From Wenzhouxiangella limi (GTDB lineage: Bacteria; Pseudomonadota; Gammaproteobacteria; Xanthomonadales; Wenzhouxiangellaceae), in assembly GCF_010499265.1 (NCBI RefSeq), contig NZ_JAAGSC010000040.1:248001-312000 (forward strand): a stretch of 64,000 bases of DNA. Direction: 5' to 3'. Each line of letters starts with the position of its first letter. Position 1 is the stretch's first letter. Positions 1-64,000 of the stretch are shown here, piece after piece. The notes under the pieces are model-generated. The model searched no databases. It saw only the letters and a list, made by a program, of their open reading frames with translations, and was not told the DNA's origin. The translations under genes were made by a program, and so were the position numbers.

Positions 1-1
1 G

Positions 2-2161
2 GACGACTATCTCTCCCTGCTGGAAAAAGACCGCGGCGAGGCGGTCACGCTCCGGCGCGAGCTGCTGATTCCGGTCACGAGCTTTTTCCGCGATCCACAA
101 AGCTTCGACCGGCTGGCTGAAAAGGCGGTTCGCAAGATCGTCTCGAACGCGGCTGCGGGCGACCAGATCCGGGTCTGGGTGGCCGGTTGCTCGACCGGTG
201 AAGAGGCCTATTCCATCGCCATTCTGTTTCTCGAGGCGTTTGAACGTTACGGCCGGCGACCGTCGCTGAAAGTCTTCGCGACCGATGTCAATGAGCAGGG
301 TATCGAGTTGGCCGGCAACGGTCAGTACCCGGACTCGGCCGCCGCCGAGCTGACCCCGGAGCGGATCGAGCGGTTCTTTACCCGCTCCGGACACAGCTAC
401 ACGGTCAGCAACGAGTTGCGCCAGTGCATCGTTTTTGCCCGCCACAACCTGCTCACCGATCCGCCGTTCACACGCATGGACCTGGTCAGCTGCCGCAACG
501 CGCTGATCTACTTCAAGCGCGAAGCCCAAAGCCAGGCTGTCCGCAGGCTGCAGTATGCGCTTAAGCCCGGCGGTTTCCTGTTCCTGGGTCCGAGCGAGTC
601 GATGTCGGGTATGGACGACGCCTTCGAGACCGTCGACAGCAAGCACAAAATCTATTCGCGCACTGCGGTCAGCCTGCCGCCGGTGTTCGCCATGGACGTC
701 GCCGGCGGGTTTACCGGGCAGGCGCGCAAAATTCCGCCCCCGGACGAGGCCAGGAGCCAGCGGCGTTCGCGCGACTCGGCGCTGATCGATTACGGCGTGC
801 ATGAACTGCTCGAGGCCTACGCGCCACCGTCGATTCTGGTCAACGACAAGCATGAAGCCGTTCATCTGTTCGGACAGGTGCAACGCTTCATTCGCATGCG
901 CGAGGGACTGGCCAGCCTGGATTTGAACCGAATACTCGTCGAGCCGCTGGTGCCGGTCGCCTCGGCGCTGCTGTACAAGGTGGCCAAGGACGGTACGCGG
1001 CTGGTATCGAGTCCAGTGACCCTGGACCTGGCCGACGGCGAGCGGGTGGTGGTACACCTGAGCGTCCGCCCGCTCCGGCGAGAGGCTGACGAACGCTACA
1101 TGCTGCTGTCGTTCGAAGCGCGCGAGGCCCGGGACGACGTCAACGATCCGGAGCCGGTGGATGTGGGTGCGGAGAACTCGGCTCACATCGAGATGCTCGA
1201 GCACGAACTGGCGGCCACCCGGGAGAGCCTGCAGGCCACGATCGAGGAGCTGGAAACGGCTAACGAGGAGCTGCAGGCGACCAACGAAGAGCTCATGGCC
1301 TCCAACGAGGAGCTGCAGAGCTCGAACGAGGAACTGCAGTCGGTCAACGAAGAGCTCAACACCGTTAACGCCGAGTACCAGGAAAAGGTCCAGATTCTCA
1401 ACCGGCTCAACGCCGACCTGGACTCGATGGAAAAGGCGGTGGGCATTGCCACGGTATTCGTCGACCAGGATTTGCAGGTCAACCGCTTCAGCCCCGATGC
1501 GGTCGACCTGTTCCGGCTGCGACCGTCCGACATCGGCCGGCCGCTGGACGAAATCGCCCATTCGATCCGCCATCCCGGCCTGACCGAAGACCTGCGCAAG
1601 ACCTTGCGCTCGGAGCGGCTGATCGAGCGCGAGGTGACGGGGCGCGACGGCAGCAAGCTGCTGATGCGTATCCTGCCGTACCGGGTGTCTTCGTCGAGCG
1701 CGGTCGGGGCGGTGGCCAGCTTCATCGACGTGACCGCGGTACACGATCTCAAAGAAGTCCAAAGCGTGCTTGACGCGCTGCCGGAGCATATTGCCGTGCT
1801 CGAGGTCGACGGCAACATCGCCCTGGTCAACGAGGCCTGGCGGCGCTTTGCCCGGGCCAACGGCGACCCGGATCTGGTGCATTCCGGGCCAGGCAGCAAC
1901 TACTTTCGGGCCTGTCGAGCCGATGGTGGAGAGGATGAAGAAGGCTCAGCCTCTGCCGCCGCCGCCGGCCTGAAAAACGTGCTCGAGGGCAGTCGCACTG
2001 AATTCAGCCTGCGCTATCCCTGTCATTCACCGACCGAGCAGCGCTGGTTCGTGATGAACGTGGCACCGGTCAACCAGGGTCCGTTCGCTGCCGTGGTCAG
2101 CCATATCAACATCACCGACTGGTACCGCTCAGAGCGGGATGGTTCGGCGGGAGCGGACTGA
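2..2161 (+). CDS. CheR-type methyltransferase / PAS hybrid sensory protein (5' truncated)
   Basis: The frame is open from the window edge, so the N-terminus (often a CheB domain in this family) is missing. The visible part is 719 residues. The first codons read as the CheR core (IPVTSFFRD, then AGCSTGEEAYS near visible residue 60, the S-adenosylmethionine-binding loop), followed by the typical RMDLVSCRNALIYF block. A Glu/Asn-rich coiled coil with the repeated NEELQ pattern lies near residues 397-466 and is a signature of CheB/CheR-PAS hybrids. One or two PAS domains follow. These proteins couple methyl-transfer modules to signalling and are usually not part of the main chemotaxis pathway. The stop TGA is directly followed by the ATG of the GGDEF/EAL gene, so the two are likely co-transcribed and may act in one pathway. 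Family assignment is firm; the signal is unknown. Confidence 0.9.
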   Translation, partial: DDYLSLLEKDRGEAVTLRRELLIPVTSFFRDPQSFDRLAEKAVRKIVSNAAAGDQIRVWVAGCSTGEEAYSIAILFLEAFERYGRRPSLKVFATDVNEQGIELAGNGQYPDSAAAELTPERIERFFTRSGHSYTVSNELRQCIVFARHNLLTDPPFTRMDLVSCRNALIYFKREAQSQAVRRLQYALKPGGFLFLGPSESMSGMDDAFETVDSKHKIYSRTAVSLPPVFAMDVAGGFTGQARKIPPPDEARSQRRSRDSALIDYGVHELLEAYAPPSILVNDKHEAVHLFGQVQRFIRMREGLASLDLNRILVEPLVPVASALLYKVAKDGTRLVSSPVTLDLADGERVVVHLSVRPLRREADERYMLLSFEAREARDDVNDPEPVDVGAENSAHIEMLEHELAATRESLQATIEELETANEELQATNEELMASNEELQSSNEELQSVNEELNTVNAEYQEKVQILNRLNADLDSMEKAVGIATVFVDQDLQVNRFSPDAVDLFRLRPSDIGRPLDEIAHSIRHPGLTEDLRKTLRSERLIEREVTGRDGSKLLMRILPYRVSSSSAVGAVASFIDVTAVHDLKEVQSVLDALPEHIAVLEVDGNIALVNEAWRRFARANGDPDLVHSGPGSNYFRACRADGGEDEEGSASAAAAGLKNVLEGSRTEFSLRYPCHSPTEQRWFVMNVAPVNQGPFAAVVSHINITDWYRSERDGSAGAD

Positions 2162-4774
2162 ATGAGCCAGGACGCCGACCCCCTCCGGTCGCTGCGCCGC
2201 CGGGCTCGGCAGGCGCTGGCCCGCGGCGAGCTGAGCCTGGCCGATCTGGATCTGCCGGACTGTCCGGATGCCGAGCGCCTGCTCGAAGATCTGCGTATTC
2301 ACCAGGCCGAATTGGAGATCCAGAACCGGGAGCTGCTCGAGTCGCGGGCCAGGGCCGAAGCCGAACGCTCGCGCTATCAGGCCCTTTATGAGTCGGTGCC
2401 GCTGCCGGCCTTGGTGATTGACCGAATGGGCGTGATCGAGGAAGCCAACCCCGCTGCGCTCGATTTTTTCGGGTTTCGCGCAGCCGGTTCGCTGCGGCGG
2501 CATTCGGTGTTTCGCCTGTTCAGCGACCGCGGCGCAGGGTGGTTTGGTGCGGCGCTGGAGCAGACGGGCGAAGGCGGCGGCCCGGCCCTGCGCGAGCGGG
2601 TTCCGGTGCTTCGCGCCGACGGCGAAGAGGTGCCGATGGACTGTCTGGCGCTGCGCCTGGGAACCGGCTATCACGCCGATCGACACACCCTGCTGCTGTT
2701 CATCGACCGCAGTCTGGAAAAAGAGCGCGACCGGGAGCGGGCGCTCTATCAGTCGTTGATGGACAACAGCGAGGCACCGATTTACGCGTTTGACCGCGCC
2801 GATCGCTGCCTGATGATGAATCGGGCGGCCGGGGCCCTTTTCGGTATCGATGAGCGCGAAGCCGTCGGCTTGCTTCGATCCGAGTGCATGGATGAGGAGC
2901 GCACCCGGCAGGAGGCGGAGCTGGATCGACGCGCGCTCTACAGCGATACACCCCTGGTCGGTGAGGTGACCTGGCCGTCTGCCCGCCCGTCTGGGTCGGT
3001 CCTTACAGTCACCCGCTTTCCGCTCAGAGATACCGATGGCGAGGCCTTTGCCGTGGCCGTGATCGCCACGGACGTGACTGAGCATCGGCAGCTGCAGTCG
3101 CGGCTTGACCTGGCCACCGAAATCTTCAGTCGGGGCAGCGAAGCGATCATCATCACCGATTCGGTCAACCGCGTCACGTTCGTCAACTCGGCCTTCGAAA
3201 AGATCAGCGGCTACCGGGAGCATGAAATCCTGGGCAAGAATCCGCTCGCGCTGGTCTCCGGCCGCCACGATCGCGAGTTTCTTCAGGGAATCAGGCGGCA
3301 GCTGAAGCGAGATGGTTTCTGGGAGGGCGAAATCTGGCCGCAGCGCAAGGACGGCGAAACCTACGCCGGCTGGCTGCGAATCAGCCGGGTTCCGGCCGGA
3401 CCCGAGGGGGACCTGCATCATATCCTGGTGGTGCGCGATATCAGCCAGGAGAAGATGGCCGAGGAGGAAATCGAGCGCCTGGCCTTTTTCGACATGCTCA
3501 CGGGCACCCCCAATCGTTACCTGCTCAAGGACCGCACGGCCCAGGCGGTTCGCGCAGCGAGCCGCCGTGCCGGTCGCTTTGCGATGGCTTTCCTGGACCT
3601 GGATCGCTTCAAGGAAATCAATGACGCTTTCGGCCACGAGACCGGGGATCGACTGCTGATCCATTTCGCTCGCAGGCTGCGCGAACACGTGCGCGAGTGC
3701 GATACGATCTGCCGACTGGGCGGTGATGAGTTCGTATTGCTGCTCGAAGATATCGATCGGGCGTCCGCCAACCAGCGCCTGGCGCGGGTGCTGCGGGCCG
3801 CGACCCGGCCGTTCCAGATCGGGGATCGCACCCACCAGATCTCGGCCTCGATCGGCGTGGCCATGTATCCGGAAGACGGCGAGACCTACGAGGAACTGCT
3901 CAAGAATGCCGATACGGCCATGTACCAGGCCAAAGCCGACGGGCGCGATGCCTGCAGGTTCTTTCACAGCGATATGGCAGAGGCTGCCTCGTCGATCGCC
4001 CGCATCGAGGCGGCGATGCGGCGGGCGCTGGAAACCGACGGGTTTCATATGGTTTACCAGCCCCAGATCGATCTGGCGAGCGGGAGCGTCATCGGTCTCG
4101 AGGCGCTGTTGCGGTGGAGCCCCGACGGCGAGGAAGCGCTCTCGCCGTCGCAGTTCATACCGATCGCTGAGCAAAGCGGCCTGATCGCGGAACTGGGCAA
4201 CTGGGTGGTGGACCATGTTCTTCGACAGGTGCGCGACTGGTCGGGCCAGCTGGCCGGTGACATACCGGTCAGCGTCAACGTGGCCGCTGAACAGTTCTGG
4301 CGCGACGGCTTCCTGGACGGTCTGGCCGAGCGCATTCGGCGCTCGGGCGTTGCGCCTGAGGCGCTGGTGCTGGAGCTGACCGAACGTACGGCGATGAAGC
4401 TGCCGGCCCAGGCTGCGCAAATCATGCAGGCGCTCAACGGGCAGGGGATTGAACTGTCGCTGGACGATTTTGGCACCGGTTATTCTTCGCTGGCCTATCT
4501 CAAGCGCTTTCCGCTGCAGTTCCTCAAGATCGACCGCAGTTTCGTGGCCGACCTGGTCGCCAGTCCTGATGATCAGGCGATCTGCCGGGCGGTCATCCAG
4601 GTGGCCCACACCCTGGGTATGCAGGTTGTCGCCGAGGGCGTCGAGACGCGTGAGCAGGAAGCTTTTCTGCTCGCGGCCGGCTGTGATGCGGCCCAGGGCT
4701 TTCTGTACTCACCCGGAATTCGGCCGGAAGCGCTGTCGGAATGGCTGGCCCGACGGGCTCCGGCAACGGCCTGA
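2162..4774 (+). CDS. PAS-PAS-PAS-GGDEF-EAL cyclic-di-GMP signalling protein
   Basis: This 870-residue protein begins on the base after the previous stop. PAS-type sensor segments occupy roughly residues 70-440. A GGDEF domain follows with an intact GGDEF motif near residue 520, then an EAL domain with the EAL motif near residue 647 and the DDFGTGYSSL and KIDRSFV blocks near 765-785. Both catalytic signatures are intact, so it could make and degrade cyclic di-GMP; which activity dominates cannot be told. There is no obvious membrane segment, which suggests a cytoplasmic sensor. Linkage to the CheR-PAS gene suggests a shared PAS-sensed input. The start is well fixed by the adjacent stop. Confidence 0.95.
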   Translation: MSQDADPLRSLRRRARQALARGELSLADLDLPDCPDAERLLEDLRIHQAELEIQNRELLESRARAEAERSRYQALYESVPLPALVIDRMGVIEEANPAALDFFGFRAAGSLRRHSVFRLFSDRGAGWFGAALEQTGEGGGPALRERVPVLRADGEEVPMDCLALRLGTGYHADRHTLLLFIDRSLEKERDRERALYQSLMDNSEAPIYAFDRADRCLMMNRAAGALFGIDEREAVGLLRSECMDEERTRQEAELDRRALYSDTPLVGEVTWPSARPSGSVLTVTRFPLRDTDGEAFAVAVIATDVTEHRQLQSRLDLATEIFSRGSEAIIITDSVNRVTFVNSAFEKISGYREHEILGKNPLALVSGRHDREFLQGIRRQLKRDGFWEGEIWPQRKDGETYAGWLRISRVPAGPEGDLHHILVVRDISQEKMAEEEIERLAFFDMLTGTPNRYLLKDRTAQAVRAASRRAGRFAMAFLDLDRFKEINDAFGHETGDRLLIHFARRLREHVRECDTICRLGGDEFVLLLEDIDRASANQRLARVLRAATRPFQIGDRTHQISASIGVAMYPEDGETYEELLKNADTAMYQAKADGRDACRFFHSDMAEAASSIARIEAAMRRALETDGFHMVYQPQIDLASGSVIGLEALLRWSPDGEEALSPSQFIPIAEQSGLIAELGNWVVDHVLRQVRDWSGQLAGDIPVSVNVAAEQFWRDGFLDGLAERIRRSGVAPEALVLELTERTAMKLPAQAAQIMQALNGQGIELSLDDFGTGYSSLAYLKRFPLQFLKIDRSFVADLVASPDDQAICRAVIQVAHTLGMQVVAEGVETREQEAFLLAAGCDAAQGFLYSPGIRPEALSEWLARRAPATA

Positions 4775-5905
<1,131 letters not shown>

Positions 5906-5935
5906 GCCTGCGCGACACTTTTCTCCGCCGGCACG

Positions 5936-6844
5936 GTGAACGCGCCGGGCGGGCCATTCAATTTCAGCGCAGAGCTGGCCGGACGCACGTCCAGGCTGAT
6001 GATCTACGCGCTGCTGGCGATCATCCTGATGACGCTGGACTATCGCGGTCGGTGGGTTGAACAGATGCGTCACCAGGCCGGGCTGGTGGTCGAGCCCGCC
6101 GTGTTGCTGATCGAATCGCCGTTCCGGCTGGCCAACTCAATCTGGTCTGCCCTGCGCGGTCGCCAGCAGCTGCTCAGGGAAATCGGCGAGCTGCGCGGCC
6201 TGCTGGCCGAATCTTCGGCGCGCCTGCTGTTGCTCGAGGAACTTCGGCGCGAAAATCTCGAGCTGCGCCAGCTGTTGAGTGCCTCCAAGCAACCGCAGGT
6301 CGCCTTTTATCCAGCCGAAATCCGTCAGGTCGACCTCAATCCCTTCTCTCATCGCGTGCTCATCAATCGCGGTCGACGTGACGGCGTCGAGTCCGGCCAG
6401 GCGGTTATTGACGCCTACGGCGTGGTCGGGCAGGTGGACGAAGTCTTTCTCCACAGCGCTCGGGTTGTCCTGTTGACCGATCCGGATCATGCCCTGCCCG
6501 TGGCGGTGGAGCGGACCGGCGTTCGCACCATCGCCTACGGCAGCGGCCTGAATACCGAGCTGCGCCTGAACGATCTGCCCATGAACGTCGACCTGGAGGC
6601 CAGCGACCGGCTGGTGACTTCGGGTCTGGGTGGGGCGTTTCCGGCCGGGCTGCCGGTGGCCGAGGTGATTGACGTTTCGAGAAAGGTGGGTGAGGCTTTT
6701 GCCCGCGCGCGTCTGCGGCCGCTCGGCCGACTGGACCGCTCGCGTCATTTGCTGGTGCTGGAGGCAACGGCGGCTGAAGACGAGCCGGCGCAGGAAGACG
6801 ACGCCACGCCCAGCGAGGAAGCCTCGCGGGAGGTTCAGCCGTGA
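5936..6844 (+). CDS. mreC: Rod shape-determining protein MreC
   Basis: MreC is the bitopic inner-membrane protein linking MreB filaments to PBP2 in the periplasm. The start is GTG at 5936, the only plausible one before the single transmembrane segment (about residues 20-37). A coiled coil (about 65-110, REIGELRGLL onward) precedes the beta-domain with VLINRGRRDGVESGQAV and VVGQVDEV, both typical of MreC. The C-terminal 20 residues are acidic (EDEPAQEDD). The stop overlaps the mreD GTG by four bases (GTGA), which implies translational coupling. Confidence 0.96.
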   Translation: MNAPGGPFNFSAELAGRTSRLMIYALLAIILMTLDYRGRWVEQMRHQAGLVVEPAVLLIESPFRLANSIWSALRGRQQLLREIGELRGLLAESSARLLLLEELRRENLELRQLLSASKQPQVAFYPAEIRQVDLNPFSHRVLINRGRRDGVESGQAVIDAYGVVGQVDEVFLHSARVVLLTDPDHALPVAVERTGVRTIAYGSGLNTELRLNDLPMNVDLEASDRLVTSGLGGAFPAGLPVAEVIDVSRKVGEAFARARLRPLGRLDRSRHLLVLEATAAEDEPAQEDDATPSEEASREVQP

Positions 6845-7332
6845 GCCAGCGCGCCGGGGATGGCCTGCTGCTGTCGGTTTCTCTCGCGGCAGCGCTGCTG
6901 CTCAGCCTGATGCCGTTGCCGGAAGCGGTGCAGCCCATGCGGCCGCACTGGGTTGCCCTGGTGCTGATCTACTGGAACCTCGAGGGCGGGCGTTTGCGAG
7001 CCCTGGGCAGCGCTTTTGCGCTGGGCCTGGTGCTGGACGTGGCGACCGGCACCCTGCTGGGCCAGCACGCCCTGGGCCTGGTCATCCTGTGCTATCTGCT
7101 GGAACGCTTTCATGCCCGGATTCGGTTTTTTCCGCCCTGGCAGCAGGCCGCCGTGGTACTGGCGCTACTGGTCAACGATCGCATCGTGCACCTGTGGGTC
7201 GTGGGCCTGGCCGGAGAAGGATGGCCGCACTGGTCGTGGTGGCTGAGCCCGCTGGTCAGCGTCGTGTTCTGGCCGTGGCTGTTTTTGCTGCTTGATCGCT
7301 TGCGCCGTCGCGCGCGGCTGCGAAGAGCCTGA
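6841..7332 (+). CDS. mreD: Rod shape-determining protein MreD
   Basis: This small polytopic inner-membrane protein of 163 residues has about five hydrophobic segments. Identity rests on size, the pattern MRPHWVALVLIYWNLE near the N-terminus, the LGLVLDVATGTLLGQHAL block that recurs in MreD proteins, and its fixed place between mreC and mrdA. GTG is the start, overlapping the mreC stop. MreD works with MreC and the RodA/PBP2 pair in the elongation complex. Confidence 0.95.
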   Translation: MSQRAGDGLLLSVSLAAALLLSLMPLPEAVQPMRPHWVALVLIYWNLEGGRLRALGSAFALGLVLDVATGTLLGQHALGLVILCYLLERFHARIRFFPPWQQAAVVLALLVNDRIVHLWVVGLAGEGWPHWSWWLSPLVSVVFWPWLFLLLDRLRRRARLRRA

Positions 7333-7334
7333 GC

Positions 7335-9158
7335 ATGCTGGCCCGGTCCGTCAATACGATGCGCGATGAGCAGGCCGAATTGGGCGTCATCGGAAGCCGC
7401 TATCGATGGCTGGTGGCCGTCGTGCTGGTGGTGATGATTTTACTGGGGATCCGTTTTGCCACGCTGCAGATGATCGACCACGACCTCTACGCCAGCCGGG
7501 CCGAAGACAATCGCATCAAGCTGCAGGCGCTGCCGCCCAATCGCGGGCTGATCCTCGACCGGCACGGCCAGGTGCTGGCCGAGAATCTGCCGGCCTACCG
7601 CCTGGTGATCGTGCCCGAACGGACCGAGGTGCTGACCGAGACCCTGGACGAGCTGTCGGCGCTGGTCGAGGTCAGTTCTTCAGAGCGTGAGCGCTTCGAG
7701 CGTCAGCGCCAGCGTTCCCGTCGCTTCGAGGCGGTGACCCTGAAGACCAATCTGGACGAGGAGCAGGTCTCGCGCCTGGCCATTCATCGCCATCGTTTGC
7801 CCGGCGTCGAGATTGAGCCCTATCTCACGCGCCACTACCCGCACGGGCCGGAACTGGCGCACGTGATCGGCTACGTCGGCAGGATCGATCAACGGGACCT
7901 TCAGCGACTGCCGGTCGAGCGCTATCGGGGCACGACGCACGTGGGCAAGACCGGCATCGAACATCAGTACGAATCGGTGCTTCACGGCCATCCCGGGCTG
8001 GAGCGGGTCGAGACCAATGCCCAGGGCCGGGTCTTGCGAGTGCTCGAGCGCAGTGCCCCCGAACCCGGGGAAAATCTTTCCCTGACCATCGACCTGAGCC
8101 TGCAGCAGGCGGCGGTCGAAGCGCTGGGAGACCATGCCGGTGCGGTGGTTTTGCTGGACGTGGCCAGCGGCGATGTGCTGGCTCTGGTCAGCCAGCCGGG
8201 GTTTGATCCGAATCTGTTCGTCCATGGTATTCGCTCGAACACCTACAACGCGCTGTTGAGCGATCGCCACCGGCCATTGTTCAACCGCTTTCTCTCCGGG
8301 GCCTACGAGCCGGGATCGACGATCAAGCCATTCCTGTCCCTGGCCGGCCTCGAGACCGGTGCCGTTACCCCGAATACGCAGGTGTTTTCCGGCGGTCATT
8401 TTCAGTTGCCGGGTCACAGTCGCCGCTACCGGGACTGGCGTCGAGGCGGTCACGGCTGGGTGGACCTGGAGGCGGCGCTGGCCGAATCCGTGAACGTTTA
8501 CTACTACCAGTTGGCGGTCGAACTCGGTATCGATCAGATCGCCCGGGAGCTGGCGCTGTTCGGGTTCGGCCGTGCCACCGGTCTTGATCTGCCGGGGGAA
8601 TCCGACGGCGTCCTGCCCACCCGCAGCTGGAAGCGCGCAGTGTTCAACGAGCCCTGGTTTCCGGGGGAAACCGTGATCACGGGCATCGGGCAGGGTTTTG
8701 TCGTGGTTACGCCGCTGCAGCTGGCGCATGCCACCGCTGCCCTGGCCGGACGCGGCCGTACGGCTGCCCCGACGCTGGTCGGAAATACCGAACCGGTGCA
8801 GATGGTGGCCCATGGCGCGGCGCACTGGGATGCGGTTTTTGACGGCATGGCGGCCGTGGTGCACGGCGACTCGGGCACCGCACGCGCGATTGCCGACATG
8901 TTGCCAACCCAGATCGCCGGCAAGACCGGCACCGCCCAGGTCTTTGGCCGACCCAATGACGATCAGGAGCGCGCCCTGCTCGACGAGGACGCGCTGCCGG
9001 AGCAGTTGCGCAACCACGCGCTTTTCATGGGGTTTGCGCCGCTACACGAACCCCGAATTGCCCTGAGCGTGGTGGTCGAGCACGGAGGCGGCGGTGCCAG
9101 CGTGGCCGCACCGGTTGCGGCACAGGTCATGGCTCGCGCGCTGGAGTTGGGCTACTGA
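7335..9158 (+). CDS. mrdA: Penicillin-binding protein 2 (elongation-specific transpeptidase)
   Basis: PBP2 cross-links lateral-wall murein. The 607 residues show a cytoplasmic tail, one membrane anchor (about residues 29-50), a pedestal domain and a transpeptidase domain. The active-site triad motifs are all present: SxxK as STIK with Ser328, SVN near residue 386, and KTGT near residue 532. The ATG at 7335 follows the mreD stop by two bases. The stop codon overlaps the rodA ATG by one base (TGATG), so PBP2 and its partner glycosyltransferase are made together. Confidence 0.97.
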   Translation: MLARSVNTMRDEQAELGVIGSRYRWLVAVVLVVMILLGIRFATLQMIDHDLYASRAEDNRIKLQALPPNRGLILDRHGQVLAENLPAYRLVIVPERTEVLTETLDELSALVEVSSSERERFERQRQRSRRFEAVTLKTNLDEEQVSRLAIHRHRLPGVEIEPYLTRHYPHGPELAHVIGYVGRIDQRDLQRLPVERYRGTTHVGKTGIEHQYESVLHGHPGLERVETNAQGRVLRVLERSAPEPGENLSLTIDLSLQQAAVEALGDHAGAVVLLDVASGDVLALVSQPGFDPNLFVHGIRSNTYNALLSDRHRPLFNRFLSGAYEPGSTIKPFLSLAGLETGAVTPNTQVFSGGHFQLPGHSRRYRDWRRGGHGWVDLEAALAESVNVYYYQLAVELGIDQIARELALFGFGRATGLDLPGESDGVLPTRSWKRAVFNEPWFPGETVITGIGQGFVVVTPLQLAHATAALAGRGRTAAPTLVGNTEPVQMVAHGAAHWDAVFDGMAAVVHGDSGTARAIADMLPTQIAGKTGTAQVFGRPNDDQERALLDEDALPEQLRNHALFMGFAPLHEPRIALSVVVEHGGGGASVAAPVAAQVMARALELGY

Positions 9159-10264
9159 TGGCTGTGACCACGTCTCGAATCATGCCCTGGACACCGGCCT
9201 GGCGGCTCGACGGTCTGTTGATGATCCTGCTGATTGTGCTGATGAGCCTGGGGTTGTTTGTGCTCTACAGTGCCGGAGAGCAGGAGATCGGACTGGTCTG
9301 GCGCCAGGCCGTGCGCCTGGCCATGGGGCTGATGGTGCTGATTGTGGTGGCGCATCTGCCACCCCGTCTCCTGCAGATCTGGGCGCCGTGGTTATTCGTT
9401 CTTGCGCTGATCCTGCTGGCGGCCACGCTGGTGTTCGGGGTTGGCCGCGGGGCTCAGCGCTGGCTGGATCTGGGTATCGTCCGTTTCCAGCCCTCGGAGG
9501 CCATGAAGCTGGCGCTGCCGATCATGCTGGCCACGTTTCTGGCCCGTCGACCCTTGCCGCCGCGCTGGGCAGACAGCCTGCTGGCGCTGATCCTGATCGC
9601 CGTGCCGGTGCTGCTGATCGTGACCCAGCCGGACCTGGGTACCGCCGTGCTGGTGGCTGCCAGCGGTTTGATTCTGCTGTTTCTGGCCGGGCTGCGCTGG
9701 CGTCTGATCGGGCTGATGGCGCTGGGGCTGACGGCGGCGCTGCCGCTGCTGTGGGTCAACCTGCATGCCTATCAGCAAAACCGCGTCCTGACGTTCCTGA
9801 ATCCGGAGCGCGATCCGCTGGGCCAGGGCTGGAACATCATCCAGTCCAAGATCGCCGTGGGATCGGGCGGATTGACCGGCAAGGGCTGGCAGGCGAGTTC
9901 CCAATCCCACCTGGAGTTTCTCCCCGAACCCCATACCGACTTCATCTTCTCGGTACTGGCCGAAGAGTTCGGCTTTATCGGGGTGATCGGCGTGCTCGTC
10001 CTCTACGCGGCGGTCATCCTGAGGTCGCTATACATGGCCAGCCGCTGCCGCGACAGTTTCGGACGTTTGCTGGCCGGGAGTCTGGCGATGATGTTTTTCC
10101 TCTACGCGGCCGTTAATATCGCCATGGTCAGCGGCCTGTTGCCCGTGGTCGGCGTGCCGCTGCCGCTGGTCAGCTACGGCGGCACCTCGGCCGTCACCCT
10201 GCTGGCCGGCTTCGGCCTGATCATGGGCCTGTACAGCCGCCGCCGGTTCATGGATCGTCTCTGA
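9158..10264 (+). CDS. rodA: Rod shape-determining protein RodA (SEDS peptidoglycan polymerase)
   Basis: RodA is the SEDS-family lipid II polymerase of the elongasome. The 368 residues contain about ten transmembrane helices and the conserved SEDS blocks: RFQPSEAMKLALP near 110, TQPDLGTAVLV near 155, the PEPHTDFIFSVLAEEFGFIG loop near 256, and the final PLPLVSYGGTS near 330. The start overlaps the PBP2 stop. A gap of 117 bases to mltB follows, with no gene or strong signal seen in it beyond a possible TAGAAT. Confidence 0.97.
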   Translation: MAVTTSRIMPWTPAWRLDGLLMILLIVLMSLGLFVLYSAGEQEIGLVWRQAVRLAMGLMVLIVVAHLPPRLLQIWAPWLFVLALILLAATLVFGVGRGAQRWLDLGIVRFQPSEAMKLALPIMLATFLARRPLPPRWADSLLALILIAVPVLLIVTQPDLGTAVLVAASGLILLFLAGLRWRLIGLMALGLTAALPLLWVNLHAYQQNRVLTFLNPERDPLGQGWNIIQSKIAVGSGGLTGKGWQASSQSHLEFLPEPHTDFIFSVLAEEFGFIGVIGVLVLYAAVILRSLYMASRCRDSFGRLLAGSLAMMFFLYAAVNIAMVSGLLPVVGVPLPLVSYGGTSAVTLLAGFGLIMGLYSRRRFMDRL

Positions 10265-10381
10265 ATGAACCGGATAGAATGCCCCTTGGCCTGGTCGCGC
10301 AACCGTGTCCGTACGGCAAACTTTTGCCCGATCCCGGCCTCTATTGAAAACCCCTAAGCTGCCAAGGAACCTTTCTGACCC

Positions 10382-11353
10382 ATGAATCGCATTCTGATTG
10401 TCGGCCTGTGCCTGGTCGCGGCGCTGGTGACTTCGACGGCGCTGGCCGAAGAGCCCCATCCCGGCGCGGACGCGTTCATCCAGCAAGTGCTCGCCGAGCA
10501 TGGCCTCGACGAGGGCCTCGTGCGGGCCGTCCTGGCCGATGCCCGCTACCAGCAGTCCATCATCGATGCCATCAGCCGACCGGCCGAGGCCCGGCCCTGG
10601 TATCAATACTGGCCGATCTTCCTGACCGAAACGCGGATTGCCGGTGGCGTCGAATTCTGGCGGGCGAATGCGAGCCTGCTCGAAGAAGTGTCCGAGCGTT
10701 TCGGGGTGCCGATCGAAGTGGTGGTCGCCATCGTCGGGGTCGAGACCAGCTACGGGATGAATACCGGCAGTTTCCGGGTCATTGATGCGCTGGCCACCCT
10801 GGGTTTCTATTTTCCGCGCCGGGCCGACTTTTTCGCCGCCGAGCTGGGTCATTTCCTGGCCCTGTCGGCCGAAGAGGAACTGCCGCTGTACGAGGTGCGC
10901 GGGTCCTACGCCGGCGCGATGGGGATCGGGCAATTCATTCCGTCGAGCTACCGGGCCTACGCGGTCGATTTTGACGGCAGCGGACGGCGTGATCTGTGGC
11001 GGTCTCTGCCCGATGCCCTGGGTTCGGTGGCCAATTACCTCGCCGTCCATGGCTGGGAAGCGGGGGCGCCGATCGTCCTCCCGGCCACGCGCGTGCCCGA
11101 TAATCTGGACGAGGACTTCCCCGTCAAACCCCGGCACAGCCTGGACGAACTGGCCGCGCTGGGGGTCGAATTCGATGCCGCCGGCCTGCCGGGGGACACC
11201 GCGGCGACGCTGATCGAGCTCGAGGGCGCCGAGGCGCCCGAGTACTGGATCGGGCTGAACAATTTCTATGTCATCACCCGCTACAACCGCTCGCCGCTGT
11301 ACGCCATGGCAGTCACCCAGCTGGCCCAGGCGATTCGGGAGGGCGCGGAGTGA
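10382..11353 (+). CDS. mltB: Lytic murein transglycosylase B
   Basis: MltB cleaves the glycan strand of murein, forming 1,6-anhydromuramyl ends. The 323-residue protein opens with a signal peptide (MNRILIVGLCLVAALVTSTALA), cut probably after ALA. There is no lipobox, so it would be periplasmic rather than a lipoprotein. The GVETSYGMNTG block near residue 120 carries the catalytic Glu, followed by SYAGAMGIGQFIPSSYRAYAVDFD, a hallmark of the MltB family. AAGGAAC upstream could be the ribosome site at long spacing. The stop overlaps the rlpA GTG by four bases. Confidence 0.95.
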   Translation: MNRILIVGLCLVAALVTSTALAEEPHPGADAFIQQVLAEHGLDEGLVRAVLADARYQQSIIDAISRPAEARPWYQYWPIFLTETRIAGGVEFWRANASLLEEVSERFGVPIEVVVAIVGVETSYGMNTGSFRVIDALATLGFYFPRRADFFAAELGHFLALSAEEELPLYEVRGSYAGAMGIGQFIPSSYRAYAVDFDGSGRRDLWRSLPDALGSVANYLAVHGWEAGAPIVLPATRVPDNLDEDFPVKPRHSLDELAALGVEFDAAGLPGDTAATLIELEGAEAPEYWIGLNNFYVITRYNRSPLYAMAVTQLAQAIREGAE

Positions 11354-12162
11354 AACCGGTACTGCGACAGGCCGGGTTGGCGATGATTGCCGCCGTGCTG
11401 ACGGCTTGCGCAACGACGGTTCGCGAGCCCGGTCCGGCCCGGCCACCGGGAGAGCCCGTCGACGGCCCGCCCGACAGTGCGCTGGACGTCAGCCGTATCC
11501 GGCCGGTGGTGCCGAGGCCGGAACCGCGCAGCGCCTACGGCAATCACAGCCCCTACACCGTGCTTGGCCAGACCTATCGCGTCCGGGCCAGCGCCTCGGG
11601 CTACAGCGAACGTGGGCTGGCTTCCTGGTACGGGACCAAGTTCCACGGCCGGCTGACCTCTTCCGGGGAGCCTTACGACATGCACCAGCTGACTGCTGCC
11701 CACCGTACGCTTCCGCTGCCGACCTTTGCTGAAGTGCGTCATCTGGAAAATGGCCGCAGTATCATCGTTCGCGTCAATGACCGCGGTCCGTTTCACCCCG
11801 ACCGCATCATCGACTTGTCGTGGGCGGCGGCCGTCAAGCTGGGTATCGACCAGGCCGGTACCGGCCCGGTCGAGGTTCGCGCGATCACGTTCGACGAGCC
11901 GGCCGTTCCGGCCGTTCGACCGGCGCGTTTGCCGGTGTTGCTGCAGGTCGGCGCCTTCGCCGACCGGCAGCGAGCCGACGATGTGGCGCGTACACTGAGC
12001 CGACAGGGTTTGGGACCGGTGCTGACCGAACCGGCACGCTCGGCCGGCGACCGCGTCTGGCGGGTTCGCATTGGTCCTCTGGAGAACCTCGAAGAGGTGC
12101 TGCGGCGGGTTGAGCAGGTCAGCGAACTGGGCTATGAGCGGCCGCAGTATGTCTATCCCTGA
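11350..12162 (+). CDS. rlpA: Septal ring lytic transglycosylase RlpA family lipoprotein with SPOR domain
   Basis: This 270-residue protein starts at a GTG that overlaps the mltB stop. The lipobox LTAC ends at Cys18, so it is probably an outer-membrane lipoprotein. The double-psi beta-barrel RlpA domain spans about residues 85-175 (GLASWYGTKFHGRLTSSGE, VRVNDRGPFHPDRIIDLS). A SPOR domain fills the C-terminus (about 195-270, LLQVGAFADRQRADDVARTL), which binds denuded glycan at the septum. It sits in a murein operon with mltB and dacA. Function as a lytic transglycosylase is known for some homologues only. Confidence 0.93.
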   Translation: MKPVLRQAGLAMIAAVLTACATTVREPGPARPPGEPVDGPPDSALDVSRIRPVVPRPEPRSAYGNHSPYTVLGQTYRVRASASGYSERGLASWYGTKFHGRLTSSGEPYDMHQLTAAHRTLPLPTFAEVRHLENGRSIIVRVNDRGPFHPDRIIDLSWAAAVKLGIDQAGTGPVEVRAITFDEPAVPAVRPARLPVLLQVGAFADRQRADDVARTLSRQGLGPVLTEPARSAGDRVWRVRIGPLENLEEVLRRVEQVSELGYERPQYVYP

Positions 12163-12195
12163 AGCAAACTCACACCAAAGAGCGCGCATAGACCC

Positions 12196-13356
12196 ATGTT
12201 GAAGATGATTTTGCCTGTGATCCTGGCATCCCTGGTCCTGAGCGGAATGCCGGGGGTGGTTGCGCAGGTGCCGGTGCCCTCTGCGCCGTCGATCGGCGCG
12301 ACCAGCTACGTGCTGATCGATTTCCACAGCGAGGCCGCCCTGGCAGAAAAAGACAGCGACGAACAGGTTGAGCCGGCCAGCATCACCAAGCTCATGACCT
12401 CTTATGTCGCGTTCCAGGAAATCGCACGCGGGAATCTGAGTCTGGACGATGAAGTCGTGATATCTGAAAAGGCCTGGCGCACGCAGGGCTCGCGCATGTT
12501 CATCGAGGTGGGGGCCCGGGTGCGCGTCGAGGACCTGCTCAAGGGCATCATCATTCAGTCTGGCAACGACGCCAGCGTCGCGATCGCCGAGCACATCGCC
12601 GGGGATGAACAGGTTTTTGCCAGCATGATGAACGAGGCCGCCGCCCGCCTTGGCATGGACGGCACCCATTACGTCAATTCAAACGGCCTGCCGCATCCTG
12701 ACCAGTACACGACAGCGGCTGACTCCGCCATCCTGGCCCGCGCGCTGATCAGCGAGTTTCCTGATTTCTATGCCTGGTATTCGGAGCGGGAGTTCACCTA
12801 TGGCGGTATTCGGCAGCACAACCGTAATCGGTTGTTGTGGCGTGATCCATCGGTGGACGGTCTCAAGACCGGGCATACCAGCAGCGCAGGATATTGCCTG
12901 GTGACCTCGGCCAGCCGGGACGGCATGCGCCTGATCAGCGTGGTCATGGGAACCGAAAGTGAGGAGGCTCGAGCCAGCGCCAGCCAGGCGCTGCTGAACT
13001 ACGGGTTTCGCTTTTTCGAGACCTACCAGCTCTACGATGCCGGCGGCGAGATCAGTCGCGAGCGAATCTGGAAAGGGAAGGCCGACGAACTGCCGCTGGC
13101 CCTTGAGCAGGATCTGTTCGTGACCATAGAGCGCGGGCGCTATGACGAACTCCAGGCGAGCCTGGAATTGCCGGAGCAGCTGACGGCGCCGGTCACGGCC
13201 GGGGATCCGATCGGCCAGCTGGTCGTGCGCCTGGATGGAGAGGTTGTCGAAAGCCGTGCGCTGGTCGCTCTGACTGACGTCGAACAGGCCGGTTTTTTTG
13301 GCCGGAGCAGCGACGCGGTCCGGCTGTGGCTGGATGGGTTGTTTGGCGATGACTGA
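12196..13356 (+). CDS. dacA: D-alanyl-D-alanine carboxypeptidase (PBP5/6 family)
   Basis: This enzyme removes the terminal D-Ala from murein pentapeptides. A signal peptide (residues 1-24) is followed by the S11 peptidase domain with ASITKLM (Ser62, Lys65), SGNDAS near 123 and KTGHTSSAG near 227. A C-terminal beta-domain follows, and the end ([16 protein letters not shown]) is a short amphipathic helix of the kind that attaches PBP5 to the membrane surface. At 386 residues it is of normal length. The start of the next gene overlaps its stop by eight bases. Confidence 0.96.
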   Translation: MLKMILPVILASLVLSGMPGVVAQVPVPSAPSIGATSYVLIDFHSEAALAEKDSDEQVEPASITKLMTSYVAFQEIARGNLSLDDEVVISEKAWRTQGSRMFIEVGARVRVEDLLKGIIIQSGNDASVAIAEHIAGDEQVFASMMNEAAARLGMDGTHYVNSNGLPHPDQYTTAADSAILARALISEFPDFYAWYSEREFTYGGIRQHNRNRLLWRDPSVDGLKTGHTSSAGYCLVTSASRDGMRLISVVMGTESEEARASASQALLNYGFRFFETYQLYDAGGEISRERIWKGKADELPLALEQDLFVTIERGRYDELQASLELPEQLTAPVTAGDPIGQLVVRLDGEVVESRALVALTDVEQAGFFGRSSDAVRLWLDGLFGDD

Positions 13357-13627
13357 AACCCGCGGCAGCGATGCTCGGTCCGAGGGCTTGACCTTTCCCT
13401 GCCGATATCCGGTCAAGGTCATGGCTGAATCCGGGGCTCGTAGCGAGGTGCTGACCGTTGTTCGGCGCCATGCCGGCGCGGCTGCGCCCGAGGAGGTGCG
13501 TTCACGGCCCAGCCGCAACGGCCGTTACGAAGCCATTACGGTCACGGTGGCGGTGGAGACGCGCGCCCAGCTCGAGGCTTTGTACGTCGACCTGCAGCGC
13601 CTGGACGCCGTCAAAATGATGCTGTGA
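13349..13627 (+). CDS. ybeD: DUF493 / YbeD family protein
   Basis: This 92-residue protein has the DUF493 pattern: [12 protein letters not shown] near the start, then a C-terminal [23 protein letters not shown]. The ATG at 13349 gives a normal length; a start 51 bases upstream would add an unrelated extension inside dacA. YbeD homologues sit between dacA and lipB in many gammaproteobacteria, exactly as here. Structural studies describe an ACT-like fold, but no biochemical function is settled. The stop overlaps the lipB GTG by four bases. Confidence 0.9.
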
Positions 13628-14292
13628 AGGTTCAGGCACCCGTGGCTTACCCGCTCGAGGTCCAGCGCCTTGGCCGGCGCTCCTGGGCCGAAGTATTCCA
13701 GGCCATGCGGGAGTTTACGGACAGCCGAACACCGGAGACGGTGGACGAGCTCTGGCTGGTTGAGCACGATCCGGTCTTTACCCAGGGCCTTGCAGGCCGG
13801 CCGGAACATCTGCTCGCCCCGGCCGGTATACCGATCGTTCAGGCCGATCGTGGCGGCCAGGTGACCTATCACGGTCCCGGCCAGCTGGTGATGTATCCGC
13901 TGCTGGACCTGGAGCGCCGCCGGCTGGGAATCCGCTGCCTGGTCGATCTTCTGGAGCAGGCCGTCATCGATGTCCTGGCGGCCCACGGCGTCCAGGGACG
14001 GCGCCGCGAGGGGATGCCCGGGGTTTACGTCAACAACGACAAGATCGCTTCGATCGGCCTGAAAGTGCGGCGAGGCTGTTGCTATCACGGACTGGCCTTC
14101 AACATCGCCATGGACCTGTCGCCGTTTGCGATGATCAATCCTTGCGGCTATGCTGGCCTGCAGATGACCCAGCTGTCGGCCTGGGTGCGCAATATCGACC
14201 TCGACCAAGCCGGCGTGGAGATGGTGTCAGCGCTTTGTCGGCTGCTCGATTACCATCCCAACTGGTCGGAGTTTCTCCGCAATGCAAACTAA
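13624..14292 (+). CDS. lipB: Octanoyl-[acyl-carrier-protein]-protein N-octanoyltransferase
   Basis: LipB moves octanoate from ACP to apo-lipoyl domains, the first step of lipoic acid synthesis. The substrates here would include the E2 and E3 lipoyl domains encoded some 8-9 kb downstream. Motifs are intact: [18 protein letters not shown] near residue 77, the catalytic Lys in ASIGLKV near 143, and the acyl-bearing Cys in NPCGYAGL near 177. The GTG start overlaps the ybeD stop. lipA, which commonly follows lipB, is absent: the next gene is prc. Confidence 0.96.
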
Positions 14293-14319
14293 CGCTCGAT
14301 TTCCCGGTCTGAAGTGCCC

Positions 14320-16473
14320 ATGAACAAGACAACGCGCAAATTCCTCAGCGGCGCCATGCTCGCCACCCTGCTGCTCCCGGCCGCGGTATTCCTGCATTCG
14401 GGATTCGCCACCGTGGCCGATTCGGCTGAGACGACCGAACGGCTGGCGCCAAAGCCCGAGCACCAGTTTGCCAGCCGGCTGGCGACAAGATTCATCAGCG
14501 GTTACCACTATCACCGCGGTGACCTCGAAGAAGAACTGTCGGGACGCATTTTCGAGCAGTACCTGCGTTTGCTCGATCCCAACCGGGTGTACTTTACCGC
14601 GGCCGATATCGCCGACCTGGAGCGCTATCGGGGCTACCTCGGTGATGCGCTGAAGACCTCGGATCTCGACCCGGCCTTCGATATGTTCGAGCGCTACCAG
14701 CGGCGCGTAGCCGAGCGCGTGGCCTATGCCGAAGATCTGCTGGAGGAAGGTTTCGACTTTTCCATCGACGAGGAGTATCGCTTCGATCGGACCGAGGCGG
14801 AATGGGCCGCCGACGGCGAGGCACTCGACGAGATCTGGCGCCAGCGGGTCAAGAACGACTGGCTGCGCCTGCGCCTGGCCGACCAGGAAGACGAAGAAAT
14901 CGCCGAGACGCTGGGCGACCGCTACAGCAACCTCGGCCGCCGCATCTCGGAGTTCAACAGCGAGGATGTCTTCCAGTTCTTCATGAACGCCTATACCCGC
15001 TCGATCGAGCCGCATTCGGCCTACATGTCGCCGCGCAGCGTCGATAACTTCGAGATCTCCATGCGCCTGTCGCTGGACGGCATCGGCGCCATGCTGCAGC
15101 GCGAGACCGAATACACCACGGTGATGGAAGTCGTTCCGGGCGGACCGGCGGATCTGGACGGTCGCCTGCAGTCCGGCGATCGCATCATCGGCGTCGCCCA
15201 GGGCGATGAGGAAATGGTGGACGTGGTCGGCTGGCGACTCGATGACGTCGTTCAGTTGATTCGCGGCGAGCGCGAGACCGTGGTTCGGCTTGAAGTGCTG
15301 CCGGCCGACAACGCGCTGTCCGGTCCCTCGGCGGTAATCGATATCGTGCGCAACGAGGTCCAGCTCGAAGAGCAGGCGGCCCAGCGCGAGCTGATCGAGG
15401 TGCCGGCCGGCGACGACGATGTGCGCCGCATCGGCATCATCCGGGTGCCGGTGTTCTACGTCGATTTCGAAGGCCGCGCGCGCAACGAGCCCAACTATCG
15501 CTCCTCGACCCGCGACGTGCGGCGGTTGATCAACGAACTTGCCGAAGAAGACATCGACGGTCTGGTGATTGATCTGCGCGGCAACGGCGGCGGCGCGCTG
15601 GTCGAGGCGACGACCATGACCGGTCTGTTCATCGACGAAGGGCCGGTGGTGCAGGTGCGCGATTCGCGCGGCCGGGTCTCGCTGGAGCAGGATCGCGAAC
15701 CGGGCATGGCCTGGGACGGTCCGCTGGCGGTGCTGGTCGATCGCCGCAGCGCCTCGGCCTCGGAAATCTTTGCCGGCGCCATCCAGGACTACGGTCGCGG
15801 CGTGATTCTCGGCGAGTCCACCTTCGGCAAGGGCACGGTCCAGAACCTGATCGACTTAGACGACCTGTCGCGGACCGAAAACGACCGCCTGGGCCAGATC
15901 AAGCTGACGATGGCGCAGTTCTACCGGGTTGCCGGGGGCTCGACTCAGGCCCGCGGCGTGGTTCCCGATATCGCCCTGCCCACGGCCGGAGATCCGGAAG
16001 AGTTCGGCGAGAGCGCACTGGATTTTGCCTTGCCCTGGGGCGAGATCGATCCCGCCGACTACCGCCCGATGGCTGATCTGTCGGGCCTGATCGGTCTGGC
16101 CGAGGAACGCCACAACGAGCGCCTGGCCGAAGACGATGAACTGCAGGGCCTGCTCGAAGAGATCGCGGAGTGGGAAGAGACCAGCGATCGAACCACGGTT
16201 TCGCTCAACGAGGCCGTCCGACGCCAGGAAATGGAAGAAAGCGAGGAGCGCCGCAGCCGTCGATTTTCGCAGTCCCGCTCGCCGCACGATGCCGTCGAAG
16301 GCCCGGATGCCGAGGCTGACGAGTCCGAAGACGGCGTCAGCGACGAGGACTCGGAGCCGGATCTGTATCTGGTCGAGTCGGCGCGTATCCTCTCTGACCT
16401 GATCGAGCTGGACCGCGAAACCCACCTGCTGGCCCATCGCGGCGACCTCAAGCTCTCGGCCTCGATCGACTGA
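14320..16473 (+). CDS. prc: Tail-specific (C-terminal processing) periplasmic protease
   Basis: Prc is an S41-family serine protease that processes and degrades envelope proteins from their C-termini and regulates murein hydrolases in other gammaproteobacteria. The ATG at 14320 is preferred over GTG two codons earlier because GAAG lies six bases before it. A signal peptide covers about residues 1-35. A PDZ domain lies near 245-330 and the catalytic core near 400-530, with SASASEIFAGA (nucleophile Ser) and STFGKGTVQ (general-base Lys). The 717 residues exceed E. coli Prc slightly. The C-terminal third has a very acidic stretch (DAEADESEDGVSDEDSEPD). It may belong to the murein operon functionally, although the 27-base gap leaves co-transcription unproven. 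Confidence 0.95.
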   Translation: MNKTTRKFLSGAMLATLLLPAAVFLHSGFATVADSAETTERLAPKPEHQFASRLATRFISGYHYHRGDLEEELSGRIFEQYLRLLDPNRVYFTAADIADLERYRGYLGDALKTSDLDPAFDMFERYQRRVAERVAYAEDLLEEGFDFSIDEEYRFDRTEAEWAADGEALDEIWRQRVKNDWLRLRLADQEDEEIAETLGDRYSNLGRRISEFNSEDVFQFFMNAYTRSIEPHSAYMSPRSVDNFEISMRLSLDGIGAMLQRETEYTTVMEVVPGGPADLDGRLQSGDRIIGVAQGDEEMVDVVGWRLDDVVQLIRGERETVVRLEVLPADNALSGPSAVIDIVRNEVQLEEQAAQRELIEVPAGDDDVRRIGIIRVPVFYVDFEGRARNEPNYRSSTRDVRRLINELAEEDIDGLVIDLRGNGGGALVEATTMTGLFIDEGPVVQVRDSRGRVSLEQDREPGMAWDGPLAVLVDRRSASASEIFAGAIQDYGRGVILGESTFGKGTVQNLIDLDDLSRTENDRLGQIKLTMAQFYRVAGGSTQARGVVPDIALPTAGDPEEFGESALDFALPWGEIDPADYRPMADLSGLIGLAEERHNERLAEDDELQGLLEEIAEWEETSDRTTVSLNEAVRRQEMEESEERRSRRFSQSRSPHDAVEGPDAEADESEDGVSDEDSEPDLYLVESARILSDLIELDRETHLLAHRGDLKLSASID

Positions 16474-16500
16474 AAGCCCGCCAAGCATGCGGCACGTGCG

Positions 16501-18642
16501 ATGGTGATCGCGACCGCGCAGGTAGCGGTGCCGGTGCCGCTGCTGCAGCGGTTCGATTATCTGCCGGCCGCCGACGGCCAACTGCCATCGATCGGGAGCC
16601 GGGTACTGGTGCCGTTTGGCCGCCGCCGCCTGGTCGCCCTGGTCGTCGGCCACGGCCAGGCCGCAGACTCGCCCCAGCTCAAGCCCATCGAGCGGGTGCT
16701 CGACCAGGCGCTGGTCGAGCCCCGGCTGCTGGAGCTGGCCGACTGGACGGTGCGCTACTACGGCTGTGCCCCGGGCGAGATGGTCAACCTGCTGCTGCCG
16801 CCGGCGCTGCGCCGGCTCAAGCCGTTCCGCCCCGCTCCGCCGGGGCGGCTGGCCATCACGGCGGCCGGACAGCGCGCCGACGCCGCCCGGGCACCGCGCC
16901 AGGCTGCGGTGCTGAAGTGGCTTGAGCAGGGTCCGCGCGAGCGCCAAGAACTGCTCAAGCTCGGCGCCAGCGCGGCGGTGCTCAAGACCCTGGTCGACAA
17001 GGGCTGGGTGGCGCCTGCCGGGGCCGAGGGCGTGGTGGCGCTCGAGCCGGGTCCGGTACTGAATACTGAGCAGCGTTTGGCGCTGGCGGCCGTGCTGCGC
17101 GCGCGCCACCGTCACGAGACCCTGCTGCTGGCCGGGGTCACCGGCAGCGGCAAGACCGAGGTTTACCTGCAGGCCGCCCGCGCGCTGCTGCGGCGTGGCC
17201 GCCAGGTCCTGATGCTGATTCCCGAAATCGGCTTGACCCCGCAGCTGATCCGTCGGATCGAAGCGCGGCTGGGCGTGGCCGCGCTGGTCTACCACTCCAG
17301 CCTGAGCGAGGGCGAGCGTCTGGCCTGCTGGCGCTCGGCGGCCTCCGGCCAAGCCCGCGTCATCGTCGGCACGCGCTCGGCGGTGTTCCTGCCGCTGGCC
17401 CGGCCGGGGCTGATCGTGGTCGACGAGGAGCACGATGCGTCGTTCAAGCAGCAGGACGGTGCCCGCTACCACGGCCGCGACGTCGCGGTCATGCGCGCTC
17501 ACTTGCTCGGCATTCCCATTGTTCTGGGCTCGGCCACGCCGGCGCTGGAAAGCCTCAACAACGTGCGCAACGGTCGCTACCGGATGCTCAAGATCAGCCG
17601 TCGCGCCGGTGCCGCCCGCCCGCCGCGCTGGTCGGTCGCCGACCTGCGCGGCCAGCGCGGCGCGCTCGACAGCGCCCTGCTGGTGACGATGCAGCGCCAC
17701 CTCGACGACGGCGGCCAGGTCCTGCTCTACCGCAACCGGCGCGGTTATGCCCCGGTTTTGATGTGCCCGGCCTGCGGCTGGCAGGCAGACTGTCAACGCT
17801 GTGACGCTCACCTGACCCTGCATCAAGGCATCCGCCGCCTGCAGTGTCATCACTGCGGCGCCGCGCAGCGCCTGCCGCCGCGCTGTCCGGCCTGCGGCGA
17901 GCCCGAGCTGCTGCCGCTGGGCGCCGGAACCGAGCGCCTGGAAGCCGAACTCCGTTCACGCTTTCCGACCACGCCGGTCTATCGGGTCGATCGCGACAGC
18001 ATGAGCCGTCGCGACGAGTTTGCGCGCCTGCTCGAACGGGTTCGCCAGGGCGAGCCCTGCATCCTGGTCGGGACCCAGATGCTGGCCAAGGGCCATCACC
18101 TGCCGGGCGTGACGCTGGCGGCGGTGCTGGACGTGGACCAGGCCCTGTTCAGCGCCGATTTTCGCGCGCCCGAGCGCCTGGGGCAGGCCGTTTGCCAGGT
18201 CGCCGGCCGCGCCGGCCGCGGCGACCGCGCCGGCCGGTTCATCCTGCAAAGCCGGCATCCGGAGCACCCCCTGCTGGCCCAGCTGTGTCGGGCCGACTAT
18301 CTCAGCTTTGCCGAGCAGTTGCTCGACGAGCGCATCGCTGCCGGTCTGCCGCCGTCCGCGTCGCTGGCCCTGCTCAAGGCCGAAGCCCACCGTCCGGAAT
18401 CGGCGCGGGACTTTCTCGCCGCCGCTGCGGCCCGGATGAACGAAGCGGAAGTCGAGGTCAACGGCCCGATCCCGGCGGTCCTGTCGCGGCGCGGCGGCTA
18501 CTGGCGCTTTCAGCTGTGGCTGCAGGCGCCGCGGCGGGCTCGCCTGCTGCAGGTGCTGCCCGACTGGCTGGCGGGGCTGCACGCGCTGCCCGACGCGCGC
18601 CGGGTGCGCTGGCATCTGGACATGGACCCGCTCGAGATCTGA
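16501..18642 (+). CDS. priA: Primosomal protein N' (PriA helicase)
   Basis: PriA restarts stalled replication forks by recognising branched DNA, unwinding 3'-5' and loading the replisome. The 713 residues show the N-terminal 3'-DNA-binding domain, a Walker A motif GVTGSGKTE (Lys218), the DEEH box (VVDEEHDASFKQQDG), and eight zinc-binding cysteines in pairs between about 422 and 465 (CPACGW, CQRC, CHHCG, CPACGE). Helicase motifs V and VI (GTQMLAKGHHLPGV, QVAGRAGRGDR) follow. Start ATG at 16501; no competing start. Confidence 0.97.
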   Translation: MVIATAQVAVPVPLLQRFDYLPAADGQLPSIGSRVLVPFGRRRLVALVVGHGQAADSPQLKPIERVLDQALVEPRLLELADWTVRYYGCAPGEMVNLLLPPALRRLKPFRPAPPGRLAITAAGQRADAARAPRQAAVLKWLEQGPRERQELLKLGASAAVLKTLVDKGWVAPAGAEGVVALEPGPVLNTEQRLALAAVLRARHRHETLLLAGVTGSGKTEVYLQAARALLRRGRQVLMLIPEIGLTPQLIRRIEARLGVAALVYHSSLSEGERLACWRSAASGQARVIVGTRSAVFLPLARPGLIVVDEEHDASFKQQDGARYHGRDVAVMRAHLLGIPIVLGSATPALESLNNVRNGRYRMLKISRRAGAARPPRWSVADLRGQRGALDSALLVTMQRHLDDGGQVLLYRNRRGYAPVLMCPACGWQADCQRCDAHLTLHQGIRRLQCHHCGAAQRLPPRCPACGEPELLPLGAGTERLEAELRSRFPTTPVYRVDRDSMSRRDEFARLLERVRQGEPCILVGTQMLAKGHHLPGVTLAAVLDVDQALFSADFRAPERLGQAVCQVAGRAGRGDRAGRFILQSRHPEHPLLAQLCRADYLSFAEQLLDERIAAGLPPSASLALLKAEAHRPESARDFLAAAAARMNEAEVEVNGPIPAVLSRRGGYWRFQLWLQAPRRARLLQVLPDWLAGLHALPDARRVRWHLDMDPLEI

Positions 18643-18667
18643 ACCGAGCGCGCGCTGCGACTACAAT
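18639..18667 (+). promoter_or_regulatory. Possible promoter of the pyruvate dehydrogenase operon
   Basis: CTGAAC and TACAAT are separated by 17 bases, overlapping the end of priA and the 109-base gap before aceE. The -10 matches 5 of 6 consensus bases but the -35 only 3 of 6. Position is sensible for the aceE-aceF-lpd transcript; the call is tentative. Confidence 0.35.
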
Positions 18668-18751
18668 GATGGACAAAGAGCGGACAGTGGCCGGATGCAT
18701 CGGGTCACAGTACCGGTCATCGATAGCGACATTCTCAAGCGGGTAGAGAAC

Positions 18752-21436
18752 ATGGCAGATCAGTGGCGACATCCGGGTGACGTGGATGGAGAAGAAACGC
18801 GAGAGTGGCTGGAAGCGCTGGCGGCGGTGGTCGATCGCGACGGCCCGGAGCGGGCGCATTACCTGCTTGAGCGGATGGTGGAACTGGCGCGTCGCTCCGG
18901 CGCCCACCTGCCGTTCGATCTGACCACCGCCTATCTCAACACCATCCCGCCGCATCGCCAGCAGGGCATGCCCGGCGACGGCGAAATCGAGCACCGCATC
19001 CGCTCCATCATTCGCTGGAACGCCATGGCGATGGTGATCCGCGCCGGTCGGCGCGGCGGCGAGCTGGGCGGCCATATCGCCAGCTTTGCCTCGGCGGCGA
19101 CGCTCTACGACGTCGGCTTCAACCATTTCTTCAAGGGCCCCGATCACGAACACGGGTCGGACCTGCTCTACATCCAGGGCCACTCCTCGCCCGGCATCTA
19201 CGCCCGCGCCTTCCTCGAAGGGCGTCTGGACGAGTCGCGCCTCGACGGTTTCCGCCGCGAAGTCGATGGCCAGGGCCTGTCGTCCTACCCGCACCCGTGG
19301 CTGATGCCGGAGTTCTGGCAGATCCCGACCGTGTCGATGGGCCTGGGGCCGATCATGGCGATCTACCAGGCCCGCTTCCTGAAGTACCTGCACAATCGCG
19401 AGCTGGCCGCGACCGAGCGCCGCAAGGTCTGGTGCTTCATGGGCGACGGCGAGTGCGACGAGCCCGAGTCGCTGGGCGCGATCTCGCTGGCCGGGCGCGA
19501 AAAGCTCGACAACCTGGTGTTCGTGGTCAACTGCAACCTGCAGCGCCTGGATGGCCCGGTCAGGGGCAACGGCAAGATTATCCAGGAGCTCGAAGGCGTG
19601 TTCCGCGGGGCCGGCTGGAACGTGATCAAGGTGATCTGGGGATCGTACTGGGATCCGCTGCTGGCCCGCGACACCAAGGGCCTGCTGCGCCGGCGCATGG
19701 AAGAAGCCCTGGACGGCGATTACCAGAAATACAAGGCCAACGACGGCGCCTACGTGCGCGAGCACTTTTTCGGCGCCTACGACGAACTCAAGGAGATGGT
19801 TGCCAACCTGTCCGACGAGGACATCTGGCGCCTCAACCGCGGCGGCCACGATCCGCACAAGATTTACGCCGCCTACCACGCCGCGACCCAGCACAGCGGT
19901 CAGCCGACCGTGATCCTGGCCAAGACCATCAAGGGTTACGGCCTGGGCAAGTCCGGCGAGGGCCAGAACATCTCGCACCAGCAAAAAAAGCTCGATACCG
20001 AAGGGGTGAAGTATTTCCGCGACCGCTTCCGGGTCCCGATCCGCGACGAGCAGCTTGAGGAGGTGCCGTACTACCACCCGGGCGAGAACTCGCCCGAAAT
20101 CCAGTACCTGAAGGCGCGGCGCGAGGCGCTGGGCGGTTTTCTGCCCCAGCGCCGGGTCGACTCGCCCCGGCTGCCGATCCCCGAGCTCGATGCCTTCGAG
20201 CCGGTGACCAAGGGCTCCGGCGAGCGCGAAATCTCGACCACCATGGCGTTCGTGCGCTGCCTGACGGTGCTGCTGCGCGACAAGCAGATCGCCCGCCACG
20301 TGGTGCCCATCATCTGCGACGAGGCCCGCACCTTCGGCATGGAAGGCCTGTTTCGCCAGATCGGCATCTACGCACCGTCCGGCCAGCTTTACGAGCCGGT
20401 TGATTCCGACCAGCTGATGTACTACAAGGAAGACCGCAAGGGCCAGGTCCTGCAGGAAGGCATCACCGAGGCCGGCTCGATGAGCTCCTGGATCGCCGCG
20501 GCCACCAGCTACGCCACCAGCGGCGTGCCGATGATCCCGTTCTATACCTTCTACTCGATGTTCGGATTCCAGCGCGTCGGCGACCTGGCCTGGGCGGCCG
20601 GCGACATGCGCGCACGCGGGTTTTTGATCGGCGGCACCTCGGGGCGGACCACGCTCAACGGCGAGGGGCTGCAGCACGAGGATGGCCACAGCCATGTCCT
20701 GGCCGGCACCATTCCCAACTGCGTGACCTACGATCCGACCTTCGGCTACGAACTGGCGGTGATCATCCAGGACGGCCTCAGGCGCATGTACGCCGACTGC
20801 GAAGACGTCTATTACTACATCACCGTGCTCAACGAGAACTACGCCCATCCGGCCATGCCCGAAGGCTGCGAGGAAGGCATCCGCAGGGGCATGTACCTGC
20901 TGCGCGACTGCGGCCTGGGCACGACCGATCCGGACAAGGCGCGGGTCCAGTTCATGGGCTCCGGCGCGATCCTGCGCGAGGCGATCGCCGCGGCCGACCT
21001 GCTGGCCGACCGCTACGGCATCGACAGCGACATCTGGTCGGTGCCGAGCTTCAACGAACTGCGCCGGCAGGCCCACGCGGCCACCCGGGCCAGCCTGCTC
21101 AGGCCCGGCCAGGACGGTCCGAAACCCTACATCACCGCGCTGCTGGAGGGACGGCCGGGGCCGGTGGTCGCGGCCACCGACTACGTCCGCGCCTACGCCG
21201 ACCAGGTCCGCGAATACATTCCGCAGGACGACTACTACGTCCTCGGTACCGACGGTTTCGGGCGCTCGGACACGCGCGAGAACCTGCGCCGCTTCTTTGA
21301 GGTGGACCGCAATCACATCGCCTGGACCGCCCTGGTCGGCCTGAATCGCCGCGGCCAGTTCAGCGATGCCGACCTGGCCGAAGCGCGCAACGACCTGGCG
21401 ATTGATCCGGACAAGCCGTTTCCGCCTTCGGTGTGA
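18752..21436 (+). CDS. aceE: Pyruvate dehydrogenase E1 component (homodimeric type)
   Basis: AceE decarboxylates pyruvate with thiamine diphosphate and acylates the lipoyl arm of E2. I place the start at the ATG at 18752 (894 residues) because MADQWRHPGDVDGEETREWL aligns with the start of known AceE proteins and a purine-rich GGTAGAGAA precedes it; an upstream ATG at 18695 would add 19 atypical residues. The ThDP motif begins GDGECDEPES (near residue 232) and continues to NCNLQRLDGPVRGN. Blocks such as GEGLQHEDGHSH and FEVDRNHIAW are typical of the family. It leads the aceE-aceF-lpd set, with a 34-base gap to aceF. Confidence 0.97.
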   Translation: MADQWRHPGDVDGEETREWLEALAAVVDRDGPERAHYLLERMVELARRSGAHLPFDLTTAYLNTIPPHRQQGMPGDGEIEHRIRSIIRWNAMAMVIRAGRRGGELGGHIASFASAATLYDVGFNHFFKGPDHEHGSDLLYIQGHSSPGIYARAFLEGRLDESRLDGFRREVDGQGLSSYPHPWLMPEFWQIPTVSMGLGPIMAIYQARFLKYLHNRELAATERRKVWCFMGDGECDEPESLGAISLAGREKLDNLVFVVNCNLQRLDGPVRGNGKIIQELEGVFRGAGWNVIKVIWGSYWDPLLARDTKGLLRRRMEEALDGDYQKYKANDGAYVREHFFGAYDELKEMVANLSDEDIWRLNRGGHDPHKIYAAYHAATQHSGQPTVILAKTIKGYGLGKSGEGQNISHQQKKLDTEGVKYFRDRFRVPIRDEQLEEVPYYHPGENSPEIQYLKARREALGGFLPQRRVDSPRLPIPELDAFEPVTKGSGEREISTTMAFVRCLTVLLRDKQIARHVVPIICDEARTFGMEGLFRQIGIYAPSGQLYEPVDSDQLMYYKEDRKGQVLQEGITEAGSMSSWIAAATSYATSGVPMIPFYTFYSMFGFQRVGDLAWAAGDMRARGFLIGGTSGRTTLNGEGLQHEDGHSHVLAGTIPNCVTYDPTFGYELAVIIQDGLRRMYADCEDVYYYITVLNENYAHPAMPEGCEEGIRRGMYLLRDCGLGTTDPDKARVQFMGSGAILREAIAAADLLADRYGIDSDIWSVPSFNELRRQAHAATRASLLRPGQDGPKPYITALLEGRPGPVVAATDYVRAYADQVREYIPQDDYYVLGTDGFGRSDTRENLRRFFEVDRNHIAWTALVGLNRRGQFSDADLAEARNDLAIDPDKPFPPSV

Positions 21437-21470
21437 AGGCCCGTCCTGCTGCGAACATGGGAATTAGCTG

Positions 21471-21705
21471 ATGAGTAATCGACACGATATCCGCATCCCC
21501 GATATCGGCGACTTCGAGCAGGTGCCGGTGATCGAGATCCTGGTGGCCGAAGGCGATACGGTCGAGGCCGAGCAGTCGCTGATCACGCTGGAGTCGGACA
21601 AGGCGACCATGGACGTGCCCTCGCCCGGGTCGGGCAAGCTGGTCAAGCTGAGCGTCGCCGAAGGCGACCAGGTCTCCGAGGGCGACGTCATCGGCGTGCT
21701 CGAGA
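21471..21705 (+). repeat. Lipoyl-domain direct repeat, copy A (in aceF)
   Basis: This segment and 22969-23203 are direct repeats with high nucleotide identity, including a perfectly identical run of more than 50 bases around the lipoyl-lysine codon. The copies lie 1,498 bases apart in the same orientation and reading frame. Confidence 0.9.
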
Positions 21706-22943
21706 GCGACGCCGAGGAGGCAGGGGATTCATCAGCGTCGTCGGATTCGTCCGGCTCATCGGGCGCGCCGGATTCATCGCAACGCCCGCCAGCCTCGGAC
21801 TCTGGCGAAGATTCGGGTGACGATTCAGGCAGCGATTCGGCCCGGCCCGAAACCGAAAGCGACGGGCAGGCCACCGCCAGCGACGCTGACCGCCTCAGCC
21901 GCCGCGAGAGCGAAGCCGCTGACAGGCCGCAGCGGCCGCAAAGCCTTAGAGGAGAGCAGGACATTCCCGGCTGGGAAGACGGCCTGCCGCCGCCGCCGGT
22001 GCCCTTCGACGAGATGGATCGCGACCCCGGATCGCTTGCCCACGCCTCGCCGTCGGTGCGCAAGCTCGCGCGCGAGCTCGGCGTTGACTTAAGCCGGGTC
22101 GAAGGCTCCGGGCGCAAGGGGCGGATCACGGCCGAGGACCTCAAGCAGCACGTCAAGTCGAAGATGCGCGGTGACGCTGCGCCGGCCGCGTCCGGTGCCG
22201 GTTTGCCGGATCTGCCCGCCGCGCCATCGGTGGATTTTTCGAAGTTCGGCGCGGTCGAGGAAAAACCGCTGTCGCGCATCCAGAAGATCTCCGGTCCCAC
22301 CCTGCACCGCAACTGGGTCTCGATTCCGCACGTGACCCAGTTCGACGAGGCCGACATCACCGAGATGGAAGCCTTCCGCAAGGACAGTCAGAAAACCGCC
22401 GAGCAGGCCGGCACCAAGATGACGCCGCTGGTGTTTCTGATCAAGGCGGTGGTGGCGGCGCTGAAGCGCTTTCCGCAGGTCAACGCCTCGCTTTCGGCCA
22501 GCGGCGAGAGCCTGATCCACAAGCACTATTTCCACGTCGGCGTCGCCGTGGACACGCCCAATGGCCTGGTCGTGCCGGTCTTGCGCGACTGCGATCAAAA
22601 GGGGCTGCTCGAGCTTGCGCTGGAGTTGACCGACCTGTCGGGCCGGGCCCGCGACGGCAAGCTCAAAAGCGAGGAGATGAAAGGCGGCTGCTTTACCATC
22701 TCCAGCCTCGGCGGCATCGGCGGGACCGCTTTCACGCCCATCATCAACGCCCCCGAGCTGGCCATTCTCGGCGTCTCGCGGGCCGAAACGAAACCGGTCT
22801 GGAACGGCGAGCGCTTCGAGCCCAGACTGAAGCTTCCGCTGTCGCTGTCCTACGATCACCGCGTCATCGACGGCGCCGCCGCCGCCCGCTTCACCCGCTA
22901 CCTGGCCGAGCAGCTCGAGGACCTGCGGCGGTTGCTGCTTTGA
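21471..22943 (+). CDS. aceF: Pyruvate dehydrogenase E2, dihydrolipoamide acetyltransferase
   Basis: E2 transfers acetyl groups from the lipoyl arm to CoA and forms the complex core. The 490 residues hold a single N-terminal lipoyl domain (1-80, lipoyl-Lys in ESDKATMDV), a long flexible linker (about 80-165), a peripheral-subunit-binding domain (about 187-222, SVRKLARELGVDLSRVEGSG) and the catalytic domain ending in YDHRVIDGAAAARF (His and Asp of the active site). The linker is Ser/Asp/Glu-rich rather than the usual Ala/Pro-rich, which is unusual. Only one lipoyl domain is on E2, but a near copy is fused to the downstream E3. Confidence 0.96.
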   Translation: MSNRHDIRIPDIGDFEQVPVIEILVAEGDTVEAEQSLITLESDKATMDVPSPGSGKLVKLSVAEGDQVSEGDVIGVLESDAEEAGDSSASSDSSGSSGAPDSSQRPPASDSGEDSGDDSGSDSARPETESDGQATASDADRLSRRESEAADRPQRPQSLRGEQDIPGWEDGLPPPPVPFDEMDRDPGSLAHASPSVRKLARELGVDLSRVEGSGRKGRITAEDLKQHVKSKMRGDAAPAASGAGLPDLPAAPSVDFSKFGAVEEKPLSRIQKISGPTLHRNWVSIPHVTQFDEADITEMEAFRKDSQKTAEQAGTKMTPLVFLIKAVVAALKRFPQVNASLSASGESLIHKHYFHVGVAVDTPNGLVVPVLRDCDQKGLLELALELTDLSGRARDGKLKSEEMKGGCFTISSLGGIGGTAFTPIINAPELAILGVSRAETKPVWNGERFEPRLKLPLSLSYDHRVIDGAAAARFTRYLAEQLEDLRRLLL

Positions 22944-22968
22944 TTTTGCGAAACAGCTTGGAAATCTG

Positions 22969-23203
22969 ATGAGTAATCGACAGGAAATCCGCATCCCCGC
23001 TATCGGCGACTTCGAGCAGGTGCCGGTGATCGAAGTCCTGGTTGCCGAGGGCGATGTGGTCGAGGCCGAGCAGTCGCTGATCACGCTGGAGTCGGACAAG
23101 GCGACCATGGATGTGCCGGCGCCGGGATCGGGCAAGCTCGTCGAACTGACCGTTGCCGAGGGCGACAAGGTCTCCGAAGGCGACGTGATCGGGGTGCTGG
23201 AGG
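22969..23203 (+). repeat. Lipoyl-domain direct repeat, copy B (in lpdA)
   Basis: This is the second copy of the repeat at 21471-21705. Identity falls off after about 235 bases, at the start of each linker, so the repeat unit is exactly the lipoyl domain. Confidence 0.9.
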
Positions 23204-24756
23204 CGGGCTCTGAAGATGAGGGAGCAGGGGCCAGGGACCAGCGCTCAGGCGACGAGGTCTCTGAAGACGGGTCGGCTGGCATAGCCGAGGAAGCGCAGAC
23301 CGACCCTGCCGCCGCGCCGGCGAGCGCCGGCCGGAAACCGGACAGCGATTCGTTCGACTTCGACCTGGTTGTACTCGGCTCCGGCCCCGGCGGCTACACC
23401 GCCGCCTTTCGCGCCGCCGATCTGGGCCTGAAGGTGGCCCTGATCGAGCGCTATTCGAGCCTGGGGGGTGTGTGTCTGAACGTCGGCTGTATCCCGTCCA
23501 AGGCCTTGCTGCACGTCGGCCAGGTGATCGACTCGGCTGCCCGCATGGCCGACCACGGCGTACGTTTTGGCGAACCGGACATCGATCTGGATATCCTGCG
23601 CGACTACAAAAATGGCGTGGTCGGCAAGCTGACCAAGGGTCTGGCGGGCATGGCCAGCAAGCGCTCGGTCGAAGTCATCCAGGGGACGGGCTGTTTTGTC
23701 GACCCACACCGCATCGAAGTCGAACACGACGGCGAAGCGCGGACGGTTTCGTTTGCCCGCTGCATCATCGCCGCCGGATCGCGGGTGATCCAGATTCCCG
23801 GCATTCCTGACGACGATGCGCGCGTGATGGATTCGACCGGGGCGCTGGAGCTGCACGACATTCCGGACCGGCTGCTGGTGATCGGCGGCGGCATCATCGG
23901 CCTGGAAATGGCCTGCGTCTACCGCGCCCTGGGCGCCCGCGTCACCGTGGTCGAGTTGCTGGACCAGCTCATGGCCGGGGCCGATGCTGACCTGGTAAGG
24001 CCGCTTCATCAGCACATGAAAAAGCTCGGCGTGCGGTTCCTGCTGGGCACCAGGGTGACCGGCGTGGAAGCCGGCGAGCAGGGCCTGGATGCCCACTTCG
24101 AGGGTCCGCAGGCTCCGGAGCGCGATGAGTTCGACCGCGTGCTGGTTTCGGTCGGACGCCGGCCCAACGGCGACCGCATCGGCGCCGACCGGGCGGGGCT
24201 GGACGTCGACGAGCGCGGCTTCATCGCCGTCGACGGCCAGATGCGGACCCATCTCGAGCATATCTTTGCCATCGGCGACATCGTCGGCCAGCCGATGCTC
24301 GCGCACAAGGCCAGCTACGAGGGCAAGATCGCCGCCGAGGTCGCCGCCGGCCACAAGCGCGCCGCCGACGCGCGCGCCATTCCGTCGGTGGCCTACACCG
24401 ACCCGGAAGTCGCCTGGGTGGGTCTGACCGAAACCCAGGCCAAAAAGGAAGGGCTGGACTACGGCGTCGGCAAGTTCCCCTGGGCAGCGTCGGGTCGCGC
24501 GCTGGGCATGGACCGATCCGAGGGCTTCACCAAGCTGATCTTCGACAAAAAATCCGGCCGCCTGGTCGGGGCCGGCGTGGTCGGCGTGCACGCCGGTGAC
24601 CTGATCGGCGAGCTGACCCTGGCCCTGGAGATGGGCTGCGACGCCGCCGACATCGGTCTGACCATTCATCCGCACCCGACCCTGTCGGAATCGGTGATGA
24701 TGGCGGCCGAAGTGTACGAGGGCACCATTACCGACCTCTACCTGGGCCGCAAGTAG
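22969..24756 (+). CDS. lpdA: Dihydrolipoamide dehydrogenase (E3) with N-terminal lipoyl domain
   Basis: E3 reoxidises dihydrolipoamide using FAD and NAD+. Residues 1-80 are a lipoyl domain almost identical to that of E2, with the lipoyl-lysine motif DKATMDV. A 40-residue acidic linker follows. From about residue 125 the flavoprotein begins: VVLGSGPGGYTAAFRAADLG, the redox disulphide GGVCLNVGCIPSKALL near 165, the NAD-binding GGGIIGLEMA near 307, and the C-terminal HPHPTLSESV with the catalytic His. The 595 residues equal a standard E3 plus the fusion. Lipoyl-E3 fusions are known in some beta- and gammaproteobacteria. AceE, AceF and this protein form one complex. Confidence 0.96.
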   Translation: MSNRQEIRIPAIGDFEQVPVIEVLVAEGDVVEAEQSLITLESDKATMDVPAPGSGKLVELTVAEGDKVSEGDVIGVLEAGSEDEGAGARDQRSGDEVSEDGSAGIAEEAQTDPAAAPASAGRKPDSDSFDFDLVVLGSGPGGYTAAFRAADLGLKVALIERYSSLGGVCLNVGCIPSKALLHVGQVIDSAARMADHGVRFGEPDIDLDILRDYKNGVVGKLTKGLAGMASKRSVEVIQGTGCFVDPHRIEVEHDGEARTVSFARCIIAAGSRVIQIPGIPDDDARVMDSTGALELHDIPDRLLVIGGGIIGLEMACVYRALGARVTVVELLDQLMAGADADLVRPLHQHMKKLGVRFLLGTRVTGVEAGEQGLDAHFEGPQAPERDEFDRVLVSVGRRPNGDRIGADRAGLDVDERGFIAVDGQMRTHLEHIFAIGDIVGQPMLAHKASYEGKIAAEVAAGHKRAADARAIPSVAYTDPEVAWVGLTETQAKKEGLDYGVGKFPWAASGRALGMDRSEGFTKLIFDKKSGRLVGAGVVGVHAGDLIGELTLALEMGCDAADIGLTIHPHPTLSESVMMAAEVYEGTITDLYLGRK

Positions 24757-24862
24757 GTCCCCCCCAAATGGGCCGGGGGCCGGCAAAGAACCACCAGCGT
24801 CATCGCGCCATCGAGAGTGCGGTGCTATTCTTCTTCGGCCCTGAAAAACCGTTGTCGATCCC

Positions 24863-25864
24863 GTGTACTACGCTGCCGCCTGCCAGACCGATTTTCCCGC
24901 CCCGCGCCACCGCGACGAGATCGCCGAACGCGTGCGCCGCATGGCCGAGATCATCGAGCAGACCATCATCGGCTACGAGCCGTTTTTCGACGTTCGCCTG
25001 CTCGTTTTCCCGGAGTTTGCCCACACCGTACCCATTCATGACAACGTCGAACGGTTACTTGAAGATATCGCCGTGGAGCTGCCGAACGAGCATACGGCAG
25101 TGTATGAGCGCCTCGCCCGTCAGTACGGCTGCTACATCCAGACCGGCAGCTTCCTCGAGCGGGATCCGGCCTGGCCGGGACATGTTTTCAACGCTACGCT
25201 GCTGATCGGTCCTGAAGGCATCCTGGCAAAGTACCGCAAGGTCAATACCTGGATTCCCTGGGAAGTGCACACCAGCCCGCACGACCTGCCGGACTATCCC
25301 GACGATCCTTTTCCCGTGGTCGAGACGGAGCTGGGCCGGATGGGCGTGGCGATCTGCTACGACTGGCTGTTCCCCGAGACCATCCGCGAGCTGTCTTTTC
25401 GCGGCGCCGAGGTGCTGATTCGGGTGTCGGCCTACATGGATCCCTGGGGCACGGCCGAACCGATGAACTGGTGGACGCTGGTCAACCGCACGCGGGCGCT
25501 TGAAAATACCGCCTACGTGGTGGCCGCCAACCAGGGCGCGCAGATGCATCACTACCCGCCGTTTTCCTGGCCGGGCGGCTCCATGGTGGTCGACTACGAT
25601 GGTCGCATCCTGGCCCAGGCCGACCCCGGCCCCGGCGAGAAAGTTGTGGTGGCCCCGATCGACCTTGAGCGCCTGCGCGCCGAGCGCGAGCGCCGCCTGG
25701 GACACGATACCCGGGCGCATTATCGGTCTGAAATCCATGCCTACTACAGTCGGTCCTCGCTCGCCCCGGGCGGCGATCGGGCGCCGACCATCGATGGCCT
25801 GAAAGACCGCATCCGGCAGTCCAAGCAGCGCGGTCCATCAACACGAGGAAAAAACAAGCCGTGA
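24863..25864 (+). CDS. Carbon-nitrogen hydrolase (nitrilase superfamily)
   Basis: The 333 residues carry the Glu-Lys-Cys triad of the superfamily: Glu51 in VFPEFAH, Lys126 in KYRKVN and Cys165 in AICYDWLFPE. Such enzymes hydrolyse amides, carbamoyl amines or nitriles; the sequence looks more like an amidase or carbamoylase than a true nitrilase, but the substrate cannot be named. The start is GTG (MYYAAACQTDF), with no clear ribosome site. The last bases overlap the GTG of the following TPR/FG-GAP gene (GTGA), so it is coupled to the accessory cluster. There is no signal peptide, so it is cytoplasmic. The 106 bases upstream contain no gene. Confidence 0.85.
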   Translation: MYYAAACQTDFPAPRHRDEIAERVRRMAEIIEQTIIGYEPFFDVRLLVFPEFAHTVPIHDNVERLLEDIAVELPNEHTAVYERLARQYGCYIQTGSFLERDPAWPGHVFNATLLIGPEGILAKYRKVNTWIPWEVHTSPHDLPDYPDDPFPVVETELGRMGVAICYDWLFPETIRELSFRGAEVLIRVSAYMDPWGTAEPMNWWTLVNRTRALENTAYVVAANQGAQMHHYPPFSWPGGSMVVDYDGRILAQADPGPGEKVVVAPIDLERLRAERERRLGHDTRAHYRSEIHAYYSRSSLAPGGDRAPTIDGLKDRIRQSKQRGPSTRGKNKP

Positions 25865-28800
25865 ATCGAATTGTTTGGGCGCTGTGCGCGCTCGCGCTGA
25901 TCGCAGGCTGCGAAAGCGGCGAACGCGGATCATCGGGCGCGGACTTGACCGCAGAGCAGATCGACCGCAACAACCGCGGCGTGGCCCTGATGGGTCAGTA
26001 CCGCAACGAGGATGCCCGCGAAGTCTTTGCCGAACTGCTCGTCGAGCAGCCCGACTGGACCGATGTCGAGGTCAACCTGGCTATCGCCATTCTCAATCGT
26101 CAGCGCGAAGGCGACGAGCTGGTCGCCCTGGAGATCGTCGAGCGCATTCTGCAGGACCACCCCGACCACGTTCGCGCCCGCTATATCGCCGGCCTGATGC
26201 GGTTCTACATCGGCGATACCCAGCCGGCGCTGGATCATCTGCAGCGGGTGCTTGCGGCCGCGCCCGACGATGCCCACGTCGCCTACTTCACCGCCCAGGC
26301 CTACAGCCAGCTCGGCGATAACGAGGCCGCGCTGGCGCTCTACCAGCGCGCTATCGAACTCGATCCTTACCTGCGCAGTGCCTACTACGGCGCCGCGCTG
26401 GCCCATCGCCAGCTGGGCAACGCCGACGCCGCGCGCGAAATGCTGGGGATCTACCAGCGCTTCGAGAACAACCCGCGCGCCCAGCTGGCCGAGTTCGTCT
26501 ATACCCGAAAGGGCCCGCTGGCCGAAGCGCTGGCCGTGGACCGGCCCGATGCCGAGGAGCGGATCCGCGATCCCGACGGCGGGCTGTTTGCCTCCGCTGT
26601 CGACCTCCTGGCGCTACCCTCCGAACTGGCCGCGCCCAGCCTCACCGTGGCCGACATCAGCGGCTCGGGCGAGCTCGATGTGCTGGTGGCCGGCGGCGCC
26701 GGGCAGGGTAACGTCGTCGTTGGGCAGCGCGACGGCGAGCTGCGCGCTGAGCCCGGCCACCCGTTGGCCGGCATCGACTCGGTGACCGCCGCCCTCTGGG
26801 GCGATATCGACAACGACGGCATCCTCGATGTCCTGCTGTGCCGCGACGGCCCCAATCGCCTGCTCGCCGGCAGCGGCTGGACCGACGCGCCCGCCGCGGC
26901 CGATCTGGCCGATCCCTCGGCGTGCCGCGACGGCGCGGTGCTGGACGCCGACCACGACGGCGATCTGGACCTGTTCGTGGTCAATGCCGACGGCGCCAAC
27001 GAACTGTTCAACAACAACCTGGACGGCAGCTTCCGTCGCCTCAGCCGGGAAAGCGAGGCCGACCTCGGCGGCGGCGCGCGCGCCAGCCGGCAGGTGCTGG
27101 CGGCGGATCTGGACGCCGACCGCGACGCCGACCTGGTGATCCTGCACGAGCAACCGCCGCACCAGGTGCTGCGCAACGACCGCCTGTGGCGCTACGAGTC
27201 TGCGCCCGGCTTTGCCGCGTTCGAGGCCGCGCCCTTGCTGGCCGTCACCGCGGCGGATTTCGCCGCCAGCGGTCAGGTCAGCCTGGTTACCATCGATACC
27301 GTCGGCCAGCTCCAGCACTGGCAGCCCGATGAGGCCGGCGTGTGGCAGGCCCGGACGCTGACCGAGATCGCGCTAGCCCAGCCCGATAGCGTGGCCCTGG
27401 CCGCGGTCGACTTCGACGGCTCCGGGCGGCCCGACCTGCTGGTCCAGCACGCCGGCGGGTTCGAGGTCCTGAATGTAAGCGCCCAGGGCGAAGTCGAACG
27501 CCGCCATGACGAGGCCGTGGAGCTGCTGGCGCTTGCGCCCATCCTGCTGGAGCCCGAGCGCGGCCCCGCCCTGGTCGGCGTGGTGGCCGAAGACGGCGTA
27601 CGCCAGCTGCGGCTGTGGCCGGCCGGCAGCGGCCGGCACGGCTTCGTCGCCATCGCTCCCAGCGGCATGACCGACCGCGGCGAAGGCATGCGATCCAACG
27701 CCTCGGGCATCGGCACCGGGGTGATGCTGCGCACGGGCTCGCGCTGGTCGATCTTCGATACCTTCGATCGTCACAGCGCGCCGGGTCAGAGCCTGCAGCC
27801 GCTGGCCATCGGTCTGGGCGGAGACGACCGCGCCGATTTCGTCAAGCTGTTCTGGTCCGACGGCGTGCTGCAGACCGAAATGGACCTGGCCGCCGGGCAG
27901 GTCCACCGGATCTCCGAACTGCAGCGCCAGCTGGCCAGTTGCCCGGTGCTGTTTGCCTGGAACGGCGAGCGCCATGAGTTCGTCAGCGACCTGCTCGGCG
28001 TGGCCGGGATCGGTTTCCTGCGCGAGCCGGGACGGTATTCCGAGCCGCGGCCGTGGGAGTACTTTCTGTTTCCCGAGGGCAGCATCGCCCCGCGCGAGGG
28101 CCGCTACGAGATCAAGATCGCCGAGCCCATGGAGGAGATCGCCTACATCGACTCAGCCCAGCTGCACGTGGTCGATCTGCCGGCGGGCTGGCAGGTCACC
28201 CTCGACGAGCGCATGTTCACCGGCGGCGGGCCGGAGCCGACCGGCGCCAGGGTGTTTTACCGCGACGAGCGCGTGATTGAGCCGGTGCGTGCCATCGACG
28301 GGCGCGGCCGGGTCGTCACCGCCGAGGTGCTGGCGGCCGATTTCGTGGCCGCACCGCCGGGCGCGCCGGACGCGCGCTTCCTCGGTCGGCTGGCCGAAGA
28401 TCACGTGTTGACCCTGGAGTTCGACCGGGTGATCAACCCGCCCGATGCCCGGCCGCGGTTGCTGGCTTCCGGCTGGGTCGAGTATCCTTACTCGCAGACC
28501 GTTTTCGCTGCCTGGCAGGCCGGCGCCGCCTATCGTCCGCCCAGCCTGGAGGCGTTCGCTGACGGCCGCTGGCAGCCGGTGTTCGAGCATTTCGGCTATC
28601 CGGCCGGCATGCCGCGCGAGATGTCGCTGGCGCTGGACGCGCTGCCGGCCGGCACCACCGCCTTGCGCATTCGCGGCAACTGGGAGGTCTACTGGGACCG
28701 GCTGGCGGTGGTCCACACCGAGGAGCCGGATGCCGTGGAGGTTCACGCGCTGGAGCTGGCCCAGGCGCGCCTGGCGCGAACCGGCTTTGCTCGCCGGGAC

Positions 28801-29166
28801 ACCGGCGACCAGCGCCTGCCGTACTACGACTACAGCGATCGTTCGCCGTTCTGGGACACCAAGTACCCGGTCGGCTTCTACACCGATTTCGGCCCGGTCG
28901 AGGAACTGGTGGGCGCGACCAACAACGCGTTTGCCGTGTTCGGCCCCGGCGAGGAGCTGCACCTGGAGTTCACCGCGCCGCCGCCGCCGTCAGGCTGGCA
29001 TCGGCAGGTGGTGCTGGAAGTTCGCGGCTACGCCAAGGACATGGATATGTATACCGACACCGGCGAGACCGTCGGGCCGCTGCCGGTCACCGCCGGGGTG
29101 GACGATGAGGGTCAGCGCGAGGCGCTCCACCGGCGGTTCCTGAATCGCTTCCAGGGCGGGCGCTGA
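25861..29166 (+). CDS. Lipoprotein with TPR repeats and FG-GAP-like propeller
   Basis: This 1,101-residue protein starts with a lipoprotein signal (MNRIVWALCALALIAGC, acylated Cys17). TPR-like repeats fill about residues 35-205 (AYSQLGDNEAALALYQRAIELDP). FG-GAP/VCBS-type repeats follow from about 250 to 620, with Asp-rich calcium-type loops such as DIDNDGILDVLL, DADHDGDLDLFVVN and DLDADRDADLVIL. The last 450 residues begin with SCPVLFAWNGERHEFVSDLLG, a block I associate with large TPR/ASPIC proteins, and end in beta-rich sequence without a known catalytic motif. It is probably anchored in the outer membrane, facing the periplasm or the outside. Its stop overlaps the cytochrome start by one base. 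Biochemical role unknown. Confidence 0.82.
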   Translation: MNRIVWALCALALIAGCESGERGSSGADLTAEQIDRNNRGVALMGQYRNEDAREVFAELLVEQPDWTDVEVNLAIAILNRQREGDELVALEIVERILQDHPDHVRARYIAGLMRFYIGDTQPALDHLQRVLAAAPDDAHVAYFTAQAYSQLGDNEAALALYQRAIELDPYLRSAYYGAALAHRQLGNADAAREMLGIYQRFENNPRAQLAEFVYTRKGPLAEALAVDRPDAEERIRDPDGGLFASAVDLLALPSELAAPSLTVADISGSGELDVLVAGGAGQGNVVVGQRDGELRAEPGHPLAGIDSVTAALWGDIDNDGILDVLLCRDGPNRLLAGSGWTDAPAAADLADPSACRDGAVLDADHDGDLDLFVVNADGANELFNNNLDGSFRRLSRESEADLGGGARASRQVLAADLDADRDADLVILHEQPPHQVLRNDRLWRYESAPGFAAFEAAPLLAVTAADFAASGQVSLVTIDTVGQLQHWQPDEAGVWQARTLTEIALAQPDSVALAAVDFDGSGRPDLLVQHAGGFEVLNVSAQGEVERRHDEAVELLALAPILLEPERGPALVGVVAEDGVRQLRLWPAGSGRHGFVAIAPSGMTDRGEGMRSNASGIGTGVMLRTGSRWSIFDTFDRHSAPGQSLQPLAIGLGGDDRADFVKLFWSDGVLQTEMDLAAGQVHRISELQRQLASCPVLFAWNGERHEFVSDLLGVAGIGFLREPGRYSEPRPWEYFLFPEGSIAPREGRYEIKIAEPMEEIAYIDSAQLHVVDLPAGWQVTLDERMFTGGGPEPTGARVFYRDERVIEPVRAIDGRGRVVTAEVLAADFVAAPPGAPDARFLGRLAEDHVLTLEFDRVINPPDARPRLLASGWVEYPYSQTVFAAWQAGAAYRPPSLEAFADGRWQPVFEHFGYPAGMPREMSLALDALPAGTTALRIRGNWEVYWDRLAVVHTEEPDAVEVHALELAQARLARTGFARRDTGDQRLPYYDYSDRSPFWDTKYPVGFYTDFGPVEELVGATNNAFAVFGPGEELHLEFTAPPPPSGWHRQVVLEVRGYAKDMDMYTDTGETVGPLPVTAGVDDEGQREALHRRFLNRFQGGR

Positions 29167-31946
29167 TGGTCGAGGGCACCGGCGCAGGGCGCGTGCGGCG
29201 AGCCGTGGGCCCGCGCCTGCGGCGCCTGCTGGTGGCCGTGCTGGTGCTGTTCGTGCTGCTGCTGGTCAACTCGGTCTATCTGGGCGGCGTGACCGCGCTG
29301 GAGTGGCTGAGCGACCGGACCTATCAGGACTACACCTACCAGTGGATGTTCCTGTTCCACCTGGCCGGCGGGCTGCTGTTGGTCGTGCCGGCGCTGGTGT
29401 TCATCGCCTTGCACATGCGCAATACCTGGCGGCGCTCGAACCGCCCGGCGGTCTATGCCGGACTCGGTCTGTTCGGGGCCGTTGTTGTCCTGCTGCTCAG
29501 CGGCCTGCTGCTGGTGCGCTTCGATTTCTTCCAGGTGCGCGACCCGCTGATTCGCCAGATCGCCTACTGGGCCCACGTCACCGTGCCGCTGGCGGTGATC
29601 TGGCTGTTCGTGCTGCATCGACTGAGCGGCCCGCGGCTGCGCTGGCGCGGCGGCCTGGCCGTGGCCGGCGTCGGTTTCGCCTTCGCCGCCGGACTGGTGG
29701 TGCTGCAGATCCAGGATCCGCGCCAGTGGGGCACGCCCGGCGCCGACGGCGCTGCCGATTTCAGCCCCGCACTGACCCGGACCGCCTCGGGCAATCACAT
29801 CGCCCCCGAAGCGCTGATGATGGATTCCTACTGCGCCAGCTGCCATACGGACGTGCACGCGCAGTGGTCTCACTCGGTCCATCGCTTCGCTTCGTTCAAC
29901 AATCCGGTCTATCGCTTTGCCGTCAACAACACCCGCAAGGCGACCCTGGCGCGCGACGGCAACGTCGAGGCGGCGCGCTTTTGCGCGTCCTGTCACGACC
30001 TGGTGCCGCTGCTCAGCGGTCGCTTCGACGATCCCGACTTCGACGACGTCAACGACCCGACCGCGCACGCCGGCATCACCTGTACCTCCTGCCACGCCAT
30101 CACCCACGTCAACAGCGTGCGCGGCACCGGCGACTTCACCATCGAAGAGCCGATTCACTACCCGTTTGCCTACAGCGACAACGATTTCTTGCAGTGGGTC
30201 AACGCCCAGCTGATCAAGGCCCGGCCGGATTTCCACAACCGCACCTTTCTCAAACCGCTGCACCAAAGCGCCGAGTTCTGCTCGACCTGCCACAAGCTGC
30301 ACCTGCCGGTGGAGTTGACCGACTACCGCTGGCTGCGCGGCCAGAATCACTACGACTCCTTTTTGCTCAGCGGGGTCTCCGGCCACGGCGTGGCCAGCTT
30401 CTACTATCCCGACCACGCCGAGGCCAACTGCAACGGCTGCCACATGCCGCAACAGCCCTCCGACGACTTCGGTGCACGGGTGCGCCCGGGCGCCCAGATC
30501 TATACCGTGAGCAACCACCTGTTTCCCGCCGCCAACACCGCCATCCCCTACCTGCTGGATCTGCCGCAGTCGGTCATCGGCCAGCACCAGAACATGCTCG
30601 AAGACGCGGTGCGCGTCGACCTGGTGGCCCTGCGTCGCGATGGCGAGATTGACGGTGAGCTGATCGGTCCGCTGCGCCCGGACGTCCCTGCGCTGGAGCC
30701 GGGCGCGAGCTATCTGCTGCAGGTGGTTCTGCGCAACCTCAAGACCGGCCACCATTTCACCCAGGGCACGGCCGATTCCAACGAGGTCTGGGTGGAGGTC
30801 GAAGTGACTCACCAGGAACGCGTCATTGCCCGCAGCGGTGGGCTGACGCCGGATGAACGCGCGGTCGATCCCTGGTCGCATTTCGTCAATACCTGGATGC
30901 TTGACCGAGAGGGCCGGCGCATCGACCGGCGCAACGCCGAGGACATCTTCGTGCCGCTCTACGACCACCAGCTGCCGCCCGGTGCGGCCGACCTGGTCCA
31001 TTACCGGCTCGATGTGCCCGACGATGTGGAGGGCGAGCTCGCGGTGACGGTGCGCCTGAACTACCGCAAGTTCGACACCGTGCTCATGCGCCAGGTCGAG
31101 GGCGAGGCGTTCACCGCCAACACTCTGCCGATCACGCGCATGGCCGAGGATCGGGTGGTGTTCCCGATCGGTCATACGGCTCGTCCGCGCCGGGTCGAAG
31201 CACCGGCGGTGCCGGCCTGGGAGCGCTGGAACGATTACGGCATCGGCGCCCTGCGCAAGCCCCAGAATCGCCAGCTGCGCCAGGCTGAGGAGATTTTTGC
31301 CCGGGTCGAGGCGCTCGGCGTCGCCGACGGCGCGCTGAACCTGGCCCGCGTTTACCTGGCCGAAGGCCGCCTGGCCGAAGCAGCCGCGGCGCTGGAGCGC
31401 GCGGCCGGCCACGAACAGCCGTCGCCGCCCTGGTCGCTGGCCTGGTTCAGCGGTCAGCTGCTGTTCCAGGAAGGCCGCTACGAGGGCGCGATCCGGGCCT
31501 ATCAGGCGCTGGCGGAAACGGCCTTTCCCGAGGCCCGGCGGCGCGGTTTCGACTTCGCGCGCGATTACCGGCTGCTCAACCAGCTGGGGCTGGCCTGGTT
31601 CGAGTCGGCCGGTGATGATGTCCAGGCGCTGGCCGAAGCGCGGCGCTGGTTCCAAGCCGCGCTTCTCCAGGATCCCGAAAACGCCACCGCCCACTACAAC
31701 CTGGCCCAGCTGTATCGCCGGCTCGGCGACCCGCAAAACGCTGTCCGCCATGCGGCCCTGCACGAGCGCTATCGCGTCGACGACAACGCGCGCGATCGGG
31801 CCGTGGCCGCGGCCCGGCGCGCCCACCCGGCGGCCGATCATGCCGCCGACCCGGTCGTAATCTACGACCTGCAGCGACCCGGCAGCCTGGACTATGTCGC
31901 CTCGCGCCCGTACCGGGCCGCCGACCACGAGTTGGTCAGCCGATGA
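29166..31946 (+). CDS. Membrane-anchored pentahaem c-type cytochrome with C-terminal TPR
   Basis: The 926 residues open with five hydrophobic helices (about 21-40, 60-82, 95-117, 131-150, 163-180). Positive residues at 10-20, 84-92 and 151-161 put those loops in the cytoplasm and the rest in the periplasm. His65, His83, His137 and His151 lie in or at the ends of helices 2 and 4 and could bind b-type haem. The periplasmic part has five CxxCH sites at Cys223, Cys273, Cys306, Cys372 and Cys422 for covalent haem. A beta-rich region follows, then TPR-like helices near 690-890. This architecture suggests electron transfer from the quinone pool to a periplasmic or outer-membrane partner, but no known enzyme family is recognised. 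The start ATG overlaps the previous stop and the stop overlaps the next ATG. Confidence 0.85.
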   Translation: MVEGTGAGRVRRAVGPRLRRLLVAVLVLFVLLLVNSVYLGGVTALEWLSDRTYQDYTYQWMFLFHLAGGLLLVVPALVFIALHMRNTWRRSNRPAVYAGLGLFGAVVVLLLSGLLLVRFDFFQVRDPLIRQIAYWAHVTVPLAVIWLFVLHRLSGPRLRWRGGLAVAGVGFAFAAGLVVLQIQDPRQWGTPGADGAADFSPALTRTASGNHIAPEALMMDSYCASCHTDVHAQWSHSVHRFASFNNPVYRFAVNNTRKATLARDGNVEAARFCASCHDLVPLLSGRFDDPDFDDVNDPTAHAGITCTSCHAITHVNSVRGTGDFTIEEPIHYPFAYSDNDFLQWVNAQLIKARPDFHNRTFLKPLHQSAEFCSTCHKLHLPVELTDYRWLRGQNHYDSFLLSGVSGHGVASFYYPDHAEANCNGCHMPQQPSDDFGARVRPGAQIYTVSNHLFPAANTAIPYLLDLPQSVIGQHQNMLEDAVRVDLVALRRDGEIDGELIGPLRPDVPALEPGASYLLQVVLRNLKTGHHFTQGTADSNEVWVEVEVTHQERVIARSGGLTPDERAVDPWSHFVNTWMLDREGRRIDRRNAEDIFVPLYDHQLPPGAADLVHYRLDVPDDVEGELAVTVRLNYRKFDTVLMRQVEGEAFTANTLPITRMAEDRVVFPIGHTARPRRVEAPAVPAWERWNDYGIGALRKPQNRQLRQAEEIFARVEALGVADGALNLARVYLAEGRLAEAAAALERAAGHEQPSPPWSLAWFSGQLLFQEGRYEGAIRAYQALAETAFPEARRRGFDFARDYRLLNQLGLAWFESAGDDVQALAEARRWFQAALLQDPENATAHYNLAQLYRRLGDPQNAVRHAALHERYRVDDNARDRAVAAARRAHPAADHAADPVVIYDLQRPGSLDYVASRPYRAADHELVSR

Positions 31947-33775
31947 CGAAAGCCTCGGTTACTGGCGCCGATCGCATCACCCGCGCTTTCAGGCGCTCGC
32001 TGTGGGTGCTGGCCGGGCTTGGCGTGCTCGTGACCGGGGCGCTGGTGGTCCGGCATCTTTTGCAGCCGGCTCCGCCGCCGCCGGTCGAGCAGGCGCAGGT
32101 CGATCTTGCCAGCCTGATGGCGCGGCCCGAAGTCCCCGACCCGCCGCGCGGGCGGTTTGTCGATATCACCGAGGCAGCCGGCATCGATTTCGTCCACGCC
32201 AACGGCGCCTTCGGCGAGCGCCTGTTGCCGGAGACCATGGGCGGTGGCGTGGCGTTTTTGGACTACAACCGGGACGGCCACCAGGATCTTCTGTTCGTCG
32301 ACTCCGGGGCCTGGCCCTTCGCTCCGGACGCAGCAATCGCTGGCCCCACCCTGCGCCTGTACGCCAATGACGGCCAGGGTCGGTTCCGGGAGGTCACCGA
32401 AGCCGCCGGCCTGGCCGGGCATTCCTTCTACGGGATGGGCCTGGCGGTGGCCGATGTCACCGGCAACGGCTACCCCGACCTGTTCGTGACCGCGGTCGGT
32501 CCGAACCGGTTTTTCGTCAACCGCGGCGGACGTTTCGAAGAGGCCACCGAGCGCGCCGGCGTGGCCGGCGAGGCCGACCGCTGGAGCACCAGCGCGGCGT
32601 TTTTCGACGCCGACGGCGACGGCGACCTGGATCTGTTCGTCGCCAACTACGTCGAGTGGTCGCGCCAGATCGACATCGAGGTGGACTACCGTCTGACCGG
32701 CATCGGCCGGGCCTACGGGCCGCCGACCAATTTCCAGGGCGTTCAGTCCTATCTGTACTTCAACAACGGTGACGGCAGCTTTCGCGATGTTAGCGCCGAA
32801 GCCGGGATTCACGTCAATCATCCGGCTACTGGTGAGCCGGAAGGCAAGGCGCTGGCGGTCGTTCCGGTCGATTTGAACGACGATGGCCGGCTCGATCTGG
32901 TCGTGGCCAATGACACGGTGCGCAATTTTGCTTTCGTCAACCAGGGCGACGGTCTGTTTGTCGAGCAGGCTGCCGAGCTGGGCCTGGGCTTCGACCGCAA
33001 CGGTCTGGCCACCGGCGCGATGGGCATCGACGCGGTCCGGTTCGAGAGCGAAGGCAACCTGGCCATTGCCATCGGCAATTTTGCCAACGAGATGAGTTCG
33101 TTCTACGTTGGCCGGGTCGGGCGGGGCGGCTTTGCCGATCAGTCCATCGGCGCCGGCATCGGTGCCGCCACCCGGCTGGCGCTGACCTTCGGCGTGTTTT
33201 TCTTCGACTACGATCTCGATGGCCGGCTCGATTACCTGCAGGCCAACGGCCACGTCGAAAACGACATCAACCGGGTCCAGTCCAGCCAGCGGTACCGCCA
33301 GCCAGGGCAGCTGTTCTGGAACTGCGGTGCCGTCTGTCCGCAGACGCTGCAGCCGCTGGATCGCGACCGAATCGGCGACCTTGCCCGGCCGATGGTCGGG
33401 CGCGGTGCGGCCTACGCCGACATCGACGGCAACGGCCGGCTGGACGTGATCCTGACCCAGGTCGCAGGCCCGCCGCTACTGTTGCGCAACAACACCGGTG
33501 CCGAGCATCACTGGCTGCGCGTGCGTCTGGAAGGGCAGCCGCCGAATACCGATGCCATCGGTGCCCGGATTCGCCTGGAGGCCGACGATCTGGTCCAGAC
33601 CCGCAGGGTCATGCCCAGCCGCAGTTATCTTTCGCAGGTGGAGTTGCCGGTGACCTTTGGTCTGGGCCCGCGCGATCGCGTCGACCGCCTGGTCGTGACC
33701 TGGCCGGACGGCGAAGAGCAGGTGATCGACGATCCGGCGGTCGATCGGCTGCACGTGATCGCGCGTGAGCCTTGA
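31943..33775 (+). CDS. CRTAC1 / ASPIC-UnbV family FG-GAP propeller protein, membrane-anchored
   Basis: The 610-residue protein overlaps the cytochrome stop by four bases (ATGA). One hydrophobic segment (about residues 20-40) without a clear cleavage site suggests a signal anchor. Repeated FG-GAP loops follow, for example DYNRDGHQDLLFVD, DVTGNGYPDLFVT, DADGDGDLDLFVANY, DLNDDGRLDLVVAND and DIDGNGRLDVILT, each likely to bind calcium. The C-terminus has the ASPIC/UnbV domain (HHWLRVRLEG near 518, LVVTWPDGEEQVI near 590). Family members are extracytoplasmic and functionally poorly known. Coupling to a multihaem cytochrome makes a role in the same envelope complex likely. Confidence 0.88.
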   Translation: MTKASVTGADRITRAFRRSLWVLAGLGVLVTGALVVRHLLQPAPPPPVEQAQVDLASLMARPEVPDPPRGRFVDITEAAGIDFVHANGAFGERLLPETMGGGVAFLDYNRDGHQDLLFVDSGAWPFAPDAAIAGPTLRLYANDGQGRFREVTEAAGLAGHSFYGMGLAVADVTGNGYPDLFVTAVGPNRFFVNRGGRFEEATERAGVAGEADRWSTSAAFFDADGDGDLDLFVANYVEWSRQIDIEVDYRLTGIGRAYGPPTNFQGVQSYLYFNNGDGSFRDVSAEAGIHVNHPATGEPEGKALAVVPVDLNDDGRLDLVVANDTVRNFAFVNQGDGLFVEQAAELGLGFDRNGLATGAMGIDAVRFESEGNLAIAIGNFANEMSSFYVGRVGRGGFADQSIGAGIGAATRLALTFGVFFFDYDLDGRLDYLQANGHVENDINRVQSSQRYRQPGQLFWNCGAVCPQTLQPLDRDRIGDLARPMVGRGAAYADIDGNGRLDVILTQVAGPPLLLRNNTGAEHHWLRVRLEGQPPNTDAIGARIRLEADDLVQTRRVMPSRSYLSQVELPVTFGLGPRDRVDRLVVTWPDGEEQVIDDPAVDRLHVIAREP

Positions 33776-33782
33776 GGGACCC

Positions 33783-33878
33783 ATGATCAAATTGCATCGG
33801 CGCCGGGCCAGTGGCATCATGGCCGGTCGCCTGCCCCTGATGCAGGTCAGTCCTCCGACGAAGCAGCCTCCAGCATGA
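33783..33878 (+). CDS. Possible 31-residue leader or coupling ORF
   Basis: An ATG at 33783 preceded by GAGGG at close spacing opens a 31-codon frame (MIKLHRRRASGIMAGRLPLM, then 11 residues rich in Pro and Gln). Its TGA overlaps the ATG of the next CRTAC1 gene in the ATGA arrangement used throughout this cluster. It begins seven bases after the previous stop. It may be a coupling leader rather than a functional peptide, or chance in a 99-base gap. Confidence 0.3.
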   Translation: MIKLHRRRASGIMAGRLPLMQVSPPTKQPPA

Positions 33879-35632
33879 AAACCTGTTCCGGCATGGAAGA
33901 AACCCGTAAGTCCCCTACGCGCCGGCGTCTCGGCTGGCTAGCGCTCGGCGCGCTGCTGTCCGCGGCCGCATCGGTGGTCAGCGCCGACAGCGACTGGTTT
34001 GCCGACGTCACCGCCGAGGCCGGCGTCGACTTTCGCTACGACAATGGCATGAGCGGCCAGTACTATTTTCCCGAGATCATGGGCGGCGGCGCAGCCCTGC
34101 TTGACTACAACGGTGACGGACTGCTCGACCTGTACCTCGTCCAGGGCGGTACGCTGGGTCCGGACATCGACCCGTCCGAACGGCCGCCAGGCGATCGGCT
34201 TTACCGCAACGATTCGTTCCAGGACGATAACGGTGACTGGAAGATCCGCTTTACCGACGTCACCGAACAGTCCGGCATCGAGGCCCGCGGCTACGGCATG
34301 GGCGTGGCCGTTGGCGATATCGACGGCGACGGTCTGCAGGATCTCTACGTACTCAACTTCGGCCCCAACCAGCTTTGGCGCAACAACGGCGACGGCACGT
34401 TTACCGACATCACCGAGCGGGCCGGCGTCGGCGATCCCCGCTGGAGCGTCAGCGCCAGTTTTGCCGACCTCAACGGCGACGGCCTGCTCGATCTGTTCGT
34501 GGCCAACTACGTGGACTTCAGCTTCCAGGGCCACCGCGTCTGCCGCTCTGCAACCACCAGCCAGCAGGACTACTGTTCGCCGTCGGCTTATGAGGGGGTG
34601 CGCGATACGCTGTTCATCAACCAGGGCGAAGGCCGCTTCGCCGACCGGACCGAGGCGGCGGGCATCGCCGGCACGACCCGCCATGGGCTGGGTGTGGTGG
34701 CCGCCGACTTCAACGGTAGCGGTCGCATCGACATCTTCGTGGCCAACGACGGCACGGCCAATTCGCTCTGGGTCAACCAGGGCGACGGCACGTTCATCGA
34801 TGACGGTTTCATGGCGGGTACCGCGGTCAACGCCGACGGCAGCATGGAGGCCGGCATGGGCGTGGACGCAGGTGACTACGATCGTTCCGGCGCCGAAGAC
34901 CTGTTCATCACCCACATGCGCCGCGAAACAAATACGTTGTATCGCAACGACGGCCAGGGCTGGTTTACCGACGTCACCGCCACCAGCGGTCTGGGTGCGC
35001 CCAGCCTGCCGGCGACGGGTTTCGGCACCGCCTGGCTGGATATCGACAATGACGGCTGGCTGGATCTGTTCGCGGTCAACGGGGCGGTGGTTATCGAGGA
35101 AGACCTGGTCGCTGCCGGCGACCCGTTTCCTTACCATCAGCCCGACCAGCTCTTCCTGAACCGCGGCGACGGGCGCTTCGTCGAGGCCACCGATCGCGCC
35201 GGCGCCGCGCTGGAGGTCTCGCACGTCGGCCGCGGTCTGGCGGTGGGCGATATCGACAACAACGGCCGGACCGACCTGGTGATCGTCAATATCAACGGTC
35301 CGGCGCGGGTGCTGATTAATCGAACGCCAGAAGAACACCACTGGCTGGGCCTGGCCCTGAACGACGAGCGCGGGCGGGTCCTGACCCAGGCCGTCGCCTG
35401 GCTGCGCGAGGACAACGGCCCGGATCGGCGTCGCCGCGCGCGGGCCGACGGTTCGTACGCCTCGGCCAACGATCCCCGGGTGATCTTCGGCCTGGCCGGT
35501 AATCCGGCCTCGCGTACCGTGGAGGTGCATTGGCCGGACGGGCAGCGCGAATGGTTTTCCGATCTGGCCGTCGATCAATATCACGCACTAAGCCGCGGCA
35601 GCGGTCGAGGCCAGCCGGAGGGCGACCTATGA
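33875..35632 (+). CDS. CRTAC1 / ASPIC-UnbV family FG-GAP propeller protein, secreted
   Basis: This is a 585-residue paralogue of the preceding propeller protein. A basic, extended signal peptide ends near residue 37 (ASVVSADS), so this copy is probably released to the periplasm or exported. Seven Asp-rich repeats are easy to see, such as DYNGDGLLDLYLVQ, DIDGDGLQDLYVLN, DLNGDGLLDLFVANY, DFNGSGRIDIFVAND and DIDNDGWLDLFAVN. The ASPIC/UnbV domain begins at HHWLGLALND near residue 488 and includes VEVHWPDGQREWF. An alternative ATG lies six codons downstream. GGAGGG just before the end of the frame is the ribosome site of the next gene, which overlaps the stop. Confidence 0.88.
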   Translation: MKTCSGMEETRKSPTRRRLGWLALGALLSAAASVVSADSDWFADVTAEAGVDFRYDNGMSGQYYFPEIMGGGAALLDYNGDGLLDLYLVQGGTLGPDIDPSERPPGDRLYRNDSFQDDNGDWKIRFTDVTEQSGIEARGYGMGVAVGDIDGDGLQDLYVLNFGPNQLWRNNGDGTFTDITERAGVGDPRWSVSASFADLNGDGLLDLFVANYVDFSFQGHRVCRSATTSQQDYCSPSAYEGVRDTLFINQGEGRFADRTEAAGIAGTTRHGLGVVAADFNGSGRIDIFVANDGTANSLWVNQGDGTFIDDGFMAGTAVNADGSMEAGMGVDAGDYDRSGAEDLFITHMRRETNTLYRNDGQGWFTDVTATSGLGAPSLPATGFGTAWLDIDNDGWLDLFAVNGAVVIEEDLVAAGDPFPYHQPDQLFLNRGDGRFVEATDRAGAALEVSHVGRGLAVGDIDNNGRTDLVIVNINGPARVLINRTPEEHHWLGLALNDERGRVLTQAVAWLREDNGPDRRRRARADGSYASANDPRVIFGLAGNPASRTVEVHWPDGQREWFSDLAVDQYHALSRGSGRGQPEGDL

Positions 35633-37221
35633 GATCGCCGGCGATTCTCCTGATGCTGCTCGCAGTCGTGCTTTTACAGCCTCTGAAAGCCGAAGTGCGC
35701 GACGTCGACCCCGTGGATCGAAGCGATACACCCGAAACGGTGCTGGAGGCCATCGATGCGGCCCGAGCCGCGATTCCGGCGCCTGCCGAAGCGGCGCCGG
35801 AAGTGCGTTCCGATGCCTACGGCCGGCTCGGTGACGTCCTGTTTGCGCACGGCTTTTCGGCCCAGGCCGAGCAGGCCTATCGCAACGCGCGTGAGCTGAA
35901 TCCGTCGGTCGCCGATTGGCATTACCTGCTCGGTATGCTGGCGATCGATCGCGGCGAACTCAATCAGGCGGTAGCGCATCTTGACCAGGCGATCGAGCGC
36001 AACCCGTTCGATCCGGTCGCCTTCATCCGCCGCGGCCAGACCCGGCTGGATCAGGGTCGGCCGGAGGCGGCCGCTCCGGATTTCGAGCGCGCTCTGGCCT
36101 TGGCGCCTGATGCGCCCGCCGCACTGGCCGGGCAGGGCCGGGTGCTGCTGTCCCGGGGCGACCACGCTGCGGCCGCGGAACTGTTTGAACGGGTGCTCGA
36201 GATCAGCCCTGAAGCGACCCGCCTGCATCAACCGCTGGCGATGGCCTATCGAGCGCTGGGTGATGTGGAGCGCGCACGTGAACAGATCGAACGGATTGGT
36301 TCGGGCAGCGAGCCGATCGCCGACCCGCTGCTCGAGCGTGTTCAGAGACAGTCGCGCTCTCCCCAGTTCTATCTCGAAGTCGGACTGCAGCGCGCCGAAG
36401 CCGGTGATCTGGACGAGGCGCGGCGGCTGCTGGCGGTCGCCGTGCAGCTCGCGCCGGACGATCCGGTGATGCTCGAAAACTACGGCCAGGTCGTCGCCCG
36501 CCAGGGCGACCTGGAGGAAGCGGCGGCCGCGTTCGAGCGCTGGATCGGCCTGGAGGTCGACGCGGCAAGAGCGCATTTTCTGCTCGGTCAGGTCCGCGAA
36601 CTGCAGGGTGCGTTGAAGGCAGCAGAGCAGGCGTATCAAAGCGCGCTGGCGCTGGCTGGCGATCATGTCGAGGCGGCCGAAGCCCTGGCCTTTCTTGAGC
36701 TGGAGGCCGGCGAATTTGCTCAAGCCGAACGCCGTTTCAGTCGGCTGCTCGGCGACGTCGAGCAGGCCGAAAGCGCACGCTTCGGTTTCTGGGCGGCGCT
36801 GGCCATGCTGGCTGCCGGAGACTGCGGCCGGGGCGAGAATGCCCTCGAAGAATTGAGCGACCGGTTTCCCTCCGATGGCGATGTGCTGGCGGCGCTGGCC
36901 CGTGTCCGAGCCACCTGCGGGGCGGTCTCGGCCGAGGGACTGGAGGAGGCGCTGCGGTGGGCCGAGGCCGTGTACCAGACCGCGCCGACGACGGACAATT
37001 CGGCGACCCTGGCCATGGTGTTCGCTGCGCTCGGACAGTTCGACGATGCGGTGGATCTGCAGGCTCAGGCGATGTTCGAGGCGCTCAAGAGCGGGCAGCT
37101 TGAGGCGCGACCCGATTTGCGCGCGGACATGGAGCGCTACCAGGCCGGCCGGCCGGCGGGGGTGCCGTTTGCGCCCGGCTACCCGGGTCTGCCGAATCCG
37201 GTTGAAGCTGAAAACGGCTAA
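35629..37221 (+). CDS. Periplasmic TPR protein
   Basis: The ATG at 35629 overlaps the previous stop (ATGA), follows a good GGAGGG site and opens directly into a signal peptide (MRSPAILLMLLAVVLLQPLKA); an in-frame start 99 bases earlier would bury that signal. The 530-residue mature protein is made almost entirely of TPR-like helical pairs, e.g. AHGFSAQAEQAYRNARELNP, GRPEAAAPDFERALALAPDA and GDLDEARRLLAVAVQLAPDD. It ends the five-gene propeller/cytochrome series and could be a scaffold for it. The following 24 bases separate it from the convergent transporter gene. Confidence 0.85.
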   Translation: MRSPAILLMLLAVVLLQPLKAEVRDVDPVDRSDTPETVLEAIDAARAAIPAPAEAAPEVRSDAYGRLGDVLFAHGFSAQAEQAYRNARELNPSVADWHYLLGMLAIDRGELNQAVAHLDQAIERNPFDPVAFIRRGQTRLDQGRPEAAAPDFERALALAPDAPAALAGQGRVLLSRGDHAAAAELFERVLEISPEATRLHQPLAMAYRALGDVERAREQIERIGSGSEPIADPLLERVQRQSRSPQFYLEVGLQRAEAGDLDEARRLLAVAVQLAPDDPVMLENYGQVVARQGDLEEAAAAFERWIGLEVDAARAHFLLGQVRELQGALKAAEQAYQSALALAGDHVEAAEALAFLELEAGEFAQAERRFSRLLGDVEQAESARFGFWAALAMLAAGDCGRGENALEELSDRFPSDGDVLAALARVRATCGAVSAEGLEEALRWAEAVYQTAPTTDNSATLAMVFAALGQFDDAVDLQAQAMFEALKSGQLEARPDLRADMERYQAGRPAGVPFAPGYPGLPNPVEAENG

Positions 37222-37239
37222 GCGCCGACTGCACGGCGC
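37222..37239. terminator. Short hairpin between convergent genes
   Basis: GCGCCG and CGGCGC form a perfect six-base stem around a six-base loop, lying just after the TPR gene stop and just beyond the transporter stop. There is no good T-run on either side, so it is at best a weak or factor-assisted terminator. Confidence 0.3.
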
Positions 37240-37245
37240 GACGAA

Positions 37246-38538
37246 TCAAAAGATGCGCCAGCCCAGCCAGATCAGACAAAAGACCACCAGGAAGCCAAAT
37301 CCCGTCCAGGCCAGGCGCATCATGCCGGGGCCAGGACGATGTTGTTCGGGCATGAAGTCGGCGGTGATCACGCGAATGTTCAGCCACGCCAGCAAGGGAG
37401 CGGCCAGGAACGAAACCGTGGTTGCGAAGTCGATCAGCACAGTGAAGCGCTGGCCGAAGAACAGGATGATCATCAAGGCGCCGATGGTGACGATGAGCAG
37501 GGCGGTGATGTAGCGTCCGCGGTGCAGGTCCAGCTGTCGACCCGTCCGATCTACGCGGGCTGCACCGCTGATCTCGATGACCGCCCGGAGGACGCGCGGA
37601 TAGGCGTCGGTGACCGCAAGCGTGGTCGAAAACATGGCCGTCAGCGCGGCGATCGCGATGAGCGAACGTGACCATTCCCCGAGGCTGGCGGCGTACAGAT
37701 CGACCAGCTGTCCCGAGAACGCCACCGCCTGTGGCGGAAAGCGTTCGCCGCTGCCGTGCATGATCAACGCACCGAGCAACAGGAAGATCACCGCTGTTGC
37801 GGTGGCGCCGAGATAGCCAATCCGGCAGTCGAAAAGCGCGTGTCGAACGCTGGGGGCAACCCCGGTCTGCCGGGCCCGCTCCAGCGTCCATAGCGAGTGC
37901 CACGCGGCCACGTCCAGCGGGATGGGCATCCAGCCGAGCAGGGCCAGGACGAAGGCGACGCCGGCGGCGGTCCAGACCTGATCAAAGCCGCTGAACGGGT
38001 TGAGGCTGACATGCTCTGCCGGCGTGCCCGATGCGAGTAAAACTGCGGCCGTGGTCGAAATGGCCAGCGCGGCAATGATGATTTTCATCAGTCCATCGAG
38101 CGCGGCAAAGCGGCCAAGCGCCAGCACCGTGATGCAGGCGATCAGCACGCCGAAAGACAGCTGGGTGATGGTGGCATCAATGCCAAGCACCAGCCCGGCC
38201 AGTCCGGCCGTCACCAGGGTGACGCTGGCCTGGATGATCAGCATGGTCGCCACCGTGATCAGGGCGAAAAGCCCCAGCGCCCATTTGCCCAAACGCTGGT
38301 AGCCGCGAATCAGCGATTCACCTGTCGCGGCCGCGTAGCGCGGTCCGAACTCGATGAAGGGGTACTTCAGAACACAGGCCAGGATGACCAGCGCGAGCAG
38401 GCTGAGCCCGTACTCCGCGCCAGCCCGCGTGGCCTGCACGAGGTGGGAAACGCCGATGGCGGCACCGGCCATCAGCAAGCCTGGTCCGAGCGCCGCTGTC
38501 AGTGCTTTTGTGCGCTGCCTATCCAACATTTCTGTCAT
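37246..38538 (-). CDS. NRAMP-related metal-ion transporter
   Basis: The 430-residue protein has about eleven hydrophobic helices and the NRAMP-family layout, starting GPGLLMAGAAIGVSHLVQAT and continuing GAEYGLSLLALVILACVLKYPFIEFGPRYAAATGESLI. The canonical first-helix DPGN metal site is replaced by a GVSHLVQ sequence, and the sixth-helix MPH motif by MPIPLDVA, so ion selectivity probably differs from classical manganese/iron NRAMPs. Divergent homologues of this kind are widespread in proteobacteria. It is transcribed away from the lipase gene from a shared 113-base region; no clear ribosome site precedes its ATG. Confidence 0.82.
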   Translation of the reverse strand: MTEMLDRQRTKALTAALGPGLLMAGAAIGVSHLVQATRAGAEYGLSLLALVILACVLKYPFIEFGPRYAAATGESLIRGYQRLGKWALGLFALITVATMLIIQASVTLVTAGLAGLVLGIDATITQLSFGVLIACITVLALGRFAALDGLMKIIIAALAISTTAAVLLASGTPAEHVSLNPFSGFDQVWTAAGVAFVLALLGWMPIPLDVAAWHSLWTLERARQTGVAPSVRHALFDCRIGYLGATATAVIFLLLGALIMHGSGERFPPQAVAFSGQLVDLYAASLGEWSRSLIAIAALTAMFSTTLAVTDAYPRVLRAVIEISGAARVDRTGRQLDLHRGRYITALLIVTIGALMIILFFGQRFTVLIDFATTVSFLAAPLLAWLNIRVITADFMPEQHRPGPGMMRLAWTGFGFLVVFCLIWLGWRIF

Positions 38539-38543
38539 GCTGC

Positions 38544-38573
38544 TTGCAAATCAAAACACGTTGTTCATATCAT
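38544..38573 (+). promoter_or_regulatory. Candidate promoter of the lipase/DUF1302 cluster
   Basis: TTGCAA and TATCAT are spaced by 18 bases in the divergent gap, giving 4 of 6 and 5 of 6 matches to sigma-70 hexamers. A start near 38580 would leave a leader of about 70 bases before the lipase ATG. It is the clearest promoter-like pair in this gap. Confidence 0.45.
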
Positions 38574-38651
38574 ACGGTCGATAGAAGCAGGCGGGCTTGA
38601 TCCCGATCTGCAAATTCACATACTCAAGTTCTGCTTCGGGGAGAAAATCTG

Positions 38652-40781
38652 ATGAAGAGACGCCTGGTACCGGCCATGGGTCTGGCGCTGTTTTGGCTTG
38701 CTGGCTGCGGCGGTAGTTCCGACGTGGATCGCGCCACGCAGGTCAACCCGGCCGAAAAGCCTGACGGTGATCCGGTCACCGCCACGCTGACGGCCCAGTT
38801 CGATCCTTCGGCGGGCATCCTGCCGTTTCCCAATAATCTCCTCCGGTCCGGATCGGAAGATTTGACCCTGAACATCCCCGTGGACGATCCGGAAGATTTC
38901 GGCGACCCCACCGTGGCGCTGAACGCGCTGGACGGGTTCAGTACGGTCGCGCCGTGGAGCTTTTCCTTTTCCGACCCGATTGATCCGGACAGCGTGGTGC
39001 CCGGCAGCAGCGTGCGGATGTTCGAGGTGCAGTTCGCCTTCGGCACCATTGCGGTGGAGAGCATCAATCGGGAACTGACGCCCGGGGCTGACTATGTCGC
39101 TCTGGCCAATCCGGGCGATCCCAGCGGCGTGGTGGTGCTGCCGCTGACCCCGCTGGCCGAAAACACCGGCTACATGGCGGTGGTCACCGACGGCATTCTC
39201 GATACCAGCGGCAACCCGGCGACGCCTTCCCAGCCCTATTTCCTGGCCAAGCGGACCGAACCGCTGGTCGATGACGAAGGCAACAGCACCGATCCGCTGC
39301 TCGACAACGGGACGGCGCAGGCGCTGGAGCCGTTGCGCCAGCTCATCAGCGCGCAGGAAGCGGCCGCGACCTCCGTCGGGATCGACCGCGACGATATCGT
39401 GCTGTCGTTTACCGCCACCACCCAGGCAATCACGCCGGTGCTGGGCGTCATTCGCTCGACCTTGAGCCCGACCTCGACCCAGGTGGCGCCGACCGGCCTG
39501 ACCACCGCCGACGTACTGCCGCCGGGCGCATCGCCCGGGATCGCTGATTTGTATATAGGCGTGGTCGAACTGCCGTATTTCCTGCCGGTGCCGAGCGAGG
39601 ACAATCCGACCGGCCCGATCACCGGTTTCTGGGAGGCCGAGCCGGGCGCCTACGTGCCGCCGTTTGACGGCCTGGGCCTGGATCCGGAATCGACCAACGT
39701 CACCGTGGCCAATCCGATTCCAGTCGAGCGCGCGCGCCAGCGGGTACCGATGGTCATGACCGTACCCAACGCCAACTCCGGCCAGGTGCGGCCGGCGGCC
39801 GGCTGGCCGGTGGTCATCTTCCAGCACGGCATCACCGGCAATCGCAGCCAGATGCTGGCGCTGGCCGACACCATGGCGTCGATCGGTTTTGCGGTCGTTG
39901 CCATCGACAAACCGCTGCACGGGATCACCGACGTCACTGATCCGCTCTACGTCGGCAACACGCCGTTTGGCGAGATTGCCAACGAGCGTACGTTCAATCT
40001 GGATCTGCAGGACAACGAAAGCGGTGCGCCAGGCCCTGACGGCATGATTGATGAATCAGGCGCGTGGTTTATCAATCTGCAGAGCCTGCTGACCTCGCGC
40101 GATAACCTGCGCCAGGCCCAGGTTGATCTGTCCTCTCTGGCCATCAACGTGCCCTCCATCGATCTGGACGGCGACGGTCTGGGTGATCTGGATGGATCCA
40201 ACATCAACTTCGTCGGTCTGTCCCTGGGCGCCATGGCCGGCGTCCCGTTCCTGGCTGTCGAGCCGACCGTCAACAACGGCGTGCTGTCGGTGCCTGGCGG
40301 GGGCATTGCCAATCTGCTGGCGGGATCGGAAACCTTCGGGCCCGTGATTCGGGCCGGTCTGGCCGCTGCCGGCGTCGAACCGGGCACCCCGGAGTTCGCC
40401 CAGTTCCTGCTGGCCGCCCAAACCGTGGTTGATTCCGCCGACCCGGTCAACTGGGGCGCGCTGACGGTCGAGACCAACAGCGTGCTGCTGCAGCAGGTCG
40501 CCGGCGACAGCGTGGTGCCCAACGCGGTCCAGGGCGCTCCCCTGTCGGGGACCGAGCCTTTGATTCAGGTCATGGGCCTGGATTCGATTACCGAATCGAC
40601 CCAGGATCCCATCGGTATCCGCGGCGCTGTTCGCCTCCTCCAGGGCGGTCATGGCTCGTTGCTGGATCCGTCCGCTGCCCCGGCAGTGACGGCGGAAATG
40701 CAGGGCCAGGCCGGCAGCATGGTGTCGTCTGGCGGCGCTGCCGTTGTGATCGGCAATCCTTCGCTTATCGAGACTGACTGA
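38652..40781 (+). CDS. Lipase-like surface lipoprotein (VolA / bacterial lipase N-domain type)
   Basis: The signal peptide ends in the lipobox LAGC (acylated Cys19), followed by GGSS, so this is a lipoprotein. Residues 45-330 resemble the N-terminal domain of bacterial virulence-factor lipases (FDPSAGILPFPNNLL, SPGDP-like loops). From about 360 an alpha/beta-hydrolase fold follows with the elbow GLSLG (Ser524), a likely Asp in GDSVVPN near 618 and a His in GGHGSLLDP near 670. The closest characterised relative by layout is Vibrio VolA, a surface lysophospholipase. The 709 residues fit that family. It is followed 11-14 bases later by a DUF1302 gene after a strong ribosome site, so both are probably one transcript. 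Confidence 0.82.
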   Translation: MKRRLVPAMGLALFWLAGCGGSSDVDRATQVNPAEKPDGDPVTATLTAQFDPSAGILPFPNNLLRSGSEDLTLNIPVDDPEDFGDPTVALNALDGFSTVAPWSFSFSDPIDPDSVVPGSSVRMFEVQFAFGTIAVESINRELTPGADYVALANPGDPSGVVVLPLTPLAENTGYMAVVTDGILDTSGNPATPSQPYFLAKRTEPLVDDEGNSTDPLLDNGTAQALEPLRQLISAQEAAATSVGIDRDDIVLSFTATTQAITPVLGVIRSTLSPTSTQVAPTGLTTADVLPPGASPGIADLYIGVVELPYFLPVPSEDNPTGPITGFWEAEPGAYVPPFDGLGLDPESTNVTVANPIPVERARQRVPMVMTVPNANSGQVRPAAGWPVVIFQHGITGNRSQMLALADTMASIGFAVVAIDKPLHGITDVTDPLYVGNTPFGEIANERTFNLDLQDNESGAPGPDGMIDESGAWFINLQSLLTSRDNLRQAQVDLSSLAINVPSIDLDGDGLGDLDGSNINFVGLSLGAMAGVPFLAVEPTVNNGVLSVPGGGIANLLAGSETFGPVIRAGLAAAGVEPGTPEFAQFLLAAQTVVDSADPVNWGALTVETNSVLLQQVAGDSVVPNAVQGAPLSGTEPLIQVMGLDSITESTQDPIGIRGAVRLLQGGHGSLLDPSAAPAVTAEMQGQAGSMVSSGGAAVVIGNPSLIETD

Positions 40782-40795
40782 CAGGGAGACGAATG

Positions 40796-42688
40796 ATGAA
40801 TCGCCAAGCAAAACAGAACCGTCGGCAGTCTCGCATCGTGCGTCCCTGCCTGCTCGCCAGCGCCGTCGCCCTGGCCATGGCGGCCAACCCCGCCGCTGCT
40901 ATTGACCTGAGTACCGACAACGTCAGTATTCGTCTCGATACCACCATCAGCTACGCGATCGGCGCGCGGGCATCCGAGCGTGACGACGACCTGGTGGCCA
41001 AGGCCTTTTTCAACCCGCTGATCGTCCAGGCCCCGCTGGAGCAGCAGATGGCGGCCACGGGCCGGTTTTCGGCCAACTCCGACGACGGCAACCTGAATTT
41101 CGATCAGTGGGATCCGATCTTCAACGTCGCGCGCGTGACCTCCGAGCTGTCGGTCGGCTACCGCAATTTCGGCGCATTTGTTCGCGGCAACTATTTCTAC
41201 GACTTCACCCTCAACGACGAGGAGTTCCTGTCCGAGGACGCGAAGGATCGGGTGGGCGAGCGCGCGCGACTGCTCGACGCCTACCTGTACGGTGATTTCG
41301 ACATGCCCGGCGGTCGGCTGCTTTCGATGCGCCTGGGTCGCCAGGTCGTCAGCTGGGGCGAGAGCACGTTTATCCCCGGCGGCATCAACGCGGTCAACCC
41401 CGTAGACATCACCGCCTTGCGCACCGCAGGCGCTGAGTTGCGGGATGCTTTCCTGCCGCTGAATATGCTCTGGGGCAGCATGGATCTCACGCCAAACCTG
41501 TCGGCCGAGGCGCTGGTCATGTTCGACTGGGAAGCGGTCGAGGCCGAGCCCTCGGGGACTTTCTTCGCGACCAACGACTTTGCCACCGAGGGCGGTCGCT
41601 ACGCCATGCTCAACTTCGGCCTGGTGCCGCAGCCGGTACGCAACACCGACCTCTACGATCCGGTCTGTCGTCAGGGCCAGTTCGGCATGAGCGATACTGG
41701 GCTGCCGCCAGAGCTGGTGGGGCTGGGTTGCTCGGCCGCTTTCCCGCGACGGGCCCAGGACAACGAGCCCAGCGACTCCGGTCAGTACGGGATTGCGCTG
41801 CGCTACTTTGCGCCCTGGCTGAACGACACCGAGTTCGGGTTGTTCTACCTCAATTACCACAGCCGACTGCCGGTGTTGTCGGGCCAGGCCGTGACCAGCC
41901 CGGACATCACCACCGGGCGCGTGATCGTCGAATACCCGGAAGACATCAACCTGTTCGGCCTGAGCTTCAATACCACGGTCGCCGGCTGGTCCGTCGGGGG
42001 CGAGGTCAGCTATCGCGACAACCTGCCGATCCAGATCGACGACGTCGAGCTGCTGTTCGCCGGCCTGTCGCCGCTTAATGCGGCCATACCCAGCGAATAC
42101 GATCGCTTCCGCAGCCAGCTGGGCCAGTATGCGCCGGGCGAATTCATCCCCGGCTACGAGCGCCGGGAGGTCTCCCAGGCGCAGGTGACCTTGACCAAGC
42201 TGATCGGGCCGAACAACTGGATCAACGCCAGCCAGGTGGCCGTCGTGGCCGAAGCGGGTGCGACCCACTTCTGGGACCTGCCCGATCGTTCTGTTATGCG
42301 TTTCGATGGTCCCGGCACCGATACCGGCGGCGGGCCGTCGCGATTCACCGGCGGCAACAGCCGCAATCCGGTAACCCTGAACGACGGCTTTGCAACCTCA
42401 TTCAGCTGGGGTTATCGCCTGGTGGTGGCGCCGACCTACAACAACGTGTTCGGGTCGGCCTGGTCCATGACGCCGCGTCTGGCGTTCAATCATGACGTTC
42501 AGGGCGTCACGCCCGGTCCCGGCGGCAACTTCATCGCCGGGCGCAAGCAGGCCACGCTGGGTCTGCAGCTCAACTACCTGTCTCAGTGGCGCCTGGATTT
42601 TGCCTACACCAATTTCTTCGGTGCCGGCATCAACAACCTGCTGGGTGACCGGGACTTCGTTTCGGGCTCGATCAGCTACTCGTTCTGA
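40796..42688 (+). CDS. DUF1302 family outer-membrane protein
   Basis: Two ATGs are adjacent (40793 and 40796); AGGGAG lies seven bases before the second, which I use. The signal peptide ends at NPAAA near residue 35. The rest is beta-rich with alternating aromatic residues and the C-terminus SGSISYSF, ending in Phe as outer-membrane barrels do. The start of the mature chain ([20 protein letters not shown]) and the [25 protein letters not shown] block are typical of DUF1302. These proteins occur beside DUF1329 genes in many proteobacteria, as here. A role as an outer-membrane channel is inferred, not shown. Confidence 0.88.
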
Positions 42689-42705
42689 TCTTGGTCGGGC
42701 GAGGC

Positions 42706-44637
42706 ATGACCGCTGACTCCAGCCCGGTGCGGGTGGTGTTGCTGGTGATCGCGCTGCTGGCGCTGACGGCCTGCGCGATGCCGCCGCAGTCCGATTCGCT
42801 GGAGGGCGGTCAGTCGACGCCTGCTGCCGACACTGCGGCGCAAAGACAGGCCCAACAGGAGGCTGAGGCCGAGCGTCAGGCGGCGCAGCAAGAAGCCGAA
42901 GCTGAACGCCGGGCAGCACGAGAAAGGGCCGAGGCCGAGCGCCAGGCGGCTGACGAGGCCGCTCGGCAAGCCGTAGCCGAGGCCGAAGCGCAACGTCTGG
43001 CGGCCGAGGAGGCGGCCCAAGAGGCCGCTGAAGAAGCCGAACGACAGGCCGCCGAAGAAGCCGAAGCCGCGCGCCTGGCCGAAGAGCGGGAAGCCGCCGA
43101 GCAGGAAGCACAGGCCGAAGCGCAACGCGCGGAAGCCGAACGTCTGGCAGAGGAGCAGGAGCTCGCCGAGCGCCTGGCGGCCGAGCGGGCAGAAGCCGAA
43201 CGGCTGGCGGCTGAAGAAGCCGAAGCCGCGCGCCTTGAAGCCGAGCGGCTGCGCGAAGAGCAGCTGGCGGAAGTCCAGACGGAGCAGGAAGCCGAAGCCG
43301 AAACGCCTCCGGCGACGGTGGACGAGGACGTCGTTCTTGCGCGCACGCCTGAGAACATTGCCCGGCTTGGCGAGGACCTGACCCCCATGGGTTCGATCCG
43401 CGCCGGCAGCGCCGACGGCCGGATACCGCCCTGGGAGGGCGGATTGGTGCGAGACGATTGGCCGGCGGGCTACGAGCCCGGCGAGCGCCACCTTGATCCT
43501 TTCGCTGGCGATGAGCCGCTGTATGTCATTACCGGCGATAACTACCAGGAGTACCGTGATCGCCTGTCGGTCGGTCAGATGGCGACCTTCGAGCGCTATC
43601 CGGACACTTACCGCATGGCGGTCTATCCGACGCGGCGCAGCGCGTCGTTTCCGGAGTTTGTGTACGAGGCGAGCATTGAGAATGCGGCTACCGGTCGCCT
43701 GATTGCCGACGGCGAAGGCGTGGCTGATGTGGCCGAGGGCTTTCCTTTTCCGCTGCCCCAGAATGCCTACGAGCTGATGTGGAACCACAAGCTCAAGCAC
43801 AAGGGCACAGGTGGTACCCGCTACAACAACCAGGTCGCGCCGACCGCCAGTGGCAGTTTTCAGCTGGTACGGTTGCGCGAGGAACTGCTGGGCTTGTACT
43901 ACGCCGAAGGCAGCACCATTGCCGAGACCAACAACATCCTGCTTTATTTTTTCCAGGAGGTTGAGTCTCCGGCCCGGCTGGCGGGCAATATCCTGCTGGT
44001 ACATGAAACCCTGAATCAGCTCGAGCAGCCGCGCCAGGCCTGGATCTACAACCCGGGCCAGCGCCGCGTTCGCAGGGCGCCGAACGTGGCCTATGACAAC
44101 CCCGGCACGGCGTCTGACGGTTTGCGCACCAACGACATGACCGACATGTTCAACGGTGCCATGGACCGTTTCACCTGGCGCATTGCCGGCAAGCGCGAGA
44201 TGTACGTTCCCTACAACGCCTACAAGATCCACAGCGCCGACGTCACGCCACAGGATCTGGTGATGCCCGGTCATCTCAATCCGGACTACACGCGCTATGA
44301 ACTTCACCGGGTCTGGGTGATCGAAGCCGAACTGCGACCGGAATTTCGCCATATCAACTCGCGCCGCACCTTCTATCTCGATGAAGACAGTTACCAGATT
44401 CTCCTGACCGATCACTATGACGGCCGGGGAGAGCTCTGGCGCGCGTCTGAATCGCATGCGATCAATTACTACGATGTGCCGACCTTCTGGTCGTCCATCG
44501 AGGTTCACATGGACTTGCAGTCCGGCCGCTACATCGCCAACGGGCTGGATAACCAGGACCCCGTCAACACCTTCGACGTGCCGCTGAGCCCGAGCAGTTA
44601 TACCCCCCAGGCATTGAGAACCCGGGGCCGTCGATAA
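42706..44637 (+). CDS. DUF1329 lipoprotein with long Ala/Glu-rich coiled coil
   Basis: The ATG at 42706, preceded by GGGCGAGG, is preferred to a TTG 15 bases upstream. A lipobox LTAC gives an acylated Cys near residue 23. Residues about 40-205 are an extreme Ala/Glu/Arg/Gln-rich heptad region built from AEAERQAA-type units, like the TolA or CvpA spacers. The DUF1329 domain fills residues 215-643 ([21 protein letters not shown]). The domain is closely related to the next gene over its full length. The long helix could carry the domain across the periplasm. The remaining role is unknown, although DUF1329 proteins are structurally linked to the outer-membrane lipoprotein carrier LolB/LolA-like fold. 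Confidence 0.85.
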
Positions 44638-44661
44638 AATCACCTTGGAGTCGAAAATCTC

Positions 44662-46095
44662 ATGAAGCAGACACCACAACGGAACGTTTTCTGCCGCAAG
44701 GCCGCCCGGAAAGGCGTACTGGCTGCCGCCCTTATTGGCCTGTCGTTCTCGGCGAGCGCGCAGACCGTGCCCGATGAGCAGGGCGACTACATCATTCCCC
44801 GGACCGAGGCCAACATCGCCCGCCTTGGAGAAGACCTGACCCCGATGGGTTCGCTGCGGGCCGGCAATGCCGACGGCACGATTCCGGAGTGGACCGGCGG
44901 ACTGGGTCGCGATGACTGGCCGGCCGGCTATGAGCCAGGTGATCGTCATCCCGACCCTTATGCCGATGACGAACCGCTGTTTGTCATCACGGCCGAGAAC
45001 TACCAGGACTATGCCGACCAGCTGTCGGCCGGGCACAAGGCCGCGTTTGAACGCTATCCGGATACGTTCCGGATGAAGATTTATCCCAGCCGCCGTTCGG
45101 CCTCATTCCCCGAGCGCATTTACGAGGCGACCCGAAGCAACGCATCGACGGGGCAGCTGGTTGCTGCGGGTGAAGGCGTGGTGGACGTGGCCGAAGGCCT
45201 GCCGTTCCCGCTGCCGCAGAATGCCTACGAGCTGGTCTGGAACCATAAGATGAAGTACAAGGGCACGGGCGGCCGGCGCTACTTCAACCAGGTCGTCCCG
45301 ACCGCAGGCGGCAACTATCAGCTCATCCGTCTGCGCGAAGAGTTCCTGGGTCTGTACTACGTCGAAGGCAATACCATTGCCGACACCAACAATATCCTGC
45401 TGTACTTTTTCCAGGAAGTGGAATCACCAGCCCGTCTGGCCGGCAACATCCTGCTGGTCCACGAGTCGCTCAACCAGGTTGAGCAGCCTCGCCAGGCCTG
45501 GATCTACAATCCCGGCCAGCGCAGGGTCCGACGCGCGCCCAACGTTGCCTACGACAACCCGGGCACGGCATCCGACGGTCTGCGCACCAACGACATGACC
45601 GATATGTTCAACGGTGCGATGGATCGATTCAACTGGGAAATTGTCGGCCAGCGCGAAATGTTCATTCCCTACAACTCCTACCAGGCCCACAGCGACGAGC
45701 TCGAGCCCGACGATCTGGTCACCCCGGGCCATCTCAATCCAGAACACATGCGCTATGAAGTGCACCGCGTCTGGGTGGTCGAGGCCAACCTGCGCGAAGG
45801 CACGCGGCACATCAATGCCCGGCGGACCATGTATCTGGATGCCGACAGCTACCAGATCGCCATCATCGATCACTACGACCAGCGCGGCAACATGTGGCGG
45901 GTCTCGGAAGCGCACTCCATCAACTATTACGATGTGCCGACGCTGTGGGTGACGATCGAGTCGACCATGGATCTGCAGTCGGGTCGCTACATCGCCAACG
46001 GCATCGACAACCAGGATCCGGTCATGACCTTTGACGAGGACCTGAGCGCCAGCGATTACACGCCCCAGGCACTGCGCGTAAGAGGACGGCGCTGA
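44662..46095 (+). CDS. DUF1329 periplasmic protein
   Basis: The 477 residues start with a cleavable signal peptide (cut near ASAQ, residue 34) rather than a lipobox. The DUF1329 domain begins almost at once ([22 protein letters not shown]) and matches the preceding gene closely, including [17 protein letters not shown] and [20 protein letters not shown]. Codon-level divergence between the copies is mostly synonymous. This is probably the ancestral soluble form and the upstream gene a lipoprotein/coiled-coil derivative. It lies 24 bases after the upstream copy and is followed by the BNR gene. Confidence 0.9.
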   Translation: MKQTPQRNVFCRKAARKGVLAAALIGLSFSASAQTVPDEQGDYIIPRTEANIARLGEDLTPMGSLRAGNADGTIPEWTGGLGRDDWPAGYEPGDRHPDPYADDEPLFVITAENYQDYADQLSAGHKAAFERYPDTFRMKIYPSRRSASFPERIYEATRSNASTGQLVAAGEGVVDVAEGLPFPLPQNAYELVWNHKMKYKGTGGRRYFNQVVPTAGGNYQLIRLREEFLGLYYVEGNTIADTNNILLYFFQEVESPARLAGNILLVHESLNQVEQPRQAWIYNPGQRRVRRAPNVAYDNPGTASDGLRTNDMTDMFNGAMDRFNWEIVGQREMFIPYNSYQAHSDELEPDDLVTPGHLNPEHMRYEVHRVWVVEANLREGTRHINARRTMYLDADSYQIAIIDHYDQRGNMWRVSEAHSINYYDVPTLWVTIESTMDLQSGRYIANGIDNQDPVMTFDEDLSASDYTPQALRVRGRR

Positions 46096-46125
46096 GTTGG
46101 ACGCGAAGGCGCGACTCCGGACGGG

Positions 46126-46149
46126 GCGTAAGCCGGTCGACGGCTTCGC
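46126..46149 (+). other. Intergenic hairpin between DUF1329 and BNR genes
   Basis: GCG-T-AAGCCG pairs with CGGCTTCGC around a five-base loop, a nine-base stem with one bulge. It sits in the 90-base gap and is followed by TCCCGTTTTC, a poor T-run. It might attenuate or protect transcript ends. Confidence 0.25.
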
Positions 46150-46185
46150 TCCCGTTTTCACCATCGGCGCGATCTGTTTTCGACC

Positions 46186-47268
46186 ATGAGGTGGCGGCTC
46201 CGAGCTGGCTTGGCCGCGGGCTTGGCCGCCTGCCTCATCGTTTCGGTGCTGGCGGCGCCCCCCCACGAGTTGCCCCGGCCGGCGGTCCATGCGCCGCTGG
46301 CCGCGGAAAGCCTGATCCTGCACGTCATCCAGACCCCTCGCAACCTGGTCGCGGTGGGTGAGCATGGTCATGTCCTGTTATCAGAGGATGGTCGCGACTG
46401 GACCCAGGCGGAGTTCGTGCCCGTTCAGGCGACCTTGACCCGCGTGACTTACGCCGATGAGCGGCTCTGGGCCGTCGGCCACGACAGCACCATTATTCAC
46501 AGCTACGACTTCGGCCAGACCTGGGCCCTGCAGCATTTCGAGCCGGACTGGGAGCAACCGCTGCTGGACGTGCATTTCTTCGATGGCGACACCGGCATCG
46601 CCGTTGGCGCCTACGGGCTGTTCATGCGCACCGAGGACGCCGGCCGTCACTGGGAGATTCTGGACATGGCCGACATGGTCACCGCCGAAGCCATCGATTG
46701 GGAGGAGGCCGCCCGCGCAATGGTCGAAGAACAGGGTGAGGAGCCCGATGGCGGGCCGGAAGACGACGAGTACTACGATGCCAGCCTGGATTTCGATCGC
46801 GGGTGCTACGAGTTCATGGAGTGTCATCTCAACGCCTTTCTCGATCTGGGCGCGGGTCGCCAGATGATCGCCGCCGAACGCGGCTACGGCTTTCGCTCGG
46901 TCGACGGCGGGCAGACCTGGGAGAGCTTTCGCTTTCCCTACTCCGGGTCGATGTTCGGTCTGCTCCATCTGGGCGGCGACACCGTGTTGGCTTACGGGCT
47001 GCGCGGTCACGTTCAGCGCAGCGACGATTTTGGCGACAGCTGGACGGTGCTGGACACCGGCCTGGAGTCCACCCTGATGGGCGGGATAATCGACCCCCAG
47101 AATCGCCCCTTGATGGTCGGAACGGGCGCGGCTCGCCTGCACTATGATCCCGAATCCGGGGGCTTCGATCTGGACGAAGACCGACTGGGCAGCGACTACG
47201 TCTCGGTTTTGATTGCGCCCAACGGCACGCTGGTGCTGGCCGGTGCGGACGGGCTGAGCCATGAGTGA
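46186..47268 (+). CDS. BNR / YCF48-like beta-propeller exported protein
   Basis: A signal peptide (cut near SVLAAPP, residue 24) leads into BNR/YCF48-type repeats: VAVGEHGHVLLSEDGRDWTQ, AVGHDSTIIHSYDFGQTWA, AVGAYGLFMRTEDAGRHWE and RSVDGGQTWESF. A short, very acidic insertion (EEQGEEPDGGPEDDEYYD) lies near residues 182-200. YCF48-type propellers act as assembly factors in photosystem II, but bacterial members next to RND genes have unknown jobs. The stop overlaps the RND gene by eight bases, which strongly suggests that propeller and exporter work together. Confidence 0.86.
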   Translation: MRWRLRAGLAAGLAACLIVSVLAAPPHELPRPAVHAPLAAESLILHVIQTPRNLVAVGEHGHVLLSEDGRDWTQAEFVPVQATLTRVTYADERLWAVGHDSTIIHSYDFGQTWALQHFEPDWEQPLLDVHFFDGDTGIAVGAYGLFMRTEDAGRHWEILDMADMVTAEAIDWEEAARAMVEEQGEEPDGGPEDDEYYDASLDFDRGCYEFMECHLNAFLDLGAGRQMIAAERGYGFRSVDGGQTWESFRFPYSGSMFGLLHLGGDTVLAYGLRGHVQRSDDFGDSWTVLDTGLESTLMGGIIDPQNRPLMVGTGAARLHYDPESGGFDLDEDRLGSDYVSVLIAPNGTLVLAGADGLSHE

Positions 47269-49729
47269 GTCGAGCCCGTTCAGCCGGCGGGCGGCCGACG
47301 CCATTTTTAGTATCCGGCCGCTGGTTTTGCTGATCTTCGCGATTGGCACAGTCGTCATGATGTTCTTCCTGGCGCAGCTGCGCGTCGACGCTGGATTCTT
47401 AAAGCAGCTGCCGCTTGAGCACGAATACATGCAGACGTTCATGGAATATGAGCGCGAGTTCGGTGGGGCCAACCGGATCATGGTCGCGCTCATGGCCGAA
47501 GACGGTGAGATGTTCACCGATGAATTCTTCGAGCGCATCGAAGAAATCAGTAACCGGGTATTTTTCATCCCCGGGGTCGACCGGGCCAGCGTGCGTTCGA
47601 TTTTTACCCCGAACGTGCGCTTCGTGGAGATTGTCGAGGATGGCTTTGCCGGCGGTAACGTCATCCCGGCCGATTTCTCGCCTTCGCCCGAAGCCTTCGA
47701 GCGCGTGCGCTCCAATATCGTCGCGTCCGGTGAAGTCGGCCGCCTGGTGGCCGAGGATTTCTCCGGCGCCCTGGTTTCGGCCAATCTGCTTGAGCAGGAT
47801 GCGGGCAGCGGTGAATCGCTGGACTACCAGGACGTCGCGCGGCAGCTTGAAGAGATTCGTGAGGATTTCGAGGGCGAAGGCTACACCGTCCATATCATCG
47901 GCTTTGCCAAGATCGTTGGCGACATCGCCGATGGTGCACGCGGGGTGGTGGTCTATTTCGGCGTGGCTTTCGTCATCACGGCCTTGCTGCTGTTTTTCTA
48001 TTCGCGTTCGGTCTGGTTGACGGTGCTACCGCTGGTGTGCTCGGTCACGGCGGTGATCTGGCAGCTCGGCCTGCTGAGCCTGCTGGGTTTTGGCATCGAC
48101 CCGATGAACATTCTCACCCCCTTCCTGGTGTTCGCCATCGGGGTCAGCCACGGGGTCCAGATGATTTCCGGCTGGAACGCCGAAAAGCTTTTCGGCGGCA
48201 ATTCGCCGGTCGGTCTGGCGCAGGATGGTCATCGACTGGAAGACATCAAGGTCATTTCCAGCCTTGATGCATCCAAGCGCACCTTCGCGCGGCTGCTGGC
48301 GCCAGGGTCGATCGCGCTGATCAGCGATACCATCGGTTTTCTCACCATCCTGCTGATCAATATCCGCATCATCCAGGAACTGGCAATCACGGCCAGCATC
48401 GGCGTGGCGGTGATCATTTTCACCAACCTGGTGCTGCTGCCGATCCTTTTGTCTTATGTCCGGCTGCGCAATCCCGAGGCTTTCCGCGAGCGTCAATACG
48501 AAAATGGCCGCAAGACCGGCGTGATCTGGCTGATGATCGCCAGTTTTACCCGGCCCCGTGTGGCGACCATCGCCGTGCTGGTCGGCGCCGGCCTGTTCGC
48601 CTTCGCCTGGATCAAGAGCCAGGACATGCAGATCGGCGACTCCCAGCCCGGGGTCCCGGAGTTGCGGCCGGACGCGCGCTACAACCAGGATGCCGAGCTC
48701 ATCTCGGACCGCTTTTCGCTGGGCACCGACCTGATCTCCATCATTGCAGAAACCGTGCCGGGGGCGTGTACCGAGTCCTACGCGGTCATGGACGCCATCG
48801 ATCGTTTCTCGTGGCGGATGGCCAACGTCGAAGGCGTCCAGCAGGTGGTCTCTTTGCCGATGGTGGCCAAGACGGTCAACGCCGGCTGGAACGAGGGCAA
48901 CCTGCGCTGGAAAGTGCTGCCGCGCAATGCCTTCATCATGCGCCAGAACCTGCAGAACATCGAGACCTCGACCGGTCTGCTCAACGAAGACTGCAGCGCC
49001 ATGCCGATCATGCTGTTCACCACCGACCACAAGGCCGAGACCATCATCCGGGTGGTTCGGGCGGTGCGCGAACTGCGCGAGGAGATCTTCGTTGAACAGC
49101 TGGATTTCCAGCCGGCCGGCGATGTCGTGGATGATCTGGTCATGCAGGAGGGCGAGCCGTGCGAAGAGTGCCTGCGCTTCCGCCTGGCCACCGGCAACGT
49201 CGGCGTGATGGCGGCCACCAATGAGGAAGTCGAGGCCGCCCAGCTGCCGATGCTGCTGTACGTCTACTCAGCCATCATCATCCTGTGTCTGCTCACTTTC
49301 CGCACCGTGCTGGGCACCGCCTGCATTGTCCTGCCGCTGGTCCTGGTCAGCTACATGGCCTACGCGCTGATGGCTTACATGGGCATTGGCCTGAAGGTCA
49401 ATACCCTGCCGGTGGTCGCGCTGGGGGTCGGGATCGGCGTCGATTACGGCATCTATATCTTCAGCCGCATGCGCGCGTTCATGCAGGACGGCTACGACCT
49501 CGACGAGGCCTACCTGCGCACCCTGCGCCTGACCGGCAAGGCGGTGTTCTTCACCGCCATCACGCTGGCGGTCGGGGTTGGCACCTGGCTGTTCTCGGCC
49601 CTGCAGTTCCAGGCCGACATGGGCGTGCTGCTGGCTTTCATGTTTATCTTCAACATGGTCGGTGCCATGCTCCTGCTGCCCGCCCTGGCTAGGATGCTGC
49701 TGGCCTGGAAAGAGCCGGCCGCCCGTTAA
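47261..49729 (+). CDS. RND / MMPL superfamily exporter
   Basis: The 822 residues have the two-fold RND layout with about twelve membrane helices: one near residues 20-38, a large periplasmic domain, five helices near 225-400, a second transition near 430, a second periplasmic domain, and a final bundle near 660-815. The sequence FLVFAIGVSHGVQMISGW and VVALGVGIGVDYGIYIFSRMRAF are typical of the MMPL/patched-like subgroup, which moves lipids or hydrophobic substrates using the proton gradient. It closes the lipase-DUF1302-DUF1329-BNR block. There is no companion membrane-fusion protein or TolC in view. The start is at the ATG overlapping the BNR stop. Confidence 0.92.
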   Translation: MSESSPFSRRAADAIFSIRPLVLLIFAIGTVVMMFFLAQLRVDAGFLKQLPLEHEYMQTFMEYEREFGGANRIMVALMAEDGEMFTDEFFERIEEISNRVFFIPGVDRASVRSIFTPNVRFVEIVEDGFAGGNVIPADFSPSPEAFERVRSNIVASGEVGRLVAEDFSGALVSANLLEQDAGSGESLDYQDVARQLEEIREDFEGEGYTVHIIGFAKIVGDIADGARGVVVYFGVAFVITALLLFFYSRSVWLTVLPLVCSVTAVIWQLGLLSLLGFGIDPMNILTPFLVFAIGVSHGVQMISGWNAEKLFGGNSPVGLAQDGHRLEDIKVISSLDASKRTFARLLAPGSIALISDTIGFLTILLINIRIIQELAITASIGVAVIIFTNLVLLPILLSYVRLRNPEAFRERQYENGRKTGVIWLMIASFTRPRVATIAVLVGAGLFAFAWIKSQDMQIGDSQPGVPELRPDARYNQDAELISDRFSLGTDLISIIAETVPGACTESYAVMDAIDRFSWRMANVEGVQQVVSLPMVAKTVNAGWNEGNLRWKVLPRNAFIMRQNLQNIETSTGLLNEDCSAMPIMLFTTDHKAETIIRVVRAVRELREEIFVEQLDFQPAGDVVDDLVMQEGEPCEECLRFRLATGNVGVMAATNEEVEAAQLPMLLYVYSAIIILCLLTFRTVLGTACIVLPLVLVSYMAYALMAYMGIGLKVNTLPVVALGVGIGVDYGIYIFSRMRAFMQDGYDLDEAYLRTLRLTGKAVFFTAITLAVGVGTWLFSALQFQADMGVLLAFMFIFNMVGAMLLLPALARMLLAWKEPAAR

Positions 49730-49735
49730 GCCTGA

Positions 49736-50641
49736 TCAGGACTTCGGATAAAAGCGCGGCCCACCGGGAATTGGTCGCTTGCTGAAGCGCTTGTAAATCC
49801 AGAGGTACTGGGCCGGCTCGGCCCGGATACCTGCGCTGAGCCAGTCATTCATCGGCTGCAGTGCCCGCGCTGGATCCGGATCCAAGATTTCCGGCGGGGC
49901 GGACTGGAAGTGCAGTGCCCAGCCTCGGCCCCGGGGCAGGCGCAGGGCGTGACAGAAAATGACCGCGCAACCGGTCTTTCGAGCCAGCCGATGGACCAGG
50001 GTCATGGTCAGTGCAGGAACGCCAAGAAAGGGGACGAACACACCGTCTCCGCGCTTGGGCTGAATATCGGCGGCGACACCGACCGCGCCCCCGGCGCGGA
50101 GCTGGCGCAGCAGCTGACGCATGGCTGCGCTGCCGCTGGCCGCCACCCGGCCGCCGAAACGCGTACGTGCGGCGCTGATGAATGCGTCCAGCGCCGGATC
50201 GTCAGGCGCGCGATACAGGGTGACCATGTCGACGCGCCGCGACAGTTCCAGATTCAGGATTTCCCAGTTGCCCAGATGTCCGGTCACCATGAGCACGCCG
50301 CGGCCGTTATCCAGGGCCGTCTGCACGTCTTGCCAACCGTTCACCTGGGCCAGGTGCCGTGTCAGTCGTTCTCCCGACCAACCGGCCAGGGCACCAAGTT
50401 CCGATGCCAGGCGCAGCAGTTCCACGCGCTGTGCCTGAGCCAGGCGGCGCTGCTGTCCACCCGACTTTTCCGGAAAGCACACCGACAGGTTGCGTCGAAC
50501 CACGGCGTGCTTTTGCCAGGGTAGTTTCCCGAGCAGCCAGGCGGCCGGAACGGCTCCGGCATGCAGCAAGCGCAGGGGCATCCAGCCCAGCACTCGGGAA
50601 AGCGTCGTCAGCAGGCCGACTTTCAGTCGACCGGTATTCAT
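49736..50641 (-). CDS. LpxL/HtrB-family lysophospholipid acyltransferase, copy 1
   Basis: The ATG at 50641 overlaps the stop of the upstream paralogue by four bases (ATGA) and begins MNTGRLKVGLLTTLSRVLGWMPL, the usual start; a longer reading frame would run into that neighbour. The 301 residues hold one N-terminal hydrophobic segment and the HxxxxE catalytic motif in TGHLGNWE, followed by the FGGRVAAS and RRGDGVFVPFLG-type substrate blocks. Such enzymes add secondary acyl chains to lipid A (or, in some bacteria, ornithine lipids or arylpolyene-related lipids). Which acyl step it catalyses cannot be told. Confidence 0.88.
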   Translation of the reverse strand: MNTGRLKVGLLTTLSRVLGWMPLRLLHAGAVPAAWLLGKLPWQKHAVVRRNLSVCFPEKSGGQQRRLAQAQRVELLRLASELGALAGWSGERLTRHLAQVNGWQDVQTALDNGRGVLMVTGHLGNWEILNLELSRRVDMVTLYRAPDDPALDAFISAARTRFGGRVAASGSAAMRQLLRQLRAGGAVGVAADIQPKRGDGVFVPFLGVPALTMTLVHRLARKTGCAVIFCHALRLPRGRGWALHFQSAPPEILDPDPARALQPMNDWLSAGIRAEPAQYLWIYKRFSKRPIPGGPRFYPKS

Positions 50642-51528
50642 CGGCGATTGCGGTAGGGGTCGGTCCTGCCCTCCGGCTGCAGGGAAAAGCGCTTGTACAG
50701 CCACAGATACTGCTCGGGTTGTGCACGGATGTGTTCTTCCAGACAGCGATTCATGGCAGTTGCGCCAACGACCGGGTCGGCGTCGGCCACCGACGAATCC
50801 ACCGGTCGATACGCCAGTTCCCAGCCGCGGCCACCCGACAGTCTGCGACAATCAGAGAAGATGACGACGCAGCCGGTTCGCCGCGCCAGCCGATTGACCA
50901 GGGTCATGGTCAGCGCGGGCCGGCCGAACAATGGCGCGAATACGCCTTCCCCCTGGCGCGGTTGCTGGTCGATCAGCAGTCCGACGGTGCCGCCGGATTT
51001 CAACGCCCGCAGCATGTGACGCATCGCCGGCGAGCCGGCAGCGATCAGGTGGTTGCCGAAACGCGTGCGCGAAGCGGTCACGGCAAGATCGATCCGACGG
51101 TCTCGCGGCGCCTTGTACAGGCCGCTGAACGCGCTGTTGAGGCCCAGGTGCAGCGCGTTGATCTCCCAGTTGCCATGGTGGGCACCGATTATCAGTACGC
51201 CGCGCCCGGCGCGGCGGGCCTGGTCCAGATGGTCTCGACCCTGCACTTCCCGTACCGCCCGATCCAGGCGCGCCGACGACCAGTACCAGACTGCACCCGA
51301 TTCCAGCACCAGGCGAGCCATGGCGACCAGGTTGCGCCAGTGCAGCCGCTTGCGCTCGCGCGCGGTCCATTCTGGAAAAGCGATCTCCAGGTTGGTTGTG
51401 ATGACCCGATGCTTGCGCCATGGCAGGCAGTAAAGAATGGCCGCCGGGAACAGGGCCAGCCAGTACAGCAGCCGCAGCGGCATCCAGCTCAGCAGGCGAA
51501 TCAGGAGCAGCGCCAGGGTGATTTTCAT
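50638..51528 (-). CDS. LpxL/HtrB-family lysophospholipid acyltransferase, copy 2
   Basis: This 296-residue paralogue is upstream of copy 1 in the same minus-strand operon. It starts MKITLALLLIRLLSWMPLRLLYW, with the catalytic HxxxxE in GAHHGNWE near residue 132 and the QQPRQGEGVFAPLFG block near 220. The two enzymes share layout throughout and probably act one after the other on the same lipid, like LpxL and LpxM, but the relation may also be a duplication with different chain lengths. The region to dtd upstream (163 bases) is a divergent promoter gap. Confidence 0.88.
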   Translation of the reverse strand: MKITLALLLIRLLSWMPLRLLYWLALFPAAILYCLPWRKHRVITTNLEIAFPEWTARERKRLHWRNLVAMARLVLESGAVWYWSSARLDRAVREVQGRDHLDQARRAGRGVLIIGAHHGNWEINALHLGLNSAFSGLYKAPRDRRIDLAVTASRTRFGNHLIAAGSPAMRHMLRALKSGGTVGLLIDQQPRQGEGVFAPLFGRPALTMTLVNRLARRTGCVVIFSDCRRLSGGRGWELAYRPVDSSVADADPVVGATAMNRCLEEHIRAQPEQYLWLYKRFSLQPEGRTDPYRNRR

Positions 51529-51630
51529 GCAGGACGGGCAAAGGCAGGGTTCAGGGGTCCAAAGGATACCCGCAAAGCCCGCGCACCGGCCAGTTCGGCC
51601 CGGGCCCGCCGGTCGTCAGGCCTCGCGCCC

Positions 51631-51636
51631 TATAAT
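51631..51636 (+). promoter_or_regulatory. Candidate -10 element for dtd
   Basis: A perfect TATAAT lies 55 bases before the dtd ATG in the divergent gap. No good -35 hexamer stands at normal spacing, so the promoter may be activator-assisted or the match may be chance. Confidence 0.4.
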
Positions 51637-51691
51637 CTGACCTGCCGCTGTGGCGCCGACCGCAGCGCATTCGAGAACGCGGGAGATGGTA

Positions 51692-52132
51692 ATGATTGGT
51701 CTGATGCAGCGGGTGACCGGCGCGGCCGTCGAGGTGTCCGGCGAGGAAATCGCCCGCATCGGCCCCGGTCTGCTGGTTCTGGTCGGCTTCCGCCGTGGCG
51801 ATCGCGCCGAGCGCCTCGAGCGCTTCCTCGAGCGTCTGCTCAATTACCGCATTTTCGCCGATGAACAGGGCCGCATGAACCGCGGGCTGCGCCAGGCCGG
51901 AGGCGGATTGTTGCTGGTGCCCCAGTTCACCTTGGCCGCCGACACCAACGCCGGCAATCGGCCCAGCTTTTCGCCTGCCGCCGCGCCGTCGGAAGGCGCC
52001 GAGCTGTTCGAGCGGTTGATCGAGCGAGCCCGGTCGGCCTGGCCGGACAGCGCCTGGGGCCGGTTCGGCGCCGATATGCAGGTCAGCCTGGTCAACGACG
52101 GACCGGTGACTTTCTGGCTGGAGGTCGACTGA
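51692..52132 (+). CDS. dtd: D-aminoacyl-tRNA deacylase
   Basis: Dtd hydrolyses D-aminoacyl-tRNA (and glycyl-tRNA-Ala) to prevent D-residues entering protein. The ATG at 51692 sits six bases after GGGAG and gives MIGLMQRVTGAAVEVSGEE, the normal start, and 146 residues, the normal length. The active-site motifs are present: PQFTLAAD near 78, NRPSFSPAA near 92 and the Gly-cisPro motif in NDGPVTFWLEV at the C-terminus. The next gene starts three bases after its stop. Confidence 0.95.
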   Translation: MIGLMQRVTGAAVEVSGEEIARIGPGLLVLVGFRRGDRAERLERFLERLLNYRIFADEQGRMNRGLRQAGGGLLLVPQFTLAADTNAGNRPSFSPAAAPSEGAELFERLIERARSAWPDSAWGRFGADMQVSLVNDGPVTFWLEVD

Positions 52133-52134
52133 AC

Positions 52135-53136
52135 GTGTCCGCCGAGTCGATCGTGGCGCCTGATATCACCGACCGCACTGAAATGAGACGACTGGCGTCT
52201 GTCTTCGACCACGGCCGGTTGATCGCGATCCCGACTGAAACCGTCTACGGGTTGGCCGCGCCGATCGACCGGCCGGAACTGGTCGAGCGAATCTTTGCGC
52301 TCAAGGGTCGTCCGCCGGACCATCCGCTGATCGTCCACGTGGCCAGCCGCGCGCAGGCCAGGGTCTGCGTCAGCGACTGGCCGGAAGTGGCTGATATCCT
52401 GGCTTCGCATTTCTGGCCGGGACCACTGACGCTGGTGCTGCCGCGGTCTGCGGCGATTTCCGACCGAATCACCGCCGGCCAGAATACGGTCGCCCTGCGG
52501 ATGCCGGATCACCCCGTCGCCCTGGCGCTGATCGAGGCGCTGGATTCGCCGGTGGTTGCGCCCAGCGCCAACCTCTTTACGCGACTTTCGCCCACTTCGG
52601 CGGCGGATGTGACCGAGGCATTTCCTGCCTCCGAGGTGCTGGTCCTGGACGGCGGCCGGTGCCGCGTGGGCATCGAGTCCACTATTGTTGCCGTCGACGA
52701 GATGACCCAGACCCTGTGGTGGCTCCGCCCGGGCCAGGTTGATCGGGGCCAGCTGGCCGCGCTGCTTCCGCCCGGCTGGCGTCTGTCTCCGCCGGCCGAT
52801 GAGGCTGATTCTACTCAGCCGGCCGCTCCCGGTGGCATGCTGATCCATTACCGTCCGGGCAAGCCGCTGCGGGTGACGGTGGTTGCGGGACAGGCCGGGT
52901 TGCAAGGCCTTCGGCAGCGGCTGCACGCTGATCCTGAGACGACGGTGGTCGAACTCCCAGACCAGCCGGCGCAGGCTGCGCGCGAGCTGTATGCGGCGTT
53001 GCGCCGGGCCGATGCCCAACCGGGACAGTTCATCGACCTCATCATTCCGTCCGAGCGGCTGGACGATGCGGCCTGGGAGGGGGTTGCCAATCGCTTGCGA
53101 AAATCGGCCTCCGAGTGGACTCGCCTGGACGGCTGA
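52135..53136 (+). CDS. L-threonylcarbamoyladenylate synthase (Sua5/TsaC2 type)
   Basis: The enzyme makes threonylcarbamoyl-AMP for the t6A37 modification of ANN-decoding tRNAs. The 333 residues contain the YrdC domain (about 20-205, IPTETVYGLAAPI, FALKGRPPDHPLIVH, APSANLFTRLSPT) plus a C-terminal Sua5 domain (GGMLIHYRPGKPLRV near 240), so it is the long Sua5 form rather than the short TsaC. The start is GTG at 52135, almost abutting dtd, an operon of translation-quality genes. Convergent ntrC ends nine bases later. Confidence 0.93.
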   Translation: MSAESIVAPDITDRTEMRRLASVFDHGRLIAIPTETVYGLAAPIDRPELVERIFALKGRPPDHPLIVHVASRAQARVCVSDWPEVADILASHFWPGPLTLVLPRSAAISDRITAGQNTVALRMPDHPVALALIEALDSPVVAPSANLFTRLSPTSAADVTEAFPASEVLVLDGGRCRVGIESTIVAVDEMTQTLWWLRPGQVDRGQLAALLPPGWRLSPPADEADSTQPAAPGGMLIHYRPGKPLRVTVVAGQAGLQGLRQRLHADPETTVVELPDQPAQAARELYAALRRADAQPGQFIDLIIPSERLDDAAWEGVANRLRKSASEWTRLDG

Positions 53137-53145
53137 ACCGGTTCT

Positions 53146-54540
53146 TTAGTCAGAGGTTGCCAGGGCGCTGGGTTCTTTGAGGATTCGGGCCAGGGTGTTG
53201 CGGCTCATGCCGAGCCGGCGCGCGGCCTCGGACTGGTTGCCTTGGCAAAAGTCCACGGCAATGCGAGCGACGTGCTGCTCGAAGCGGGCCTTGAGCGGAT
53301 CGTAGACGTCTGGCTCTTCGCGCGACAGGCGCTGGCGCAACTCTTCGGTCATCAATTCGGGCCACCCGGGCGCCTTGGTCGCGCCGCCACGGTGATCGGG
53401 GTGCAGCTCCGGCGGCAGATCGTCGATGCCGATGACCGGCGCCGGGGCCAGGGCGACCAGCGACTGGCACAGGTGGCGCAACTCGCGCACGTTGCCCGGC
53501 CAGTCCAGGGTGGCCAGGTGCTCGAGCAGCGCCCGGTCGGCGAGCTTGGGCGGCAACCGGAATTCCTGTCCGGCCTCGCGCAGAAAATGGCGCACCAGGG
53601 CTGGCACGTCTTCCAGACGCTCGCGCAACGGCGGCACCCGCAAGGTGATCACTTTCAGGCGATGGTAGAGATCGGCGCGAAACTGGCCGCTCTCGACCAG
53701 CGCCGGGAGATCGCGATGGGTTGCGGTGACAATGCGCGCATCGGCCCGGACCAGATCATGACCGCCCAGCCGGTAATACTCTCCCTCGGCCAGCACGCGC
53801 AGCAGGCGCGACTGCAGCGACAGCGGCATGTCCCCGATCTCGTCGAGAAAAAGCGTGCCACCGGCTGCCTGCTCAAAGCGGCCCAGCCGTTTGTCGGCCG
53901 CCCCGGTGAAGGCGCCGCGCTCGTGCCCGAACAGCTCGGATTCGAGCAGGTCTTCCGGGATGGCCGCGGTATTGATGGCCACGAAAGGCCCACCGGCCCT
54001 GGGGCTGTGCTGGTGAAGCGCGCGCGCGACGAGTTCCTTGCCGGTGCCGGTCTCGCCGGTGATCAGTACCGGAATGTCGCTGCCCGACAGCCGCCCGATG
54101 ACCCGGATCATTTCCTGAAAGGCCGGCGAGCTGCCGACCAGGCCGTCACGGGGCGCGCCGCTGTCGCTGTCGCCCGGTCGGGCGTTAAGCGCCTTGCGCA
54201 CCAGGCGCCCGAGTTCGTCGAGATCGAACGGTTTGGCCAGGAATTCGAAAGCTCCGCCCTGAAATGCGCGCACGGCATAGTCGAGGTCGGAGTAGGCGGT
54301 CATGATGATGACCGGCAGGTCCGGACGCCTGCGGCGGAGTTCCTGCATCACGTCCAGGCCGCTTTTGCCTTCCAGCCGGATGTCGGCCAGCACCAGATCC
54401 GGGGCGCCGCGACGGAACGCCGCGTTCAGCTCGTCGCCGTCGGCGAACACGCTGGGTTTCCACCCTTCGCCGGTCAGGTATTCCTCAAGCACGTAGCGGA
54501 TTCCGGGGTCGTCGTCGATGACCCAGACGTTGTCAGACAT
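53146..54540 (-). CDS. ntrC: Nitrogen regulation response regulator NtrC
   Basis: NtrC is a sigma-54 enhancer-binding protein activated by NtrB when nitrogen is low. The 464 residues have a receiver domain (phospho-acceptor Asp53 in LADIRLEG), a central AAA+ domain with GETGTGKE and the intact sigma-54 contact loop GAFTGA, and a Fis-type helix-turn-helix at the C-terminus ([22 protein letters not shown]). It overlaps ntrB by eight bases. A sigma-54-like promoter with phased palindromes lies upstream of glnA, its expected target. Confidence 0.96.
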
Positions 54541-55552
54541 GGTCGCTCTCCTCGGCCGGAATCAGCGGCAGGCGAATGATGAAAGCGCTGCCGGGTGAAC
54601 GCGGCAGGTACTCGACCAGGCCACCGTGCGCGCGCGCGATCTGCTGGACGATGGCAAGGCCGAAGCCGGAGCCCTGGTCGCGCCCGGAAACCATCGGTAA
54701 AAAAAGCCGGTCGCGCAACGTTTCGGGAACGCCTTGGCCGTCGTCGAGAACCTCGATACGCACGGCGTGCCGGGCGGGTCGGTCGACCATCGGCGAATCG
54801 TGTTCGATGCGAGTGACCAGACGAATGGTGCCGGCCTCGGCCTGGACCGCGTTGCGAACCAGGTTGAGCACCATCTGGTGCAGCCGGTCGCCGTCGGCCA
54901 TCAGGGGCGGAATGCTGGGATCGAAGTCTCTGACCAGGTCGAGGCGGCCGTGACGTTCGGTAACCACCAGTTCGCCGGTTTCTTCGAGGATCCGGTGCAG
55001 ATTGATCGCCGCGAGCTCGGTGTTCTGGTCGCCGGCGAAGCGTTCGATCAGTCCGGTGATGCGGTCGACCTCGCGCTGGATCATCTCGGCGTGGCGCTTC
55101 AGCGCCGGCTCGCTGGTCTGACCGCCGATCAGCTGGGCGGCAGCGCGCACGCCGGCTAAAGGATTGCGCAGTTCGTGGGCCAGGCGCCTGGAGAGCATGT
55201 GAATGGCCTGCTGCTGGTCGGCGCGATTGGCCAGCTGGCGCTGGCGCAGTCGCTCGGCAACCGGATGCAGCTCGATCAGAACGCCGCCGTCGATACGGGT
55301 AAACACCGCATCGGCGGACTGGCCCGTTGTGCTCAGCGAGGCTTCGGGCGCCTGAAAACTGCGATGCCCGTGGGCCAGCCGCTGTGACCAGCGGGCCAGT
55401 GCCGGATCGGCGTATTCAAGCGGAGTGCGGTACAGGCTGGCCGGTGATCGTCCGAGAAAGTCGGCGGCGGCCTGGTTGAGCTGGTCGATGGTGCCGTCGG
55501 TCCCGATGATCAGGATGCCGGTGTACAGGCTGTCGGGATCGACCATCTCCAT
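54533..55552 (-). CDS. ntrB: Nitrogen regulation sensor kinase NtrB
   Basis: NtrB phosphorylates or dephosphorylates NtrC under control of the PII protein. It is a soluble 339-residue protein with a PAS domain (about 8-75), an H-box with His126 in LAHELRNPLAGVR, and an ATPase domain with DDGQGVPE and GSGFGLAIVQQI. There is no membrane segment, as expected for NtrB. It starts 10 bases after the stop of the DUF4124 gene and overlaps ntrC, so the three genes form one operon. Confidence 0.95.
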   Translation of the reverse strand: MEMVDPDSLYTGILIIGTDGTIDQLNQAAADFLGRSPASLYRTPLEYADPALARWSQRLAHGHRSFQAPEASLSTTGQSADAVFTRIDGGVLIELHPVAERLRQRQLANRADQQQAIHMLSRRLAHELRNPLAGVRAAAQLIGGQTSEPALKRHAEMIQREVDRITGLIERFAGDQNTELAAINLHRILEETGELVVTERHGRLDLVRDFDPSIPPLMADGDRLHQMVLNLVRNAVQAEAGTIRLVTRIEHDSPMVDRPARHAVRIEVLDDGQGVPETLRDRLFLPMVSGRDQGSGFGLAIVQQIARAHGGLVEYLPRSPGSAFIIRLPLIPAEESDHV

Positions 55553-55562
55553 GATCGGATCG

Positions 55563-56081
55563 TCAGCGCGGTTCCGCGGCGATCAACCGTACCGATACGC
55601 TTTCGGTTTCGGCCAGCACGCGCCCGCTGGGTGTCTGAAGTTCGGCGCGCAAGCGGTATTCGCCCGGCGACAGATCGCTCAGGGTCAACTCCAGGCTGCG
55701 GATTGGCGGCTGCGGCTGGTCATTCAGATAAACCACCATTTGTGCGGCTGGCGGAATGTCGAGGTTGCTGTCCAGGCGAATGTCGATTCGCCCGTCGCTG
55801 TTTGCGATCACGGCGTCTTCGGCAGGCTCGGCGATCGTCAGCTGCAACGGCTCGACGGCGCCATCTGCGGGCTCGGGCTCGATCAATTCTTCGACTTCGG
55901 GATCGTTTTCGCTGATCACGTTGATGTCGGGAAGGTCCAGCGGTTCGGCGTCTTCAGCGGGCTTCTGGTCGGTGTAGGTCACGTTGCCGTTTTCGTCGAC
56001 GACCCGGTAAATGGGCTGGGCAAGGAGGCCGGTACTGATCAGACAGAATCCGGCGAGCAGCATTTTCAGGGGGATGGACAT
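55563..56081 (-). CDS. DUF4124 domain exported protein
   Basis: The ATG at 56081 is preceded by AGGAAG at about nine bases and opens a signal peptide (MSIPLKMLLAGFCLISTGLLA, cut before QPIYRVVDE). Residues 22-45 match the DUF4124 pattern IYRVVDENGNVTYTDQKPAED. An acidic linker (SENDPEVEELIEPEPADG) leads into a beta-rich C-terminal domain like those that bind glycan or act as a small immunoglobulin-type fold. The 172-residue protein would be periplasmic. DUF4124 genes often lie near glnA/ntrB in gammaproteobacteria; the functional reason is not known. Confidence 0.87.
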   Translation of the reverse strand: MSIPLKMLLAGFCLISTGLLAQPIYRVVDENGNVTYTDQKPAEDAEPLDLPDINVISENDPEVEELIEPEPADGAVEPLQLTIAEPAEDAVIANSDGRIDIRLDSNLDIPPAAQMVVYLNDQPQPPIRSLELTLSDLSPGEYRLRAELQTPSGRVLAETESVSVRLIAAEPR

Positions 56082-56118
56082 CGCGCGTCGCTTCCTGTTG
56101 ATGAAGGGGTTGGCCCTC

Positions 56119-56124
56119 ATTCTA
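56119..56124 (-). promoter_or_regulatory. Candidate -10 element of the DUF4124-ntrB-ntrC operon
   Basis: On the minus strand TAGAAT (5 of 6 matches) lies 38 bases before the DUF4124 ATG. The -35 region has no good hexamer and is covered by an NtrC-like element. Confidence 0.35.
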
Positions 56125-56135
56125 CTGCCGCAACT

Positions 56136-56150
56136 GCACAAGATTTGAGC
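56136..56150. promoter_or_regulatory. NtrC-like site over the ntrB-operon promoter
   Basis: The plus strand reads GCACAAGATTTGAGC, with a canonical NtrC-type half-site GCAC at one end and GAGC at the other. Read on the minus strand, it matches the glnA palindrome GCTCAATnATTGAGC at 12 of 14 fixed positions. It lies where a -35 element should be, a place for autorepression. Confidence 0.4.
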
Positions 56151-56170
56151 GTTGGGTCCACGGAGAGTGG

Positions 56171-56206
56171 AAAACGGCCGCCGCCCGGCGGACGGGGCGG
56201 CGGCCG
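56171..56206 (-). terminator. Intrinsic terminator of glnA
   Basis: The arms CGGCCGCCGCCC (56175-56186) and GGGCGGCGGCCG (56195-56206) pair perfectly over 12 bases around an eight-base loop. In the direction of glnA transcription the stem is followed at once by TTTT (complement of 56171-56174). It lies 19 bases past the glnA stop and would separate glnA from DUF4124-ntrBC. Confidence 0.8.
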
Positions 56207-56224
56207 GAACCGGTGCGTGGGTTC

Positions 56225-57634
56225 TCAGCTGGAGTAGTACATGTCGAATTCGACCGGGTGGGTCGACATCCGGAACCGGGTGACTTCCTGCATTTTCAGC
56301 GCGATGTAGCCGTCGATGAGATCGTCGGAGAACACGTCGCCGGCCTTGAGGAACTCGCGATCGGCGTCGAGCGCTTCCAGCGCCTGGTCGAGCGCATGGC
56401 AGACCCGCGGAATATTCTGTTCTTCTTCCGGCGGCAGGTCGTAGAGGTCCTTGTCCATGGGTGCACCCGGATCGATCTTGTTGACGATCCCGTCCAGGCC
56501 GGCCATCATCATTGCCGCAAAAGTCAGGTACGGGTTGCCCGCCGGGTCGCCGAAGCGCACCTCGATGCGCCGCCCCTTGTCGCTGAACACCCACGGTACC
56601 CGGCACGAAGCCGAGCGGTTGCGGGCCGAGTAGGCCAGCAGAACCGGCGCTTCAAATCCGGGCACCAGGCGCTTGTAGCTGTTGGTCGTGGAGTTGGCAA
56701 ACGCGTTGATCGCCCGGGCATGCTTGAAAATCCCGCCGATGTAGTGCAGGGCGGTTTCGCTCAAGCCGCCGTAGCCGTCGCCGGCAAAGAGGTTGGTGCC
56801 GCCCTTGGACAGAGACTGGTGGACGTGCATGCCCGAACCGTTGTCGCCGACCAGCGGCTTGGGCATGAAGGTGGCGGTGCGGCCGTGCATGTGGGCCACG
56901 TTCTGGACCACGTACTTGAGGATCAGCAACTCGTCTGCCTTGCGGGTCAGCGTATTGAACAGCGTGCCGATCTCGCACTGGCCGGCCGTGCCGACTTCGT
57001 GGTGATGGACCTCCACCGGGATGCCCACGGCTTCGAGCGTGGTGCACATCAGCGAGCGCAGGTCCGCCAGTCCGTCGACGGGGGGTACGGGGAAGTAACC
57101 GCCTTTGACCCGCGGCCGGTGACCGTGGTTGCCTTCCTCGTACTTCTTGGCCGTGTTCCAGGCGGCTTCTTCGGCGTCGATCTCGAAAAAGGCGCCGGAG
57201 ATTTCGTTGCCGAAGCGCACCGAATCGAAAACGAAGAATTCCGGCTCGGGCCCGAAAAAGGCGGAATCCGCCACGCCGCTGGATTTCAGATAGGCTTCAG
57301 CGCGCTTGGCCAGCGAGCGGGGGCAGCGGCTGTAGGGCTGCATGGTGGCCGGCTCGAGGATGTCGCAGTTGATGTTGAGCGTCTTGTGTTCGGAAAACGG
57401 GTCCATGAAAGTGGCTTCGCAGTCCGGCATCAGCACCATGTCGGAATCGTTGATGCCTTTCCAGCCGATGATCGAGGAGCCGTCGAACATCTTGCCGTCG
57501 GTCAGCAACTCTTCGTCGATGGCCGAGGACGGCACGCTGACGTGTTGTTCCTTGCCGAGCGTGTTGGCAAAACGGAAGTCGACGAACTCGATGTCCTCGT
57601 CGCGGATGCGCTTGATGATTTCAGTCGGTGTCAT
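56225..57634 (-). CDS. glnA: Glutamine synthetase, type I
   Basis: GlnA makes glutamine from glutamate, ammonia and ATP as a dodecamer in the cytoplasm. The 469 residues match the GSI-beta length. The adenylylation site is present as Tyr398 in [10 protein letters not shown], so regulation by GlnE is expected. Metal and ATP motifs include [11 protein letters not shown] near 130, [11 protein letters not shown] near 264 and [10 protein letters not shown] near 343. A sigma-54-like promoter and palindromic enhancer lie upstream and a strong terminator downstream. Nitrogen control through the adjacent ntrBC operon is the natural reading. Confidence 0.98.
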
Positions 57635-57681
57635 GGTTGAGCAGGGTTCCTTGGTGGTGGGTTCGGTATCCAGCTATGCAA

Positions 57682-57698
57682 TGCACAAAACGTTCCAA
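57682..57698 (-). promoter_or_regulatory. Sigma-54-like promoter of glnA
   Basis: On the minus strand the sequence TTGGAACGTTTTGTGCA matches the sigma-54 consensus TTGGCACG-N4-TTGCA at 11 of 13 fixed positions. The invariant GG and GC dinucleotides are ten bases apart, as required. Transcription would start near 57671, leaving a leader of about 37 bases before the glnA ATG. Confidence 0.65.
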
Positions 57699-57749
57699 TG
57701 CCAGAGTCACCGCGATATGCGGCCTGCGGCGCGCTCCCGCACAGCATGG

Positions 57750-57796
57750 GCTCAATGATTGAGCGGGCTCTAAATCGACCCGCTCAATCATTGAGC
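57750..57796. promoter_or_regulatory. Paired palindromes, probable NtrC enhancer of glnA
   Basis: GCTCAATGATTGAGC (57750-57764) and GCTCAATCATTGAGC (57782-57796) are each perfect odd palindromes of 15 bases. Their centres are 32 bases apart, three helical turns, and lie near -86 and -118 from the predicted sigma-54 start. The pair also forms one 18-base inverted repeat. No T-run flanks it on either side, which argues against a terminator. The GCnC...GnGC ends fit the 15-base core of known NtrC sites. Confidence 0.55.
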
Positions 57797-57800
57797 TGAT

Positions 57801-58430
57801 CTACGCCTTCACCGACGGGTTGAGGGTGTAGGTGCCGGTCAGGCTCGCCTCAGCCAGGACGTGACCCTGGATTGCCTTTAGTACCTCTGGTGCGCTGAAC
57901 TCGGCCGGCAGCTCCAGGCGCTCGACGTCCAGCGCGTAGACGGTGAACACATAATGGTGGAGCAACGCGTCGTTCCAGGGCGGGCAGGGTCCGTCGTAAC
58001 CGAAATATTGCCCGGCCATGTCCGGATTGCCGGCCAGGAAGCCGGTGTAGTCGTTGAGGCCCTGGCGCGCGCCTGCAGGCCCGGGCGGATGCTTCTTGCC
58101 CCCGGGCGTGACGCCGTCGCTGCACTGGCCGGTTTGCAGCTCGGTGACATCGGGTGGGATATCGACCATCGCCCAGTGACAAAAGTCGACCCGCGGCATG
58201 TCGGCCGGCAACACGCGGCCTTCCTGGTTGACGTCATCCGCTTTCGAGGGCACGTCCGGGTCGATGCACAACAAGACGAAAGATCGTGTTCTGGCCGGCG
58301 CATCCTCCCAGGCCAGGTGCGGCGAGACGTTGTCCGACAGTGCCATCGGCGCGTCGTCGGCAATTTTGCCGAAGGCGAAACGCGGATCGATGGGCTGCTG
58401 GTCGGTCAGGTCGATCGAGGACAGTTTCAT
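57801..58430 (-). CDS. PEBP family protein (YbhB/YbcL type)
   Basis: The ATG at 58430 gives MKLSSIDLTDQQPIDPRFAFGK, aligned with the start of YbhB; a longer frame is possible only by adding unrelated residues. The 209 residues show the PEBP blocks SPHLAWEDAPARTRSFVLLCIDPD near 37-60 and DFCHWAMVDIP near 80, and PPWNDALLHHYVFTVYALD near 150. There is no signal peptide, so it is cytoplasmic. Homologues bind phospholipid-like anions and have uncertain roles in bacteria. The insertion around residues 95-125 (CSDGVTPGGKKHPPGPAG) is longer than in YbhB. It diverges from the peptidase gene over 69 bases. Confidence 0.88.
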   Translation of the reverse strand: MKLSSIDLTDQQPIDPRFAFGKIADDAPMALSDNVSPHLAWEDAPARTRSFVLLCIDPDVPSKADDVNQEGRVLPADMPRVDFCHWAMVDIPPDVTELQTGQCSDGVTPGGKKHPPGPAGARQGLNDYTGFLAGNPDMAGQYFGYDGPCPPWNDALLHHYVFTVYALDVERLELPAEFSAPEVLKAIQGHVLAEASLTGTYTLNPSVKA

Positions 58431-58499
58431 GACGGTCAATCCCATGTGTTTCGGTGGAGCCGTTATCCTAGCAGGCCGTTTCACACCCTGCGAATCGCC

Positions 58500-61067
58500 A
58501 TGTTTGTCACCCGGTTTCGTTCTCTTGTTGCACTGATCGTGCTGATTTGCTCGGCTGGTCAGGCGACGGCCTTTTCGGGCCTGCCAGCCGATTTCGACCC
58601 GGATCCGGACATTGCCGCGCCGGCGGAATTTCTCGGTTTCGACCCGGCCGAACGGCATCTGCGCCATGACCAGGTCGTCGCCTACCTCGACTACCTGGCC
58701 GAGGCTTCCGACCGCGTCTCGATCGAGCAGATCGGTCAGACGCACGGTCTGCGGCCGCTGAAACTGCTGGTTTTCAGCTCCCCCGAGCGCCAGGCACAAA
58801 CGGCCCAGCTGCGGGCCGACCGGGTCCGTGCCAGCCGCGAGGGTGACGGCCCGCCGGTGATCTGGCTGGGGTATGCGGTTCACGGTAACGAGGCTTCCGG
58901 GGTCACCGCGGCGATGATCACGGCCTGGTACCTGGCCTCGGCCCGCAACGACGAAGTCTCTGGCTGGCTCGAAGAGGCGGTGATCCTTATGGAGCCGGTC
59001 TTAAACCCCGACGGCGCCGATCGCTTTGCCCACTGGGTCAACATGCACCGAGGCGTCCATCCGGTCAGCGATCCGGCCGACCGCGAGCACCACGAGAACT
59101 GGCCGAACGGGCGGACCAACTATTACTGGTTCGACCTCAACCGCGACTGGCTGCCCCTGGTTCATCCGGAATCCAGGGCGCGGCTGGCGCAGTTCCACGC
59201 CTGGCGGCCGCACGTGGTCACCGATCACCACGAAATGGGGCCCAACAGCACCTACTTCTTTCAGCCCGGGGTGCCCGAACGGAACAACCCGCTGACCCCG
59301 GCGCGCAATTTCTCACTGACCGCGACCATCGCGGAGTACCACGCCCGGCGACTCGACGAAGCCGATGAACCCTACTACACCCGCGAGTCGTTCGACGACT
59401 ATTACGCAGGCAAGGGCTCGACGTATCCGGATCTGACCGGTTCGGTGGGTATTCTTTTCGAGCAAGGCTCGGCGCGCGGCCACGTCCAGGACACCGAGTA
59501 CGGACAGCGGACTTTTGGCGAGGCGGTGGCCAACCAGATCCGGACCAGCCTGTCGTCCATCGAGGGGGCGGTGGCGCACGCCGATGAGCTGATCGCCTAC
59601 CAGGCCGAGTTTTTCCGCAGCGCGCGTGAGGCGGCTGATCGCGACCGCAACGAAGGCTGGATGTTTGGCGATGGCGGCGATCCGGCGCGCGGTCGTGCGC
59701 TGGTCGAGCTGCTGCTGCGCCACGACATCACCGTGATGCCGGTTGCCGAGGAGGTCACCATCGCCGGGCGGCAACAGCCAGCCGGCTCGGCCTGGGCGGT
59801 ACCCGCGGACCAGGACCAGTACCGCTTCCTGCGCTCGGTGTTCGAGCCCGTGACCGAACTGACCATGGAGACCTTTTACGATGTTTCGACCTGGCCGCTG
59901 GGACTGAGCTTCGACCTGCCGCTCGCACCCGTCCGCCGCCTGCCAACGCTTGGCGAAGCGCTGGAGTCGGTCGCGGCTTATCGCCCGACCCCGCCGGCCA
60001 GCGATGCGCCGGCCTGGATCGTGCCCTGGGATCAGCGCGGTGCGCCCCCGCTGCTGGCCGCACTGCTGGCCGACGACTACAGGATCCAGGTTTTCACCAA
60101 GCCGAGCACAATACAGGTCGGAGAAGACGATGAAAGAGAGTTCGTGCGCGGCAGCCTGGTCATTCATCGCGGCCTGCAGCCCGACAGCGCGCCGCCGGTG
60201 GACGAGCGGCTGGCCGAACTGGCGGCCGAACACGGCTCGGAGGTGGTTGCCGCGCGCCGGGGCCTGGCCGTCAGCGGGCCTGACCTCGGCTCACCATCCG
60301 TGCCGGTGGTCGAACCCGTTCAGCCGGCCATGGTGGTCGGTCAAGGCCTTTCGCCCAACCACGCCGGCTATGTCTGGCACTGGTTCGATCACTACCTGCA
60401 GCAGCCGCTGACCCGCCTTGACTGGATGCGTCTGACCCGGGTCGATCTGTCGGAATACAGCCACATCATCCTGCCCGACGGTAACTACTCGGCCCTGCCC
60501 GAACCGGCCGCGGAGCGGTTGGTGGACTTTGTTCAAGACGGCGGTATTCTGCTGGCGGCCCGGCGCGCCGCTGCCTGGGTTGAGACGCTGCCGCTGGAGT
60601 GGGAATTGATCGAGGACGAGGACTCCGAAGACGAACAGCAAGCCGTGCCGGAGCGGCGCGCGTACGGCGATTTCCGGGATGACCGGGCGCGGGAACTGAT
60701 TGGCGGCAGCGTACTCGGGGTGAGGCTGGATCCCACCCACCCGCTGGCTTTCGGTTATACAGAGGAGGACCTGGCGGTGATGCGGCGGGGGCGACAGATG
60801 CTCAAGCCGGCGTCCAATCCCTACTCCAGCGTTGCCCTTTATACCGACGACGTGCTGGTCTCCGGCTTTCTTTCCGAGGAGAATCGTGAGCGCCTGGCCG
60901 GGAGCCCCGCGCTGAGCGTGACGCGTCACGGCGCCGGGGCGGTGATCCGGGTGGCCGATGACTATCTCTTTCGGGGTTACTGGCTGGGCACCGAGCGCTT
61001 GTTCGCCAACGCGCTGTTTTTCAGCTCGATCGTCGGAACAACCCAGCTGCCTTCGGAGGCGGACTAG
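58500..61067 (+). CDS. Secreted M14-family zinc carboxypeptidase with C-terminal domain
   Basis: The ATG at 58500 starts a signal peptide (MFVTRFRSLVALIVLICSAG, cut near ATA-FS), giving 855 residues. The M14 peptidase domain spans about residues 50-330 with zinc ligands His128 and Glu131 in YAVHGNEASG, a third ligand in TDHHEMG (His243 or His244), and the probable catalytic Glu in ILFEQGSARGH. Later sequence (about 615-720, AMVVGQGLSPNHAGYVWHW, DGNYSALPEPAAERLVDFVQ) resembles the class I glutamine amidotransferase-like fold often attached to secreted M14 peptidases, without a clear catalytic Cys. It would trim peptides in the periplasm or outside. Confidence 0.88.
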   Translation: MFVTRFRSLVALIVLICSAGQATAFSGLPADFDPDPDIAAPAEFLGFDPAERHLRHDQVVAYLDYLAEASDRVSIEQIGQTHGLRPLKLLVFSSPERQAQTAQLRADRVRASREGDGPPVIWLGYAVHGNEASGVTAAMITAWYLASARNDEVSGWLEEAVILMEPVLNPDGADRFAHWVNMHRGVHPVSDPADREHHENWPNGRTNYYWFDLNRDWLPLVHPESRARLAQFHAWRPHVVTDHHEMGPNSTYFFQPGVPERNNPLTPARNFSLTATIAEYHARRLDEADEPYYTRESFDDYYAGKGSTYPDLTGSVGILFEQGSARGHVQDTEYGQRTFGEAVANQIRTSLSSIEGAVAHADELIAYQAEFFRSAREAADRDRNEGWMFGDGGDPARGRALVELLLRHDITVMPVAEEVTIAGRQQPAGSAWAVPADQDQYRFLRSVFEPVTELTMETFYDVSTWPLGLSFDLPLAPVRRLPTLGEALESVAAYRPTPPASDAPAWIVPWDQRGAPPLLAALLADDYRIQVFTKPSTIQVGEDDEREFVRGSLVIHRGLQPDSAPPVDERLAELAAEHGSEVVAARRGLAVSGPDLGSPSVPVVEPVQPAMVVGQGLSPNHAGYVWHWFDHYLQQPLTRLDWMRLTRVDLSEYSHIILPDGNYSALPEPAAERLVDFVQDGGILLAARRAAAWVETLPLEWELIEDEDSEDEQQAVPERRAYGDFRDDRARELIGGSVLGVRLDPTHPLAFGYTEEDLAVMRRGRQMLKPASNPYSSVALYTDDVLVSGFLSEENRERLAGSPALSVTRHGAGAVIRVADDYLFRGYWLGTERLFANALFFSSIVGTTQLPSEAD

Positions 61068-61086
61068 ACGGTTGAAACCGAGGCGG

Positions 61087-61848
61087 TCAGCCGGTCGCCT
61101 GGCGCCGGCTGCCGTCATCGACGCGCATCGCCATTTCTTCCAGAGCGGGGCGGTTGAGAACGCGCACCAGCTTGCCGCGGACTTCGATGACTTCTTCGCG
61201 CTGCAGCGTGCTGAGCGTGCGCGACACGGTTTCGATCGTCAAGCCGAGATAGTTGGCAATATCGCGACGGTCCATGGTCAGCCGGAACTGGTCCGGATCC
61301 TGGTTGCGGCGCGCCAGACGGCGCGACATGCTCATCAGAAACAGCGCAACGCGGGTGCGCGCATCCAGCCGCCCGACGACCAGCAGCAGTTCGCGCGTTT
61401 CGGCCATTTCCTCAGACAGCAGGCGCAGCATGACCTGGTTGAGCTTGGGACTGGACTGCAGCATGGTGACGAAATCCTTGAACGGGATTTCGCAGGTGCG
61501 GCTGTCTTCGAGGGCGATGGCAAACCCCGGGTGCTTTTCGTTGGACAGGGCGTCCAGACCCAGAATCTCGCCGGGCAAATAGAACCCGGAGACGATTTCG
61601 TCGCCTTCGTGGGAGAGTTGATAGGCCTTGACCGAGCCGGAGCGCACCACCGAGACGGTCTTGGCCGACTGGCCGCCGTGAAACAGGTGGTCGCTGCGCC
61701 CGACCGGCTGCTGTCGCTTGAGGACGCGGTTGATTTCCTCGCGCTCTTCGGGCGAGATGTCGTGTGCGAAACAGAGGTTGAAAAGGGAGCAGTCCTCGCA
61801 GGACGTCTCCTTCTGACCGATTTCCGAGATGCTCGGCTTGTCGCTCAC
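61087..61848 (-). CDS. fnr: FNR/ANR-type oxygen-responsive transcription regulator
   Basis: FNR senses oxygen through a [4Fe-4S] cluster and activates anaerobic genes. I start at GTG 61848, which has AGGAG seven bases upstream and gives 253 residues; a TTG at 61869 would leave almost no leader after the predicted promoter. Cluster ligands are Cys17, Cys20 and Cys26 (CEDCSLFNLC) with Cys119 in SRTCEIPF. The cyclic-nucleotide-type domain and dimer helix follow, then the helix-turn-helix with ETVSR (Glu-Ser-Arg reading TTGAT half-sites). A perfect FNR box lies upstream of the neighbouring hemN gene. Confidence 0.95.
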   Translation of the reverse strand: MSDKPSISEIGQKETSCEDCSLFNLCFAHDISPEEREEINRVLKRQQPVGRSDHLFHGGQSAKTVSVVRSGSVKAYQLSHEGDEIVSGFYLPGEILGLDALSNEKHPGFAIALEDSRTCEIPFKDFVTMLQSSPKLNQVMLRLLSEEMAETRELLLVVGRLDARTRVALFLMSMSRRLARRNQDPDQFRLTMDRRDIANYLGLTIETVSRTLSTLQREEVIEVRGKLVRVLNRPALEEMAMRVDDGSRRQATG

Positions 61849-61878
61849 GCGCCAACTCCTGACAATCAATGGAGCCAG

Positions 61879-61887
61879 ATTATATCA
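61879..61887 (-). promoter_or_regulatory. Extended -10 promoter of fnr
   Basis: On the minus strand TGATATAAT is a perfect TGnTATAAT extended -10 element. TTGACT lies 21 bases further upstream, too far to be a normal -35, but extended -10 promoters do not need one. Transcription would start near 61872, about 24 bases before the GTG start. Confidence 0.6.
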
Positions 61888-61938
61888 GCAGTTGCTGCCC
61901 TGCCCAGTCAATTGCCAGCATTCACAAGGGCAGAAGCA

Positions 61939-63336
61939 TCAGACGATGCGTGAGAAGCGCCCCTGCTGCTGCCGATTGGGTGTCAGGTAGGCATCGAAGA
62001 CCTTGGCAATGGCGCGCAGAAACATCAGGCCGGCAGCGGTGACCGTGAATCCGCCTTTTTGCCACTCGATGAGTCCGTCTTCAGCCAGCGGTTCCAGGCG
62101 CTGCAGTTCCTCGCTGAAGTAGCTACGGAAGGAAAGCTCGAAAAGCCGTTCGAGGTCGGCGTAGACAAGAGCCCCTGTGCACATGATGCGCTCGATGATT
62201 TCGGCGCGTACGCGGTCGTCCGTGGTCCGGGTCAGCCCGCGGCAGGTGGCCGGATGACCTTCTTGCTCGATGGCTATGCGCCAGTCGGGCAGCTTGCGGT
62301 GATTCTGGGCGAAGCTGTCGCCGATCTGGCTGATGGCGCTGGGGCCGAAGCTGACCAGGTCCAGGCCGCCGTGGGTGGAATAGCCCTGGAAGTTGCGCAC
62401 CAGCGTGCCGTTGGCCCGCGCCTTGACCATGGAGTCACCCGGGAGTGCGAAGTGGTCCATGCCAACGAACTCGTAACCGGAATCAAGCAACCGGCTTAAG
62501 GTATTGCGGAAGATCGCCAGCTTGGTGGTCGGGTTGGGCAGCTGCTCGCTCTTGATTCGGGTCTGGCCCTTGAACAGATGCGGCAGGTGGGCATAGTTGA
62601 ACAGCGACAGGCGATCCGGCTTCAGGCTGACCATCGTCTCCACGGTCTGGGCGAAGCCGGTGGTGGTCTGCAGCGGCAGTCCGTAGATCAGGTCGACGCT
62701 GATCGACTCGAAGCCCACGGCCCGGGCGGCGCCGATGGTGGCGCTGACGGTCGCGGTGTCATGGATCCGGTTGACGGCTTCCTGCACGGCCGGATCCAGG
62801 TCCTGCACGCCGATGGAGATACGGTTGAAGCCGATTTCCCGCAGGCGCTTGATGCCGGTCGGATCGATGGTGCGCGGATCGACCTCCAGGCCCAGCTCGC
62901 CGTCCTGGGCAAACTTGAAGCGTGCGCGCAGCATGTCCATCAGGCGCGAGAGCTGATCGACGGTCAGGAAAGTCGGCGTGCCGCCGCCCAGGTGCAGCTG
63001 ACGCACCTTGCGGTCAGCGTCAAAGCGCGGTGCGACCAGATCCATTTCGCGTTCGAGCGTGTCCAGGAATTCATCGCCGGCGGTCGCCGAGCGCGTGATG
63101 ACGCGGTTGCAGCCGCAGTAGAAGCACGGGCTGGAGCAGAAAGGTACATGCACATACAGCGACAGATCGGCCGGAATCGGCAGGCGATTGCTCTCATCGA
63201 TGGCGGTCAGGAAGTCCTCCGGGCCGAAGCGTTCGTTGAACTGTACGGCGGTCGGATAGGAGGTGTAGCGGGGTCCCTCACCGCCGTAGCGGTCGATCAG
63301 GTCCACGTCGAAAGTCGGACGAATGAGTTCGGACAT
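61939..63336 (-). CDS. hemN: Oxygen-independent coproporphyrinogen III oxidase
   Basis: HemN is the radical SAM enzyme that makes protoporphyrinogen IX without oxygen. The 465 residues match the usual size. The N-terminal GPRYTSYPTAVQF, the cluster motif CxxxCxxC at Cys67, Cys71 and Cys74 (with Cys76), and GGGTPTFLT near 117 are diagnostic. GGGAAG lies eight bases before the ATG. A perfect FNR box is 71 bases upstream, so expression should rise without oxygen. It may supply haem for the pentahaem cytochrome encoded elsewhere in this window. Confidence 0.97.
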   Translation of the reverse strand: MSELIRPTFDVDLIDRYGGEGPRYTSYPTAVQFNERFGPEDFLTAIDESNRLPIPADLSLYVHVPFCSSPCFYCGCNRVITRSATAGDEFLDTLEREMDLVAPRFDADRKVRQLHLGGGTPTFLTVDQLSRLMDMLRARFKFAQDGELGLEVDPRTIDPTGIKRLREIGFNRISIGVQDLDPAVQEAVNRIHDTATVSATIGAARAVGFESISVDLIYGLPLQTTTGFAQTVETMVSLKPDRLSLFNYAHLPHLFKGQTRIKSEQLPNPTTKLAIFRNTLSRLLDSGYEFVGMDHFALPGDSMVKARANGTLVRNFQGYSTHGGLDLVSFGPSAISQIGDSFAQNHRKLPDWRIAIEQEGHPATCRGLTRTTDDRVRAEIIERIMCTGALVYADLERLFELSFRSYFSEELQRLEPLAEDGLIEWQKGGFTVTAAGLMFLRAIAKVFDAYLTPNRQQQGRFSRIV

Positions 63337-63406
63337 GCTGTCGCTTCCCGGGCAGAATGGCTGATTATTTGATCTGAAAGCTTACCGTCGCTATGGGCAA
63401 ACGGAT

Positions 63407-63420
63407 TTGATACGCATCAA
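63407..63420. promoter_or_regulatory. FNR/ANR binding box
   Basis: TTGATACGCATCAA is a perfect TTGAT-N4-ATCAA site in the hemN/63481 divergent gap. If it acts at -41.5, the hemN start would be near 63372, and TAAGCT stands at the matching -10 position on the minus strand. The spacing to the plus-strand gene is less typical. Confidence 0.82.
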
Positions 63421-63480
63421 AACTTCGGAAGGTTCTGATAAATTGACATTTCACCGACCTTCCCGCTTGAAAGAGAGCTC

Positions 63481-64000
63481 ATGAAAAAAGCCTGGATTTA
63501 CCTGCTGCCCGTCATCGCGGCCTTCCTGGCGCTGCCTTCTGCGCTGCTTCGCGCCGAGACAGCCAGCGAAATCGATACGGTGCTGACGCTCGGTCCGCTT
63601 CCCTTTGCCTCGCAAGCGCTGGACGACAGCCCGAAGGCCGACGAGATTCGCCGTGCCCTGATCATGCAACTCAGCGACTCTGACCTGCCGGCGCCGGGGG
63701 CAAGCATCCGCGCTTTTGGCCAGTCGTTGACCTGGCAGGCCCATCCGCCCGAGGCAACGGCCAAGGATTCGGGGCCCTCGGTCTGGATGGTGCATCTCCA
63801 GGCTCAGCGCTTTGTGCGCGGGCGGCTGCTTGTTTCCGGCCTGGCCGAGCCCAAACTGTGGCTGAACGGCGAGCCGTACTCGCCGGAAGAAAACGGGGTG
63901 GAACTGGACCTGTCGGCCGGAACGCACACGCTGTGGCTGTTTCATCACGGTGCCGACCAGGAGCAGACGCCGGGCCTGCAGTGGAAGGGCAACACCGAAG
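63481..64000 (+). CDS. Secreted protein of unknown function (3' truncated)
   Basis: The frame is open from an ATG at 63481, preceded by AAGAGAG, to the window end (173 residues seen). It begins MKKAWIYLLPVIAAFLALPS, with a probable signal peptidase site after LLRAE. The visible part has beta-rich sequence such as SVWMVHLQAQRFVRGRLLV and LNGEPYSP, like the N-terminal modules of secreted peptidases or hydrolases, but no catalytic motif is within view. I cannot name a family. The FNR box to its left could also affect it. Confidence 0.75.
   Translation, partial: MKKAWIYLLPVIAAFLALPSALLRAETASEIDTVLTLGPLPFASQALDDSPKADEIRRALIMQLSDSDLPAPGASIRAFGQSLTWQAHPPEATAKDSGPSVWMVHLQAQRFVRGRLLVSGLAEPKLWLNGEPYSPEENGVELDLSAGTHTLWLFHHGADQEQTPGLQWKGNTE

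Follow-up and report, generated by a model that had tools for sequence, protein, structure and literature searches.

A membrane cytochrome (C) and a CRTAC1/ASPIC propeller (D), encoded by overlapping genes in the window, a 64,000-nucleotide stretch of the Wenzhouxiangella limi genome, point to an electron-transfer system in the cell envelope that is conserved across several phyla. The preferred reading, given a probability of roughly 55%, is that C would be a quinone-linked wire of seven haems with D as its membrane-anchored propeller partner, and that the flanking genes (A and B, E and F) would supply accessory modules. The six genes fall into three modules, AB, CD and EF, of which CD is the constant core.

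The cluster comprised six genes on the + strand at 24863-37221, lettered A to F. Gene A (24863-25864, GTG start) encodes a nitrilase-superfamily amidase of 333 aa identified with the CN_hydrolase profile. Gene B (25861-29166) showed TPR, FG-GAP propeller and ASPIC domains with Pfam profiles and was judged a lipoprotein by eye, while gene C (29166-31946) was recognised from profiles and alignment as a membrane cytochrome with membrane, pentahaem c and TPR domains. Genes D (31943-33775) and E (33875-35632) matched the FG-GAP and UnbV_ASPIC profiles of CRTAC1/ASPIC propellers, E having a signal-like N-terminus by eye, and gene F (35629-37221) encodes a TPR-profile protein with an N-terminal hydrophobic segment. 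All of the protein families proposed in the earlier note (a hydrolase, a TPR/FG-GAP protein, a cytochrome with five CxxCH sites, two propellers and a TPR protein) were matched. Five overlapping or nearly abutting genes had also been described there. The junctions agreed, with a GTGA overlap at 25861 (A-B), TGATG with base 29166 common to both genes (B-C) and ATGA at 31943 (C-D) and 35629 (E-F), but the genes number six and D and E are uncoupled by a gap of 99 bases (33776-33874), the sole non-overlapping junction. The idea of a single translational unit was not borne out, as in the two relatives scanned D and E are separated by an oppositely oriented gene for a UDP-GlcNAc 2-epimerase (L034, 4759-5928; L036, 12650-13897), which does not lie between D and E in the window.

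A division of the genes by separate promoters and terminators had been named as a possible objection to one system. No sigma-70-like site was found in 24600-37500 (shuffles give 1.2). Terminator-like sites numbered 18 in the same interval, where shuffles gave 7.1 (sd 3.0). One of them (24801-24824) stands directly before A, the remainder lie inside or after genes, and neither the D-E gap nor any other junction has one; taken together, this is weak evidence either way. The host genome (3.35 Mb) gave three ASPIC matches and a single C match, all inside the cluster. Upstream are genes with family matches to pyruvate-dehydrogenase E1 (18695-21436) and lipoamide dehydrogenase (22969-24756), with an E2-like gene (by eye) at 21471-22943. 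On the 3' side, a lipase-N-terminal-domain protein and then a DUF1302 protein are encoded at 38652-42688.

Protein C showed five hydrophobic segments, followed by five CxxCH motifs (223, 273, 306, 372 and 422) and then TPR repeats, corresponding to a membrane domain (1 to about 185), a pentahaem c domain (about 205-670) and a TPR domain (about 700-900). The alignment of C had 98 rows, one of which (L054) is a fragment without membrane helices 1-4, and at least four genomes are present twice. Exactly five CxxCH motifs occurred in 98/98 rows, membrane residues H65, H83, H137 and H151 were kept in 97/97 rows covering them and H239, H357, H366, H451 and H529 of the c domain in 98/98, an invariance that is partly selected because 79 of the rows came from the best 80 of at least 568 relatives, in a scan with two peptide patterns containing H239 and the second CxxCH. 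The membrane domain is predicted to be b-type, its four histidines serving two b haems and the c domain offering one extra histidine for each of the five c haems, so that C probably has seven haems, the two b haems being predicted from these residues. Of four distant relatives in this alignment, L052, L053 and P0001 have Tyr in place of H366 and P0003 has Ile, and the corresponding haem may therefore differ there. L052 and L053, two of the 20 order regions described below, encode shorter C-like proteins (706 and 792 aa) without the TPR columns checked.

The profile searches with 28 C members gave no convincing b-cytochrome family match for the membrane domain. PF01292 matched one member (2.9e-4) and DUF4405 two (best E 0.022), and unrelated families matched as often. 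The comparison of this domain with the PDB produced no useful match, with one chain at E 1.8. Cytochrome_C554 (PF13435) was passed narrowly by C with 22.2 bits against a cut-off of 20.8, and two distant relatives scored 36.2 and 31.9. Six plasmid records matched C, none of them covering 80% of it. Since c-type cytochromes mature in the periplasm, the five predicted helices would put the N-terminus of C inside, with H65 and H137 close to the periplasmic surface of the membrane and H83 and H151 close to the cytoplasmic one, which would give a haem pair across the membrane. The link to the quinone pool suggested by the earlier note is plausible to this extent, since the four invariant histidines sit where they could ligate two b haems.

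One profile scan of genome contigs with an 18-row C alignment returned at least 568 relatives, of which the best 80 were kept. The record titles of these best 80, mostly MAGs, named Planctomycetota, Acidobacteriota, Verrucomicrobiota and Gammaproteobacteria together with one Latescibacterota record and one Deltaproteobacteria record (placed under Myxococcota), giving six phyla by record label. Two records titled Akkermansia muciniphila (L075 and L101) resemble environmental MAGs and their names may be wrong. A FastTree of 85 C rows required one label change for Verrucomicrobiota, one for Pseudomonadota, two for Acidobacteriota and four for Planctomycetota, and this largely coherent grouping of phylum labels suggests an old and mostly vertical inheritance. 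The nearest rows to C of the window were a Gammaproteobacterium MAG and Wenzhouxiangella records.

Gene D was called downstream of C, at 200 bits or more, on the same strand and within 1 kb, in 62/69 eligible loci (at least 1.5 kb after C) from the best 80 of at least 568 relatives. Among the exceptions, D lies 2.3 kb downstream of C in L081, the genomes of L068, L100, L101, L114 and L129 have D-class matches elsewhere that score 537 bits or more, and the best D-type score in the genome of L103 was only 290 bits and was not counted as D-class. The earlier note had made its case depend on whether homologues of the cytochrome lie near ASPIC/UnbV genes in other genomes, and they do; adjacency of C and D across phyla indicates more than chance. 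A possible D start overlaps the C stop in 40/64 pairs, 27 of them by 4 bases, which is an upper view because the D start nearest to a 4-base overlap was chosen and true starts may differ. The distances of C and D were correlated (r 0.862 over 57 pairs), as shared descent alone could explain. In the sample from the window's order, a CRTAC1 gene was next after C in 20/20 regions (20 of 30 C loci taken), with A-B-C-D in order in 14 of the 20. Other neighbours of C in other phyla mostly look unrelated by eye, and in Neorhodopirellula (L098) C and D overlap as a gene pair with no A or B nearby. In both Acidobacteriota loci scanned, a PBP transpeptidase gene overlaps the C start by 4 bases (L118, 7917-9947; L133, 8133-9947).

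Across 151 genomes of the order, C was found in 28, A in 24, B in 27, D in 28 and E in 28, and the overlap with the 28 C genomes was 24/24 for A, 26/27 for B and 27/28 for D and for E. The Fisher p values with C were 4.4e-24 (A), 8.8e-26 (B) and 1.5e-27 (D and E), all of them overstated because much of the co-occurrence reflects linkage and shared descent. C genomes without A were G038, G045, G083 and G118 (4/28); B was missing from G038 and G045, D from G118 and E from G137. The sole non-C genome with B, D and E was G052, in which D is near the contig start, so that C may be lost to assembly. Together with the C-D adjacency, the co-occurrence in the order supports the proposed envelope unit of a cytochrome with ASPIC propellers. 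In 369 genomes of the class (thresholds E 1e-60 for A and E 1e-40 for C), A was present in six and C in 15, with A inside the C set in 6/6. Besides the window genome, the five A-positive genomes carry A and C on different contigs, so the co-occurrence is not all linkage; without the window genome the Fisher p was 3.7e-8, with some contigs short and two of the five genomes from the same genus.

Three Phycisphaerales loci (L085, L089 and L092) also have A-B-C-D in a row, and AB and EF join CD in Gammaproteobacteria and in some Planctomycetota loci, namely L074, L085, L089 (no called F) and L092. In 11 A regions taken outside the A-B-C-D row or from other phyla, A was beside B in four and near a B-like gene in three more. 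One fixed six-gene unit was rejected because AB and EF also occur apart from CD. The ASPIC domain (PF07593) was present in 54/151 genomes of the order, 26 of them without C, and only close D-like and E-like matches track C; C-D as the servant of all ASPIC proteins was rejected on this count.

Proteins D and E exceeded the UnbV_ASPIC cut-off of 23.4 with 74.7 and 45.5 bits, respectively, and also had FG-GAP repeats. An N-terminal hydrophobic segment was present in 57/58 D rows, and a cysteine pair in E (C223 and C234) reached 95% conservation or more across 23 rows. Genes like E are often multi-copy. The 20 regions around E copies had an F-labelled TPR gene adjoining E in 17, a label that may be helped by generic TPR similarity; two regions end at a contig edge, and L153 was the sole one with no F-labelled gene beside E. 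On two Rhodobacterales plasmids with different surroundings, a CRTAC1 gene and the gene of a CCP_MauG di-haem peroxidase are convergently oriented (L167, 3794-6738; L168, 5317-8227).

Protein A matched CN_hydrolase with 131.5 bits (E 4.3e-38), and its residues E51, K126, E134 and C165, which we take to be the catalytic residues of the nitrilase superfamily, each reached 95% conservation or more across 30 rows. The domain and the Glu-Lys-Cys triad place A in this superfamily. Formamidase structures align with A, but its score for the formamidase equivalog was 107.3 bits against a cut-off of 406, and for the aliphatic amidase equivalog 81.9 bits against 427. A has no hydrophobic segment and is predicted to be cytoplasmic. 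Three regions with A away from B had ChaN-like lipoprotein, AMP ligase, Usp and DUF218 as Pfam neighbours, which gave no hint of a substrate for A, and the nitrogenous substrate proposed in the earlier note gained no support. In six loci from one family of the order (L045-L050), one gene 5' of A is common to all, and in the two scanned (L045 and L046) it bears a TonB C-terminal domain. Protein B carries a lipobox-like LIAGC (by eye), and the third ASPIC domain, in B, scored 21.4 bits by hmmscan, below the cut-off of 23.4, and 26.8 bits, above it, in the whole-genome search. The C-terminal region of B (about 690-1101) had no Pfam match.

According to the preferred reading, C would have a cytoplasmic N-terminus and would carry two stacked b haems in its first four helices. 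Their predicted ligand pairs are H65-H137 towards the periplasm and H83-H151 towards the cytoplasm, and they would trade electrons with the quinone pool. Helix five would continue into a wire of five c haems in the periplasm, each with a possible second-ligand histidine, and the TPR tail may dock partners. D would be a propeller tethered to the inner membrane as the fixed partner of the haem domain, presumably made by overlapping translation in many lineages. The lipoprotein B, the secreted propeller E and the TPR protein F would be accessory partners within modules AB and EF. The flow would most likely run from quinol to the periplasmic partner.

The reverse direction, in which periplasmic oxidations involving CRTAC1 propellers feed the quinone pool through the five c haems, with C-D as the collector and E-F pairs as substrate-specific inputs, is a possible reading, although an unlikely one. 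It agrees with the copy numbers, since C-positive genomes of the order have one or two C matches whereas G008 has at least eight E-query matches (D included). Near E-F pairs there were also a TonB receptor (L138 scanned; L139 and L141 by eye), a sulfatase-TPR gene (L136), DUF1501 and DUF1800 genes (L147) and a DUF1800 gene (L145), and a Phaeobacter plasmid has a CRTAC1 gene in the midst of genes for xylose uptake and for a MauG-type peroxidase. However, no site for a redox cofactor was recognised when the conserved residues of the propellers were inspected, and the neighbours of E-F vary from copy to copy. It is also conceivable, if doubtful, that only C-D is a functional unit, with A, B, E and F co-resident because their hosts live alike or because the genes were transferred as a block. 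In Planctomycetota and Verrucomicrobiota, most C-D loci have no strong A or B nearby (some flanks are short), A was found in just 10/40 C-positive genomes of other phyla and was missing in 30/40, and the window's genus is all-or-none, with 5/15 genomes carrying A, B, C, D and E together and the other 10 carrying none of them. This account sits poorly with the presence of C in every A genome of the order (24/24) and of the class (6/6, five with A on another contig), and with the A-B-C-D order in the three Phycisphaerales loci.

MauG carries out a redox modification of its own substrate, and C and D might likewise install or repair such a modification in CRTAC1 proteins. This was considered improbable, as each of the five c haems has a candidate second histidine, leaving no open catalytic haem evident, and 26/54 ASPIC-bearing genomes of the order are without C. 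The observations in its favour were a CCP_MauG gene beside CRTAC1 in 2/4 plasmid regions around D hits, one of which was picked for its named peroxidase, and the CRTAC1 genes beside hydrazine-synthase-like haem genes described in PMC12758564. Extracellular electron transfer to a surface-bound or mineral acceptor was rated more improbable still. The architecture of C resembles CbcL of Geobacter, and similarity was detected to the ExtKL model (27/28 C members, best 2.9e-8) and the DmsE-family decahaem model (23/28, best 5.1e-8), in both cases weak. Nevertheless, the extracellular acceptor of the earlier note found no support in the annotated neighbourhoods, where no outer-membrane cytochrome-porin or other conduit gene was recognised, and the hosts among the best 80 of at least 568 relatives include planctomycetes known as aerobic heterotrophs.

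CRTAC1/ASPIC proteins are a large and abundant family of secreted propellers to which, to our knowledge, no function has been assigned, and C-D, if correctly read, would give them a concrete biochemical partner. The cytochrome named here, probably seven-haem and quinone-linked, occurs in records bearing six phylum labels, and no earlier description of a C-D system was found in the openly licensed literature searched (CC0, CC BY and CC BY-SA). On a Granulicella plasmid, CRTAC1 genes flank a divergent pentahaem-TPR homologue that lacks the membrane domain, and the same plasmid encodes a small cytochrome c. CRTAC1 genes stand beside other c-haem genes there, beside CCP_MauG and beside hydrazine-synthase-like genes, a putative pattern. 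As a speculative and rather doubtful extension, CRTAC1/ASPIC propellers might be a general partner class of periplasmic c-haem redox proteins, with C-D as their hub, ancient and linked to the quinone pool, in Planctomycetota, Acidobacteriota, Verrucomicrobiota and part of the Gammaproteobacteria; the E-F pairs would be interchangeable spokes that pass electrons to or from this hub for different substrates. The ideas on C-D are testable in cultured planctomycetes such as Neorhodopirellula.

Comparison with known systems showed several partial likenesses. The NapC/NrfH/CymA type has one membrane helix whereas C has five segments; no cluster protein matched PF03264 (NapC-type) at E 0.01, and an NrfH model matched 11/28 C members weakly. 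The first haem region of C aligned with the cytochrome c554/pentahaem c552 group (PDB 5ze8, E 1.4e-5), but over only about 100 positions, and the 435-residue chain of 5ze8 has neither a membrane domain nor TPR repeats fused to it. In PMC12758564, CRTAC1 propellers are encoded beside hydrazine-synthase-like c-haem genes, which are homologues of HZS alpha and of the CCP/MauG-like HZS beta-gamma, with c554 domains in clade I, and do not belong to the C family. A plasmid of Shinella sp. HZN7 (L166, 4206-9677) has Imelysin, DUF4405, multihaem c and FTR1 genes in a row with nos genes adjacent, possibly a cytochrome-linked iron uptake unit. Its split pair has the gene order b then c. The c part aligned with C over 418 columns (hhalign 99.85%) and the b part weakly over 93 columns (54.6%), and the helix histidine spacings of 18 and 14 are the same as in C by eye. 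The Shinella pair differs in being two genes without TPR, in an iron-permease context and with no CRTAC1 in the 13 kb seen; the DUF4405 gene preceding the c gene is in line with a b-then-c origin of C.

The nearest working analogy for C appears to be CbcL of Geobacter sulfurreducens, which, like MtoC/MtrH homologues, combines two b haems in a transmembrane domain with a multihaem c domain in the periplasm, all in one polypeptide of the inner membrane (PMC9129911, PMC6295460). C would share this b and c fusion, its b haems being a prediction from histidine positions. CbcL has six helices and nine c haems with the c domain first, whereas C begins with the membrane domain, has five predicted helices and five c haems, and in addition possesses a TPR tail and a partner propeller. 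With helices, haems and domain order all different, C may work like CbcL and was not filed as one.
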